Part shown: one piece after another, positions 1 through 64,000 of the stretch | Numbering within the stretch: the first letter of the stretch is position 1 | Layout: every line of letters starts with the position of its first letter | DNA from: Henckelia pumila | Lineage: Eukaryota; Streptophyta; Magnoliopsida; Lamiales; Gesneriaceae | Direction of reading: 5' to 3' | Length of the DNA: 64,000 bases | Assembly (NCBI RefSeq): GCF_033568475.1 | Contig: NW_027331831.1 | Coordinates: 9,424,001 to 9,488,000 of the forward strand | Translations under genes and position numbers: made by a program | Notes under the pieces: model-generated | Told to the model about the DNA's origin: nothing | Databases searched by the model: none | Seen by the model: only the letters and a program-made list of their open reading frames with translations

Positions 1-464
1 TTTAGGGAGTGATTGACAATTAACCCTTGATTCAATCAAATATTTGTGATTTACTGCTTATAAAAATGTATTTAAAAATAATTACACTGAGAATGAAGAA
101 ATTTGTAACGTTTCCAATTTCAATAATAATAATTTATGAATTTATAAAAAATAAAGTAATATATCATGCTAATACGTGTATATATAATATATTAACTAAA
201 ATAACTTCATTAATTTTTAATTCTTTCTATTTGAAAAATCAATATTCTTTAAAATAGTACATTTTTCAAGTTGAATCCACAATTCGAGTCATGCATGTTA
301 GACTAATTAGATGAGTAATTAAACCAAATATGTTTTTTTAAGAACGAATGATGGCTTTCGCTCTTTCAGTTTTTTCAAGTAATTAATTTTTCTAATCATA
401 CACTAATCCAAATATTAATTGATTAATAAATAATTCAAATATCATAAAAAAGTTTTTCGTTTCG
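1..464. other. AT-rich intergenic stretch
   Basis: I see no gene, RNA or clear repeat here. The short open frame at 27-257 is low-complexity AT-rich translation without a recognisable domain. Confidence 0.5.
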
Positions 465-655
465 GTTAATTGCAGGAAAAAACCGAACCAAAATCCGAAA
501 ATCTAAAAATCGAACCGAATTAACGTTTCGATTTTCAATTCAAACCGAATTTTCGGTTTTGGTTTAGGTGGTTATCCGAAATGTGAAAATTTTTCAATTC
601 AAACCGAATTTTCGGTTTCGAGTTGTGCGGTTATCCGAAATGTGAACATCCCCAA
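465..655. repeat. CCGAA/TTCGG-rich repeat with a 59-bp tandem duplication
   Basis: The stretch is crowded with CCGAA and its complement TTCGG. A 59-bp unit occurs twice head to tail (532-590 and 591-649), each containing AACCGAATTTTCGG and GGTTATCCGAAATGTGAA. Such self-complementary CCGAA blocks are common in small plant transposable elements, but I could not find terminal repeats or a target duplication, so the class is open. Confidence 0.5.
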
Positions 656-944
656 GCGGGGTTGGATGATTTTACTTTAACAAATGATTTATGTATAATT
701 GTAATTTAACAAATTCAGTTTCCTTATTCTATCCAAGATTTGGCAAATGCCCAAAGGAACTCCAACGAGCTAGCCTAGTATAATAGTAACATAAAACAAT
801 TTTAATTTGGTAAAATCGGAAAATTTTACATAACTCAAAACATATAACAAAGATAATTGAATTTATTGCTAAGAAGACAGAACGAACATCTTTGTTCCCT
901 TCTTCATAGTACAAATTTATTGTTTGCCAAATCTAACGTGAAAA

Positions 945-2565
945 TCAAGGAAGACGGGGGAATTTGGAGAAGTCGGGCTTCCTGTGTTGCAAGTACGAGT
1001 TCTTCCCCTCTGCACCTTCCTCAGTTCCATAAAACAGAAGAGTTCCATCTCCACCAAGTTGCTGTCACACAAGAAACAACAATATAATGTTATATTCTGA
1101 CTGATGATTGAATTTTTAAAGAAGATTATCCGACGTGCTTTCAATAAAAAAAGTTTAATACCTGAAGTCCAGAGTGACCATCATCGACTGCGTTAAGAGC
1201 CGATTTCAGGACGCGAATTGCCATCGGACTGTTCCTCATGATCTCTCTGCACCATTTGATTGTCTCCTCTTCCAAATTTTCCAGCTGCAAAATACATATA
1301 CATAGTTTCTTGTAAATCAATCATATATATATGTGCATCAAAAGGGAGTTTTATTACAATGTGGAGCACTTACTGGGACAACTTTATTGATGAGTCCCAT
1401 TTTATCAGCTTCAGCGGCATTGTAAAATCTTGCCATGAACCACATTTCACGAGCTTTTTTTGGTCCAACCTATTCAGATTCAAACCATTTGTTAGGGAAT
1501 GAAGGATCCCACAACTACTTTTTCTTGTAAAAATTTGATCTTGAATTCAAATTGAAGCTAGCATTCGAGTTTCAAAACTAATTACCAAACGATCCATAAC
1601 AGAAGCTCCGTAGCCAGCATCAAAGCTTCCAACCTTTGGTCCTGTCTGGCCAAAAACAGCATTATCTGCTGCAATTGTCATGTCGCAAACCATATGGAGC
1701 ACATGTCCACCCCCGACAGCATATCCAGCAACCATAGCAATCACCGGCTTTGGGAGACGACGAATTTGCACCTGATCAGTATTAATTCACAACTTCTTTT
1801 AGCAATCTATATATGCTTGTGTTAAACAGCAGATTCATAACTCATTGGGATTCAAACCTGCAAATCGAGGACATTCAGACGTCCGAAATTGTCGTAGTCG
1901 GCGTACCCATTTTTGCCTCTGAACGATTGATCACCTCCACTGCAAAAGGCTTGTGTGCCCTGTAATTTTTTGCGAGTTTCAAAATAAACATTAACTGACT
2001 ATTACACAATAAATTGCGTTATATTTGCTATTTCTTTATACCTTTCCGGTGAAAATAATGACCCCGATAGTGTTATCGTCCCGGGCATCATTGAATGCCC
2101 GCATGAGCTCTTTCACCGTGTGAGGCCTGAATGCATTCCTCCTCTCTGGCCTGTTGATTGTTATCTGTTGCCCACAAAATATAATATTACACATTCAACA
2201 AGGTAATAACTTTACCAATCAGCAAAAAACTCCCCCATCTTTTGGGCTCTAGTTATAATTAACTCAAAAGTCTTGATCTTTCGTATATATATTTCAAGAA
2301 AAAAAAATACCTTGGCAATGCCTTCTCCGATGGATTTTTCGTAGATGATATCGGTGAACGGCTTCCCGGACTCATCGGGCACCTGCCTCCATTCCGGAAT
2401 AAAGCCCGGAACTTCTCCGTGCACACGATGATAGGAATCGTTCAATCTTCCGCTGCAGTTGGACATGGCAATGCCCCCGCTTTCTGCAGATGGAGTGAAA
2501 TGCCCTGAAACAGAGGCCATTCTCCTGTTAACAAGGTCGATATCCTTCTGCGTCATCCCTGCCAT
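945..2565 (-). CDS. NS: 1,4-dihydroxy-2-naphthoyl-CoA synthase (naphthoate synthase, MenB type), copy 1
   Basis: The enzyme closes the ring of o-succinylbenzoyl-CoA to give 1,4-dihydroxy-2-naphthoyl-CoA in phylloquinone (vitamin K1) synthesis; in plants this step is peroxisomal. Seven exons, all phase 0 with GT-AG introns, splice to 333 residues, about the length of the Arabidopsis protein: 2311-2565, 2042-2164, 1858-1959, 1586-1771, 1374-1469, 1162-1284, 945-1061. Crotonase-fold motifs are intact: FCSGGDQ (131-137), AGYAVGGGH (175-183), [16 protein letters not shown] (200-215) and the C-terminal [11 protein letters not shown]202, G204 and D211 match E. coli Q154, G156 and D163, which suggests the bicarbonate-dependent type I. 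The start is the first ATG of the frame; a PTS2-like R15-M16-x5-H22-F23 follows. Further upstream the frame has only a TTG. No lesion was seen. Confidence 0.95.
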
Positions 2566-2691
2566 TGCTCTGTATCCCTTGAAATGTTTTGTTTCCAAAT
2601 GATTCTGAATGCCGCCGGGGAATTTGACAAGTGGAGGACTGGAAGTTTGGAAGATTTGTGTTTGTGTTGTGTTCAGTCTCAAGTGTTGGAA

Positions 2692-2702
2692 GGTTTATAT
2701 AG
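2692..2702 (-). promoter_or_regulatory. TATA box of naphthoate synthase copy 1
   Basis: On the minus strand the sequence reads CTATATAAACC about 130 bases upstream of the ATG. This leaves room for a 5' UTR of roughly 100 bases. The same box sits at the same place upstream of copy 2. Confidence 0.6.
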
Positions 2703-3856
2703 AGGTTGAGGAGAAGATAAGATAATTAGATTATTTAGATAAGCCTGCGATGTAATGCATGTGAAATTCCCAAATTGCCCATCCCTACTTTTGTTCGATG
2801 AATAAATTATTTTATAACTTTCATGACAATAATGTAAAATAAGGTAGGGTCAATATTCTTATATGGTGTTCTTTTATTTTTTACATTTAAAAATTAATAA
2901 TATACAGAAGCGTGCTCCTTGTTGCAACACAACACTCTCTAGTCAAAATAGGAAGCACAAGCATGCTAAGTTTGAAACTTATTTAGTCAAGTATTATAAC
3001 ATAAATATTGCCTTTAGTCCTCTTTCTAATCTAAGCACATAAATATCTAATTACTCGACTCGCCCAAGTGAAATCCTGATTCAAGACTTCTTGAATATTG
3101 AGGTCTCATATTTGCCATAATTAGATCAATTATAGATATATATATATATATATATATGAAACTCGTAAAATAATGTTTACATTGAATTTATTCAATGTTT
3201 TTAATGTATAATATACTGCAATTGAATTTAATACATATAACTTGAAAATGCAACTACTTGGTTTAGCGTACCCCAAAAAAAAAAAAGTATTTTACAATTA
3301 AATTTTCTAGTTCTGTATTCCGCTTTTTGGCTTTGATTGTTGAATACGTACATTTTTATATTCCATGTCACGTAATCTTAACTATGATCGGTCAAGAATG
3401 GCGTTGCCTTATATTTATTTCTTATTGTGGCATTACAAGAATCATGTTGGTATAATGTTTTCTTGACTAGAATAGTGTCTCCATTCAAAAATGGCGTTTG
3501 AATAGATTAATTCATGGAATTTTTTTCATGCTTCGTGGTGTATCGGGATTAAAATTTTATATTTGCACGAAAATTTTCTGTAGTTTTTAGAAAAATAAAA
3601 TTGGAGAGTCCAGATAGAGGCTGCTGCATTGACCGTTGGTGGTAGTCAGGAGCCATATTTCCAATTCCATATATTTAATTATTTATTATTATTACCATGA
3701 ATTTATTTATGAATAGACGAATAGAAAGATTAAAATTAAATACGAAATTCAACCGGACTTGCAATGTATATTTTTTTTTCATTGATTTCTTAATTTAATG
3801 GGACAATAATTTTTTTGATTCAGCAATCTGCTTTATTTTGGGTTTTTGTTTATTAA
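2703..3856. other. Intergenic; upstream flank shared with the second synthase copy
   Basis: No gene is visible. Blocks near 2930-2980, 3300-3350 and 3600-3670 recur in the same order near 10920-11000, 11510-11570 and 12840-12910, in the same position relative to the second synthase gene. They mark how far the duplicated unit reaches upstream. A short AT run lies near 3140-3157. Confidence 0.55.
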
Positions 3857-4405
3857 GAGAGTGTTTGGCTAAGCTTATTAAAAAGAATTTATAAGCTCTT
3901 AGAGTTTAAAAATACGAGTTTATAAGCTGTTAGAACTTATTTTAAAAATAAGTTATTAAAGTGTTTGGGTAAACTTATTTTAAACAACTTAAAGATGTGA
4001 TATGTTTGGTATTATAAGATCTTTTATTGTCAAAATTACCAAGAAGGGTATAAATTCTATGAAATAATGTTTCGAGTTATACATATACAAAAATAGTTTT
4101 AGAATAAACCTATATTAAAAAATAATTTTTTTTAATATTTTACTTTTAGAAAAATTTATGTGATTTGTAATTTTTTTTAAAAATAATTTTTAATATTTAA
4201 TGAGTGGAGGATAAGATGGAGATTTATTAAAATAAGATTTTTTTTAAAAAAAGTACATTCCCCCTTACTTTTTTTAAAACACCTTATAAACTGTCAAACA
4301 ACTTATTTTGATAGCTTATAAGCTGTTTTTTAAAAAAATTTACCAAACAAATTTTCAGAGCTTAAAAGCTCTAAAACAGCTTATAAGCTGTTTGAAAGAG
4401 CTTTT
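3857..4405. repeat. MITE-like repeat rich in TTATAAGCT palindromes
   Basis: The left side begins GAGTGTTTGGCTAAGCTTA and the right side contains repeated CTTATAAGCTGTTT. Parts of the two ends are complementary (TTATAAGCTGTTAGAA against AACAGCTTATAAG). This is the look of a non-autonomous hAT- or Harbinger-like element, but I could not fix clean ends or a target duplication. The open frame at 4308-4535 is part of it and is not a gene. Confidence 0.35.
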
Positions 4406-5090
4406 AATATCAGATGCACTAAATTTTAATTTACAACTATTTTGGTGTAATTGTTGTTATTGTCCCGATCATCTCAATGATTTCTCATGTCATACTCATA
4501 TAAGCAATTTTCAGCGCAAATTAACATTTTTATAGTGCATGTCATATCAGTATTTCGGGTGAAATAAGATTAAAATAAAAAATATTATATTATTTAGTGA
4601 ACCAAATCCCGAAGATTAAAAAAGTTATATTTTCCTAATATAAGTGGGGCAAAACTGGAAAAAAGATGGAGACTCTATGTTATGATGAATTTCAAGCTAT
4701 TGATGGTCTTCATCTTGCTATCGATCATCGGATATGAGATATATATGTGTTTGATGTGCAAGATTGGATTAATCCAATCTCATCTTATGTTGGTTTCAAT
4801 AATTATTTATCCTAAATCAATCAAAATCATTAATTACTTATTTCACATCAATCATATCATTAATATAAAATTACAATATTATCTTCACATATATTCTTTT
4901 ATTTATATTTATTAATCCTTAAAAAGGTTAAAAATAAAATTTTCTATTTAATTTTAAATTTAATCATTTAAACCAAACATATTATTTGTAGTAACACAAC
5001 TCTTGTTTTAAGTAATTAAAATGTTTAAGAATGTTTAAAGTATTAAAGCATGATTAAAAAATCCTTATTTGATAAAAATAAGTAGAAAAT
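4406..5090. other. AT-rich intergenic stretch
   Basis: No gene or clear repeat structure is seen. The short frame at 4682-4915 is hydrophobic, AT-derived translation without a domain. Confidence 0.4.
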
Positions 5091-6062
5091 CAACTTCAGA
5101 ACGCCCGAAAATGAACATGAGGACCCCAAGGACTCGAGTTCTTCGAAAGATTCGAACTACAAGCATGATAAGTTCGGAAGAAGAAAATGAGTTCGGAAGC
5201 AAAGGATTTTCGTAATATAAAAATTATAATATGTAACTATACTTTTCCCATTGGCGCTCTGAAAAAATTTCATAAAGAAAGATAAAATACATAACGATTC
5301 TTGAGCATGTTCGGGGATTAGGCTGCAGTTGAAAGAGCGAAATTCATCGGTTAAGTGCTCAAAAAATGGGGTGGGTTCGGACCTATTGAACGTGAGATCG
5401 GAGCATCCGAAGAGTTAGGGCATGCGCACTAATAAGGTGTGTGTTTAGACAAGTGAGATTTCATGCAAGATCGGAACATTCTAAATAGGGATCGGACCTT
5501 CCGAAGGTGTTCGGACCCACCAAACTCGGGATTGGAGCTTTCGAAGACAGGTGTCCAGAGAGGTGGTATGCATGGAGGTTCAACCTTCAGAACCTAGGAT
5601 AAGCTTCCGAACATGCTCTATAAATAGGGGCCGAGACTTCTCATAGTGGTGTGTGTTTGGAGGTGAAGTTGTGTGATTCAGTATATGTTTCTTAGTGTTT
5701 TAGCTTTATTCTCGAGGGTCGGGCGATAGCGAGATGCTACGGGACTGTAACGTAGTTGTGCTTGGGTCAAGACCTTCGATATCAGCCGGCTTGACGACAG
5801 AAGCATGTATAAATAAGTTTAGACTCTTAGTAGCTTTTGGGAGTAGCAATTAGCCTAGTTAAGACTTTTAGACGAGTTATAGTGATATGATATTATCTTG
5901 GCTTGTAGGTCTGGACTATAGACATTTGTTCAACTAGACCAATAGTTGAGGTATGTAAGTACAAAATGAGATAGTCAGCTGAATATGCATGCTTATGCAT
6001 GTGTTGCAATATTATATGTCATATGATGCATAATTATTGTTCATGATTTTGTATGCGACATT
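5091..6062 (+). mobile_element. LTR-like fragment of a Ty3/gypsy-type retroelement, plus orientation
   Basis: It holds many alternating TTCGGA and TCCGAA words, a TATA box CTATAAATAG at 5618-5627, then a transcribed-looking stretch with ATTAGCCTAGTTAAGACTTT and TTGAGGTATGTAAGTAC. The second half is clearly related to the reverse complement of 6063-7055: the same blocks occur in the same order with many substitutions. No coding region or target duplication was found. The gypsy assignment is inference from the general look of such LTRs. Confidence 0.45.
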
Positions 6063-7055
6063 GACATTTTAGTGACCCGCTCCGGAATCACCTAATTACA
6101 GAGGCTTAAATAAGTAATTAAAACTTAAATAATAATAATTTGATAAAACTACGGAAACTAATTAAAACAAATGATAACCCGGCAGAATACAACCGATAAA
6201 TAACTGCAATCCAAAATAATAATACAACCAAAAACACAGGAGGGTCAATCCTAACTAGCTCTGTTGGCACCAACTAAGTTCAAAATTCCCTGGTCACCAA
6301 CTACAAACTGGTCCTCTAACCCGGGAACCTGCAACTGTCCCGTCGAATGGGGTATTTAATAAGATACACGGACGTGAGCTAACAACGCTCAGTACAGATG
6401 TATGAGTATATACATACTATGAATGGATAATGCAAGTGAAGGGTACCGAAAATCTATCATCGATAGAATACTACTCAGTCAAAGGTGTCATGGTATGTAG
6501 CACACTGGGCCGTCGCATCAGGAAGTACTCCCATACCATAAAACCGTGGACATATCTGGATCCAAAACTATGGTATCCATCCACAAAATATAATGAGGCT
6601 GAACGACCTCTCTATTGATTATATCAATGATAAAGACTCAACGTGATAATGCATACATCATAATATTCGTGATATAAACAATGCACATAAAATAAAATCA
6701 CATTACAATCATATAACATGCATACTCAACCAGGATATCTCGGATAGTACGTCCGTACCTCAAATCATGCAACTCAAGCAACCTAGCCACCCGGGTACCC
6801 GAGTCGAAGCCTATAAACATATAATCACTATATCACTTATAGATTATTAAAAGCCTTAACTAGACTAATAGCTATTCACATATGCTAATCAGAGTCTAGT
6901 AATGATCCTGCATTCGTCGTTAGCCCTTTGATGACGATGACCTCAAAACCTAGACACAACTCCGCTACGATCCCAATAACGCCTCGTTATCGTTCGGCCT
7001 CCGAAAATTAAGTTTTAACCTCTGTTTAGTAGTGAATCCGGATTGGGTCAATACA
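6063..7055 (-). mobile_element. LTR-like fragment, minus orientation, related to the neighbour at 5091-6062
   Basis: Read on the minus strand it contains ATTAGTCTAGTTAAGGCTTT and TTGAGGTACGGACGTAC, which parallel blocks of the left neighbour. The two meet head to head near 6060, so the pair could be two solo LTRs inserted in opposite directions or one rearranged element. The frame at 6430-6618 shows no domain. Confidence 0.45.
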
Positions 7056-7171
7056 AGTTACATAACTGAAAATATAAATTTACTATTAATATGACCAAAA
7101 TTGGGAAACTTGCAAATAATAATAAGATCAAAAATGCAGTTCTCTCTACATATATATAAATATATAGGAAA

Positions 7172-7464
7172 ATAAGTTTTTTGGTCCATTAACTTGTACA
7201 TGTTTTGGTTTTGGTCCATTAACTTTTTCGATGTGGGTTTTGGTACATTAACTTTGCATTTTCAATGTTTTTGGTCCAACTGCATACGTGTCAACTTCTG
7301 ATTGGTCCAAAATGATGATGTGGACCAATCAGAAGTTGGACGTATGCAGTTGGACCAAAAAACACTGAAAATACAAAGTTAATGTATCAAAACTTATATC
7401 GAAAAAGTTATTGGACCAAAACCCAAAGAAAGTAAAGTTACTAGACTAAAAAACTCATTTTTTC
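7172..7464. mobile_element. Foldback (inverted-repeat) element with 10-bp target duplication
   Basis: Nearly the whole 293 bp is one long inverted repeat centred near 7315, built from TTGGTCCATTAACTTT-like words on the left and their complement on the right. The ten bases TATATAGGAA flank it on both sides (7162-7171 and 7465-7474). A 9-11 bp duplication points to a Mutator-type foldback MITE. It holds no coding sequence. Confidence 0.75.
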
Positions 7465-7474
7465 TATATAGGAA

Positions 7475-8640
7475 TTATATATATGTATATATACATCTAT
7501 ATGTATTATACTATATTTTTTTTATTCATATATAATATAATAGTAACAATTTAATCAAGTCATTGGGTCGAGTATGAATATTGAATAGGACGTTACTAGA
7601 TCTATCTTCATATCTAAACACGAAAATCTTTATACCTCATTATCCATATCCTCGTCCATTCGAATTGTGCATAAGATCATTTAATAGTTAGGAGAAAATA
7701 GTTGTCTCTAGGTTCAACATTATAAGATCAGTAAATTTTATCATTTTTTCATAATTTTCTCAACTAAGTTTTAGATATTAAGATAAATAAATTTTTGATT
7801 TATTTATTTATAATTTTAGATGTAAAATATCTTTAATAAAATAATTATTTTAAAAACAAAAAATAGTATTCATAAAAAACATGATATTAATATATTACAT
7901 TATATTATGTACTAATTTTTTCAAATAATTTTAAATATAATTTTTGTTGTTTAAATGATGGTTTAAATAGTAAAAAAAAAAGAGGAAAAGAGATTTACTA
8001 AATATGTTGGAATTAGTTGAGAGAAATGCGAAGAAAGGTCGGTTAGATGTGTTAAAAGTATGAATAATTACATAAAATGAAATTTCTATTTATATAAAGT
8101 GTTAGGGTAAAATAGGTAGGATATTTGGTGTGATAGCCTAATAGTTATTACCAAAGTGAGATTAGTCTGCCATTTAACTATATATTAAATTTAGATTGCC
8201 CAATCCAAAATCTTATTTAAGGATTAATCATATCATATATGTTTGTGTTACTTGCTTATATAGTTATTATTATTATTTTACTGAATTTTGTAAGTTGGCG
8301 CGAGCATTAAACCAAGAAAAGTTATAACTAATTAACTGGAAAAAAATTCTTCAATAATTCTAAAATATGAGAGAGTTTCTCAAATATTTTTTTCTCTCTT
8401 TGGTGGATACGATAAGATATAAAAGGAAAACCAGAAAAAATAGTGGAAGAATGTGATAGAGAAATTTTAGGAAATTACAAGACTCCAAAACATGTTTAAT
8501 CTATTGTGTCAATTCTTTATAAATGGTGTGCATATAATAAATATTTATTATAACCGAAACCAACATATATTAGTCGGCTGACAAACTGTTTAATCATTAA
8601 AAAATATGATTTTACAAAGTTTGCAAAGGCGCAAAAGTAC
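7475..8640. other. AT-rich intergenic stretch between the synthase copies
   Basis: No gene is visible. The last part (about 8640-8843) matches the 3' flank of synthase copy 1 (about 760-944) and belongs to the duplicated unit. Confidence 0.45.
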
Positions 8641-8843
8641 GTGAATTTATTGTTTAAGAAGATGATATTAAGTTACAACAACACAAATGATGAAACAATT
8701 AATTTGGTGAAATCGGAAAATATAAATAACAAAATGCGAATTTATTAATTTATTGCTTAAGAAGACGGAACGAACATCTTTGTTTTGTTCTGTCTTAACT
8801 TATTGCTAATTCCCAATATAATGTCAAAATCAAGATAAACGAA

Positions 8844-10477
8844 TCAAGGAAGACGGGGGAATTTGGAGAAGTCGGGCTTCCTGTGTTGCAAGTATGAGTT
8901 CTTCCCCTCCGCACCTTCCTCAGTTCCATAAAACAGAAGAGTTCCATCTCCACCAAGTTGCTGTCACACAAGAAATTAAACCACAATATATTATTATATT
9001 TTGATTGATGATTGAATTTTAAAGAAGATTATCCGACGTCCTTTCTATAAAAATTAAAAAGTTTAGTACCTGAAGTCCAGAGTGACCATCATCGACTGCG
9101 TTAAGAGCCGATTTCAAGACGCGAATTGCCATCGGGCTGTTCCTCATGATCTCTCTACACCATTTGATTGTCTCCTCTTCCAAATTTTCCAGCTGCAAAA
9201 TACATATACATAGTTTCTTGTAAATCAATCATATATATATGTGCATGAAATGGAGGCCGGGTTTTATTACAATGTGGAGCACTTACTGGGACAACTTTAT
9301 TGATGAGTCCCATTTTATCAGCTTCCTCGGCATTGTAAAATCTTGCCATGAACCACATTTCACGAGCTTTTTTTGGTCCAACCTATTCAGATTCAAACCA
9401 TTTGTTAGGGAATGAAGGATCCCACAACTACTTCTTCTTGTAAAAATTTGATCTTGAATTCAAATTGAAGCTAGCATTCGAGTTTCAAAACTAATTACCA
9501 AACGATCCATAACAGAAGCTCCGTAGCCAGCATCAAAGCTTCCAACCTTTGGTCCTGTCTGGCCAAAAACAGCATTATCTGCTGCAATTGTCATGTCGCA
9601 AACCATATGGAGCACATGTCCACCCCCGACAGCGTATCCAGCAACCATAGCAATCACCGGCTTCGGGAGACGACGAATTTGCACCTGATCAATATTAATT
9701 CACAACTTCTTTTAGCAACCTAAGCAGAAGATTATGAATTCAACACTCAACATATGGGGATTCAAACCTGCAAATCGAGGACATTCAGACGTCCGAAATT
9801 GTCGTAGTCGGCGTACCCATTTTTGCCTCTGAACGATTGATCACCTCCACTGCAAAAGGCTTGTGTGCCCTGTAATTTTTTGCGAGTTTCAAAATAAACA
9901 TTAACTGACTATTACACAATAAATTGCATTATATTTGCTATTTCTTTATACCTTTCCGGTGAAAATAATGACCCCGATAGTGTTATCGTCCCTGGCATCA
10001 TTGAATGCCCGCATGAGCTCTTTCACCGTGTGAGGCCTGAATGCATTCCTCCTCTCTGGCCTGTTGATTGTTATCTGTTGCCCACAAAATATAATATTAC
10101 GTACACATTCAACAAGGTAATAACTTTACCAATCAGCAAAAACTCCTCCATCTTTTGGGCTCTAGTTATAATTAACTCAAAAGTCTTGATCTTTCGTATA
10201 TATATTTCCAGAAAAAAAATACCTTGGCAATGCCTTCTCCGACGGATTTTTCGTAGATGATATCGGTGAACGGCTTCCCGGACTCATCGGGCACCTGCCT
10301 CCATTCCGGGATAAAGCCCGGAACTTCTCCGTGCACACGATGATAGGAATCGTTCAATCTTCCGCTGCAGTTGGACATGGCAATGCCCCCGCTTTCTGCA
10401 GATGGAGTGAAATGCCCTGAAACAGAGGCCATTCTCCTGTTAACAAGGTCGATATCCTTCTGCGTCATCCCTGCCAT
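8844..10477 (-). CDS. NS: 1,4-dihydroxy-2-naphthoyl-CoA synthase (naphthoate synthase, MenB type), copy 2
   Basis: This is a tandem copy of the gene at 945-2565 with the same seven phase-0 exons: 10223-10477, 9952-10074, 9768-9869, 9499-9684, 9287-9382, 9070-9192, 8844-8960. Exon lengths equal those of copy 1 exactly, giving 333 residues. By eye the proteins differ at two places: V for I in KS(I/V)GEG in exon 1, and E for A in YNA(A/E)EADKM in exon 5. The other coding differences I found are silent, which suggests both copies are under constraint. All catalytic motifs and the PTS2-like N-terminus are kept. Introns and about 100 bases of promoter are also nearly the same, so the duplication is recent or has been homogenised. 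Confidence 0.95.
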
Positions 10478-10597
10478 TGCTCTGTATCCCTGGAAAACTT
10501 TGGTTTCCAAATGATTCTGAATGCCGCCGGGGAATTTGACAAGTGGAGGACTGGAAGTTCTGAAAATTTGTGTTGTGCTTGAGTTAAAGTGTTTGAA

Positions 10598-10608
10598 GGT
10601 TTATATAG
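10598..10608 (-). promoter_or_regulatory. TATA box of naphthoate synthase copy 2
   Basis: The minus strand reads CTATATAAACC about 120 bases upstream of the ATG, the same box and spacing class as in copy 1. Confidence 0.6.
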
Positions 10609-11236
10609 AGGTTGAAGAGAAGATGAGATGAATAGATAAGCCTACAGTAATTCAGGCGAAACTCCAAAATTGCCCATCCCTGCTTTCGTTTGAAGAAATA
10701 CTTTATTTTATAATTCTCATTTTAATAATTAAAATATACTAGGGTCAATATTCTCACTTTATATATATATTTTTTATAATTTTATAATTCTCAGTTGAAA
10801 CTCCAAAAATGCCCATCCCTGCTTTCATATGAATATGTATAAAAAAAAATACATCAAAAATGTTGAAATAATACTCTCGGCCGTGTGGCATGGAACACGA
10901 TTATTTTTAGATATAAAACCATAATCTTTGGTGCATTAACACAAAACACTCTCAAGTCAAATATAGGTAGCACAGGCTTGCCAAGTTTGAAACATAAATT
11001 GTATCAAGAAACAATATATATATTTTTGAAACTCTTAAAATAAAATTTAAATTCGATTTATTTGCTTTATATTATTTTTATGTAGTCACTGCAAATTAGA
11101 ATTTAATACGCAGATTTTGAAAATGTAACTCCTACGTTTAACATAGTGAGAAATTATCTTAAAAAAAACATAGTGAGAAATTATTTCTTTAAGTGCCAAT
11201 AAGAAATGCATACATTAAATTAATAATATTCATCAA
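10609..11236. other. Intergenic; duplicated upstream flank of copy 2
   Basis: No gene is seen. Fragments match the flank upstream of copy 1, for example AAACTCCAAAATTGCCCATCC near 10660. The AAACTCC-CCCATCCCTGCTTTC block is itself repeated near 10797. Confidence 0.45.
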
Positions 11237-11244
11237 TATAGCTA

Positions 11245-11464
11245 GGGTGATTTTATGTTACACCGGGTGAAATACTTATTATTTTTTTTCACATGTCCGC
11301 ATGAACATCACGATGTTTGCATGAACATTACACTAAATGACAAAAATAAAAAAAAAATTACAGACAGATCCGCATGATTTTTTTTCACCGTGATGTTCGC
11401 GCGAATATCTCAACAAAAACAAAAAAAAAAATATATTTCAACCAATGTAACATAGAATCATCGG
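11245..11464. mobile_element. Small MITE with 8-bp target duplication
   Basis: The 220-bp stretch has inverted ends: GATTTTATGTTACACCGG on the left and the complement of GATTCTATGTTACATTGG on the right. TATAGCTA flanks both ends (11237-11244, 11465-11472). An 8-bp duplication fits hAT-like elements. The interior repeats words such as CATGAACATCACG and has no coding potential. Confidence 0.65.
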
Positions 11465-11472
11465 TATAGCTA

Positions 11473-11897
11473 CCATAACCTTCAACCGTTCTCAATTATT
11501 CAATATTCATTGTCTAGTTCCGTATTAATTTTTTTTTTCTTTTGTGGCTTTGATAGTTGAATATATTCAATTTTATATTCCATGGCTCGTTATCTTAAGT
11601 CTAATAATCAGTCAAGATCGGCGTTGCCTTTTATTCATTTTCTTATCATGACACCAAACAAAATGGAACAAGAATCATGCTGGTTTTATGTTTTCTTGAA
11701 TTAAATAATTTTTCCATTCATAAACGGCGACTGGTTAAATCAAATTAATGGTTTAATTCTTTATATATTCCCTAAGATTTGCATAACTAATTAACTATGA
11801 CTATAAATACATTCAACTAACTTTGAAATTTAAACTAACATACTTTTTATATTTTTTGTATCCATTAACTTTAAAAATTACATACAATTTTTCTCGT

Positions 11898-11933
<36 letters not shown>

Positions 11934-12088
11934 TTTTTGAATTTAAAGTGACAATCGTAATAAAAATAAAATATCATGGAGTTTGCATGTAATTTTCAAA
12001 TTTAACGATAATAAGTTTTTCAAAATTGTTATAATTTTTTAAATTAAAATATATGTTGGGTGTAATAATTGTCCTTACCGAATACTGT
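11473..12088. other. Intergenic with an AT microsatellite
   Basis: No gene is seen. An (AT)n run lies near 11899-11930. The block at about 11510-11600 matches the upstream flank of synthase copy 1. Confidence 0.4.
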
Positions 12089-12096
12089 GTTTTAAC

Positions 12097-12625
12097 CAAT
12101 GTTCTAAAAAGCGGTAGACGGTAGGCGGACGGTCACGCACCGCCTAGCGTCTAGACGCTTAGGCGGCGTCTAGGCGATTTTTTTAGCCTAAATATCTAAT
12201 TATTCTAGTATAACCCATCTTAATATTTCTTCAATAATTTTTTTTTATCTAATTCTCCTGCCTAAGTGGTGTTTTTTTAAGTCTAAACATTTAATTATTC
12301 TTGTTCATCTTAATATTTTTCAATTAATTTTTCGTTATCGAATTCAACTCGAAATACATGACATATTTCACGTTTTCATCCGATACAAAATTGATAGACA
12401 AATATGTCAAATAATTTTTTTAAAAAAAATTAAAATTAAAAAATATATAAAATATTAATTATATGTTAATCTACGCGGCCGCCTAGACGAATTTTGAGGC
12501 GTCTAGGCGACGATTAGGCGGCCTAGACCGTCAATTAATGTAATAACTCTCAGAATCTTCAACTGTCTAAAAATCGAGGCGGTGGACAACCGCCTAACGT
12601 CTAAACGTCGCCTTTTAGAACACTG
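12097..12625. mobile_element. Non-autonomous hAT-like element of a GCCTAG-rich family
   Basis: The element starts CAATGTTCTAAAAAGCGG and ends with the complement of CAGTGTTCTAAAAGGCG. Near both ends the words CGCCTAG, TAGGCG and GTCTAGACG recur in both orientations. It belongs with 13337-13774, where an 8-bp target duplication supports the hAT class. No clean target duplication was found at this copy. Confidence 0.6.
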
Positions 12626-13328
12626 AAAAATACTGGTTTTAAGAGTTGCACCGACTATAACTTTAAGCGTTAAAGTATTCGTTCCTACCGTATATATTTA
12701 GTACAATATCTACCATAAATTATTTCATGGAAACTTGTCCATGCTTCATGTTGTATTGTGCTTTAAATATTAATTGTTTCAAGCATTTTTTTCGAGAGAG
12801 AATTGTTTCAAGCATTTTCAATAGAATTTAGAAAAACAAAAATTGGAGGGTCAAGTTAAAGGCTTAAGTTGACCATTGGTAGTACTCGGGAGCCACATTC
12901 CCGATTCTAAATCTTTTTCTTGAATTTTATTTATGGATGGGTGTATCTTACAATAAATAAATGAATAAAATTACACGATCAAATTATAATTAACGCGTGT
13001 GATTTATTTATAAATATATTTTCCGAAAATAAGTTTCAATTATAAAATTACAGCTAACACAATAACATTTTTTTTTGTTATATTAATATTATTTCAAATA
13101 TTTTCTTTCAAAAAAATATTATTTCAAATATTATAACTATTAGTTTCACCTAATTTTTTTAAATTAAAAACTAGGCTAACATCCAAAACATGAATTCCAT
13201 TTTTTGTTTTGATGGTCTTCACTTTATATTAGTTTTTTCTTACGAGTTTTAGATGATATATTTTGTCTATATTTTATTTCTAGAATTCATGTTATTTATA
13301 TCATTATATTTATTGATGAAAAAAATAT
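12626..13328. other. Intergenic; remnant of duplicated upstream flank
   Basis: No gene is visible. The stretch around 12840-12915 resembles 3605-3675 upstream of synthase copy 1. Confidence 0.4.
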
Positions 13329-13336
13329 ATATAAAT

Positions 13337-13774
13337 CAATGTTTAAAAAGAGGTAGGCGGACGGTGACTCACCGCCTAGTGCCTAACCACTTAGGCGAGA
13401 TCTAGGCGGTTTTTTTAAAAAACTTAAATAATAAATAACTTGGAATGTTAATGAGTTTTACTATAAAATATAATTTTTATGTCTTATATTTTTCAGTTTT
13501 TGTATGAAACTCTTATAAAATTTTAATAATAAATTAATAATAATAGCAACAACATAAATATTAATAGATATCAAGTCTTCATATGTAATATGAAATTTAA
13601 TTTTTTGCTTGACTTTCTTTTCTGCGTTTCTTCTTTCTTTTTGTATATGTTTCTCGCTTCGCGTCTCTCTTTTAGTTTTTGATTTTTAATTTTTTTAATA
13701 AAAAATAGTAATCGCCTAGACGAATTTCTGCCAGCTAACCGCCTAGCGCCTAGGCGGTGCTTTTTAGAACACTG
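13337..13774. mobile_element. Non-autonomous hAT-like element with 8-bp target duplication
   Basis: The 438-bp element runs from CAATGTTTAAAAAGAGG to the complement of CAGTGTTCTAAAAAGC and is flanked by ATATAAAT on both sides (13329-13336, 13775-13782). Subterminal CGCCTAG/CTAGGCG words match the element at 12097-12625. No coding sequence is present. Confidence 0.75.
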
Positions 13775-13782
13775 ATATAAAT

Positions 13783-14331
13783 ATTACGCTTCAAGGGAAA
13801 AAATTATTTGTGCTTGACTTATGCCGAGCACCTAAAAAACTCAGATCCGACACTGGTTAACACAATACCTTACAAACGCATTGGATAATGTTGTCAATTA
13901 GAAAATATGTTGGTATGAAAAATCGAAATAAAAAAAATCACGAGTTTTAACTAACATTTACTTATTCCACAAACTCGGATTCCCCTTTTAAGTTATTACT
14001 TTAATTTAATTTTTTTTAATGAGTGTATTACTTTCACCTATATTTCATCTATGTTACCGTGGAGTTAGCATATTACTGACCGAAACACATTTTGTTCCTT
14101 AAAACTTCTTGATTAATCACTAAATTACTAAAAGTTTAATAAGAAATTATTATAAAATGAATTAAATAATTTAAATTTTATCTTAAATATTAATTTTACT
14201 ATTTTTCCACACAAAAAATTTCATTGGTTTTTTTTTTTTTTTTTTTTTACTTTCGTTTCAAAATACCCCCGATTCCATTATTTTAAAACGTTATTAAATT
14301 TAACATATTAATTTTAGTTTATATAGAGGAG

Positions 14332-14380
<49 letters not shown>

Positions 14381-14531
14381 GGTTACAGGGAAAAAGTAAA
14401 TTTATTATACGACACAATACAAGAAGAAAAAAGACAAAACATTATAACAATATTTAACTAAAATAAAATTGGAATTTTTAAGACCACTTTTTGGGATAAA
14501 ATTCAATTTATCTTACAAGCAATTGTCAAAC
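13783..14531. other. Intergenic stretch
   Basis: No gene is seen. It holds a poly-T run near 14230-14250 and the trinucleotide microsatellite listed separately. Confidence 0.4.
14332..14380. repeat. (ATA)n trinucleotide microsatellite
   Basis: About sixteen uninterrupted ATA/TAA units are read directly from the sequence. Confidence 0.95.
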
Positions 14532-14536
14532 AATTG

Positions 14537-15417
14537 TGAAGATGTCGAAATTCTCCTCCGAGTTCGGTCTGGTAGAGTGAATCTCCAAATCTTCAATAAA
14601 CCGGGTCGGGTCGGGCACGATGGATTTCTGCACAGACACAAGCCAAGTTAGGGGGCGCCGAAGGTGTTTTCGGCGTGACCCCTCCGATGCCTAAGTCAGT
14701 ACTCGAAAGTGAAAGAGCTTGACTAAAAGTAAGAACAAGAGAATATGCGTGCGTGAGTGTGTGAACAAGAAGTGAATAGAAGAGATGAATATAATGAATC
14801 CATAAACCATGAACCATACCTGTATTTATAGGGGCTTGGAGGGGTAGGTTACCTTGTCAAGGTAGAACATGTGTTAGAGTAGGACTCTAATTGATGAGTC
14901 TGAAATCATATCAAATCTTGGATTCATAAGATATTTTCCTTATCTGTTGCAGATCTTCATGTATCCGAGAGTACTGAAAGGTTCTAGATATTGGACCCTT
15001 CCTGGGTCCGGTTCGGGCTCCAACCATACCAGTTAGGGCTCAAGCCCATGAATTTATGATCATGAGCACATTCCCTAACAGGGCCATCCCAAACCGGGCT
15101 TCTCATAAAATAAGACTAGATGTGCCTCAAAGTATATTTCCAAAAATATGGATTATTGAGCTCGGGTTTGGCTTTTACTATGCCTAGACAGGGCTCGGCC
15201 CAGTGAGCTCAGCAGCTAGGGCTTGAGTCAAGGGCTCTTTCCTTTGTCTTGAATAGGTCCATCTAACTTGAATTGGTACATGGGGCATGATCGAATGAGC
15301 TTTGTATTGTCTTAAATCCTGTCTCATAACAATAATAGGTGATTTTTGAACCACGTTCTCTGATTATGGGTTGTCGGGTTCGGATCGGACCAGACCCAAT
15401 TATTTATGGGGGCATCA
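14537..15417 (-). repeat. 3' LTR of the gag-only element
   Basis: It is an 881-bp copy of the LTR at 17849-18727 with scattered substitutions. The minus strand has a TATA box CTATAAATAC near 14823-14833. The frame at 14593-14817 lies inside the LTR and is not a gene. Confidence 0.9.
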
Positions 15418-15418
15418 A

Positions 15419-15440
15419 TAGTACCTCCCTTTCTGGTCTA
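15419..15440 (-). other. Polypurine tract of the gag-only element
   Basis: On the minus strand the purine-rich AGAAAGGGAGGTA lies a few bases before the 3' LTR, where plus-strand DNA priming is expected. Confidence 0.6.
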
Positions 15441-15867
15441 AAAGAAGTATGAATTTTAGACCAAGTGGTCTGGTTGGATCCCGAACCGAGTAGAAAAAAT
15501 TTTCTCCGTACAGATCATATCTCGAATAGGAGTACTCTGTGAGTTTTCTATATGACAAAATATGACAAAATTTTGCAGAGTACTAAACATATTCCCGAGC
15601 TGGAATATAGCAAAATTTTGCTTAAGCATTAAACATATTCCCTAACTGGAAACATGATTTAAAGATCCACCAAGTGCAAAGTATATTCCCGAGCTGGAAT
15701 AAGATTATGAAATTTTAACAAGTGTAAAGCATACTTCGAGCTGGAATTTTGCTAAAATTCAACCACAAATCGCATGATGCACGCCGAGCTGATTGGGCTT
15801 TTAAGTTTGATCATGAATTCCGTGTTGTATACGGAGTTGGTCGGGCTTTGCGTTTGACAACGAAGTG

Positions 15868-16432
15868 CGTGATAGGTGCCGAGCTTGGTCGAAGATTTTG
15901 AGATAACCACGAGTGGTGTGGGTTTACATATTGCCGAGCTGGTCGGGATTTTGAGATAACCATGAGTGACATAGATTTACATATTGCCGAGCTGGTCGGG
16001 CTTTCGAGATAGCCATGAGTGGCGTGGGTTTACATATTGCCGAGCTGGTCGGGCTTTTAAGATAGCCACGAGTGGCATGGGTTTACATATTGCCGAGCTG
16101 ATCGGGCTTTTGAGATAACCACGAGTGGCGTGGGTTTAAATATTGCCGAGCTGGTCGGGCTTTTGAGATAACCACGTGTGGCGTGAGTTTATATATTTCC
16201 GAGCTGGTCGGGCTTTAGAGATAACCGCGAGTGGCGTGGGTTTACATATTTCCGAGCTGGTCGGGCTTTTGAGATAACCACGAGTGGCGTGAGTTCACAT
16301 ATTGCCGAGTTGTCGGGCTTTTGAGATAACCACGAGTGGCGTGGGTTTAAATATTGTTGAGCTGGTCGGGCTTTTGAGATAACCACGAGTGGCATGAGTT
16401 TATATATTGCCGAGCTGGTCGGGCTTTAGAAT
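15868..16432. repeat. 53-bp tandem array inside the gag-only element
   Basis: About eleven imperfect copies of a unit of about 53 bp are read in a row; each contains GCCGAGCTGGTCGGGCTTTT, then GAGATAACCACGAGTGGCGT and GGGTTTACATATT. More diverged copies extend left to about 15770. The array lies between gag and the 3' LTR, where a full element would carry the end of pol. Open frames through it, such as 16189-16395, only reflect the repeat. Confidence 0.9.
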
Positions 16433-16659
16433 TCTTCGCGTTTGACAAAAAAACATGTCTTTTTCATTAATAACTCAAAAAGATATTTCCAAAATTTGAA
16501 AAATAACAAAATAACTTGGCTACTATTGTTAACAAAATTAAAAATAAAATTAATGAAATAACTCATAACCCATTGTGTTATGAGGCTCGGTAGTGGAGTA
16601 GGATTGTTCAGGCACCTATGCATAATATTTCTTCAAGTGTTGGGCGTTTCATGACCTCT

Positions 16660-17808
16660 TCACTTTTGCTCAGAATGGTCTGGACCATCTCGATCCTTTT
16701 TTCCGGGCCGATACCTTCCTCCTTGTCGCACTACCAATATATCTTTCATCACCTCATCTTGTTGAATTATCCTCTCAATCTCTTGTTCCAATTGTCGACA
16801 GTCATTGGTGAGGTGCCCATATTCATTGTGAAAATCACAATACTTATCAGATTTTGGCCTGCGAGGCCCCTGCTCACTCCATGGGGGTCTTTGTAGAAGT
16901 CTTTTTTCTTCGCATATTCGCAGGGCCTGAGTCTTACTCATCCTTAGAGGGGTGAAGGATGAGAATTGTCCAAGAAGCTCGGGTCGAGGAGTTGGTCCCA
17001 TCTTCCGAGGCGTGTTAGGGATCATGGTGTCCTTTGGGCTTGGAGGCTTGTCTATCCCCCCATTCAACCGAGAAACTTGTATCTCCTCTAAAATCACGTA
17101 TTTTTCGGCCCGAGTAAGCAACTCATCGTATGTAGACGCCGGTTTTTTGATCAAGGATTTAAGGAAATCCCTTGTAGTAAGTCCTTGGGTGAAAGCGCTG
17201 ATGAGCAGATCAGTAGTGGCAGTAGGTACTTCAAGGGCCAAAGCACTAAATTGACGAATATATGCTCGCAAATCTTCTTGACCTTGCTGTTTGACAGCGA
17301 AAAGACTAAGAGTTGCCGTGGGGTGCTTTTTGCTACTAGCAAAATAGTGTAGAAAGGCCTTGCTGAAATCCTTGAATTCCTTGATGTCCCCTGGACGCAA
17401 TAGGTTGAACCATTGTTGTGTTGGCCCTATCAGAGTATTGAGGAAGACCCGTCACTTGATCGGGTCAGAATATTTGTGCAACAGCGCAACATTCTCAAAA
17501 CGGGACAGGTGCTCTTCCGGATCCCCTTTTCCATCATATTCCCCAACATGTGGAAACTTAAAGTTTTTGGGGAGTTCGGACTCCAGTATTTAAGCAGAGA
17601 AATGAATATTCCGGACCGGCGTGGCTAGGTATCCGGACTGCTTCTTCTTCAAGAGCTACATCTCTTCTTTCAATTTCTTGATCTCCTCCAATTGTGCGTT
17701 CTGATCTGGTGGGGGGATATTGGCTTCCCCCCTTGCAGCTGACGCTCGTTAGACAGCGGTAGTGACAAGTTGATTTATTTATGCGTTGACTCCGTTCGCA
17801 TCAGCCAT
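16660..17808 (-). pseudogene. Broken Ty3/gypsy gag
   Basis: One frame runs from ATG at 17808 to a stop at 16660 (382 codons) and is interrupted by about five in-frame stops, four in the first 75 codons and one at about codon 135. The last 246 codons are open. They hold a retrotransposon gag domain (FLNTLIGPTQQWFNLL, then FKDFSKAFLHYFASSKK) and a histidine-bearing zinc knuckle, CDFHNEYGHLTNDC, seen in the TAT/Ogre branch of plant gypsy elements. Shared phase throughout shows substitutions rather than indels. As the only protein of the element it probably once formed particles with pol supplied in trans. Confidence 0.85.
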
Positions 17809-17830
17809 CTTAATTCTTTTTCTTGAAATT

Positions 17831-17846
17831 CCCATAGACGGCGCCA
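17831..17846 (-). other. Primer binding site of the gag-only element
   Basis: The minus strand reads TGGCGCCGTCTATGGG two bases after the 5' LTR. Sites starting TGGCGCCG are typical primer sites of plant gypsy elements. Confidence 0.8.
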
Positions 17847-17848
17847 AT

Positions 17849-18727
17849 TGATGATGTCGAAATTTTCCTCCGGGTTCGGTTTGGTAGAGTGGATCTCCAA
17901 ATCTTCAATAAACCGGGTCGGGTCGGGCACGATGAATTTCTGCACAGACAGAAGCCAAGTTAGGGGGCGCCGAAGGTGTTTTCGGCGTGACCCATCCGAT
18001 GCCTAAGTCAGTGCTCGAAAGTGAAAGAGCTTGACTAAAAGTAAGAACAAGAGAATATGCGTGCGTGAGTGTGTGAACAAGAAGTGAATAGAAGAGATGA
18101 ATATAATGAATCCATAAACCATGAACCATACCTGTATTTATAGGGGTTTGGAGGGGTAGGTTACCTTGTCAAGGTAGAACATGTGTTAGAGTAGGACTCT
18201 AATTGATGAGTCTGAAATCATATCAAATCTTGGATTCATAAGATATTGTACTTATCTGTTGCAGATCTTCATGTATCCGAGAGTACTGGAATATCTAGAT
18301 ATTGAACCCTTCCTGGGCCCGGTTCGGGCTCCAACCATACCAGTTAGGGCTCAAGCCCATGAATTTATGATCATGAGCCCATTCCTTAACAAGGCCATCC
18401 CAGACCGGGCTTCTCATAAAATAAGACTAGATGTGCCTCAAAGTATATTTCCAAAAATATGGATTATTGAGCTCGGATCTGGCTTTTACTATGCCTAGAT
18501 AGGGCTCGGCCCAGTGAGCTCAGCAGCTAGGGCTTGAGTCAAGGGTTCTTTCCTTTGTCTTGAATAGGTCCATCTAACTTGAATTGGTACATGGGGCATG
18601 ATCGAATGAGCTTTGTATTGTCTTAAATTCTGTCTCATAACAATAATAGGTGATTTTTGAACCACGTTCCCTGATTATGGGTTGTCGGGTTCGGGTCGGA
18701 CCAGAGCCAATTATTTATGGGGCATCA
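17849..18727 (-). repeat. 5' LTR of the gag-only element
   Basis: The 879-bp LTR carries the element's minus-strand promoter; a TATA box CTATAAATAC lies near 18134-18144. It differs from its partner LTR at scattered sites, so the insertion is not very recent. Confidence 0.9.
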
Positions 18728-18732
18728 AATTG

Positions 18733-19685
18733 CTTCTAATAAACTATGATGTAATTTAAAGGCAAAAAAAATATATTTTAAAGAAAATTTCCGTAGTATT
18801 ATGATATAATAATAATTTATTCCATATTCAGATAATGATATATATATGCCTCCATTTTGTGGCTGTGCTGTGCAGTGGCAGGCGCATGGCGGCATTATGG
18901 AATTTGAGTTTGGAGACGAATTGAAGACTGCCAATTTTGACATTCAAACATAATACTTTAAATAATTCGTGGTCATTATTTCTATTTTCTAATCCATCCC
19001 CGATTTTCGCCGCCACTTCGCCTTTCCTCGATCTAGCTATTCTTTAATTCAATTCTATGTTTATTTTGATGGATAAATTTTTTGATTGAAATTATGATCA
19101 AATGACGACTTACAATTTTGTCTTTTGATCATAATATATAATCTTATTTTTAGTTTGTATTTGTATAATTGAAATTATGATTTTATTGAAGAATGTAATT
19201 AATAATTATTAAATCACATGTAAATTATTTTCATTCACCAAAATTATTGAGTATAAATATTATTTAGATTTTAAAACAAAAATTAATAAATTGGGTAAAA
19301 AAAATTCCTTGAATAGGATAAAATTTAATGAAATGTATTAATCATATCTTAAATTATTAAATTTTTATTCATGTTTATAATTTCTAAATGAATTTTTCAT
19401 ATGTTATAATCAAATGAAATGTATTAAATATATATTAAAGTTTCATGTTTTATAATTTTTTAAATCGGGTTTTCATGATTATTTTTTGGGAAGTTAAGGA
19501 TATTAATGTAATTTTTCTCAAATAAAAAAAATTAGCTAAAAATGATTATTTATAACACCTTTTATTTGTTAAAAATATTCAAGTTTTAAAGTTTAAATTC
19601 GATAAATATGGATGAGTTTATAAATTAATACATGCCCTAAAAAAACAAGTAAACATGAGACTGATAAGATTATTAATATAATCAT
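18733..19685. other. AT-rich intergenic stretch
   Basis: No gene or clear repeat is seen. Short frames near 18725-19016 carry no recognisable domain. Confidence 0.4.
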
Positions 19686-19925
19686 ATGCTTATCATAACT
19701 AGGGGTTGTTTTTTGGTATACCGTAACAAAAATATCAGTATGAAAAAAATTCATAACGGTACCAATACCGATATCGAAATTTCAAAATTTTGGTATGAAA
19801 AAAAAATCTATATTGATACTGTATATATACCAAAAAAATTCGATATACAAAAAAAATATCTTTATATCAAAAATATTTCGGTACGGTATCGGTATAATTC
19901 GGTATTTTTGTAAGGTATGTCGACC
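19686..19925. repeat. CGGTAT/ATACCG-rich self-complementary repeat
   Basis: Words such as GGTATACCG, GGTACCAATACCGATATCG and CGGTACGGTATCGGTAT recur in both orientations. This resembles the non-coding core of small plant DNA transposons. No ends or target duplication could be fixed, and the open frame through it is low complexity. Confidence 0.45.
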
Positions 19926-20391
19926 CTAATCATAACAGTAAACGTAATCTAAACATCCATGCACCATGAGATTCATCCTATACTTACTTTATGGGTAGCT
20001 TGAAATTTCCTCATATATACATGATTCTTGAATTTTGATGGGATCCGATTTGATGAATTATTCAATATAAATGCTTTCATTGTTTAATTATTTGAATTCG
20101 AATTTTAAATAATCGTTAGATGACAACATATAATTGTACAAAAAAAAAAAATTCTATCTTGAATTATTTTCACAATAATTAATTCGATTCTTGCATGAAC
20201 AAACAAAAACTCACGTAATCTTAGGAAACGATAATTCCTATACTCACTAATAATAATAAATATAAAATAAAAAAAAAATCCTCACTAATCTCTTCACTAA
20301 CTAATGGAAGAAATCAAGGGGCCAGCTAAGTAGCTAGTATAAATATATTGAAGCTAATTGTGATCTGTATATAAGCTAACTAGCTAGCCAG
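19926..20391. other. Intergenic; 3' flank of the polygalacturonase gene
   Basis: Nothing beyond AT-rich sequence is seen. The 3' UTR of the minus-strand gene to the right should lie in its last few hundred bases. Confidence 0.4.
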
Positions 20392-22350
20392 TTAGCAAGA
20401 ATCATTATCCCCCGGATTAATGTTGCTGCTAGCTGGCTTTCCAATTTGCAAGCAATTCACCGGAGGACTTGTGGGAGACAAGAGCTTTCCGAATGCTTGC
20501 CAACAATAAGGATCATACATGTGATGCTGTTGTTTCTGAGGCTGAAGCTCTATTCCCGTCAATGTCACATCCGTGCACGGCGTGCTATCGCTGCACGCGA
20601 AGTAGACGGGGCTCACGGTGTATGTTCCCCGTATATTTTCGTAACTTATGCCCGATAGAGCCACTGCAGACGTTTGGTTCTTGCAGCTTCGCGCGTCGCA
20701 ATAATATTGGTCGATGATGATAGGGAGTTGGACTTGGGATACTTGAATGTTTGAGAATTGTATCCCTTGCACAGATCCTAATCCACCCTGGAAACATATA
20801 TATAATATATAATATATTGTTTAATTAATTTTCTTCGGGAATCATGACTTGTATTGCTACTTGCTAGCTAGCGCTATGTAATATTTTACCTGCCATGTTT
20901 TGATTCGGACACCATTGGTGGTGTCCCGCAAGATTACGTCTCTAACGGTGACGTTCGATACACAAGCCTTGGTGTTATCTTTTCCTAGGCCTCCGATGCT
21001 GATGCCATGTCCTGGTCCGCAGTTGACGTCATGTACGTATACATTGTTGCATCCAGTTTGTATGGATACACAATCATCCCCTGATTAACATGGCCAACAC
21101 TTTACTTAATTAGTACTTTCACATACGAATAGTGAAAAATTAGGTAGTGCGTGCTTATTTACGTACCACAAGCAAGATTGGAATTACGAATAAGCACATC
21201 TTTGGAGTTCTGGAGATGTATCCCGTCCGTATTCGGGCTGTCACCGGGGGACGAGACGCTAAAATTATAGACGGATACTCCAATGCAATTGTCGAATTTT
21301 AGATGGCATTGAGGGCTGTTCTGTATTCTTATTCCGGTTACCGTCACATTGAAACTTCCATAGAATCTAAGTGCCTAATCAAGCATTAAGAATCATGCAT
21401 GTTGTTCTCTTTTAGTTCCAATGGAATGAGAAATGACATTTTCTTTTTTAAAAAAAAAAAGGGGACACAATTAATATAATGTCAATGTTGGTTCTCACCG
21501 TAGGCTTTATGTGTGGCATTTTCTCTCCAGATGAGCTTGCCAACTGCAATTTTTGGCCCAAAAAATAAAAAAAAGTTGTGACAATTAGAAGGATAATTAA
21601 GCGACTCATTGTAAAGTACCCGGCCAATGTAGTTAAAGATATACTTGTAAATATGTAGTTTTTCAACATGTGTTGTTATAAAATATACTATTGCCACTTT
21701 AGTATATATATAAATTCTTGCTAACTTTAGGCATATGGGAATTAATTAATTAAACCAACTAACGAATTAAAAGATAAAGAATCATACTGAAATAGGAGGA
21801 CTTTGCTGCATTAATGTTCCATTTGATGGGTTTATAAGTGTTGATGGACCATCCAAGGGATCATCTTCATACGAAGAACCTTGCCACCAAACTGCCCCGT
21901 TTCCGTCTATCGTGCCGCTTCCCGTTACCCTAAGTCCTACCAATTTTGTGAATTCAAGCCACTGAAGAAGACCAGAGCCCCATGCCTTTGAGCTTGTTGG
22001 GGCAACAATTTTACCATCTAACTGCCAAAAGTTAACAAACACATCACCTTGATCAACCAACTTTTTGGATAACATATATATGCTTAAAATAAAAGCATTT
22101 AATTTATAGTTTTTGTGTTTGTAGTTTACCTGAAAAACAATGTTGTGTTGACAATTTGGACCAGAAAATGAAATTGGTCCCACTAGAAATACATATTCTG
22201 CTGGGACATTGACGATGGAGGCTTCAACCTTGCAAGCAGCAGCCCATGCAGCTTCAAATGCCTGCATTAATGAATTTACCCATATGAACTCGATTGATCT
22301 TTTTCATTACTTTTAATCAATTCCTATAGTTTTCTATTTTATTACAACTT

Positions 22351-22390
<40 letters not shown>

Positions 22391-23355
22391 AAAGTAGTAA
22401 TGTCAATTAAAGTTTTCAGGGGAATTGTCTTTTAATTAGTTTATGTCACAATTAGCACCTAATTTTTGTCCCGACCACCAAAATTCACCTTTTAACAGTT
22501 GTCTCGTGACAAGAGGAAACGTGATAATTATGTATTGATATTATTAAATCACTTTCGGGTTTACTATAGCGACTGAATATGACAATATGCATGCATCCAA
22601 AATGAAACGTAACATAATATTTGGATTGATCCAGTTGCTGCTGTCAGTGAGCTAACTTCTAGGGGAATTGGGGTCTACGAATCCGGACAATATTCTTGAA
22701 ATTTCACATGATCAATTGTTAATGAATGTCAAACTAATTCTTATGAGAAAATGGAGCATGGACAATAATGTAATCTATTTAAAATAGTTGGTGCAGGGTT
22801 GATCTTGAAGTTAGGAGGTAATTAATTACCAAATTTTTGTACGCACTACAGATGTATATCAATTTTACGTACCTTTGTGTCGTCTGTGGTTCCATCACCT
22901 TTGGCTCCAAATTCCAACACATTATAAACAGTGGAACCTGCAGGTGGTTTTTCACCTTTGCTGGGTGGAGGAGGGCTAATTCCTTTATGTCCTCCGGTTG
23001 GTGGTGGCGGAATCATTGGCGGGGGACTTGTTGTTTTATGCCCTTCAGTTGGTGGTGGCACTAGTGGCAGTGGCAGTGGCGGCGGGGGCGGCGGCAGTGT
23101 CATAGCTAGTGGTGGTGGTGGTGGTGGTGAATGAGCTTCATGTGCTGATTTACCGGCATGGCCATGATGAAGATAATTGGAGCCATGTTTTCTGTCTTTC
23201 TTCTTGGATAGAGAAGCGGAGCTACTTATTGTATTTTGCCTCCAATGACTGCCTACCGATCTCCTTGCATTACAAATGCTTTCCATGCAAGAAAGCCATA
23301 AAAGAAGAGACACGGTAAGCGAAAATATGATGTTCTTCAAGCAAAAAGCACCCAT
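20392..23355 (-). CDS. Polygalacturonase (glycoside hydrolase family 28) with proline-rich N-terminal extension
   Basis: The product should hydrolyse homogalacturonan in the cell wall. Seven exons splice in frame to 562 residues: 22873-23355, 22130-22261, 21788-22021, 21499-21543, 21167-21374, 20890-21080, 20392-20787. An N-terminal hydrophobic stretch (about 8-21) with a likely cut after SICNA at about 30 is a signal peptide. Residues about 60-140 are basic and then rich in PPPPP runs, extensin-like. The catalytic part opens at [17 protein letters not shown] and keeps all four GH28 motifs: [25 protein letters not shown] and RIKTWQ. The length exceeds simple secreted polygalacturonases (about 400) because of the extension, as in the Arabidopsis At1g48100 group (from memory). 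It appears intact. Confidence 0.93.
22354..22387. repeat. (AT)n microsatellite in polygalacturonase intron 1
   Basis: An uninterrupted TA run is read directly; it lies inside the 611-bp first intron. Confidence 0.9.
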
Positions 23356-23461
23356 TTTTTGTCTGTCGAAGTGCGTGGCTGCGTCGTGGCGGCTATGGTA
23401 CTGGTGATGGTGGTGGTGGAGGGAGGTAATGTGTACTGTAAAGATGCATGGTTCTGTTGTT

Positions 23462-23474
23462 AGTATATATAAGG
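23462..23474 (-). promoter_or_regulatory. TATA box of the polygalacturonase gene
   Basis: The minus strand reads CCTTATATATACTA about 110 bases upstream of the ATG, a fitting distance for a short 5' UTR. Confidence 0.5.
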
Positions 23475-26071
23475 AGAGGATGTGTTTGAAGGTGTTGTAT
23501 GTGGAAACGAGGACAAGAAACTAAGTTAGTTGATAAATGTTAAAAATTAAAGCTCTATTCTCTTGTTTTTTATCACTTGGAATTCCTTGTGGCCAATATT
23601 TTTGTTTAGGACCTCGATTTCTTATAGTCTGTCCAATTGAGCATGTTTTTATATTAACGTGATTACTCTAAATGTCATATATATGTTGTTAATGAAAAAC
23701 TTCTGATAAAAAAGACAAGAGGAGTAGATAAATAAATAGGAATATTGTATTTTTGGTGTATTTGCTTCTTTGTCTTTTTGTTCTTGTGTGTATATTTCGG
23801 TTTTAGTTTTCTCTATTTTGATATTTGGTAATTTTAGTTATTTTGCATCGAAAATGATGACGTCGGTGTGAAGAAATCATTGTCCTATTTGGTATCACAT
23901 CAGCGTTATGTCATAATAATAATCAAATTGTTAAAAAAAATAGCAGATTATGATCGAAATTAGACAATATAGAAGATTAAAATTGTAAATAGACGATACA
24001 AGACCAAATATATTGCATTTTCCCTAAATAAATTAATTACACACTTCATAATTATAATATATATAGTTCATGAGTCACGAAATCAATTTTTGGAGGATAG
24101 AGCTGATAAATATGTGCAAGCTAAGTTACGTTGTAATTACAAGATCAAGATTTAATAATTGGACAAGAGGAGCTGAATATATATAGGTGTGTTTGAAGAG
24201 ACCATGTGTGATGCAATAGGAGTACTTTGAAATATTTACCTCACAAATTCACTATCCAGTCGTCAAAATAGAATGATCTTATATTCTTTTATAATTATGA
24301 CAAATATCTACAATTAGTCGTATCTAATTAAAGGGAAATTCGACGCAACTGTCTCTATGTAGTATCAATGATCATGATTTGTCCACCCATGATATTCCAT
24401 GTGAGACCCAGATAAAAAAAAAGTTGGCCGTAAAAATGGTCAAATCTTGATAATTGATGTTGTACATGGATAATACCCCTAATTAAAGTACATTGCACCA
24501 TATCTGATCATAAGATGATGAAAAATGCTTGCAAAAACTCTGCTCGTACACACTTTGATATATCGAACATATCTCTCCTGTGCTATTAAATTCAACTGTT
24601 TATGATTATCTTAGTCTATAAATCCGGACAGCCAACGACCCGAAACGTCCCGATCGCCGGTTCTTGCGTCTCGGGTCATTTCTGCCGTACTTCTTAAAAA
24701 AAAAAATAACAGCAGTCTGTTAATTTTATGGCCGTCCGAAACCACATTAATTATAAATGGGATTATGTTGTGATATCATTGTTTGACGTAAAAGGCGAAA
24801 GCAGACATGTGAGCATGATCGATGTTTGGGTTGTATAAGTTAAAAATAACATGTATATATATATATATTTGGTCACATGCGACCCCATCACGGGTTTGAT
24901 CAGTTTTTTATTCATGTTTTGTAACGATTTATTTATAAAATGCAACTTCAATAATATTACAACTTCGATTTTTTTTTTTAAAAAGAAAAACGACATAAAT
25001 TAAACTTTTATAATATTTGATCGATGTACAAACGAGTACGTACGGAATTATACTTTAATGTTGTTAACTGATTGTGATTATGTTTTCTGGAATATGCCGA
25101 TATATATATATATATAAGACAATCGATACGAGTAAACCGAATTCAGTTAATTTAGTTGTGTTTCTGAGTCCTCAACACTTGTTTCTTCTCTCCAATTGTT
25201 TATTAATTAATTAATGCATGTAAGGTACAAAAGAACAAAAATTTTAGAATCTTTTGACCAACAAATTCATGTTAAAGACATCCTGATACAAGTGATGTTA
25301 GGCTCCATGCATAGGGGAATTTTTAAAAATCTTCCATGTCTTGCGACCACATTTATATTGTTTGTATCATTGGCTTGTAGCTCAAATGGTACCTGAATTC
25401 ATTCTAGAGAAACATATCCTTACCATATATTAAAAACATAAAAATTCTTATAAAAGCATCACATGAGTTAATTTTATATATGGATCTCTAATTCGACCTA
25501 ATTTATATATTATGTTTTACGTCAAAATTATTATTATTTTTATTATAGATAGAATCTTTAAAGCACTGCATGCACGTTATTAATTTTGTAATTTATATCA
25601 AATTAATTGTGCATAATTTCTATGTTTTCAAAATAAATTATTTTAGTAAGGCGCCATAGGCCGGCCACTTAATTACATTGTCTGGTACCAACAAGATACG
25701 TGAAGACGAATCATACCAAGGCTTACGTTAGCAAAAAAAATATAAATACTTCTTTTTCCCATTATTAAATTTTAAACCTAAGTTAAATTTAATATTATTG
25801 GACGAGAATCAAGCGTGCGTCCATTTTTTGGCAGTAATAATAAAGAATGCTGCTAACCTTTGTGCTTGAGATATTCAAATAGTACTAAAAGTTATTTTAA
25901 ATTATTAAAATTTTTGGGTTATATTCCAATAAATGAATACAAAACGGAAACCGTGAATGGCACTGGAAATGCAGCGATCCACCATGGCTAAAGTTTAGCA
26001 TTTATGAAACATGTAACCATCGCTAGGTGTTCTCGCACGAACCCGAGCTCGGTATGGATGTTTCTGAAGTG
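23475..26071. other. Intergenic between polygalacturonase and PPR genes
   Basis: I see no gene in these 2.6 kb. There are short AT runs near 24850 and 25100. The stretch at 25375-25395 (TTGTAGCTCAAATGGTACC) faintly resembles a tRNA or SINE A box, but no B box follows. Short frames at 24763-24996 and 25214-25396 lack domains. Confidence 0.45.
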
Positions 26072-28075
26072 CTAGCCATGATCAAGAACCTCGATAAAAC
26101 TTTGACCTATATCCCTACTCATCTTTCTTGCCACCGCAACCTCCCGGAACTCTCTCGAAGTCTCAAAATCACCAATTTCATGATAGAAGTTTGATGCTTG
26201 TAACCAGAGAGCAGGATCCTCTGGCTCAAGGTCAATCAAGATTTCAGCAGCCCTTTTTCCTGTTTGTTCATTGTGATGAATCGCGCAACTCCTCAAGATC
26301 GAACTCCAAATTATGGAGTCACCCTGCCAAGGTGTATCTTTGAGTAGTTTTTCTGCTTCGTTTACCAAACCCGCACGGCCAAGAAGATCAACCATACAGG
26401 AGTAATGCTGCCTCTCTGGATGTAGGCCACATCGACTTTGCATCGCATGGAATACAGATCTTCCCTCGTCAACAAGTCCTGAATGGCTGCAACCCGTTAA
26501 TACACTCAAAAATGTTACTTTGTCCGGTTTAAGGCCATTTTGGATCATTGTATCAAACATTTCAAGGCACTCGACTCCAAATCCATTTCGTGCCAGTGCG
26601 CTGATTATTGATGTAAAACAGATAACATTTGGGGAAGCAATTTGATTGAAAACCTGCCGAGAGAATTGAACACCACCTAATCTAGAATATGCATCAATCA
26701 AAGAGCAAGAGATGGTACTGTCATATTCGAAACCCGACTTTATAGAGCAACAATGCAGCAAAGTGCATCTTGCCGTGCTAGCAAATGTTGATACTGACAG
26801 TGCTTTCAAAGTTGTAGAAAGACTAGCCTCATCATATCCAATTTTTTCATCAACCATCAAACCAAACAATTCAATCACATCCTCTGTGAGACCAAATCTC
26901 AGTAAAGACGACATAAGACAGTTGCAACACTCGAGAGTTCTCACAGGAACACTCTCAAACATAGCAACCGAGCTCTCAATATCTCCACATTTTCCATACA
27001 TATCGATTAAAGAAGACTGAACGAGTGTGCTATACAAATTTAACTTCAAAACGGAACCATGAATTTGTTTCCCCAAAATCATACTCTTTGTCGCACTTGA
27101 TAACTTCAAGAATCCTAAGAATGAAGAAGCTGATGGCTTCTTACCAAAAAACTGCATTTCCCGAAAGATTTCAATAGCATCAACGGAGTAACCATTCCCT
27201 GCACAAACAGAAACCATGGAATTCCAGGAAATCACATCTTCGGGCGGGATGCAATTGAATGATTTCCATGCATCGATGAAACTCCCACAGGCAGAGTAAA
27301 AGTCAACCAAAGAATTGGCTACAAACAAATTTGAATTCACCAGTCCATTTCTGATAGCCAAACAATGCAGCTGCATTCCTTCATCAATAAACCTCTCACA
27401 CCCACACCCCCGAATCAAATAACAAAACGTGAGCCCATTCGGTTCCACATTATCTATTTTCATTTCATCATACAATCTGAACAACTCTTTCGATCTCCCT
27501 GTATCACAAAACCCTCGTAACACAACATTCCAAGTAGCCAAATTTCTCTCTTGTAACTTACCAAACAATCTTAAACCGATATCAAAACGACCCATTTTCA
27601 TATAAAGATCCACAAGGGCGGAGCCTATGTACAAGTTCATACTAAACCCAAGAACAATAACTCTACAATGAACTACAAGTCCATCTACATAGAACCCCTC
27701 TGAGCTACACAAACTTAGGACAGTTGAAAATGTCGATGAACTCTCTAACATGCCAGACCTAACCATTCGTTTATAAAGAATCAAAGATTCCTTCGAGAAT
27801 CCAAAACGATAGTACCCTGAAATCATAATGTTCCAAGTGATTACATCACGTTCCCGCATTTCATCAAACATCTCGTGTGCAATATCTAACGATCCGGATT
27901 TCACTAAACCCGTGATGATTTTGTTATTGGCGCAAATATTCAAATTTCCATTACTACTGTGAGGAAGTGTGTGCAATCGTAGATAAGAATGGACGGATTC
28001 GACTGGCTTGAGTTTGTAAGAGCATTTACTTATTATTACTCTGCCAAAGGAAAACACCCATTTTTGGCATTTCAT
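26072..28075 (-). CDS. Pentatricopeptide repeat protein, PLS class, E subgroup
   Basis: This single-exon gene encodes 667 residues, starting at an ATG and ending in TAG. PPR motifs run from about residue 48 to 585 in the long/short/standard pattern of the PLS class: for example WNIMISGYYRFGFSKESLILY, later WNSMVSVCAGNGYSVDAIEIF and SLIDMYGKCGDIESSVAMF. From about 587 to the end lies an E-type region (IIWSSILRSCAIHHNEQTGKR onward) without a DYW domain. Such proteins bind organellar RNA and most often specify C-to-U editing with a partner supplying the deaminase. The N-terminus has several basic and no acidic residues in the first 25, fitting a transit peptide; mitochondrion or plastid cannot be chosen. 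The RNA target is unknown. Confidence 0.93.
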   Translation of the reverse strand: MKCQKWVFSFGRVIISKCSYKLKPVESVHSYLRLHTLPHSSNGNLNICANNKIITGLVKSGSLDIAHEMFDEMRERDVITWNIMISGYYRFGFSKESLILYKRMVRSGMLESSSTFSTVLSLCSSEGFYVDGLVVHCRVIVLGFSMNLYIGSALVDLYMKMGRFDIGLRLFGKLQERNLATWNVVLRGFCDTGRSKELFRLYDEMKIDNVEPNGLTFCYLIRGCGCERFIDEGMQLHCLAIRNGLVNSNLFVANSLVDFYSACGSFIDAWKSFNCIPPEDVISWNSMVSVCAGNGYSVDAIEIFREMQFFGKKPSASSFLGFLKLSSATKSMILGKQIHGSVLKLNLYSTLVQSSLIDMYGKCGDIESSVAMFESVPVRTLECCNCLMSSLLRFGLTEDVIELFGLMVDEKIGYDEASLSTTLKALSVSTFASTARCTLLHCCSIKSGFEYDSTISCSLIDAYSRLGGVQFSRQVFNQIASPNVICFTSIISALARNGFGVECLEMFDTMIQNGLKPDKVTFLSVLTGCSHSGLVDEGRSVFHAMQSRCGLHPERQHYSCMVDLLGRAGLVNEAEKLLKDTPWQGDSIIWSSILRSCAIHHNEQTGKRAAEILIDLEPEDPALWLQASNFYHEIGDFETSREFREVAVARKMSRDIGQSFIEVLDHG

Positions 28076-28077
28076 CG

Positions 28078-28506
28078 GTCATCAAATTAGCTGCAAAATG
28101 AAAAGTTCCTTTGTGGGATTGCAAACTAAAAAACAAATTATGAATTTATTCAAAAAAAAAAAAATCATGGTGTTATAAGATTGAGTGTTTTAGATGAATC
28201 CAAAATTATTTCCATGATTTCATATATTAGTATAAGTTGTTCTTATATTATATTATATTATATATTAGATTATTTATATATATTATGTAAAAAAAAATTC
28301 AAATGTATATATAAACTTTTTAGATTTATTATTATTAATTTTTTAATCAAAAGCTTTGTTTTCTCATTATCTATTAAATTGTTATTTCGCAACTTCGTCA
28401 CAATGAATCAAGCCCTCGATTGCCAGATGTTAGCGGAAGTTGGTTCATATTTATCCGATATATTTGATATTTTATATTATCAAATTTTGTTTGATTTGAG
28501 TGATTT
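28078..28506. other. AT-rich intergenic stretch
   Basis: No gene is seen. The frame at 28181-28510 is low-complexity translation and overlaps the MITE to the right. Confidence 0.4.
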
Positions 28507-28509
28507 TTA

Positions 28510-28823
28510 GGGAGTGTTTGCAAAAGATTATGCAACGCAAGTGATTAAATTTTTAGATTATAAAAAAAGTTAAGAAAAATAAAAAGTTGGTAGTGTTTGG
28601 AAATAAATATGAAAATCTAAAAATCAAAGTTGGGTAGTGTTTGATAAATAAATTATTATAGTGATTTTAACTTTGACTTTTTTTTTATTAGAATCACTTT
28701 TGAAGAATCATAATCACCATATGACTAGCTTTTGGATTTTAATTAAGTTAAACATAAGCTAACATATAATTTGGGTTTAAGAAACACATAAAAGTAAATT
28801 TTGAAGTTATTGCAAACAATCCC
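28510..28823. mobile_element. Tourist-like MITE, copy 1
   Basis: The 314-bp element has inverted ends GGGAGTGTTTGCAA and GGGATTGTTTGCAA and is flanked by TTA on both sides (28507-28509, 28824-28826). A 3-bp TTA duplication and these ends fit PIF/Harbinger-derived Tourist MITEs. No coding sequence is present. Confidence 0.75.
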
Positions 28824-28826
28824 TTA

Positions 28827-29469
28827 ATCATGTTCGTTATTTTTTTTAATGAAAATATTGATGTGATACTGTGTTAGTATTAAGTTAACTTCATGTCGTA
28901 TTTGCGTGGCGACTTTAAAAGGAAGAATTAAAATTATAAAAAAAAAATGATTAAAATTTGACATATAATGAATCGCAACCACTTTTAAAAGAGAGAAGCA
29001 AATGTGAACATCGAGAGAGAAGCAAATGTGATCATCTCTCGATGTTTATTTTATCACGTAGCTCCCATTTTTGGATCCATTCCTTGTTTATTTGCGCGTT
29101 CCATTGTTGCTGTCTTATAGTCGTATAGATCTCTTTAGTGGCTATGCATTTATTTTCTTATTTAATGTCGTAATAAATTACTTACCAATTCATCTCAATT
29201 CGTAAAACTTATCTTTCAAAATCTTACATATTCAACAAGCACAAACTCCTAAGATGATTTTACATGTCAATTTTGTTTGACAAATTTTCTAATCATCCGA
29301 TTTATGAAAAATTATTATTTTTTTATGTCAAAATATTAATTTTTATTATATACATGGACCGAATTAACCCATTTCATGAATATAGATTCATGACACCAAG
29401 TCGTTTTTTTAATCATATATTTTTAATGATTTCGACTCGATTGCATGCGGACAACTCGAGGCGTGAGAC
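28827..29469. other. Intergenic between the two MITEs
   Basis: No gene is seen. A small hairpin lies near 28990-29045, where ATCGAGAGAGAAGCAAATG and its near repeat are followed by CATCTCTCGATG. Confidence 0.4.
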
Positions 29470-29472
29470 TTA

Positions 29473-29816
29473 GAGAGTGTTTGCAAAAGATTATACTTTT
29501 GTAGAGTTGATTAAATTTTTAGATTATAAAAATGTTAAGAAAAATCAAAAGTTGGTAGTGTTTGAAAAATCAAGGTGAAAATCTAAAAATCGAAATTGAG
29601 TTGTGTTTGATAAATAAGTGATTAGAATGATTTTAACATTGACTTTTTTTATTAAAATCACTTTTGGAGAATCATAATCATCATATGTCTAGCTTTTGGA
29701 TTTCAATTAAGTTAAACATAAGCTAACACATAATTTGAGTTAAGAAACACACAAAAGTGATTTTTTAAAGCCAAAATCTAACAAATCATTTTTTTTTAGT
29801 GATTGCAAACACTCGT
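29473..29816. mobile_element. Tourist-like MITE, copy 2
   Basis: This 344-bp element is in the same orientation as copy 1 and shares most of its length, with ends GAGAGTGTTTGCAA and ACGAGTGTTTGCAA and TTA flanks (29470-29472, 29817-29819). It has an extra block near the right end, including AAAGCCAAAATCTAACAAATC. Confidence 0.75.
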
Positions 29817-30022
29817 TTAGTACTGATGAGCAAATCTTCAACACTTTGTGCTACATTTCCTACTATATCGTCCGGATCTATAACGTGTATCATGTTACTG
29901 GACAAAAGGAAGATAAATGGCAAATATCATATGGTATAGAAGATCGATAGCTCGAGATATAAAGTGAAAAATAGATATTTTAATGTAAAGTAGGCTTTTA
30001 TATAACTTATGTGATTAATTGT

Positions 30023-31167
30023 TTAGGACAGATGCACCTCAAAGCTAGCATTTGTTACCATTCTGCACACAGGACAAGCACCCACAAAGCCTTCACACTC
30101 TTTACACAGACAAAGATGTCTGCAAGGCATTAACACTACAGATACCTGCTTTGATTTACAATATCTACAAATCAGAGCATCAACATATGCTGAACCAGAT
30201 CTTTTACGCTCACCCGAATTGCTGAGAAAATTGTTCGGATCAATACAGGAGGCAGCATCATCAATATCATTCTCTCCAACTCTGTCTCCTCGGTTAGAAA
30301 CTTGCTGCATTGCTTGCTCGAGACTGGTTTTCAAAGCTTTAGCCACTGATTCATTATACTTTGCCATGTCGCACCAACTCTGAGCTTCGGCTGTTAACTG
30401 TTTTGTACGTTCGACAAGCTCATTGTTCTTGCAAGTTGCGGCCTCCAACTCGAGGTTTTTCTGATGCAACTTCTTTCTACAGCTGTTCTCTAAATAAGTC
30501 AAGCATGAAGTGAAGTGTCTCTGCCTTATTTCTCTTAGCCCTTTTAACAGACTCTCTTCCTGTTCATGATGCAATATGATGGGCTCAAAATATGTGTACT
30601 TTTAGTAGAAACTGAAAAACAGAATGAGCTTTCTTTCAAGATTAGCAAAGAGTTCATTTTCTGTTGAGGAAAGACAAGTACATTTGGGACGTTTAGGTGA
30701 AAGGAAATGGACATATTAATGCGCGGAGTAGATTTCGACTACCTGGGTTCTCACATAATGTTCAAGTTCTTTTCTATTCTGATCAAGTTCTCTCTCGATA
30801 TCAACGTGCAGAGACGAAAGTACCGATGATCCAATGGCCATGCTTCCACTTGCGGAAGAAAGTGTGGAGTTCCGTTCATCTTCATCGTAGGACAGCCTTA
30901 AACCAGTAGACACTGGATTCTTGTTGAAAATGTTGACCTTTTTATCAACTTCATCGAGACAGATTAGATTCGATTACAAGAAATATTCCAAGAAACGAAC
31001 ATATTGACCATATATGATCGCACAAACCAGTCAATCGGTCTTGAATTTGATTGATGAAACTTACCATTTACACACAACTGGAGCTGATTTGGGGAATCAT
31101 CAGGAAACTGGAAATGATTGCTACCAAGAATAGGAGGCACTGCTGCATTGGTGTTATTTCTGAACAT
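30023..31167 (-). CDS. BOI-like RING-type E3 ubiquitin ligase
   Basis: Three exons (31065-31167, 30743-30948, 30559-30023) join in phase to 281 residues. The middle exon has the family hallmark VSTGLRLSYDEDERNS. A predicted coiled coil follows (about residues 80-200, including QEESLLKGLREIRQRH and ELVERTKQLTAEAQSW), and the last 40 residues form a RING finger: ICRYC, then LMPCRHLCLCKEC and CPVC. This layout is that of BOTRYTIS SUSCEPTIBLE1 INTERACTOR and its relatives, which ubiquitinate regulators in stress and gibberellin responses. The start at MFRNNTNAAVPP matches the MF-type start of one branch of the family. The acceptor of exon 2 (GATGAAG) has a weak pyrimidine tract, and the N-terminal part is shorter than I recall for relatives, so a small exon could be missing. 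Confidence 0.85.
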
Positions 31168-31817
31168 CGTGGAGTGCGTATAGTGTATACCTACAAAAGA
31201 TTCACCTCTGAAGAGGGAAACATGATTTTTTAAGCACAATTTAATGACTTAATTGAACCAGATAGAAGTGTTAAAAACAGAAGAAAGATGCCCATTCTCC
31301 ATACTCTTACCCCTCTTATGATTATAACACAGTTTACACTCAAGATGCATCACATTAGATTATCCATTCTTACTATTTCTTACATATTATTATTACGAAT
31401 CCGAACAGGGATCCTATCAAACTGAAATTCAAAGAATTAATCAGCAGAGTTGAGATTGATCATTAATCATTCATTACCAAATAGCTTTCATCAAAACAAG
31501 AACACCTCGATCAGAAAAAAAAAAAAAAAAAACTCAGATCATCGTATATACTTTTATGAAAATATCCAAAAACAAGGATGAGAGTAACTCAGAAAGCTCC
31601 AAGATTTCAATTTGAAAAAGATAAAGATCACCTTCAGAATCAAGCCCTTTACTTCAATTTCAAGAAAATGAATCCCTCTCGATCCTGCATACAAAAATTC
31701 AACACGACTAATCTCATTCTTTCTGAGTTCTGGAAAAAAACATAAAAGAAAACCGAAGCTGAAACAAACATTTGAAAAAGGCAAAGAGATGATAACAATA
31801 ATAAAGACCAACACTAC

Positions 31818-31865
31818 CTCCACGGGATTACCAAGAAAACTCCGATCAGATCATCCGATGCAAGA
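31818..31865 (-). other. Probable 5' UTR exon of the BOI-like gene
   Basis: On the minus strand a TATA box is followed about 30 bases later by a short exon-like stretch ending CCCGTGGAG at a GTAGTG donor (31816-31817). It would splice over about 590 bases to an acceptor TTTCCCTCTTCAG near 31222, upstream of the ATG. The leader intron is inferred from signals only. Confidence 0.4.
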
Positions 31866-31892
31866 TAATAATAAAAAAAATGACGAAAATAA

Positions 31893-31904
31893 ATATATAT
31901 AAAA
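31893..31904 (-). promoter_or_regulatory. TATA box of the BOI-like gene
   Basis: The minus strand reads TTTTTATATATATTT. Pyrimidine-rich CT tracts lie just upstream (31970-32110), as is common in plant core promoters. Confidence 0.45.
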
Positions 31905-33755
31905 AGAAAGCAGCATCAAAGAGAAATGAGGGGTTGTTTGTGGGTAGGAGTGGAAGGAAGAATAAAGATGGTCAGAGTTTGGTTGGAAGGTGGAATGGTG
32001 TTTGTTACAACAAATGAAGTAGTAATAATAATGGAGAAAAGAAAGGAAAGAATCAATGGGAAGAAGAAGAAGAAGAAAACGTTGGCAAGAGGGAGAGAGG
32101 GGGCCACCACACAGAACGAGGGGCAGATTTCTGGGGTGGGTGGTTTTCACGCCCCTCCATTTCTTCCTCATTATTCAATTCATTTCACCATTTTCAACTC
32201 TCCTCTGTCTTCTCAAAACCTTTTTTTTTTTTTTGTTATTTTTATCATATTTTTATATCATGAATTGGAACATGTTAGGAACGCAATTAAAGTCTCTAGT
32301 TAGAAATGAATTAAAGTCTCTCCTTAGAAATGTATGGGGAAGATTATTAGTTACTAAGATGGAAATGTATCTCTATTAGTACTATTAGTACGAGATTTTT
32401 TGATAAAATATAAAAGCAAAATCATAAGAATTTATGTCTAAAGTCGATAATATCATATAATTGCTGAGATATATGGGTTTCATTGCACGACAAATGACTT
32501 CAAATATGTGGTTTAATCGAGCCATGTGAGTGGAGTCCTTGGATACCTAAACGAAGGAGATGAGGCTCTTGTTAAATCCATGATGAACTCTCAGGTGGTG
32601 CTCCAAGTATTAAAGGTATATACTATATAGTAAGAAGTGCAGTCCCAACGCAATGAATATGAGTAGTCAATTGAAGGAGGGATAGGCTTGAGGGGAGGTC
32701 TTGGCTATAATGTGGTCCTTCGTTTGAAGAGAGGATTATTGAGAATGTAACCGATAAACAAAATTAGATATTATATAAAAAAAACTTTAAAAATGATTTT
32801 TGATAATGATAATAATTATGAATGAATTAAATAATTGTTTTGTTATTTTAAAACTTTATGATGTTTATAATATTTTTTGAATATATATGTATATATAGGC
32901 ATTTTCATTATTAGCCAAGCGCAAAGAATAGTTATATTTTTTAAAGTAAATAAATTCAAAAAATATAATTTAATGAAGTGCTTTTTTGAATGAAATGAAA
33001 ATTGGTAAATGAATAATGGGTCTAGTATATGTAGCAGAGTAAAAATAATTTATTTAGCACGCGTTCATTTATGGGCGGTGGAAGGGAATGCATCAGGTCA
33101 TCAAAAGAGACCATTATCATTAAGTTTTTCTCCGATCTGTATGTGGTTTGAGTTTATTCGCCACCACGCCAAATATTGGAAGATATTCAAGTCTTTAAAT
33201 TACAAGTGGAGTGTCATATATATATATATATATATATATAAAGTTTTTAAGAGTTTTGATATAATAAAATTCCAATAATTTTATTTCAAACATTTCTTTT
33301 ATAAAAATTGGATTTCTTTATAATTTTCATATATATTTTTTACGTATTTTATGAAATTATACAAATTTTGTCATTTTTATTATTTTAACAAAAATATTAA
33401 TCTTATATAAATTTTCAACGCTCAGTTATAACAAGATAAAAAATAATTTTGATATAAAATATTTAAAATATAATAATAATAATTTTATAAATACATAATT
33501 GATAGTGTGAGCAACAAAATTTAGATAATTAAAAGAGATAATTGTTATAGGGAAAATATATTGTTATAATTTTATTGAACTTGAAAACAATGTTCTCTAA
33601 ATATTCAAACATCAATTTGTATTAGTTTTGAAATTTTATTCCAAACACTCACCATGTTTTCCTGTCACTCTCTTCTCAATTATCACTAAAAGAATCACTT
33701 TAAAATAAGTAGAAACTCTTGTAAATATTCCTCTAATATGATGAATATATATGAT
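31905..33755. other. Promoter region of the BOI-like gene and AT-rich intergenic stretch
   Basis: The first 250 bases are purine-rich on the plus strand (AAGAAGAAGAAGAA) and probably promoter or leader of the minus-strand gene. From 32300 to 33755 I see no gene; an (AT)n run lies at about 33219-33241. Short frames here are low complexity. Confidence 0.4.
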
Positions 33756-33760
33756 CTAAT

Positions 33761-34023
33761 TGTTGAAAATATATTATTTTATTATTGTTGAATATTGAAT
33801 GTTGAATATTGAGTTGTAAAATGTTGAAAATTAGTGTGTGATGATGTAAATGATGATATATTAATTTTTGGACTAATATCAAATGTGGATCTATAAATAG
33901 GTCTTCATTTGTGATGAAAAACACAATTGAGTTGAGAGAAAAATATTATAAAGTGTAGAGTTTGATATATTTTGAGTTTTGGAGTATTTACTTTTTACCG
34001 TAAATTTTTACTTTTTCACAACA
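33761..34023 (+). repeat. 5' LTR of the older copia element
   Basis: The LTR contains the TATA-like CTATAAATAGG near 33890-33900, followed by the likely transcript start. Confidence 0.9.
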
Positions 34024-34040
34024 CGTTATCAGCATGAAGC
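34024..34040 (+). other. Primer binding site of the older copia element
   Basis: CGTTATCAGCATGAAGC directly follows the LTR end. This form is seen in many plant copia elements primed by part of initiator methionine tRNA. Confidence 0.65.
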
Positions 34041-34843
34041 CCTAAAAGTCCTCCATATTTTTCCAAGCTCCAAAACACAAGAAAAAGGTAAAAAAAATAA
34101 GAATATTTATTTTTTATTTTATTGTTTATTTATTTGTTGTATATATATTTAATATATAATAACATGTTATTATCAGAAATGATCAAAAAAAAATTTAATT
34201 TTTAAAAACTTGTTATAAATCCTGGGAGGATGTTAAGACGACATCCCACACTCCCAGTAAGGGATACGACAAGTATAAAAGTCTCTAAGGTTTTTAAACA
34301 ATAACGTGATATAATATATATTTATTATGTATATATACTAACTATATCAATATATAATTTCATGTTATTATATAAGAGGTTGTCTAGGACACTGACCTTA
34401 TAATAACGTGATATGATATATATTTTATTGCGTATATTTAATTATGATTATTATTATATGCATTGCATCATTATCACGAATTTTTATTCAACACATACTC
34501 GTTTTTTTCCTTACCCCCAACGGTCACAAACGGTAACAAAACGGCTAGTTTTTGGTCTATAAATATGTTCACTCAAACTCTTTTTAAATCACACCAAAAT
34601 TCATTCTTTCTCTCAAAATATTTTCTCGTTTTTCAAAGATTAAGATGATGGCATTTCTAAGGCTATTTTTCATAACGATTATGATCATCATGCTCACGAG
34701 TCTTGTACTCACCAGCGATTTTCCATCATATACTTTTTCTCTATTTGTACACGCACTTGTAATTTTCGTTCTTCCATTATTTTGTATTGCCATATTAATG
34801 GAAATTAACTAATAAAATGCATTGTTATTTTTCTAGTGCCACC

Positions 34844-37800
34844 ATGTCAAATTTAGCAAAGATTGAATTCGTTGCGCTCGATATCACTGAAAAGAATTAT
34901 ATGTCATGGACTCTCGATGTAGAGATGCATCTTGAGTCATTGGGTCTAAGTGATACCATCAAAGAAATTAATATATCAACCTCACAAGATAAAGCAAAGA
35001 CAATGATTTTCTTACGCCGACATCTTGATGAAGGGTTCAGAAAAAGACTCAATGATTTTATGGAAAGAATTAAAATAAAGATTTGAGCATATAAAGAAAG
35101 TGATACTTCCGACCGCCCGTGATGAATGGAATACGTTGAGATTCCAAAACTTTAAAAAAGTTAGTGATTATAATTCTGCGATGTATCGAATAGTCTCGCA
35201 ATTAAAATTCTGTGGACTTTAAGTCACAAAGATGGAAATGCTTGAGAAAACATTTTCCACTTTTCACACATCAAATATAACTTTACAGCAACAATATAGA
35301 GTGCGTGGTTTTACGAGATATTCTAAACTCATTGCATGTCTTCTTGTGGCGGAAAAGAACAACGAATTGTTAATAAGAAATCATTAATCCCGACCCACTG
35401 GATCAACGGCATTTCTTGAAGCAAATGTCGTAATGAAAAATGAAAACCAAAATCAAAGACATAGACCAGATTTTGGTCGTGGACGAGGTCGAGGACGTGG
35501 GCGTGGACGTAAAAATGATCGCGGTCGTGGTCATGGGCGTGGATATGAAAATAATCGAGATAGTTACTTCAATAACTCATCTCAAAAGAACGTCACGAAC
35601 CACCCACCAAAAAGGCAGCATGAAATGAAAATCACTCAAAAAGATCTGAGAGTGTTTGTTATAGATGTGGCACTCCAGGACATTGGTCACATATTTGTCG
35701 AACCCCTGAGCACCTATGTAAGCTCTATAAAGAATCGACAAAGGAAAAAGAAAAAGAGATCAATTTTGTTGAAAATAGTGATCATTTAATTGGTTCAACT
35801 AGTTTCAATGCTGCAGATTTTTTGAATGATTTTGAAGACATTGATTAAAATATTGGTGGGACTAGATTGTAACAAATTTGTATTTTTCATGCATTCTTGT
35901 ATTATAAAGCATGTTATATTTTGCATTTGTATTGTACTTAAATTTTTTTTATTGCATTTTTGTGAAGTTTGATATGGAAAATGCAATGAGCAAACATGAA
36001 AATAATATCATGGAAATTTGCATACCGGATAGTGGTACAATGCACACTATTCTGCGAGATGAAAGATATTTCTTGGAAATAAAACCAACAAAAACAATGG
36101 TGAATACCATATCAGGTCCTATAGAATTGATTGAAGGTTGTGGTAAAGCACAATTTTTGTTACCAAATGGTACAAAATTTCTGATAAATGATGCTTTATA
36201 TTCACCACAATCGAAAAGAAATTTGTTGAATTTTAATGACATATATTCTCATGGATATGATACTGAGACGATAACTGATGGAAATCAGAAATATATGTGT
36301 CTTACCACATATAAATCAGGAAAAAAATATGTGGTTGAAAAATTATCAATGCTTCCTACTGGATTGAATTATACACATATAAGTCCAATCGAATAAAATA
36401 TGATGGTTAATAGTTCTTCAATATTAACAAATTAACATGATCGATTGGGACATCCTGGTTCAATAATGATGCGAAGAATTATTGAAAATACGCATGGTCA
36501 TCCATTGAAAGACCAGAAGATTTTTTCAGAATAATAAGTTTCAATGTAAAGTATGTTCTCTTGGAAAACTTATTATAAGACCATCGCCAGCTAAAATCCA
36601 AACAGAATCACCCATATTTCTTGAACGCATTCAGGGTGATATTTGTGGGCCAATTCATCCACCATGTAGACCATTTTGATATTTTATGGTATTAATCGAT
36701 GCCTCTAGCAGATGGTCACATGTATGCTTATTGTCAACTCGGAATGTGGCATTCGCAAGATTAATGGCTCAAATAATAAAATTGCGGAATCAATTTCGCG
36801 ATTAGACAATCAAGAAAATAAGACTTGATAATGCTGGAGAATTTACTTCCCAAACTTTCAATGACTATTGTATGTCAATGGGAACTACTGTTGAACATCT
36901 TGTTGCTCATGTTCATACACAGAATGGATTAGCTGAATCATTGATTAAACGTCTACAACTGATTGCTAGACCAATGATTATGAGAAAAAAAACTCCCTAT
37001 TTCTATATGGGGACATGCAATTTTACATGCTGCGGCATTAATTCGCATCAGACCAAGTGCATATCATAAATTCTCCCAATTGCAGCTTGCATTTGGTAAA
37101 GAACCAAATATTTCTCATCTAAGAATTTTTGGATGTATGGTGTATGTGCCTATTGCACCACCTCAACGATAAAAAATGGGTCCTCAAAGAAAAATCGGTA
37201 TTTATATCGGTTATGATAGTCCATCAATCATTTGATATCTTGAGCCTCAAACAGGCGACGTGTTTACAGCACGCTTTGCTGATTGTCATTTTAATGAAGA
37301 AATCTTCCCAATGTTAGGGGAAGAAAAGAAACACATCGAAAAAGAAATCACATGGTATGTACCATCATTGTTACATTTGGATCCAAGGACCAAACAATGT
37401 GAGAAAGATGTACAATAAATTGTGCACTTGCAAAGAATTGCAAATCAAATGCCAGATGTATTTGCAGACACAAAAGGGGTAACAAAATCATATATACATG
37501 CTGTAAATGCCCCTGCTCGAATTGAAATTCCAAAGAAACAAATTGAAGATACTCGTGATGTCATAAAACGCTTGAAGCGTGGAAGGCCAGTCGGTTCCAA
37601 GGATAAAAATCCTCGGAAAAGAAAAGGCATAGAGAAGCACGATTATCATAAAATAGAAAATGGTGTTCCAGAAGAAACACCTGATGATGAAAATGTTCTG
37701 TCAGAACCACAAACTGACGAGAATCGTGAAATCTCTATCAATTATATTAATACTGGAAAAATATGGAACCGAAAATACATTGAAGATATTGATGAGATAT

Positions 37801-39458
37801 TTTCTTATAATGTGGTTTGTGACATCATAAATGAAAATGAGGATCATGAACCAAAATCTTTTGGTGAATGTAAAACTCGTCATGATTGGGTCAAATGGAA
37901 AGATGCCATCCAGGTTGAATTGGATTCGTTGAATAAACGTAATGTTTTTGGACCTATAGTCCTCACACATGAAGATGTAAAGCCCGTTGGATACAAATGT
38001 GTTTTTATTCGAAAGCGAAATGAGAAAAATAAAATAATCAGATATAAAGCTAGACTTGTTGCACAAGGTTTTTCTCAAAGACCTGGAATTGATTATGAAG
38101 AAACGTATTCTCTTGTTATGGATGCAATTATGTTTCGATATTTGATTAGTTTGGCAGTGTCTGAAAATTTATAAATGTGTCTTATGCATGTTGTTACAGC
38201 TTACTTATATGGATCACTTGATAGTGATATATACATGAAAATCCCTGAAGGATTTAAGATGCCTGAAGCACAAAGTTCAAAACCCAGAGAATTTTATTCT
38301 GTAAAATTGCAAAGATCATTATATGGGTTAAAGCAATTCGGCCGAATGTGGTATAATCGGCTAAGTGAGCACTGGATAAAAAAGGGATATGTAAATGATC
38401 CAATATGCCCTTGTGTTTTCATCAAGAAAACAATATCCGGATGTGTAATTATTGCTATATATGTTGATGATTTAAACATCATTAGAACGAATAAAGAAAT
38501 TCAAGAAGTTATGATGTACTTGAAGGAAGAATTCGAAATGAAGGATCTTGGAAAAACCAAGTATTGTCTGGGTTTACAAATCGAACAAAAAGAATGTGGA
38601 ATTTTTGTTCATCAGACAAATTATACAAAAAAGATCCTTAAACGTTTTAATATGGATAAATCAAATCCATTAAGTACTCCAATGGTTGTAAGATCATTAA
38701 ACATAGAAAATGATCCATTTCGTCCATGTGAAGATGATGAAGTTATTCTTGGTCCAGAAGTACCATATCTAAGTGTCATTGGTGCCCATATGTATCTTGC
38801 AAATTGCACTAGACTTGATATATCTTTTGCTGTAAATTTATTGGCAAGATTCAGTTCATATCCAACAAAGAGGCACTGGAATAGAATTAAACATATATTC
38901 CGTTATCTACGAGAAACGACAGATTTGGGACTTTTGTACTCAAAAGACACCAATCAAAGTATCATTATTTATGCTGATGCTGAATATTTATCTGATCCAT
39001 ATAAGGCACGTTTCCAAACCGGATATGTATTTACTCGTGGAGGCACCGCAATTTCTTGGCGTTCACAAAAACAAACACTCGTAACAACTTCATCAAATCA
39101 CGCCGAGATTATTGCATTACATGAAGCAAGTCGTGAATATGTATGGTTAAAGTCAATGACCAAACATATTCAAACATCGTGTGGATTGACAGTAGACAAG
39201 AAGCATGTGACACTATATTAAGATAATGCTGCATGTGTTACTTAAATGAAAGAAGGATACATCAAAAGTGACAGAACCAAACATATACCCCCAAAGTTCT
39301 TTGTCTACACTCAAGAGCTTGAGAAAAATAAAAATATTGATATCTGTTATATTCAATCAAGTGAAAACTCATCAGATCTCTTCACAAAGGCACTTCCCAC
39401 GACGATATTCAGAAAGCATATATACAACATTGGGATGCACAATCTACGGAATATGTGA
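34844..39458 (+). pseudogene. Degenerate copia gag-pol
   Basis: Pieces in copia order can be read: gag from MSNLAKIEFVALDI (34844), interrupted at about 35084; an arginine-glycine-rich tract near 35470-35540; a frameshifted zinc knuckle near 35650-35700; protease with PDSGTMHTIL (about 36030); integrase near 36430-37060 with HTQNGLAESLIKR; reverse transcriptase from about 37870, with YVDD at 38460-38471; RNase H up to 39458. At 38172-38174 an in-frame stop is followed by MHVVTAY where copia enzymes have an aspartate in MDVVTAY, so a catalytic residue is also lost. It cannot make an active polyprotein. Confidence 0.88.
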
Positions 39459-39611
39459 AGAATCACTCATGTTAACATGAGAGGGAGTTTACGTGGCTGC
39501 ACTCTTTTTTTCTTGCTATGGTTTTTATCCCACTGAGTTTTTCCTAGTAAGGTTTTTAACAAGACAACATAAAACACGTAATAAAGACAATCATCATATG
39601 ACGATCATCAT

Positions 39612-39623
39612 CACAAAGGGGAG
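39612..39623 (+). other. Polypurine tract of the older copia element
   Basis: CACAAAGGGGAG directly precedes the 3' LTR. Confidence 0.7.
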
Positions 39624-39886
39624 TGTTGAAAATATATGATTTTATTACTGTTGAATATTGAATGTTGAATATTGAGTTGTAAAATATTGAAAATTAGTGT
39701 GTGATGATGTAGATGATGATATATTAATTTTTGGACTAATCTCAAATGTGGATCTATAAATAGGTCTTCATTTGTGATAAAAAACACAATTGAGTTGAGA
39801 GAAAAATATTATAAAGTGTAGAGTTTGATATATTTTGAGTTTTGGAGTATTTACTTTTTACCGTAAATTTTTACTTTTTTACAACA
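39624..39886 (+). repeat. 3' LTR of the older copia element
   Basis: It is a full-length 263-bp direct copy of the 5' LTR with about seven substitutions. Confidence 0.9.
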
Positions 39887-39938
39887 CTAATCAAAATATT
39901 TTTAAAATAAAAAACGAAAGTGTGCGGTAAAAAATTAC

Positions 39939-41746
39939 TGTTCTAAAAGGCGCCGCTAGACAATAAGTTGTTACTCATTGTCTCGATTTTTAAAAAATCG
40001 ATGGTTCTAGGCTGAGTTGGAAAAACGACCACCTACGCGGCTAACAAACTTCCTAGGCAGTTCAAAATTTTTTAAGAAAAAATTATATTTAAAAAGAGTT
40101 ATTTGCACCAGCCACCCCTGTGACATATTGAAAATGCAGACTTCTTCCCTGTGAAATTTTAATAGGCATCTTCAACCCTAACTTTTTAAAAAATTAGCAC
40201 ACTCGCCCCTTCAGATGAGTGCTTGTTGCGCACACGCCCCTCATGAGACTGGGAAAAGATTTTGATATTTTTTTTGCACCAAATACCCCTGTGAAATATT
40301 AAAAATGCATATTTGACCCCTGTGAAAATAATTTTTAAATCTATTCAACTCATAATATATAATTTTTATTAAAATCTAATTATAAAATATTTAGAAAACA
40401 TTTTTCGTTTTATTAATTTATTTTTAATTTTAAATTTATTATGATTATATAATATTTTTTAAAAAATATTATTTGTTTATCTTGTTATCATTATTTTATT
40501 AAACTTTCTTTTTGTTTCCAACTTCTCCATTAAAAATGCATTCATAAACGAGATTTAAATACCTAAAAGTACCAAAATATTAAATCAAAATGATAAGTGA
40601 ATGATAAGTACTAAACATTTTTAATTTTATTTATTTTTATTTTTAATTTTTAATTTTTAATTTAAAATTAATTTATTTTTAAATAAAATTATTACTTTAT
40701 CTCGTTATCATTATTTTATCAAATCACTTCGTTTTTTCAACTTCTTCATTAAATATGATTCATAAATAAATATTTAAATATCTAAAAATATCAAAATATT
40801 GAATCAAATGATAAGTTCATGAATGTTACTTTTTTGATGTAGAATTATATTAGCATGTTATTTTTTTTTATTATTTATTACAAATTGTGCAATGCATATT
40901 CTCGAAAAATTTAAATTTTGGTTCAATAATATATAGTTCTAAATCAAAAAAATAATATGTTTGAACTTATCAGTTTAGTTCAATATTTTGGTACTTGAAA
41001 TTATTTAAATATTTGTTTATGAATGCATGTTTAATGGAAAAATTGAAAATACGAAGTGAATTTAATAAAATAATGATAACAGGATAAAATAATAATATTT
41101 TTAGAAAATAATTAATTAATGATAATACATTTAAAATAAAAAATAATAAATAATAAAACAAAAAATATTTTCTAAATATTTATAATTGTATTTTATTAAA
41201 AATTATGTATTATGGGTTGAATAGATTTAAAAATTATTTTCACATGGGTTAAATATGCATTTTTAATATTTCACAGGGATATTTGGTGCAAAAAAAATAT
41301 TAAAATATTTGTCCAGTCGCATGAGGGGCGCGTGCGCAACAAACACTCATGTGAAGGGGCGAGTGTGCTGATTTATTAAAAGGTTAGGGTTGAAGATGCC
41401 TATTAAAATTTCATAGGGGAGAATTGTGCATTTTCAATATTTCACAGGGGTGGTTGGTGCAAATAACTCTATTTAAAAATATTAATTAACTTTTTTTTGC
41501 ATGTTTTGTTGACATATACGCATATAAAAAATTTATGAACATCAATAAGCATGGTTGAAAAAATATTAATGAAAATGTTGAATACTTTTTTTATGCATAT
41601 TTGGACTTATTTTTGATATTATAAAATATTATGTATATTTTTTTAAAACACAGTCTAATAATCATTTAGACGACTGACTAGGCACCTAGATGCTAAACGT
41701 TCGGTGGCCGCACACCCGCTTACACCTAGCGTTTTTTAGAATCTTA
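39939..41746. mobile_element. hAT-like GCCTAG-family element carrying a nested foldback element
   Basis: The left end TACTGTTCTAAAAGGCGCC and the right end, the complement of AAGATTCTAAAAAACGCTAGG, resemble the ends of the elements at 12097-12625 and 13337-13774. Inner words such as CTAGGCAC and CCTAGATGC recur. Most of its length is a later foldback insertion (40096-41469). Ends are diverged and no target duplication could be fixed. Confidence 0.5.
40096..41469. mobile_element. Foldback element, 1.37 kb, with 10-bp target duplication
   Basis: The ends are long inverted repeats of about 330 bp starting GAGTTATTTGCACCA; both arms hold CACCCCTGTGA, GCATCTTCAACCCTAAC and CACTCGCCCCTTCA. TATTTAAAAA flanks both ends (40086-40095, 41470-41479). 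The middle is AT-rich without coding sequence. Long arms and a 9-11 bp duplication suggest a Mutator-type foldback. Confidence 0.8.
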
Positions 41747-42184
41747 GAAACGTGGCATGAGTTTTTCCCGATAAATTGATGTTAGGGAATTTTCTACCTA
41801 AACTAATGTATATAAGTGGCATTTGAACCCAAAATCTCATGGTTTTGAGATTCCACTCTTATAATTAGACTAAAAAAAATCCTTCGTTAAATATATCATG
41901 AAATTTTTATGAGCGTATTTTGGTACTAAAAATTTTACGATGCTTTGGCTTTGCTACAAGAAAAATACACGTCTTGGAAAATCCAAATGAGAAAGAAGCA
42001 AATGAAAAAAACAAAAGATTCCTTGTTACGAAATAAATAGTAAATACTGACATATACGTTGGGCTGTGGGAGAACATATTATTGGATTGTGGTCCGTGGA
42101 TGATGGGCCCAGTACCACTAACCAAACCCACTCTATTACACACACACACGGTTTTTGGCGGGTGAAGTGTTGTCATTAATTTTA
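41747..42184. other. Intergenic between two inserted elements
   Basis: No gene is seen. At about 41826-41875 the words TTTGAACCCAAAATCTCATGG and CCACTCTTATAATTAGAC look like a decayed reverse-strand tRNA-related repeat, without enough structure to call. Confidence 0.4.
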
Positions 42185-42193
42185 AATTAATTT

Positions 42194-43494
42194 GGAAAAA
42201 TTAGCATTTTGGTCCTGTAAGTTGACTTCTTTTTTGTTTTGGTCCTATATGTTGGCTTGTTTTGGAAAAGATCATGTAACTCAATTTTTTTTTTTGAATT
42301 TAGTCCTATATGTTGGCTTATTTTGGTTTTGGTCCTGTAAATTGGTTTGTTTTTTGGTTTTCGTCCTGTATGTTATCAGAATTTGAAATTTAGAAGTTGA
42401 TCTCTAATTATTTTTGTAATAAATATTTTTTATTCTTTCATGTTTTATCTGCTTATTGGTTTGAGATAATTACAACTAACTAATAAAAAAATATTTTTTT
42501 ACGCTTAAACTTTTTTAATCTAAATAATTTAATAAAATCTAAAATATGTTAATTTAATGTATTAAATATAACATACTTTTGTTCTTTTAAAAAGTAACAA
42601 ACAAACATTCATTTATATCATTCTCAACTGTAACTTTGATTTTTTTATTTATTTGGCACTAAGTGTTCGCCCACTTAGCACCTATTAATGATCATATAAA
42701 TAAGTTCCAACCTAAATTAACAAAATTAGCTAAAAAACTAAAAATATATTTAAAACATACTTTCGTTCTTTTAAAAAGTAACACTCTAATATATTTTTTT
42801 ATCGTTCTCAACTATGGTTGACTTTTTTTGTTCCGCTTTTCTCGAAAGCAGAGCTTTTTAGGTATGTTTCACTTTTATCACGCTTAATCGCCACTTAAGC
42901 GTGCTTTTTAGAACACTGCAAATAAGCAAAATTTTGTTGCTCCCTCCGGTTTCGGCGACGGAGGAAAAATACAAAAAAAAAAAAATCAAGTTATTGTACC
43001 TTTTAGAACATAATTATTATTTTAAAAAATAATTAGAAGGTCAACATCTAAATTTTAAACCTAATTTATTTGATTATAAAATCATAAAAAAATATTTATT
43101 ATAAAAGCTTAAGCGGTGAAGTTGGAAAGTCAACTTCTAAATTCTAAATTTAATTTATTATTTTAAAATAAAAAATATAGGCGCTTATTCTAACTTAACC
43201 GAGCTTAATTTTGTCTAAACCGTATCTTTTCCATGACCAAAATAAAAAAACAAGTCAACTAATAGAACCAAATCCAAAAAAAATCCAAATTCCTGTACTT
43301 TTTTTCAAAACATAACTTGTATAGGACCAAAATCAAAAAGTAAGTCAACTTATAGGACCAAAACCAAAACAATCAACATCTAGGACTAAATCCAAAATAA
43401 AAACAAAATTACAGGATCTTTTCCAAAACAAGCCAATATACAAGACCAAAACCAAAATGAAGCCAACATACAGGACTAAAATGTTAATTTTCCC
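42194..43494. mobile_element. Foldback element, 1.3 kb, with 9-bp target duplication
   Basis: The left arm repeats GGTCCTGTAAGTTGACTT and GGTCCTATATGTTGGCTTG; the right arm carries the complements (AAGCCAACATACAGGAC). The arms are about 200-300 bp and enclose about 800 AT-rich bases. AATTAATTT flanks both ends (42185-42193, 43495-43503). A short GCTTTTTAGAACACTGC near 42897 resembles an end of the GCCTAG family and may be an older nested piece. Confidence 0.75.
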
Positions 43495-43503
43495 AATTAA
43501 TTT

Positions 43504-44779
43504 AATGCGGAAAGGATGTTAATCTTTTTAATTAATTAATCTATATCTATACTATTTAATATTTATAAAGACTGAAGGTCTTTGAGTAACTATTTTTTGG
43601 TGTATCATGACACACCTAAAATAACTTTCAATTCCCTTCAAAAAAAAAAAATAACTTCCAATTTTACCTTTTATCCACATTTTTCTCAATTTCTTTTTTT
43701 CTTCCACTTTTTTTTTTATTATATTAGCATATTAAATTATTATTATCTTCTCAATAACTAATTTTCTAATTTTAATTACTAAATAATATATTATTTTATA
43801 AATAAAAATTCATAAAATATTTATATATTATATCACATACGCAATTGCGTGTGCTTCTGTTTCTAGAATCAATTAAGTTTGAGATAAATTTACGATTATA
43901 TATTAATTTAATTTCAAACAAAACCAAAATTTTTGGACTAATTAGTTATTTTATATGGCCTCTTCTTTTCCTTAGTTTTTGATTTGAGTTTTTTCTATTT
44001 ATCAAAATATACTCAATTTGTATTGTCATTCACATTTGTAAAATTAATATGTTTATTGCTCTTGGTATTTTTCAGGAAACGATGTACAAAAATTTTACCA
44101 TCTTTCGTTTTCTAAAAGATGCCCTGTGCAACGAAGTACTAGTTTTTAATTATTTTCAAATAGTATATTTTAATCCTAACTCAACCGTCGGCTTCAAAAT
44201 TAATCTATTCAGTAGCTGCAAAATATATTTCTTTTATTACAATGCCAACTTACTTTAGTTTCCTATATGCGATTTTAAAAATTATGATAAATAATATCCT
44301 TTAAATGATTGGTTTTATTTCATTAATTAATGATTTCAATGGGAAATTCCTAAAATAAATATCTAGAATGATTTTTTTAAGCTTATCTATAATGTTAATT
44401 ACTCAAAAAATCGTGGTTAAATTTGTTAATCATTAAACGCAAAAATAAATAGAAAAAAAATTAAAAAATAATCGTTATTTTTATTTTTTGTTAACTTATT
44501 TTTTTTTTTATCAAATTTCCGTAACAGATGATTTTCCGTTTTTATTTTTTTATTAAATATCTTTGTTATTTTTGTATTATATCTTACAAAATTAAAAATT
44601 TTAATTAAGCATAATATCTTAAAAAATACTAATGTGTAAAAGAAAATATTTTTCATAGTCATAGTTAATACATTTGTGTATATTAAAATTTTACAAAATA
44701 AAAAATAAAAATAAATAAATTAATATTTAATATTTATCTACATAACGTAAATAAAATTCAAATGATATCTTTATACAAT
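43504..44779. other. AT-rich intergenic stretch
   Basis: No gene or clear repeat is seen. Short frames at 44049-44258 and 44426-44662 are low complexity. Confidence 0.4.
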
Positions 44780-45140
44780 AAAATCAAGTTGTTAAGATCT
44801 GTGATAGCTGGTTCCTGTATTAGGTCATTGATCTCTAAGGCACATACATCTACATAGCCAAGATCTTCACACTTGCACTGCCACTAATGAGTCAGTCGCC
44901 AACTGAACATCGCAAAATCTTTTGTGGTATAGTTTATTGACAAATCCAATTTGTTAATAAATGGGTTGGTTTATTTGTTTTCCGAATGCCATTAGAAGTC
45001 GTCCTTGTTCACCCACACCGTAGCTGCTTAAATTCTCATTCACACAAGCATCCACATTTAATTTTAGAGCACTGCTGTTCGGCTTGCTCCACTTTCTGTG
45101 ACCAGCTTGTCTCTCATGTTTATCCTCTGTCTCCACTCTT
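44780..45140 (-). pseudogene. Fragment of a non-LTR (LINE) RNase H-like domain
   Basis: On the minus strand KWSKPNSSALKLNVDAC, then SSYGVG and EQGRLLMAFGKQI, match the start of the RVT_3 RNase H fold (W..P..G..KLNVDA, then GxG). After a frameshift VQLATDSLVAVQV follows, resembling the later ETDSLLAVQ motif. Only this 3' domain is left; no reverse transcriptase is nearby. Confidence 0.6.
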
Positions 45141-45185
45141 CGAGCATCATTAATTATATATGATAATTATTATATGTTTCCATAT

Positions 45186-48100
45186 AAATTTCAATAACAA
45201 GAATACAATAATAAAAAAATAAAATAACTATTGGTAATATTCATATATTACTAAAACAAGTAAGCAAAAAGTTTTTTGAAAGATCTATTTAATTAAGTAT
45301 CAATTACAATTCTCTAACTAAAAAGAATTCGACGTTCGTTTAAATTTTCAAAATCTTCAATGATAGCTTCTATGCTCACATTTCTAGCAATTTCTTTCTC
45401 AATATATATCATTAATACGTCTGATAGAAAAATCATCCTCCATTTTGCTCCGAAGCCTTGTTTTCACAATATTTATCGCATAAAATGATTGTTCTATAGT
45501 AGCAGTGGAAACCGGAAGAGTAAGCACAAGTACGATCGCTCTAAAAACAAGGTTGTATGTGACAGATTTGTTGGTCTTCACCAATCATTGACATAACTCT
45601 GAAATGTTTGAAAGAATTTTATAGTCAGACCCTTTGACTACATTATACTCGTAATGCTTCAACTGAATCTCCAATTGCTCTTTTTCATCTCTCGTAAAAT
45701 CTTGTGCATAAAATTTGTCAACTAGTTTACATATATCTGCAATTTTGAAAAACTCCACCACATTTTTAGGATTTAAGGAATTACTTTGAATAAGCAACTC
45801 CATGGCATCATCACTAAAGCACCCATTAATTTCTTGCAATTGTGAATCTATCGTAGCATAAAAGAGGTCTACTTGATAATTATGCTCAATAGTGAAATTG
45901 CCTTGTCGAAGACAGGCTCGACCTCGTCCATCAATATATGGAGCATTGAAATCAGGAATATCAATGTTCCAAACTTCACAAAAGGACTTCACTTCTACAA
46001 GCAAATCATCCCATTTGTTATTCCTCATCCGCTGTAGTAAATTTTTGGTAGATAATACAAGCTCCATTGCATTTATTATATACTGAGACTTAATTTATTA
46101 AGCTTGACAAAGGATTCTGTGATCCCTATAATCTCTTTCATAAGATGCAAGATAAATTCAAAATTAAAAGAAGTCATTAATCATAAACATATGTAGTATC
46201 TGCTCATTGAGAAGGAATTCCATCCTCCATAACATTAAGCAACACTGTACACGATGCACTGAACAACTTATTTAGGCCTGCCAATGATCTCAAATGAGAA
46301 CTCCAACGCATATCAATAGCTCGCTGTAAAGTACATATCTAATTAAGTCCACGCCCTGTCTTGAGTTCATTAATAGCAATCAAATGTGCAATATCATCTG
46401 CATGAGCATTCTTCAATTCATCATTGCGTTTACATGAAGAATCAACAATATTAACTATAAAGGTTAATTTATCAAAAAATTGATGAATAAGTGTCACATT
46501 TTTTGATGCTGCAACTAAATCCAGTTGTAACCGATGAGCAAAACAATGAACATAATAAGCACTTTTGCACTATTTTACAATCAAAGTTTGTAATCCATTA
46601 AACTCGCCCCTCATATTACTAGCACCATCATAACCTTGGCCTATAATATTTTGAACATCCAAATTATAGTGAGCCAAAACATAATATATAGCATTCTTTA
46701 AAGTCAAAGCAACAGTATCAGATACATGAAAAAATCCCAAAAAAACGTTCTTGAATGAATCCATTAGTATCGATAAACCTCAATAATATAGATTTTTGCT
46801 CTCTTTTTGACTCATCTCGGGAGTCGTAAAAAATTATGCAATACTTGAAAAATCCAATTTGTTAACGAATTGAATTTTTCACTCTTAGTGTAAGCACATG
46901 AAGTATTTGTTTTTGAATATCATGACTCGTATACTTGACATTCTTTGGAGCTCTCGCAATTGCCTTTGAAAGATCGTCAATATACATGGTTAGCACATCC
47001 AAGAATTCAAGAAAATTATCACGATTAGATGAACTAGATTTCTCATCATGACCTCTAAATGGAATTCCCTGAAGTGCAAGCAATCATACCACATGTATGT
47101 GAGCCTTTAACCGAATATGATTGGTTGTATCTTTTTCAGCATTAAAATTTTCAAATCTCCTTGATATATGTTGTGGTTGGTTCATCAAATCATCACATGC
47201 CTTTTCAGCATTACGGTAGAGTGAAGATACATTATCTTTTCTTACATGAGCTAAGAAAGCAAAAGCTTTTCCATTCCTTACTTTCTTCCAATTACAAAAC
47301 CCATCAACAGTAAATGCATTTTGACTTGAGCACCACAATGACTTGTGAAGATAAAACATGGAAAGCAATATACCTTATATTTAGCGGGTGGATACTCCAA
47401 CCAAGGAAATTGTTCATATCAAGCATACTGAAATCTTCGAGGGTGCTTAATATTTTTATTAGTGGATATTCTCCAAGAATAGGTTGATATGCCTTTAGAT
47501 TCAAATAAGTTCGACGAATCTCTTCTCGTTGGTTATGATGATATTCCCAAATTTGTCGACGCAATCATGGATCATGCTCCAAAGAAGCGAGATCAACCTC
47601 CTCACTTTCTATATTTTTGAATCTTTTAGGAGGAATTTCAGATGGAAGATCATTTTTTTATCTTGTTGATGATGCCATAACAACAGTTGTATCTTGTTCA
47701 TTTGCTCTCTTCTTTTGAAAAAAACTTATCAAGTGTAACAGATTTTTCTATTTGAAGTATACTAACCCTGTGACAACGAAAAACTCAAATTTAGCTATTC
47801 AAATCTTTCCAAGCTCATCCAAAATTCAACCTTGCAAATTAAATCACATCATTCAAGCATAAATCCGTATAGAGATCACAACTCTACTAAGTAAACACAA
47901 AACTAACCAGATATACAAATTAAATGTCAAAAAATTTATTAAAAAAAAACAGACACAAAACCTACCTAAAATAAAAAAATTAAACAAAACACTGTTTATC
48001 ATCAATTTATTTGTTACAATTTTCTATAGTTTCATGTGTGCTTTTAAGGTTTAATACTTTAATTAATTAGTCTAAGTGAGAGTTAATTAAAATCATGTAT

Positions 48101-48520
48101 TGGACCCACGTTTATTTTTGTTTTAACATCATAACTCCAACAAATTATAATATTATTCTTCACACATTTATATGAAAATTAACCCCAAGAAAAAGACATA
48201 AATTTCTGTGGTAGCATTTACCTTTCGAAGCTAAAAAAAGACCGAAATAGATATGAATAATAATAAAACCTAAGACAATCTAACCAAATTTCAATAAATT
48301 AAATCGTGACATTTGATTATTGATTAACTTGTATTACCGTGTAAGTTCCCAATTTGTGATATGAAGTTATAACCAAGAAAAGATGACAAGTCGTTCTCCC
48401 CCAATTTTATTTTCCCCAATTTTCTGTCCAATCAAAGGCGATCTGATGATTGTTGTTTTATAAAATTTAAGTTTATCAGGTTTTAACTTGGGTCTTTACA
48501 AATGACCTCTAAATTTGCTT
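45186..48520 (-). mobile_element. hAT-family transposon remnant, copy A
   Basis: This 3.3-kb unit runs from AAATTTCAATAACAAGAATAC to about GGGTCTTTACAAATGACC and is followed directly, in the same orientation, by copy B starting with the same bases at 48521. It contains the degenerate transposase at 45318-47751 and non-coding ends. Terminal inverted repeats were not identified. Confidence 0.7.
45318..47751 (-). pseudogene. Degenerate hAT transposase (TTF zinc finger / DUF4371 / hAT dimerisation), copy A
   Basis: Pieces of a ZMYM1-like hAT transposase lie in order: the N-terminal SVTLDKFF and KKR segment; RRQIWEYHHNQREEIRRTY; a TTF-type zinc finger region with FTVDGFCNWKK; the DUF4371 core with APKNVKYTSHDIQKQILHV and IIGQGYDGASNMRGEFNGLQ; MELVLSTKNLLQRMRNNKWDDLL; and the dimerisation region LTLPVSTATIEQSF, ending RRILFS and TAG. 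The start codon is changed to ATA, a TGA follows LEHDP, and several frameshifts are present. Where active relatives have VDEARD, this copy reads FYDSRD, so the first catalytic aspartate is lost. Confidence 0.85.
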
Positions 48521-49247
48521 AAATTTCAATAACAAGAATACAATAATAAAAAAATATAATAACTATTGGTAATATTCATATATTACTAAAACAAGGAAGC
48601 AAAAAGTTTCTTGAAAGATATATTCAATTAAGTATCAATTATAATTCTCTAAGTAAAAAAAATTCAACGTTCGTTTAAATTTTTAAAATCTTCAATGATA
48701 GCTTCTTTGCTCACATTTCTAGCAATTTCTTTCTTAATATATATCATTAATACGTCTGATAGAAAAATCATCCTCCATTTTGCTCCGAAGCCTTGTTTTC
48801 ACAATATTCATCGCAAAAAATTATCCTTCTGTAGTAGCAGTAGAAACTGGAAGAGTAAGCACAAGTACGATCGCTCTAAAAAGGAGGTTGTATGTGACAG
48901 ATTTGTTCATCTTCACCAATCATTGACATAACTCTGAAATATTCGAAAGACTTTTATAGTCAGATCTTTTGACTACATTATACTCGTAATGCTTCAACTA
49001 AATCTCCAATTGCTCTTTTTCATCTCTCGTAAAATTTTGTGCAGAAAATTTTTCAACTAATTTACACATATCTGCAATTTTGAAAAACACCACCGCAATT
49101 TTAGGATTTAAGGCATTACTTTGAATGAGGAACTCCATGGCATCATCACTAAAGCGCCCATTAATTTCTTGCAACTTTGAATCTATCGTAGCATAAAAGA
49201 GGTCTACCTGATAATGATGCTCAATAGTGAAATTGTCTTGTCAAAGA

Positions 49248-51107
49248 TGTTGGAAAACTGGCGTTCAGATCAATCACGATTGATACCCGGTGCAGCGAAA
49301 GTTTAAAAATTTTATTATGGAACAATTCCATAGTGTGGGTATCAACCGTTTAACGATTAAATTATAAGTGTGTGTAAAATTAAATAACAATTATTAAATT
49401 TTACCTTCAATCTCGAAGCGAGATTATTGGACTCCAACAGATTTCTCTGCTCTTGTTGTCTCTCCCAGGAACTGATGAACTCCTTCAATCAGGTCCACGA
49501 ATGGAGGTTTAATCCCTCTGATAGATTGCACTAGAAAATCTATCAGAAGTTTTCTGCGAAGAGAATAAACGAATTTGATTCGCTATTCCAGACTGCAATT
49601 CAAAATCACAGACCGGAATTTCTCAGACAGAGAGAGGGAGGGTGTTCGGCCGAAATATTTGAGAGAGAGGCTAGGGTTTCGAAATTTTTCTCTCAAAATT
49701 ATGACCTGTTGTGTGTAATTTCTGTACTGCAATAACTTATTTATAATGCCGGCCACTAACACCTTAGGGCCCATTAGTCATAAGTTGAGGCCCGACAAGC
49801 AAAGCCCGCATGTTCAGAAATTAATATAAAATTCATCGTGACTCCGATTGATAAACCGATTTTACCAATGTGCACAGAAACCATTTCTGCACATTTTAAA
49901 GTCAAGATAAATTTTCCTGAATCCGAATTCAGTGGTTTCCAAAAATGTACATCCTTATGTCATTTTAGGAAATCCTACTCCCTTACTCTTATTTAAGAAG
50001 TCCAACTTCTTTATTCATTAAATTTAATTCTTTAAATTTAACTATCTCAACGGGGATTAAAACTCCATTACACTGTGTGACCCTCAATGGTTCAGGGATA
50101 CAGCTAGCCGTGGGCTCACAACTCCTTGTGACTCGGAACAACGATTTCCGACTTGCCCAACGAATCATGGTAAAGCGCCTAGCAACATCGCCCCATGATT
50201 CCCTAGGTATCACTGATAGTGCCTACAAGAACCAGTAGATTTTGGTTAGCGTACAGTACGGTCCCTTCATCCATATATCCCGATCGAATCAACAACCATT
50301 GGTATATCGAGAGTCGCTCAAGATTCGATAACTATGCAATAAATCTTGAAGATCAAATTAGTGACATCGCATGTGCTACTAAGAAACCATTTCTTAAATC
50401 ACATCAAGTACTCTGGCCAGAGATTCGTCACACTAATATCTTCTCAGATCGCATAGGATATCCACACTCGCAAGTATGTGGTGAATCCTTGACAACAATG
50501 CATCGACTCCTATATGTGTTGTAACTGTACCCAATCCCGACACCTGATGACCCCCATAGAGTCGGTAAACGAGTCAAAGCACAGTACTAGCATATAGAGT
50601 CTCCATGATGTTTCAAGTAATAAGGACTAATGGTGTACAACCAAAACCGCGGACTTAATCCACTCGATAAGTGATAACCACTTGGAAAGTCCGGATAGGG
50701 TAGTTCGATTATTCATCCTATGAATATCCATTTGCATGCTTCGAACATCTCCATGTTCCCTACCAATGAAACGTGGTACTCCGCATCGCAAATGCTAGTC
50801 TTAAACTCGAGCGATCCTTATCCTTATTATCGGACGGCTCAATCGACTAGGAACAGTTTAGAATATACAGTGACTATAAGATGTATTTCATGATAGACAT
50901 CCTCATGTTCTACCACATCTTACATACACTATAGTATATTCAAGGTCTTTATCAAAACAACAATAGTATATCATAATATAACAATATGAAGAAAGATAAA
51001 GTCATTGCCATTAAAAAATGTAAATTATATTAAACAAAAGATTGTTTATATAAAGAGTCATCAAAGCCCATAGCCACAAGTTGGCTCACTGGGCACCCAC
51101 TCTTTCA
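49248..51107 (-). repeat. 3' LTR of the young copia element
   Basis: The 1860-bp LTR reads TGTTGGAAAACTGG at its plus-strand left end and ends CTCTTTCA. Short open frames inside it recur in the other LTR and are not genes. Confidence 0.95.
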
Positions 51108-51121
51108 ATCTCCCACTTGCC
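51108..51121 (-). other. Polypurine tract of the young copia element
   Basis: The minus strand reads GGCAAGTGGGAGAT directly before the 3' LTR. The gag-pol stop lies just beside it. Confidence 0.7.
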
Positions 51122-54100
51122 CTATAGCCAACTAGTCATACTACGTAGACCCATTGCTTCGCGATGTTTGTCAAACAATGGTCCTGGCAAGGGCTTAGTA
51201 AGCGGATCATCGATATTGTCTGCAGAGGCCACTCGTTCGACAGTGATGTCTCCTCTTTCCACAATCTCCCGGATGATGTGGTATTTCCTCAGTACGTGTT
51301 TGGATCTTTGATGAGACCTTGGTTCCTTTGCTTGAGCAACGGCACCCGTGTTGTCACAGTACACCGGGACTGGACCAACAAATTCAGGAATGACGCCCAA
51401 CTCTTGGACGAACTTCCTCATCCAAACGGCCTCTTTAGCAGCAGCTGATGCTGCAATGTATTCAGCCTCAGTGGTGGAATCCGCTGTGGTGTCCTGCTTG
51501 GAACTCTTCCAAGAGACAGCACCGCCATTGAGCATGAACACAAATCCAGAGGTTGACTTCGAGTCATCCACGTCACTTTGGAAGCTAGAGTCGGTATAGC
51601 CTTCCAATTTCAGATCTCGTCCTCCATATACCATGAACATATTCTTAGTCCTTCGTAAGTACTTAAGAATGTCCTTCACGGCTTTCCAATGCATTTGACC
51701 AGGATTAGCCTGATATCTGCTCGTGACACTCAGAGCAAATGCTACATCCGGTCTGGTAGATATCATACCATACATGATACTACCTATAGCTGACGCATAT
51801 GGTACATGTGTCATATTCTCTATCTCTGCATCAGTCTTGGGACACATAGACTTGGATAAAGAAACTCCATGACACATGGGTAGATGTCCTCTCTTGGACC
51901 CATCCATTGAAAACCGTTTCAATATGGTGTCGATGTAGGTTGATTGAGTGAGTCCTATCATTCTCTTAGATCTATCTCTATAGATCTGTATCCCAAGAAT
52001 GTAGGATGCCTCACCCAAATCCTTCATCGAGAATCTACCTGATAACCATATCTTTGTTGACTGCAACATCCCTACATCATTCCCAATGAGTAGGATGTCA
52101 TCAACATAAAGTACTAAGAATGTCACAGCATCCTTAACTACTTTCTTGTACACGCACGGTTCCTCCGGGTTCTTGATGAAACCAAAATCTTTTATTGTTT
52201 CATCAAATTTCTGGTTCCAACTTCTTGATGCTTGTTTTAGACCATAAATTGATCTCTGAAGCTTGCATACCTTATGCTCGCTTCCCATGGATGTGAACCC
52301 CTCCGGCTGCTTCATATAGATTTCTTCCTTAATGTCTCCATTAAGAAAAGCAGTCTTCACATCCATTTGCCATATCTCATAGTCATACCATGCAGCTATG
52401 GCAATAAGGATTCTTATGGACTTGAACATTGCAACTGGTGAAAAGGTTCATCATAGTCAACTCCTTGTCTTTGAGTGTAACCTTTCGCCACCAATCGCGC
52501 CTTGTAGGTCAATACCTTACCATCAGGCCCAAGCTTTCTCTTGTAGATCCATTTACACCCTATTGGAACAATTCCATCAGGAGGATCTACTAAAGACCAA
52601 ACTTGGTTTGTATGCATTGAATCCAATTCAGACTGCATAGCTTCAAGCCATAAATTTGAATCCGCATCAGAAATTGCTTCCTTGAAGTTTCTTGGATCAC
52701 ATCCAATGTCGGGTTCATCTTGATCCCCTTCAAGAAGAAGACCATATCGAACAGGAGGTCTAGAAGTCCTCTCGGATCTTCTAGGTTCAGGCGTGTCCAG
52801 TAATGGTTCCTGAGGCGTAGGATCGTTATTTTGTATTTCGGGTTCTTCTCGAACTTCTTCGAGTTCCATCATCTCGCCTTTCTTATCCAATAAGAACTCC
52901 TTCTCCAAGAAGGTGGCATTCCTAGAAACAAACACCTTTGTTTCAGCAGGATAATAGAAATAATATTCGATTGAATTCTTCGGATACCCTACAAAATAAC
53001 ATAAGCTGGATCGACTATCCAACTTATCTCCCACTGTCTGCTTCACGTAAGCAGGACATCCCCAAATCCTCAAGTACGAATACTTAGGAGCTTTGCCATT
53101 CCATAACTCGTATGGTGTTTTGTCCACTGCTTTAGTGTGGACGTTGTTCAACAACAATACCGCCGTTTCAAGCGCATAGCCCCAAAACGAAGGTGGAAGC
53201 TCAGTGAAGCTCATCATGGATCGAACCATGTTCAACAAAGTTCGATTACGACGCTCCGATACACCATTCAGCTGTGGTGTCATAGGAGGAGTCCACTGAG
53301 AGAGAATCCCATTCTCTTTCAGATAGTCCAAAAACTCGGTACTCAAGTATTCTCCACCTCGATCCGATCGAAGTGCTTTAATACTTTTACCTAGCTTGTT
53401 TTCTACTTCAGCCTTGAATTCTTTGAACTTTTCAAATGCTTCAGACTTATATTTCATTAAATATAAATACCCATACCTTGAATAATCATCAGTAAAGGTA
53501 ATGAAGTAGGTGTGGCCATGTTGAGTCCCAACTCTAAATGGACCACAAACATCTGTATGGATCAAATTCAACAGATTTTGACTACGCTCAGGTTTCCCCT
53601 TAAAAGGAGATTTAGTCATTTTCCCTTTTAGGCAGGATTCACAAGTAGGTAGAGAGTTAATATCAGACATATCAAACATGCCCTCTCCCACTAGCTTGTT
53701 CATCCTCCTTGAGGAAATATGACCTAGTCTAGCGTGCCAAAGGTTTGCCGGGTTTTGACTATCGATTTTCCTTTTGTTTGTTGTCGCCGGTTTATCAACA
53801 TAATTTATTGGAACGTCTTTTAGTTTTAAGTTGTATAGATCGTTTTCAAGTTGTCCATTTCCAATCAAACATTCATTCTTGTAAATATTGCAAATCCCAT
53901 TCACAAAATTGCAAGAATAACCATCTCTATCTAGCATAGAAACAGAAATAATGTTTTTAATTAAATCCGGAACAAATAAAACATCTCTTAAAAATAACTT
54001 AAAACCGTTCTGCAAAATTAAACAAACATCTCCAATGGCTGTAGCTTCAACTCTGGAACCATTCCCGAGCCTCAGCTGGGTCTCACCCATTCTAAGCCTG

Positions 54101-55035
54101 CGACTTCTTGTCATCACCTGCAAATCATTGCAAATGTGAGATCCACATCCGGTATCCAATACCCAAGAAGTAGTATTAAGTGAAATGTTTATTTCAATAT
54201 AGAACATACCCTTTGCAGTTCCCAACTGCTCTAGATATTCCTTGCAGTTGCGCTTCCAATGACCGGGCTTCTTGCAGTAATGGCAAACATCCTTGGATTT
54301 TCCATTGTTTGAAGCCTTTGTCTTGTGCTTCTTCTCGGGTTCGACTTTCTTGGGTGGGGCAGAACGTTTCTTACCCTTCGTACTTGGCCCCTTCTTAGCA
54401 GAAGATGAGGAGCCCACCAAGAAAGCTGGTTTATCCTTCTTTAGTGTGGATTCATATGTCACAAGCATATTGACCATCTCTTCAAGGGTGGCCTCTATCT
54501 TGTTCATATTAAAATTTACCACAAATCCGTCAAACGAAGAAGGAAGAGACAGAAGCAGTAAATCCACGTTGAGTTCATGCTCCAACACCAAATCAAGAGT
54601 TGCTAACTTCTGTATGAGCCAAATCACTCGTACCCCATGATCACGGACCGAAGTCCCTTCACGCATGCGACACGTCATTAGCTCCTTAACAGTAGCGAAC
54701 CTTTCAGCCCTCGATTGAGCCCCAAAAAGTTCCTTGAGTTGAGCGTGAATGTCAGCAGCATTCACGGTGTCCTCAAATCGCCTCTGGAGTTCATCAGACA
54801 TCGAGGCTTGCATATAGCATTTGGTCTTGATGTCATGGTCCCACCATGCATCAAGTTTGGCCAATTCCTCCGGACTTACGTCAGCTGGTGCTTCCTTCGG
54901 AGGTGATTTTTCTAACACGTAGAGCATCTTCTCCGAAGTCAAGACAATCTTCAACTTCCGGAACCATTCCGTATAGTTTGCGCCAGTCAACTTGTTTTGT
55001 TCGAGGATCGAGAATAATGGATTACGCGAATTCAT
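51122..55035 (-). pseudogene. Copia gag-pol polyprotein with a single frameshift
   Basis: From ATG at 55035 an 873-codon frame covers gag (1-245), a zinc knuckle CHYCKKPGHWKRNC (251-264), protease with DTGCGSH (294-300), integrase (about 430-700, with HTDVCGPF, RSDRGGEY and NGVSERRNRT) and the start of reverse transcriptase. One base is lost near 52437-52445, shifting the frame; the rest continues from 52429 as a 435-codon frame with QMDVKTAFLNG, YVDDILLIG and an RNase H with ADSTTEAEY. All catalytic motifs I can see are kept; only this frameshift breaks the polyprotein. It may be parasitic on active relatives elsewhere in the genome. Confidence 0.93.
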
Positions 55036-56555
55036 TGTATGAAATACTGAAAAGAAAAACAGACATATATCAATGATTGTTTAAGCAATTTACTAAGACA
55101 TAAAATAGGCGAATTTAATTTTATGAATCTCACTCCCACTATTTTAACGATTTCACTACCCTCTAGTGAAAACGGGAAACTTTTTCCTTAGTGAGAACAT
55201 GGAGTCCAATTGACAAACTTATGGTCCCGAATAATATCAGTCAACCATAATTCTCAAAAGGTAGAGCCCAATTGCTTCCAAAGCAACCCCCATGTATTTA
55301 CCTCATGTCCAATAAGGGCCCAATAATATGACGCCGTTTATAGTGACATGTCAAGATGACCCATCAATATTAAGTTGTGATAGACGGTCGCCATGTGGAT
55401 CCCCCAATAATATGAGCCGATCCCATGGGAGTTCCACCCAACTTACAACATGTGTCGATCCAATGTACAGCTTTCCGACGGACGGGCCCCCCCAATAATA
55501 TGAGCCGGACCGTATCCGCGGGTAGCATCACATACATTGACCGTTGATGGAAGGTAGGAACATTTAAACAAATTTAAATTTCCTTTATTTATCTTGATAT
55601 CAATTTTAAATCATATTTAAAATGAGGGATTTTTAATTATGAAAATTTGTCTCATCATTTTTCAATTTATTGTATGCTTGCCGGATTCATACAATTATGT
55701 CTAAAACATGCATACAATCATAATATCATATATTATATATAGGATGATCGATTCCATTTCTAATTGACTCGTGGTTGCCAATCACGAGTCTTAGTCCAAT
55801 CCTAGGTAATATGCAGTATGCAATGCAATCCTATTACATTAGCTTCCAATTTACATTTCTTCGTCTTTATTGTCTGCTGGGCCCACCATCTTCAAATCTT
55901 GATCTCCCACTAAATCTAATGTATTTACAATAAATAGCAATGACAAGTAGGGGATACATTTTAGGGGTGGGAACGGGCCATAAACCAAGCCCACTTTTAT
56001 TACATATGACATTCATATTGGGCCATAAACCAGGCCCATTAATAAAACCAACAACAATAAAACAAATGTAAATTCCTAACATACACCTACAAAATTGGTC
56101 ATGGCAATCGATCATCCTTATCCAATAACATTTAATTCAAAATTAATTTATTGGATATCATGCATATGACAATTTAAATTTAAACAGGATAAAATCATAT
56201 TTTATATATAAAATCATATTTTACATATAAAATCATATTTTACCTTTTATTAAATAAAATCATATTTTATCTACAGAATCTAATTTTATAGATAAAATCA
56301 TATTTTACTTAATATATACATAAGATCAAATCTTATCATCAATTGTACCAAAAATAATTGATTTCAAAATTCAATTTAAGGATAAAATATTAAAATTTTC
56401 CAAAAATTCAAATTTATCCAAAAATCAATTTTAAAATTTTCGGACTCGAACAATTCGATCCGATGCCTCGTGAACCAATCAAAAACAATTTTTGACCGGA
56501 CCAAAAATAAAATTTTAACACATTAAAATTAATTTAAATAAAAAATAATAATTTT
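55036..56555 (-). other. 5' leader of the young copia element
   Basis: This 1.5 kb between the GC-rich array and gag is untranslated as far as I can see. CCCAATAATATGA or a close form occurs three times (about 55319, 55403 and 55490) in a block of short repeats. AAATCATATTTTA-like words recur at 56180-56310. The frame at 55867-56115 shows no domain. Confidence 0.6.
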
Positions 56556-56873
56556 TCCCGCGGGCCGCCCGGGACACTCCCGGGCCGGCCCGCACCCGTG
56601 GGCGCGGGCCGGGGATAGCCCGGGACACTCCCGGGCCGGCCCGCACCCGTGGGCGCGGGCCGGGGCAGCCCGGCTGCCCCTTTAGGGCAGCGACAATCGC
56701 TGCCCTGGCGGCGCCGAGCGTCGCCCCTGGGCGGCGCCGTGCGCCGCCCTGGGCAGCGCCGAGCGCTGCCCTGGAGGCGCTGAGCGCCGCCCCTGGGCGG
56801 CGACGTGCGCCGCCGTGGGCGGCGCTGTGCGCCGCTCGGGGCAGCGATCCAATCGCTGCCCGGGTTTTGCCCG
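56556..56873. repeat. GC-rich hairpin-forming array in the copia leader
   Basis: About 318 bp are extremely GC-rich within an AT-rich element. A 51-bp unit starting CCCGGGACACTCCCGGGCCG occurs twice in a row (56568-56618, 56619 onward). Then GGCGGCGCCGTGCGCCGCC-like palindromes alternate with GGCAGCG and CGCTGCC. It lies about 100 bases downstream of the primer site in the element's transcript. Confidence 0.9.
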
Positions 56874-56980
56874 AAAATTTTTTTTTTTTTTTTATTTAAA
56901 ATATTTATTTTGTTTTAAAAAACCAAGACTCAAAAATTTTTGTACAATCGATTAATTTAATCGTTTGATCTGAGCAACCT

Positions 56981-56993
56981 GGCTCTGATACCA
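56981..56993 (-). other. Primer binding site of the young copia element
   Basis: The minus strand reads TGGTATCAGAGCC one base after the 5' LTR, the classic copia site for initiator methionine tRNA. Confidence 0.95.
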
Positions 56994-56994
56994 C

Positions 56995-58853
56995 TGTTGG
57001 AAAACTGGCGTTCAGATCAATCACGATTGATACCCGGTGCAGCGGAAGTTTAAAAATTTTATTATGGAACAATTCCATAGTGTGGGTATCAACCGTTTAA
57101 CGATTAAATTATAAGTGTGTGTAAAATTAAATAACAATTATTAAATTTTACCTTCAATCTCGAAGCGAGATTATTGGACTCCAACAGATTTCTCTGCTCT
57201 TGTTGTCTCTCCCAGGAACTGATGAACTCCTTCAATCAGGTCCACGAATGGAGGTTTAATCCCTCTGATAGATTGCACTAGAAAATCTATCAGAAGTTTT
57301 CTGCGAAGAGAATAAACGAATTTGATTCGCTATTCCAGACTGCAATTCAAAATCACAGACCGGAATTTCTCAGACAGAGAGAGGGAGGGTGTTCGGCCGA
57401 AATATTTGAGAGAGAGGCTAGGGTTTCGAAATTTTTCTCTCAAAATTATGACCTGTTGTGTGTAATTTCTGTACTGCAATAACTTATTTATAATGCAGGC
57501 CACTAACACCTTAGGGCCCATTAGTCATAAGTTGAGGCCCGACAAGCAAAGCCCGCATGTTCAGAAATTAATATAAAATTCATCGTGACTCCGATTGATA
57601 AACCGATTTTACCAATGTGCACAGAACCATTTCTGCACATTTTAAAGTCAAGATAAATTTTCCTGAATCCGAATTCAGTGGTTTCCAAAAATGTACATCC
57701 TTATGTCATTTTAGGAAATCCTACTCCCTTACTCTTATTTAAGAAGTCCAACTTCTTTATTCATTAAATTTAACTCTTTAAATTTAACTATCTCAACGGG
57801 GATTAAAACTCCATTACACTGTGTGACCCTCAATGGTTCAGGGATACAGCTAGCCGTGGGCTCACAACTCCTTGTGACTCGGAACAACGATTTCCGACTT
57901 GCCCAACGAATCATGGTAAAGCGCCTAGCAACATCGCCCCATGATTCCCTAGGTATCACTGATAGTGCCTACAAGAACCAGTAGATTTTGGTTAGCGTAC
58001 AGTACGGTCCCTTCATCCATATATCCCGATCGAATCAACAACCATTGGTATATCGAGAGTCGCTCAAGATTCGATAACTATGCAATACATCTTGAAGATC
58101 AAATTAGTGACATCGCATGTGCTACTAAGAAACCATTTCTTAAATCACATCAAGTACTCTGGCCAGAGATTCGTCACACTAATATCTCCTCAGATCGCAT
58201 AGGATATCCACACTCGCAAGTATGTGGTGAATCCTTGACAACAATGCATCGAATCCTATATGTGTTGTAACTGTACCCAATCCCGACACCTGATGACCCC
58301 CATAGAGTCGGTAAACGAGTCAAAGCACAGTACTAGCATATAGAGTCTCCATGATGTTTCAAGTAATAAGGACTAATGGTGTACAACCAAAACCGCGGAC
58401 TTAATCCACTCGATAAGTGATAACCACTTGGAAAGTCCGGATAGGGTAATTCGATTATTCATCCTATGAATATCCATTTGCATGCTTCGAACATCTCCAT
58501 GTTTCCTACCAATGAAACGTGGTACTCCGCATCGCAAATGCTAGTCTCAAACTCGAGCGATCCTTATCCTTATTATCGGACGGCTCAATCGACTAGGAAC
58601 AGTTTAGAATATACAGTGACTATAAGATGTATTTCATGATAGACATCCCCATGTTCTACCACATCTTACATACACTATAGTATATTCAAGGTCTTTATCA
58701 AAACAACAATAGTATATCATAATATAACAATATGAAGAAAGATAAAGTCATTGCCATTAAAAAATGTAAATTATATTAAACAAAAGATTGTTTATATAAA
58801 GAGTCATCAAAGCCCATAGCCACAAGTTGGCTCACTGGGCACCCACTCTTTCA
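56995..58853 (-). repeat. 5' LTR of the young copia element
   Basis: The 1859-bp LTR is almost identical to 49248-51107. It is the promoter copy for minus-strand transcription. Confidence 0.95.
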
Positions 58854-61110
58854 AAAGACAGGCTCGACCTCGTCTATCAATATACGGAGCACTGAAATCA
58901 GGAATATCAATATTCCAAACTTCACAAAAGGACTTCACTTCTACAAGCAAATCATCCCACTTGTTATTCCTCATCCGCTGTAGTAAATTCTAAGTAGATA
59001 ATACAAGCTCCATTGCATTTATTATATACTGAGACTTAATTTGTAAAGCTTGACAAAGGATATCTGTGATCCCTATAATCTCTTTCATAAGATGCAAGAT
59101 AAATTCAAAATTAAAAAAAGTCATTTAATCATAAACATATGTAATATCTGCTCATTGAGAAGGAAGTGCATCCTCCATAACATTAAGCAACATTGTACAC
59201 GATGCATTGAACAACTTAATTAGGTCTGCCAATGATCTCAAATGAGAACTCCAACGCATATCAGTAGCGCGCCGTAAAGTACCTATATGATTAAGTCCAC
59301 GCCCTATCTTGAGTTCATTAATAACAATCAAATGTGCAATATCACCTGCATGAGCATTCTTCAATTCATCATTGCGTTTACATGAAGAACCAACAATATT
59401 AACTATAAAGGTTAAATTATCAAAAAATTGATGAATAAGTGTCACATTTTTTGATGCTGCAACTAAAGCCAATTGTAACCAATGAGCAAAACAATGAACA
59501 TAATAAGCACTTTTGCAATATTTTACAATCAAAGTTTGTAATCCATTAAACTCGCCCCTCATATTACTAGCACTATCATAACCTTGACCTATAATATTTT
59601 GAACATCCAAATTTTAGTGAGCCAAACCATAATATATAGCATTCTTTAAAGTCAAAGCAGCAGTATCAGAAACATTAAAAACCCCAAAAAAACTTTCTTG
59701 AATGAATCCATTAGTATCGATAAACCTCAATAATATAGATATTTGCTCTTTTTTTGACTTATCTCGGGCTTCGTAAAAAATTATGCAATACCTAACAACT
59801 CCAATTTGTTCACGAATTGCATTTTTCACTTTTAGTGAAAGCACATGAAGTATTTGTTTTTTAATTTCATGACTCGTATACTTGACATTTTTTGGAGCTC
59901 TCGCAATTGCCTTTGAAAGATCGTCAATATACATGGTTAGAACATCCAAGAATTCAAGAAAATTACCACGATTAAATGAATTAGATTTCTTATCATGACC
60001 TCTAAATGGAATTCCCTGAAGTGCAAGCAATCGTACCACATGTATGTGAGCCTTTAACCGAAGATGATTGGTTGTAACTTTTTCAGCATTAAAATTTTTG
60101 AATCTCCTTTATATATATTGTGGTTGGTTCATCAAATCATCACATGCCTTTTCAGCATTACGGTAGAGTGAAGATACATTATCTTTCCTTACATGAGCTA
60201 AGAAAGCAAAAGCTTTTCCATTCCTAACTTTCTTCCAATTACAAAACCCATCAACAGTAAATGCATTTTGACTTGAGCACCCCAATGACTTGTGAAGATA
60301 AAACATGGAAAGCAATATACCTTATATTTAGCGGGTGAATACTCCAACCAAGGAAATTGCTCATATCAAGCATACTGAAATCTTCGAGGGTGCTTAATAT
60401 TTTTATTTAGTGGATATTCCTCAAGAATAGGTTGATATGTCTTTAGATTCAAATAAGTTCGACGAATCTCTTCTCGTTGTTAATGATGATATTCCCAAAT
60501 TTGTCGACGCAATCATGGATCATGCTCCAAAGAAGCGAGATCAACCTCCTCACTTTCTATATTTTTGAATCTTTTAGAAGGAATTTCAGATGGAAGATCA
60601 TTTTTATTTGATCTTGTTGATAAGGTCATAAAAACAGTTGTATCTGGTTCATTTGCTCTCTTCTTTTGAAAAAACTTATCAAGTGTAACAGATTTTTCCA
60701 TTTGAAGTATACTAACTCTGTGACAATGAAAAACTCAAATTTAGCTATTCAAATCTTTCCAAGCTCATCCAAAATTCAACCTTACAAATTAAATCACATT
60801 ATTCAAGCATAAATTCGTATAGAGATCACAACTCTACTAAGTAAACACAAAACTATATACAAATTAAATGTCAAAAAATTTATTTAAAAAAAACAGACAC
60901 AAAACCCACCTAAAATAAAAAAATTAAATAAAACACTGTTTATCATTAATTTATTTGTTACATTTTCTATAGTTTCATATGTGCTTTTAAGGTTTAATAC
61001 TTTAATTAATTAGTCTAAGTGAGGATTAATTAAAGTCATGTATTGGACCCACGTTTATTTTTTTTTTTTACATCAGAATTTTAACAAATTATAATATTAT
61101 TCTCCACACC

Positions 61111-62319
61111 TTTAGGCTACGTTTGGTACCTGGTATTAGAAGGGATAGTGGGTTCTAAATTGGTTCAATCTCACGTTTGGTAGAATTTTTGTTAAACCAA
61201 CCTAATGAAGGCGGGAAGGGATTGAGCCACTTAAAGAAGGTTAACTAAACCTTCACGCCACCTATGTATTGAGAATCACTCTTTTTATCCTAAGGTCATT
61301 TTTTATGAATACCCCCACTATTTCTATTCCAAGCTGATTTTCTATATTGCGGAAAAAACAACACATAATTATATATATATATATACAATTATGCAGGGGA
61401 AAATGGGGCGCCAGCTATGTGTCTTATTTTCTTTCTTTTTTAAAGTTTTATTTGAGTTTTTTTATTTTTTAAAAAACACACACACACACTTTCCCCATTC
61501 CACCGCATCGGAGAAGAAGAACTCAAGGGGGCTGCATTTCCACCGACCGACCATCTTGCATTTCCACCGATCGACCATCCACGTCCAGCCACCCCTTGCT
61601 CCACCATCGTGCCTCGCGCTTTTTCAGCCTTTTGGACATGGCGAGGGAGTTGCTGAAATGCTTGGATATTCTTCCTTCGATGAGTTTTCGGGTGGTGATG
61701 GTGGGCGGTCGTCGGGGTGGTCGGCGAAGGGTGGCAGCAAGACTCGTCGGCTATTAGCTGTTGCAGATCTTGATTTTTTCTCTGGATCGATCTCTTGGTT
61801 CGGCAGCAGATCTGGGGAATTTTTCTCATAGTTGCAGACCTTGGAGGTGTTGGGCGTAAGGGGGTGGCCGGCGAGTGGCAGCCTTCGGTGGTGGAGAGTC
61901 CGGCGTGACGGTGGATGAGGTGATGGTTGGCCGGGTGGGGTGGTTCTTGGGATGATGGTTGTTCATGCCTTTTATAGTTGATTTTATTTTTATTTTTATT
62001 TTTTTAATAAAATTAAATTAGTTTTTTAAATGTGTATCTTATCTAATATTTTATTGTACAGATTCCAATATTTTCTTCTGAAATTGACACTCATATCAAA
62101 TTTCTTTTACGTTTTTATTAATAAAAAAATTATAAAAAAAATTATGTTTGGGAACCATGCCCCACGCACGAGTGACATGTACTCTTTTATTTAGGGTTTG
62201 TGTGGAAAGCACCCCAACACAAGGAAAAAATTTTTAATTTTTTTTTTATATAAATAAACAAGGCTGTAGCTGGCGTTCGAATTCGGATGCCGGCTACAAC
62301 CTTGGGAGCTGTAGTTAAT
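61111..62319. mobile_element. Unresolved insertion in hAT copy B with Harbinger-like left end
   Basis: At 61111 the hAT match stops and TTA is followed by GGCTACGTTTGGTACC, a form common at ends of PIF/Harbinger elements. The block then holds a GC-richer part (61490-61960) with no recognisable domain in either frame, and ends with the left arm of an inverted repeat. The matching right terminal repeat was not found, so the element's extent is open. It also replaces about 125 bases present in copy A. Confidence 0.4.
61963..62313. repeat. Left arm of a 350-bp inverted repeat
   Basis: It runs from TCATGCCTTTTATAGTTGA to CTTGGGAGCTGTA and is closely matched, reversed, by 62717-63066. Both arms hold GTAGCTGGC, CACGCACGAGTGACATGTAC and a TCTAATATTTTATTGTACAG block. 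Confidence 0.85.
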
Positions 62320-62716
62320 CCAATCAAATTTCAATAAATTAAATCGTGACATTTGATTATTGATTAACTTGTATTACCGTGTAAGTTCTCAATTTGTGAT
62401 ATGAAGTTAGAAACAAGAAAAGATGACAAGTCATTCTCCCTCAATTTTATTTCCCCAAATTTTTGTCCGAACTCCAAAGGCGATCTGATGATTGTTATTT
62501 TATAAAATTTAAGTTTATCAGGTTTTAACTTGGGTCTTTACAATGGACCAATAACTTTCTTTGTAAAAAAAGAGGCAGTGAAAAAGAATCAAACACGGGT
62601 CTTGTGTATTTGTTTGAAAGTGTTTGACCATTAGGGTAACCGCAACGGTAGGTTTTATATATATATATATATATAAAAGTTGGGTATTGCAGGTTGCCTG
62701 CATTGCAACCTGCAGG

Positions 62717-63066
62717 TACAGCTCCCAAGGTTGTAGCTGGCATCCGAATTCGAACGCCAGCTACAGCCTTGTTTATTTATATAAAAAAAAATTTAAAAAT
62801 TTTTCCTTGTGTTGGGGTGCTCTTCACACAACCCCTAAATAAGAGAGTACATGTCACTCGTGCGTGGGGCATGGTTCCCAAACATAATTTTTTTAATAAT
62901 TTTTTTATTAATAAAAACGTAAAAGAAATTTGATATGAGTGCCAATTTCAGAAGCAAATATTGGAATCTGTACAATAAAATATTAGATAAGATACACATT
63001 TAAAAAACTAATTTAATTTTATTAAAAATTTAAAAATAAAAATAAAATCAACTATAAAAGGCATGA
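62717..63066. repeat. Right arm of the 350-bp inverted repeat
   Basis: It starts TACAGCTCCCAAGG and ends CTATAAAAGGCATGA. Its outer end supplies the TATA box in front of the Harbinger-like ORF at 63134, so this arm may be that element's 5' end. About 400 bases, mainly hAT copy B sequence, separate the arms. Confidence 0.85.
63051..63061 (+). promoter_or_regulatory. TATA box of the Harbinger-like ORF1
   Basis: ACTATAAAAGG lies about 75 bases before the ATG at 63134. Confidence 0.5.
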
Positions 63067-63133
63067 ATCTGTTTTCAATAATCATTCCAATTTCTCCTTG
63101 AAACACCTTCGTATATTTTTCTTCATAAATCAA

Positions 63134-64000
63134 ATGACATATCAATTCTCTGGTTCATTCAACAATAATTTAGGTTCTCCAAATACAGAAAAAAAATTCA
63201 AACTTTCAAAATTCACAATCTCGTTCTCGTCTCAACCCTCGTCCTTCTGAATTTCCTTACTCATCTTATTTATCACAAAATATTCCCACTGGTTCGAATG
63301 TTGTTCCTAATTTTCCACATAACATTCCAACTGGTTCGAATATCGTTCCTAACCCTCAATATGATGTCACACCATTCTCATGTATTCCCTTATCCACCAC
63401 CATGGAACATCTCACCAAGTGAATCTCAAAACTTTGGTTTCGGAGAATCTGGATCCGATAGAGAGCCAACAACACGAATTTTAAGGTTTGGTTCTCAAAT
63501 TCCTCAACATTCGACGCAACCTGGGATAGAAAATATTAACCTCGATGATGATGATATAGGTGCAAAAGAAAAAAAATGTTCCTCGTAATAAATGTAAGGT
63601 GATGTGGTCAACTAAGGATGAGAAATGCCTTGCTAGAGTTTGGGGTACTATTTACTACCAACGGCCCAAAAGTTGGCAACGCACAAAAAATTAAGCATTT
63701 CTGGCAAAGTACCGTCATATATTATAATGATAATCAACCCGTGGGAACACCAATGAGAGAATGGAATGCGATAAAATCGCATTATTATCGTGTCATGCCT
63801 GATGTTGAGAATTTTTCGAGATGATACAACAATTTTCTCAACAATCAGGCTAGTGGTCAAAGTGACGCTGATGTTTTAGTTGCTGCACATGATATGTGGA
63901 AAACGTCAAACAAGAATAAGACATTCAAATACGAACATGTGTGGAAGATTGTAATGAAGGGCGAGAAATGAGCTTCTCAATCACTTGGGCATCAAGCTAA
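63134..64000 (+). pseudogene. Broken PIF/Harbinger ORF1-like (Myb/SANT-like) protein gene, runs off the window
   Basis: From ATG at 63134 (MTYQFSGSFNNNLGSPN) the coding signal switches frames several times. It includes a duplicated IPTGSN motif near 63280-63350, then a Myb/SANT-like region: TKDEKCLARVW, VGNAQKIKHFWQ, GTPMREWNAIKSHYYRV, YNNFLNNQASGQSDADVL and HDMWKTSNKNKTFKYEHVW. These are the hallmarks of plant proteins often misnamed glutathione S-transferase T3-like, which accompany Harbinger transposases. Frameshifts lie near 63170 and 63580-63650, with stops near 63820 and 63969. The transposase ORF2 would lie beyond the edge. Confidence 0.7.

Follow-up and report, generated by a model that had tools for sequence, protein, structure and literature searches.

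The question raised by this locus is how two neighbouring genes come to be so alike. Within a 64,000-nucleotide stretch of the Henckelia pumila genome (the window) lie two naphthoate synthase (NS) genes, here termed A and B, which the original prediction took to be a near-identical tandem pair, by implication a recent duplicate. The alternative is that the pair is older, and that part of its sequence has since been made alike.

Gene structure and enzyme identity

Both genes lie on the minus strand and comprise seven exons. Splicing and translation (for A together with matches to TIGR01929 and to PDB structures) place copy A at 945..2565, with exons at 2311-2565, 2042-2164, 1858-1959, 1586-1771, 1374-1469, 1162-1284 and 945-1061, and copy B at 8844..10477, with exons at 10223-10477, 9952-10074, 9768-9869, 9499-9684, 9287-9382, 9070-9192 and 8844-8960. 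Position 945 is the stop end of A and 10477 the start of B: the span 945-10477 is thus exact. Introns are bounded by GT and AG in 12 of 12 cases. As predicted, each copy encodes 333 amino acids (plus stop) through exons of equal length (255, 123, 102, 186, 96, 123 and 117 nt, summing to 1002 nt), and the proteins differ at two residues, I79V and A241E. These account for two of the 11 codons in which the 12 nucleotide differences (of 1002) fall; the other nine codons are silent. The Ka/Ks comparison suggested with the prediction, run on the spliced pair, gave a dN of 0.0032 and a dS of 0.044 (NG86), or 0.0036 and 0.034 (YN00). With non-synonymous change in 2 of 11 differing codons (P = 1.3e-4 against an expectation of 75%, itself a rule of thumb), coding constraint is supported.

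1,4-Dihydroxy-2-naphthoyl-CoA (DHNA-CoA) synthase (NS, MenB) cyclises OSB-CoA to DHNA-CoA. The predicted identity and intactness are upheld by family profiles, scanned with copy A alone (B differing by two residues): A scores 407.2 bits over the full length of NCBIfam TIGR01929, above the curated equivalog cut-off of 342.7, and 448.2 bits against NF005637 (cut-off 380). Its best PDB matches are solved MenB structures (2iex, 4els/4i42 and 3t88), and HMMER alignments to 2iex, 4els and 3t88 show conservation of the SGGDQ loop, a 10-residue stretch and LFYxTEE, which we take to be active-site stretches of MenB. These results support A and B as intact DHNA-CoA synthase genes, whose products are predicted to convert OSB-CoA to DHNA-CoA.

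The N-terminus of both proteins carries a 10-residue, PTS2-like motif of the form RMx5HF, and the more diverged gene NS1 (below) carries RRMASVAGHL, that is, RMx5HL. The tomato NS has the PTS2 RVx5HL, and further plant PTS2 proteins have RVx5HF or RLx5HF, forms described as canonical (PMC9328179); the form RMx5HF does not occur in the main text of that paper. A and B may be peroxisomal.

Divergence of the core and its flanks

Introns and flanks are not equally diverged. Core introns differ at 17 of 574 sites (3.0%, leaving out a patch in intron 3). The 3' flank differs at 37 of 143 (26%; Fisher P 5e-16 against the introns), and the farther 5' flank at 286 of 863 (~33%, poorly alignable stretches included; Fisher P 1e-51); local blastn blocks in the 5' flank differ by 14-28%. 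Between these lie the 5' UTR and proximal part (15/129) and the promoter (26/148). The edge is also graded within the gene: intron 6 differs at 8 of 99 sites as against 9 of 475 in introns 1-5 (P 0.004). The dS of 0.034-0.044 agrees with the intron divergence, while Jukes-Cantor (JC) distances for the flanks are 0.32 and 0.44. Of the features said to be duplicated along with the exons, then, the introns stand, whereas promoter and 3' flank retain only diverged homology.

A two-state HMM on the A/B alignment (difference rates of 0.02 and 0.25, set by hand and not fitted) delimits a homogenised core at 941..2647 in A, interrupted at 1806-1846 and partnered by ~8838-10559 in B. One of its edges falls close to the stop codon, the other close to where transcription probably starts. 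A TATA-like box, recognised by eye and by alignment, lies at 2692..2704 (minus strand) in A and is conserved in B (~10598-10610); the core ends ~45 bp downstream of the box in A, and transcription of A probably begins near this edge. The core ends adjoin gene features, and the boundary may partly reflect selection acting on the gene, which would not account for the introns.

Upstream, A 2860..3738 and B 10911..12973 share homologous blastn blocks in the same order, with identities of 72-86% (65-72% under looser scoring), and B has extra sequence between the shared blocks. Downstream, A 791..944 is homologous to B 8690-8843; beyond these limits no clear homology was found when the left side was searched against the spacer. 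Two weak matches between the left side of A (20 kb plus 790 bases) and the spacer (62-64%, E 2e-8 and 2e-5) fell in unexpected places and were not used.

The interruption of the core is a patch of ~40 bp in intron 3 (1806..1846 in A, ~9719-9756 in B) in which 22 of 39 sites differ. A three-way alignment shows that an NS2 fragment elsewhere in the genome, C4a, carries the A version. Aligning the patch in inverted orientation beats the forward alignment (shuffle P 0.008 vs 0.18); the B version may possibly be an unconverted remnant, a small inversion or a local rearrangement. Changes found only in C4a are themselves clustered, 9 of 12 falling within one 100-bp window (a density equalled in 4 of 20,000 random draws). 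Sites at which A and B share one base and C4a and C79 share another all fall inside this tract (3/3), a tract chosen post hoc and a comparison of only three shared sites. The intron-3 patch and this cluster may be signs of mosaic sequence within the family. Outside the tract are 42 contrasting sites, mostly where C79 aligns poorly.

Two NS lineages and the origin of the pair

The assembly comprises 884,658,702 bases in 133 contigs; of the 20 whose lengths were compared, four measure 183-234 Mb. The published genome is reported to have four pseudochromosomes (2n = 8) and a size of 885.25 Mb (PMC10627561). Inventories of the whole genome yielded 29 matches to TIGR01929 (31 of 31 candidates scored) and 15 matches at the DNA level (10 of 10 candidates scored). 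Three intact-looking NS genes emerge, in two lineages: NS1, and NS2, which consists of A and B. Further loci are a broken neighbour of NS1 and three NS2 fragments. NS1, on contig C2, is an intact gene of nine exons that is identical to A at 280 of 332 aligned residues (84%) and separated from A and B by a dS of 1.1-1.3. The whole-genome duplication of Lamiales is placed at a Ks near 0.75 (PMC10627561). Two adjacent NS1 introns are absent from A and B, and intron sizes are 111-1287 nt in NS1 and 82-148 nt in NS2. The existence of this far more diverged gene overturns the idea that A and B are merely a first and second copy of a single gene: they represent an old second NS lineage, itself doubled. 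The 1.5 kb upstream of NS1 gave no match to the 1.5 kb upstream of A or B. A comparison for shared gene order, of 84 kb around the pair, on contig C77, with 80 kb of C2 (ORFs of at least 50 codons, in repeat-rich DNA), gave no matches to the PPR, polygalacturonase or RING frames; the matches found were MenB and other long ORFs, one carrying RVT_2.

We consider it likely, on the evidence of this one genome, that A and B are an old tandem NS2 pair homogenised by gene conversion, with the flanks left diverged. An ancestral NS2 gene and its flanks would have been duplicated in tandem long ago; in one or several later conversion events, the most recent of them in the middle of the gene, the transcribed part of one twin would have been overwritten by that of the other, while promoters and 3' flanks went on diverging. 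The enzymes made by A and B would as a result be practically identical, although the sequences upstream of the two genes differ.

The obvious competitor is a recent, simple tandem duplication whose flanks then changed unusually fast. It draws on the likeness of the core itself, where all but one of 16 hundred-site windows between A 961 and A 2566 (exons and introns alike) show 92-100% identity and 14 reach 97-100%; the remaining window has 76%. However, a recent duplication confined to the core is hard to reconcile with the diverged yet homologous sequence on either side of it: flank homology is collinear but reaches only 72-86% in local 5' blocks and 74% on the 3' side. Introns and synonymous sites are normally near-neutral, and here their divergence is about one-tenth of that seen in flanks only some hundreds of bases distant. 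We regard recent duplication as improbable, and an older duplication with later homogenisation as the probable history of the pair. Selection acting on exons and introns of the transcribed unit together could in principle keep A and B alike without conversion, and the core boundaries at the stop codon (941) and near the likely transcription start (2647) fit such an account. Yet divergence at synonymous sites is as low as in the introns, and the introns of NS1 and NS2, unlike in number and size, show that introns are not generally frozen; this reading is equally improbable.

Least credible of all is an artefact in which alleles or a repeated contig end were assembled in tandem, the case that had been named as refuting the original prediction. 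C77 (16.255 Mb) is not one of the four chromosome-size contigs among the 20 contigs compared, and near-identical cores may mislead assemblers. But alleles would not differ by 3% in introns and by 26-33% alongside, the flanks and spacer are strongly different, and DNA searches of the assembly find the pair at one place only. Homologous but diverged flanks thus make assembly duplication very unlikely.

Gene conversion gives duplicates a young look: set against flank JC distances, the core dS would yield a coding date roughly ten-fold too young. Among the literature matches listed, titles and abstract openings contained no report of the A/B pair.

Metabolic role and known systems

Both genes are probably expressed, and would serve phylloquinone synthesis and, in Gesneriaceae, plausibly that of naphtho- or anthraquinones. 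Such compounds are known from other gesneriads (PMC10519256, PMC4342217, PMC7853596), which makes the earlier suggestion that a second copy adds dosage for a specialised quinone plausible. There is nonetheless an even chance that A and B are kept for phylloquinone only, their doubling reflecting neutral drift or subdivision of expression. The literature passages retrieved, by searches that did not use the species name, mention no H. pumila quinone. Against a role in phylloquinone only stand the quinones of other gesneriads, and the finding of one matching locus in the genome for PHYLLO (its MenD part) while NS is multiplied: among two countable steps, the NS step stands out. A count of MenE copies by TIGR01923 was rejected, as its 10 matches, with 10 of 91 candidates scored, look like the wider acyl-activating family. 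A more elaborate proposal, which we hold only tentatively and think rather unlikely, is that NS2 is a gesneriad or Lamiales lineage for specialised naphtho- and anthraquinones, with recurrent conversion keeping A and B at one protein sequence for the sake of dosage and promoters diverged between tissues, NS1 being left to phylloquinone. If true, dosage would act where unstable OSB-CoA must be consumed. In walnut, high expression of DHNA-CoA synthase has been argued to avoid futile loss of this intermediate (PMC6210188), an argument that would give reason to amplify the NS step alone. In any event NS1, NS2-A and NS2-B are concrete genes with which to ask how DHNA is split between vitamin K1 and defensive quinones.

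Comparison with known systems places the pair as follows. The bacterial MenB structures (2iex, 4els/4i42, 3t88) align with residues 67 or 70 to 333 (E ~2e-115) and share with copy A the SGGDQ stretch and an 11-residue stretch, but the alignment leaves out the first ~66 residues of the plant protein. With plant peroxisomal NS, A and B have in common a full-length MenB domain and a PTS2-like N-terminus; they differ in their tandem doubling, the absence of two introns found in the C2 gene, and the RMx5HF form. NS1 belongs to the same enzyme family, but differs in exon number, N-terminal motif and contig. Sequence exchange among duplicated plant genes, as proposed here, is described for the RPP8 resistance genes (PMC6771003); RPP8 is a highly polymorphic resistance family, whereas A and B are an enzyme pair of primary metabolism.

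Near-identical core and diverged flanks

The two naphthoate synthase (NS, MenB) genes lie in tandem on the minus strand, gene A at 945-2565 and gene B at 8844-10477. Splicing comparison bore out the original prediction of two such copies: each has seven exons, identical in length between A and B, and encodes 333 residues, with two residue differences (at positions 79 and 241). Against TIGR01929, copy A reaches 407 bits, above the cut-off of 342.7; its best solved-structure relatives are bacterial MenB, and the predicted A/B protein is a full-length MenB. At residue 79 Val is found both in B and in NS1 – a more diverged, intact NS gene on contig C2 of the same genome. Because Gln or Lys occupies position 241 in the bacterial enzymes of the alignment, and because NS1 has Asp at the site matching the Glu of B, the change at this residue does not look harmful.

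Between A 961 and A 2566, identity reaches 97-100% in 14 of the 16 hundred-site windows (92% and 76% in the other two), and dS between A and B is 0.034-0.044. The further claim that introns and flanks had been duplicated needs qualification: the introns are indeed near-identical (17 of 574 sites differ, with one patch left out), but the flanks, while homologous, are far less alike. The 3' flank differs at 37/143 sites; at the 5' end, differences rise from 15/129 in the 5' UTR together with the sequence immediately upstream, to 26/148 across the promoter and 286/863 in the more distal 5' flank, where the alignment includes poorly alignable stretches. Local blocks of the 5' flank, collinear between the copies, show 72-86% identity. 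A two-state model, its rates set by hand, delimits the near-identical core as A 941-2647, interrupted at 1806-1846. The boundary at 941 coincides with the stop codon, and that at 2647 lies, by eye, some 45 bases downstream of a TATA-like box conserved between the copies. Divergence is higher in intron 6, which adjoins the 3' edge (8/99), than in introns 1-5 (9/475; P 0.004).

An old tandem pair that has undergone gene conversion has a near-identical core and flanks that are homologous yet diverged on both sides. Simple recent duplication predicts that the flanks match as closely as the introns do, out to an abrupt limit; unequal crossover would be expected to leave one flank alike, and an assembly copy should have identical flanks. 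Selection is able to keep exons alike, but as a rule not introns, which in the NS family are otherwise free to change (as comparison of NS1 with A and B shows). Because the core is bounded on both sides by homologous but diverged sequence, its near-identity is probably the product of gene conversion acting on an old tandem pair, a process we infer from one genome. The observation of a near-identical pair is confirmed and its interpretation partly borne out, the likelier reading now being old tandem duplicates under conversion.

NS genes and fragments across the genome

The 884,658,702-base assembly containing the window was searched with the DNA of the A/B core (10/10 candidates scored, 15 matches) and with TIGR01929 (31/31 candidates scored, 29 matches), searches that could miss very diverged NS exons. 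None of the TIGR01929 matches exceeds the whole-protein cut-off, since each exon matches separately. In addition to A and B (together the NS2 lineage), the searches recovered intact NS1 (C2:178741644-178745648), a relic upstream of NS1 (about C2:178700574-178718016, represented by exons 3-9 alone within the 80 kb that was read) whose last exon contains a stop, and three A/B-type fragments: C4a (C4:81544847-81545536), C79 (C79:6175659-6176120) and C4b (C4:84429940-84430080). Sequences at C2:177242317 and C3:18614639 look, by our reading, like other crotonase-family genes. This inventory gives two lineages with three intact-looking NS genes between them; the NS1 locus is duplicated too, the copy there having decayed to a broken tandem relative. 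To regard A and B as "the" gene and its copy is therefore too simple: NS1 is a separate intact-looking lineage.

NS1 has nine exons and encodes 335 residues, 280 of 332 aligned residues being identical to A (dN 0.10, dS 1.1-1.3). The low dN relative to dS speaks for constraint on both lineages, and because dS equals or exceeds the peak for the Lamiales duplication, reported at about 0.75 (PMC10627561), both are judged to be old. Exon 4 of A and B (186 nt) corresponds to NS1 exons 4, 5 and 6 (39 + 99 + 48), and therefore two adjacent introns are either missing from A/B or gained in NS1; the NS1 relic has the same exon split as NS1. By general experience, loss in NS2 is likelier than gain in NS1.

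Fragment C4a comprises 690 bases of NS2, introns included, within repeat-like flanks rich in short TCGGAAGCTCCGA-type repeats, and resembles a piece of a gene captured by a repeat element. In the intron-3 patch it follows A, but at the residue-79 codon and a 4-base insertion in intron 1 it agrees with B. Of the 12 changes private to C4a, nine cluster within a single 100-base window, a density matched in 4 of 20,000 random draws, and this tract shares states with C79 at 3/3 shared sites inside it (Fisher P 0.002, the tract having been picked post hoc and the contrasting sites outside lying mostly where C79 aligns poorly). There are thin hints of repeated exchange within the NS2 family. The intron-3 patch of B gives a better alignment with that of A when inverted (shuffle P 0.008) than in forward orientation (0.18), and is possibly a small inversion. 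A 3-base deletion in exon 2 is common to C79 and C4b; C79 consists of two gene pieces side by side, the part between them missing.

Neighboring features

A repeated element occupies 15-652, just downstream of A: 44 of 47 genome matches to window 1-3000 fall within it, at 72-89% identity (40/293 candidates scored). Between A and B an inverted repeat of ~340 bases (7147-7487) is perhaps a MITE-like element. At 14537-18728, direct terminal repeats, 96.5% alike, flank a gag-like ORF (PF03732) in what looks like an LTR retroelement; inside the element lies a tandem repeat with a 53-base unit present in about 10 copies (15877-16427). Interleaved duplicated blocks (93%, 94% and 99.4% alike) span 45185-61114, with two long ORFs amid them, copia-like by eye (51125-52447 and 52417-55080) – perhaps one element nested in another. 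GC-rich tandem repeats at 56552-56896 stand in AT-rich DNA. The minus strand also carries polygalacturonase-like gene pieces (GH28; 20395-22303), a PPR frame of 668 codons (26075-28078) and a RING-finger frame (30026-30601).

NS copies and quinone metabolism

NS is described as converting OSB-CoA to DHNA-CoA for phylloquinone, and the authors of a walnut study argue that abundant NS prevents wasteful loss of OSB-CoA, which is unstable (PMC6210188). Repeated recruitment of DHNA to specialised 1,4-naphthoquinones is reported, as is excretion of naphtho- and anthraquinones by Streptocarpus dunnii (PMC7853596); such quinones are also recorded from Primulina hedyotidea (PMC10519256) and Sinningia (PMC4342217). 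In Lamiales the later pathway genes MenA and MenG are reported to have been duplicated, with altered targeting (PMC8133638). In a search of the genome for the MenD family (8/8 candidates scored), four of six matches lie at C79:2337434-2339301; the other two, on C4 within long open frames, we take to be other thiamine-diphosphate enzymes. Because the MenD family is thus taken as one locus, only NS is multiplied by our count of two pathway steps (NS and MenD). Given the gesneriad quinones, the OSB-CoA argument and the multiplication of NS alone among these two steps, the predicted role of a second copy – dosage for a specialised quinone product – would be a reasonable idea.

The A/B pair offers a useful twist, bearing on both the dating of duplicates and quinone metabolism, and is of a known kind: tandem duplicates under gene conversion, and old paralogues of a pathway enzyme.
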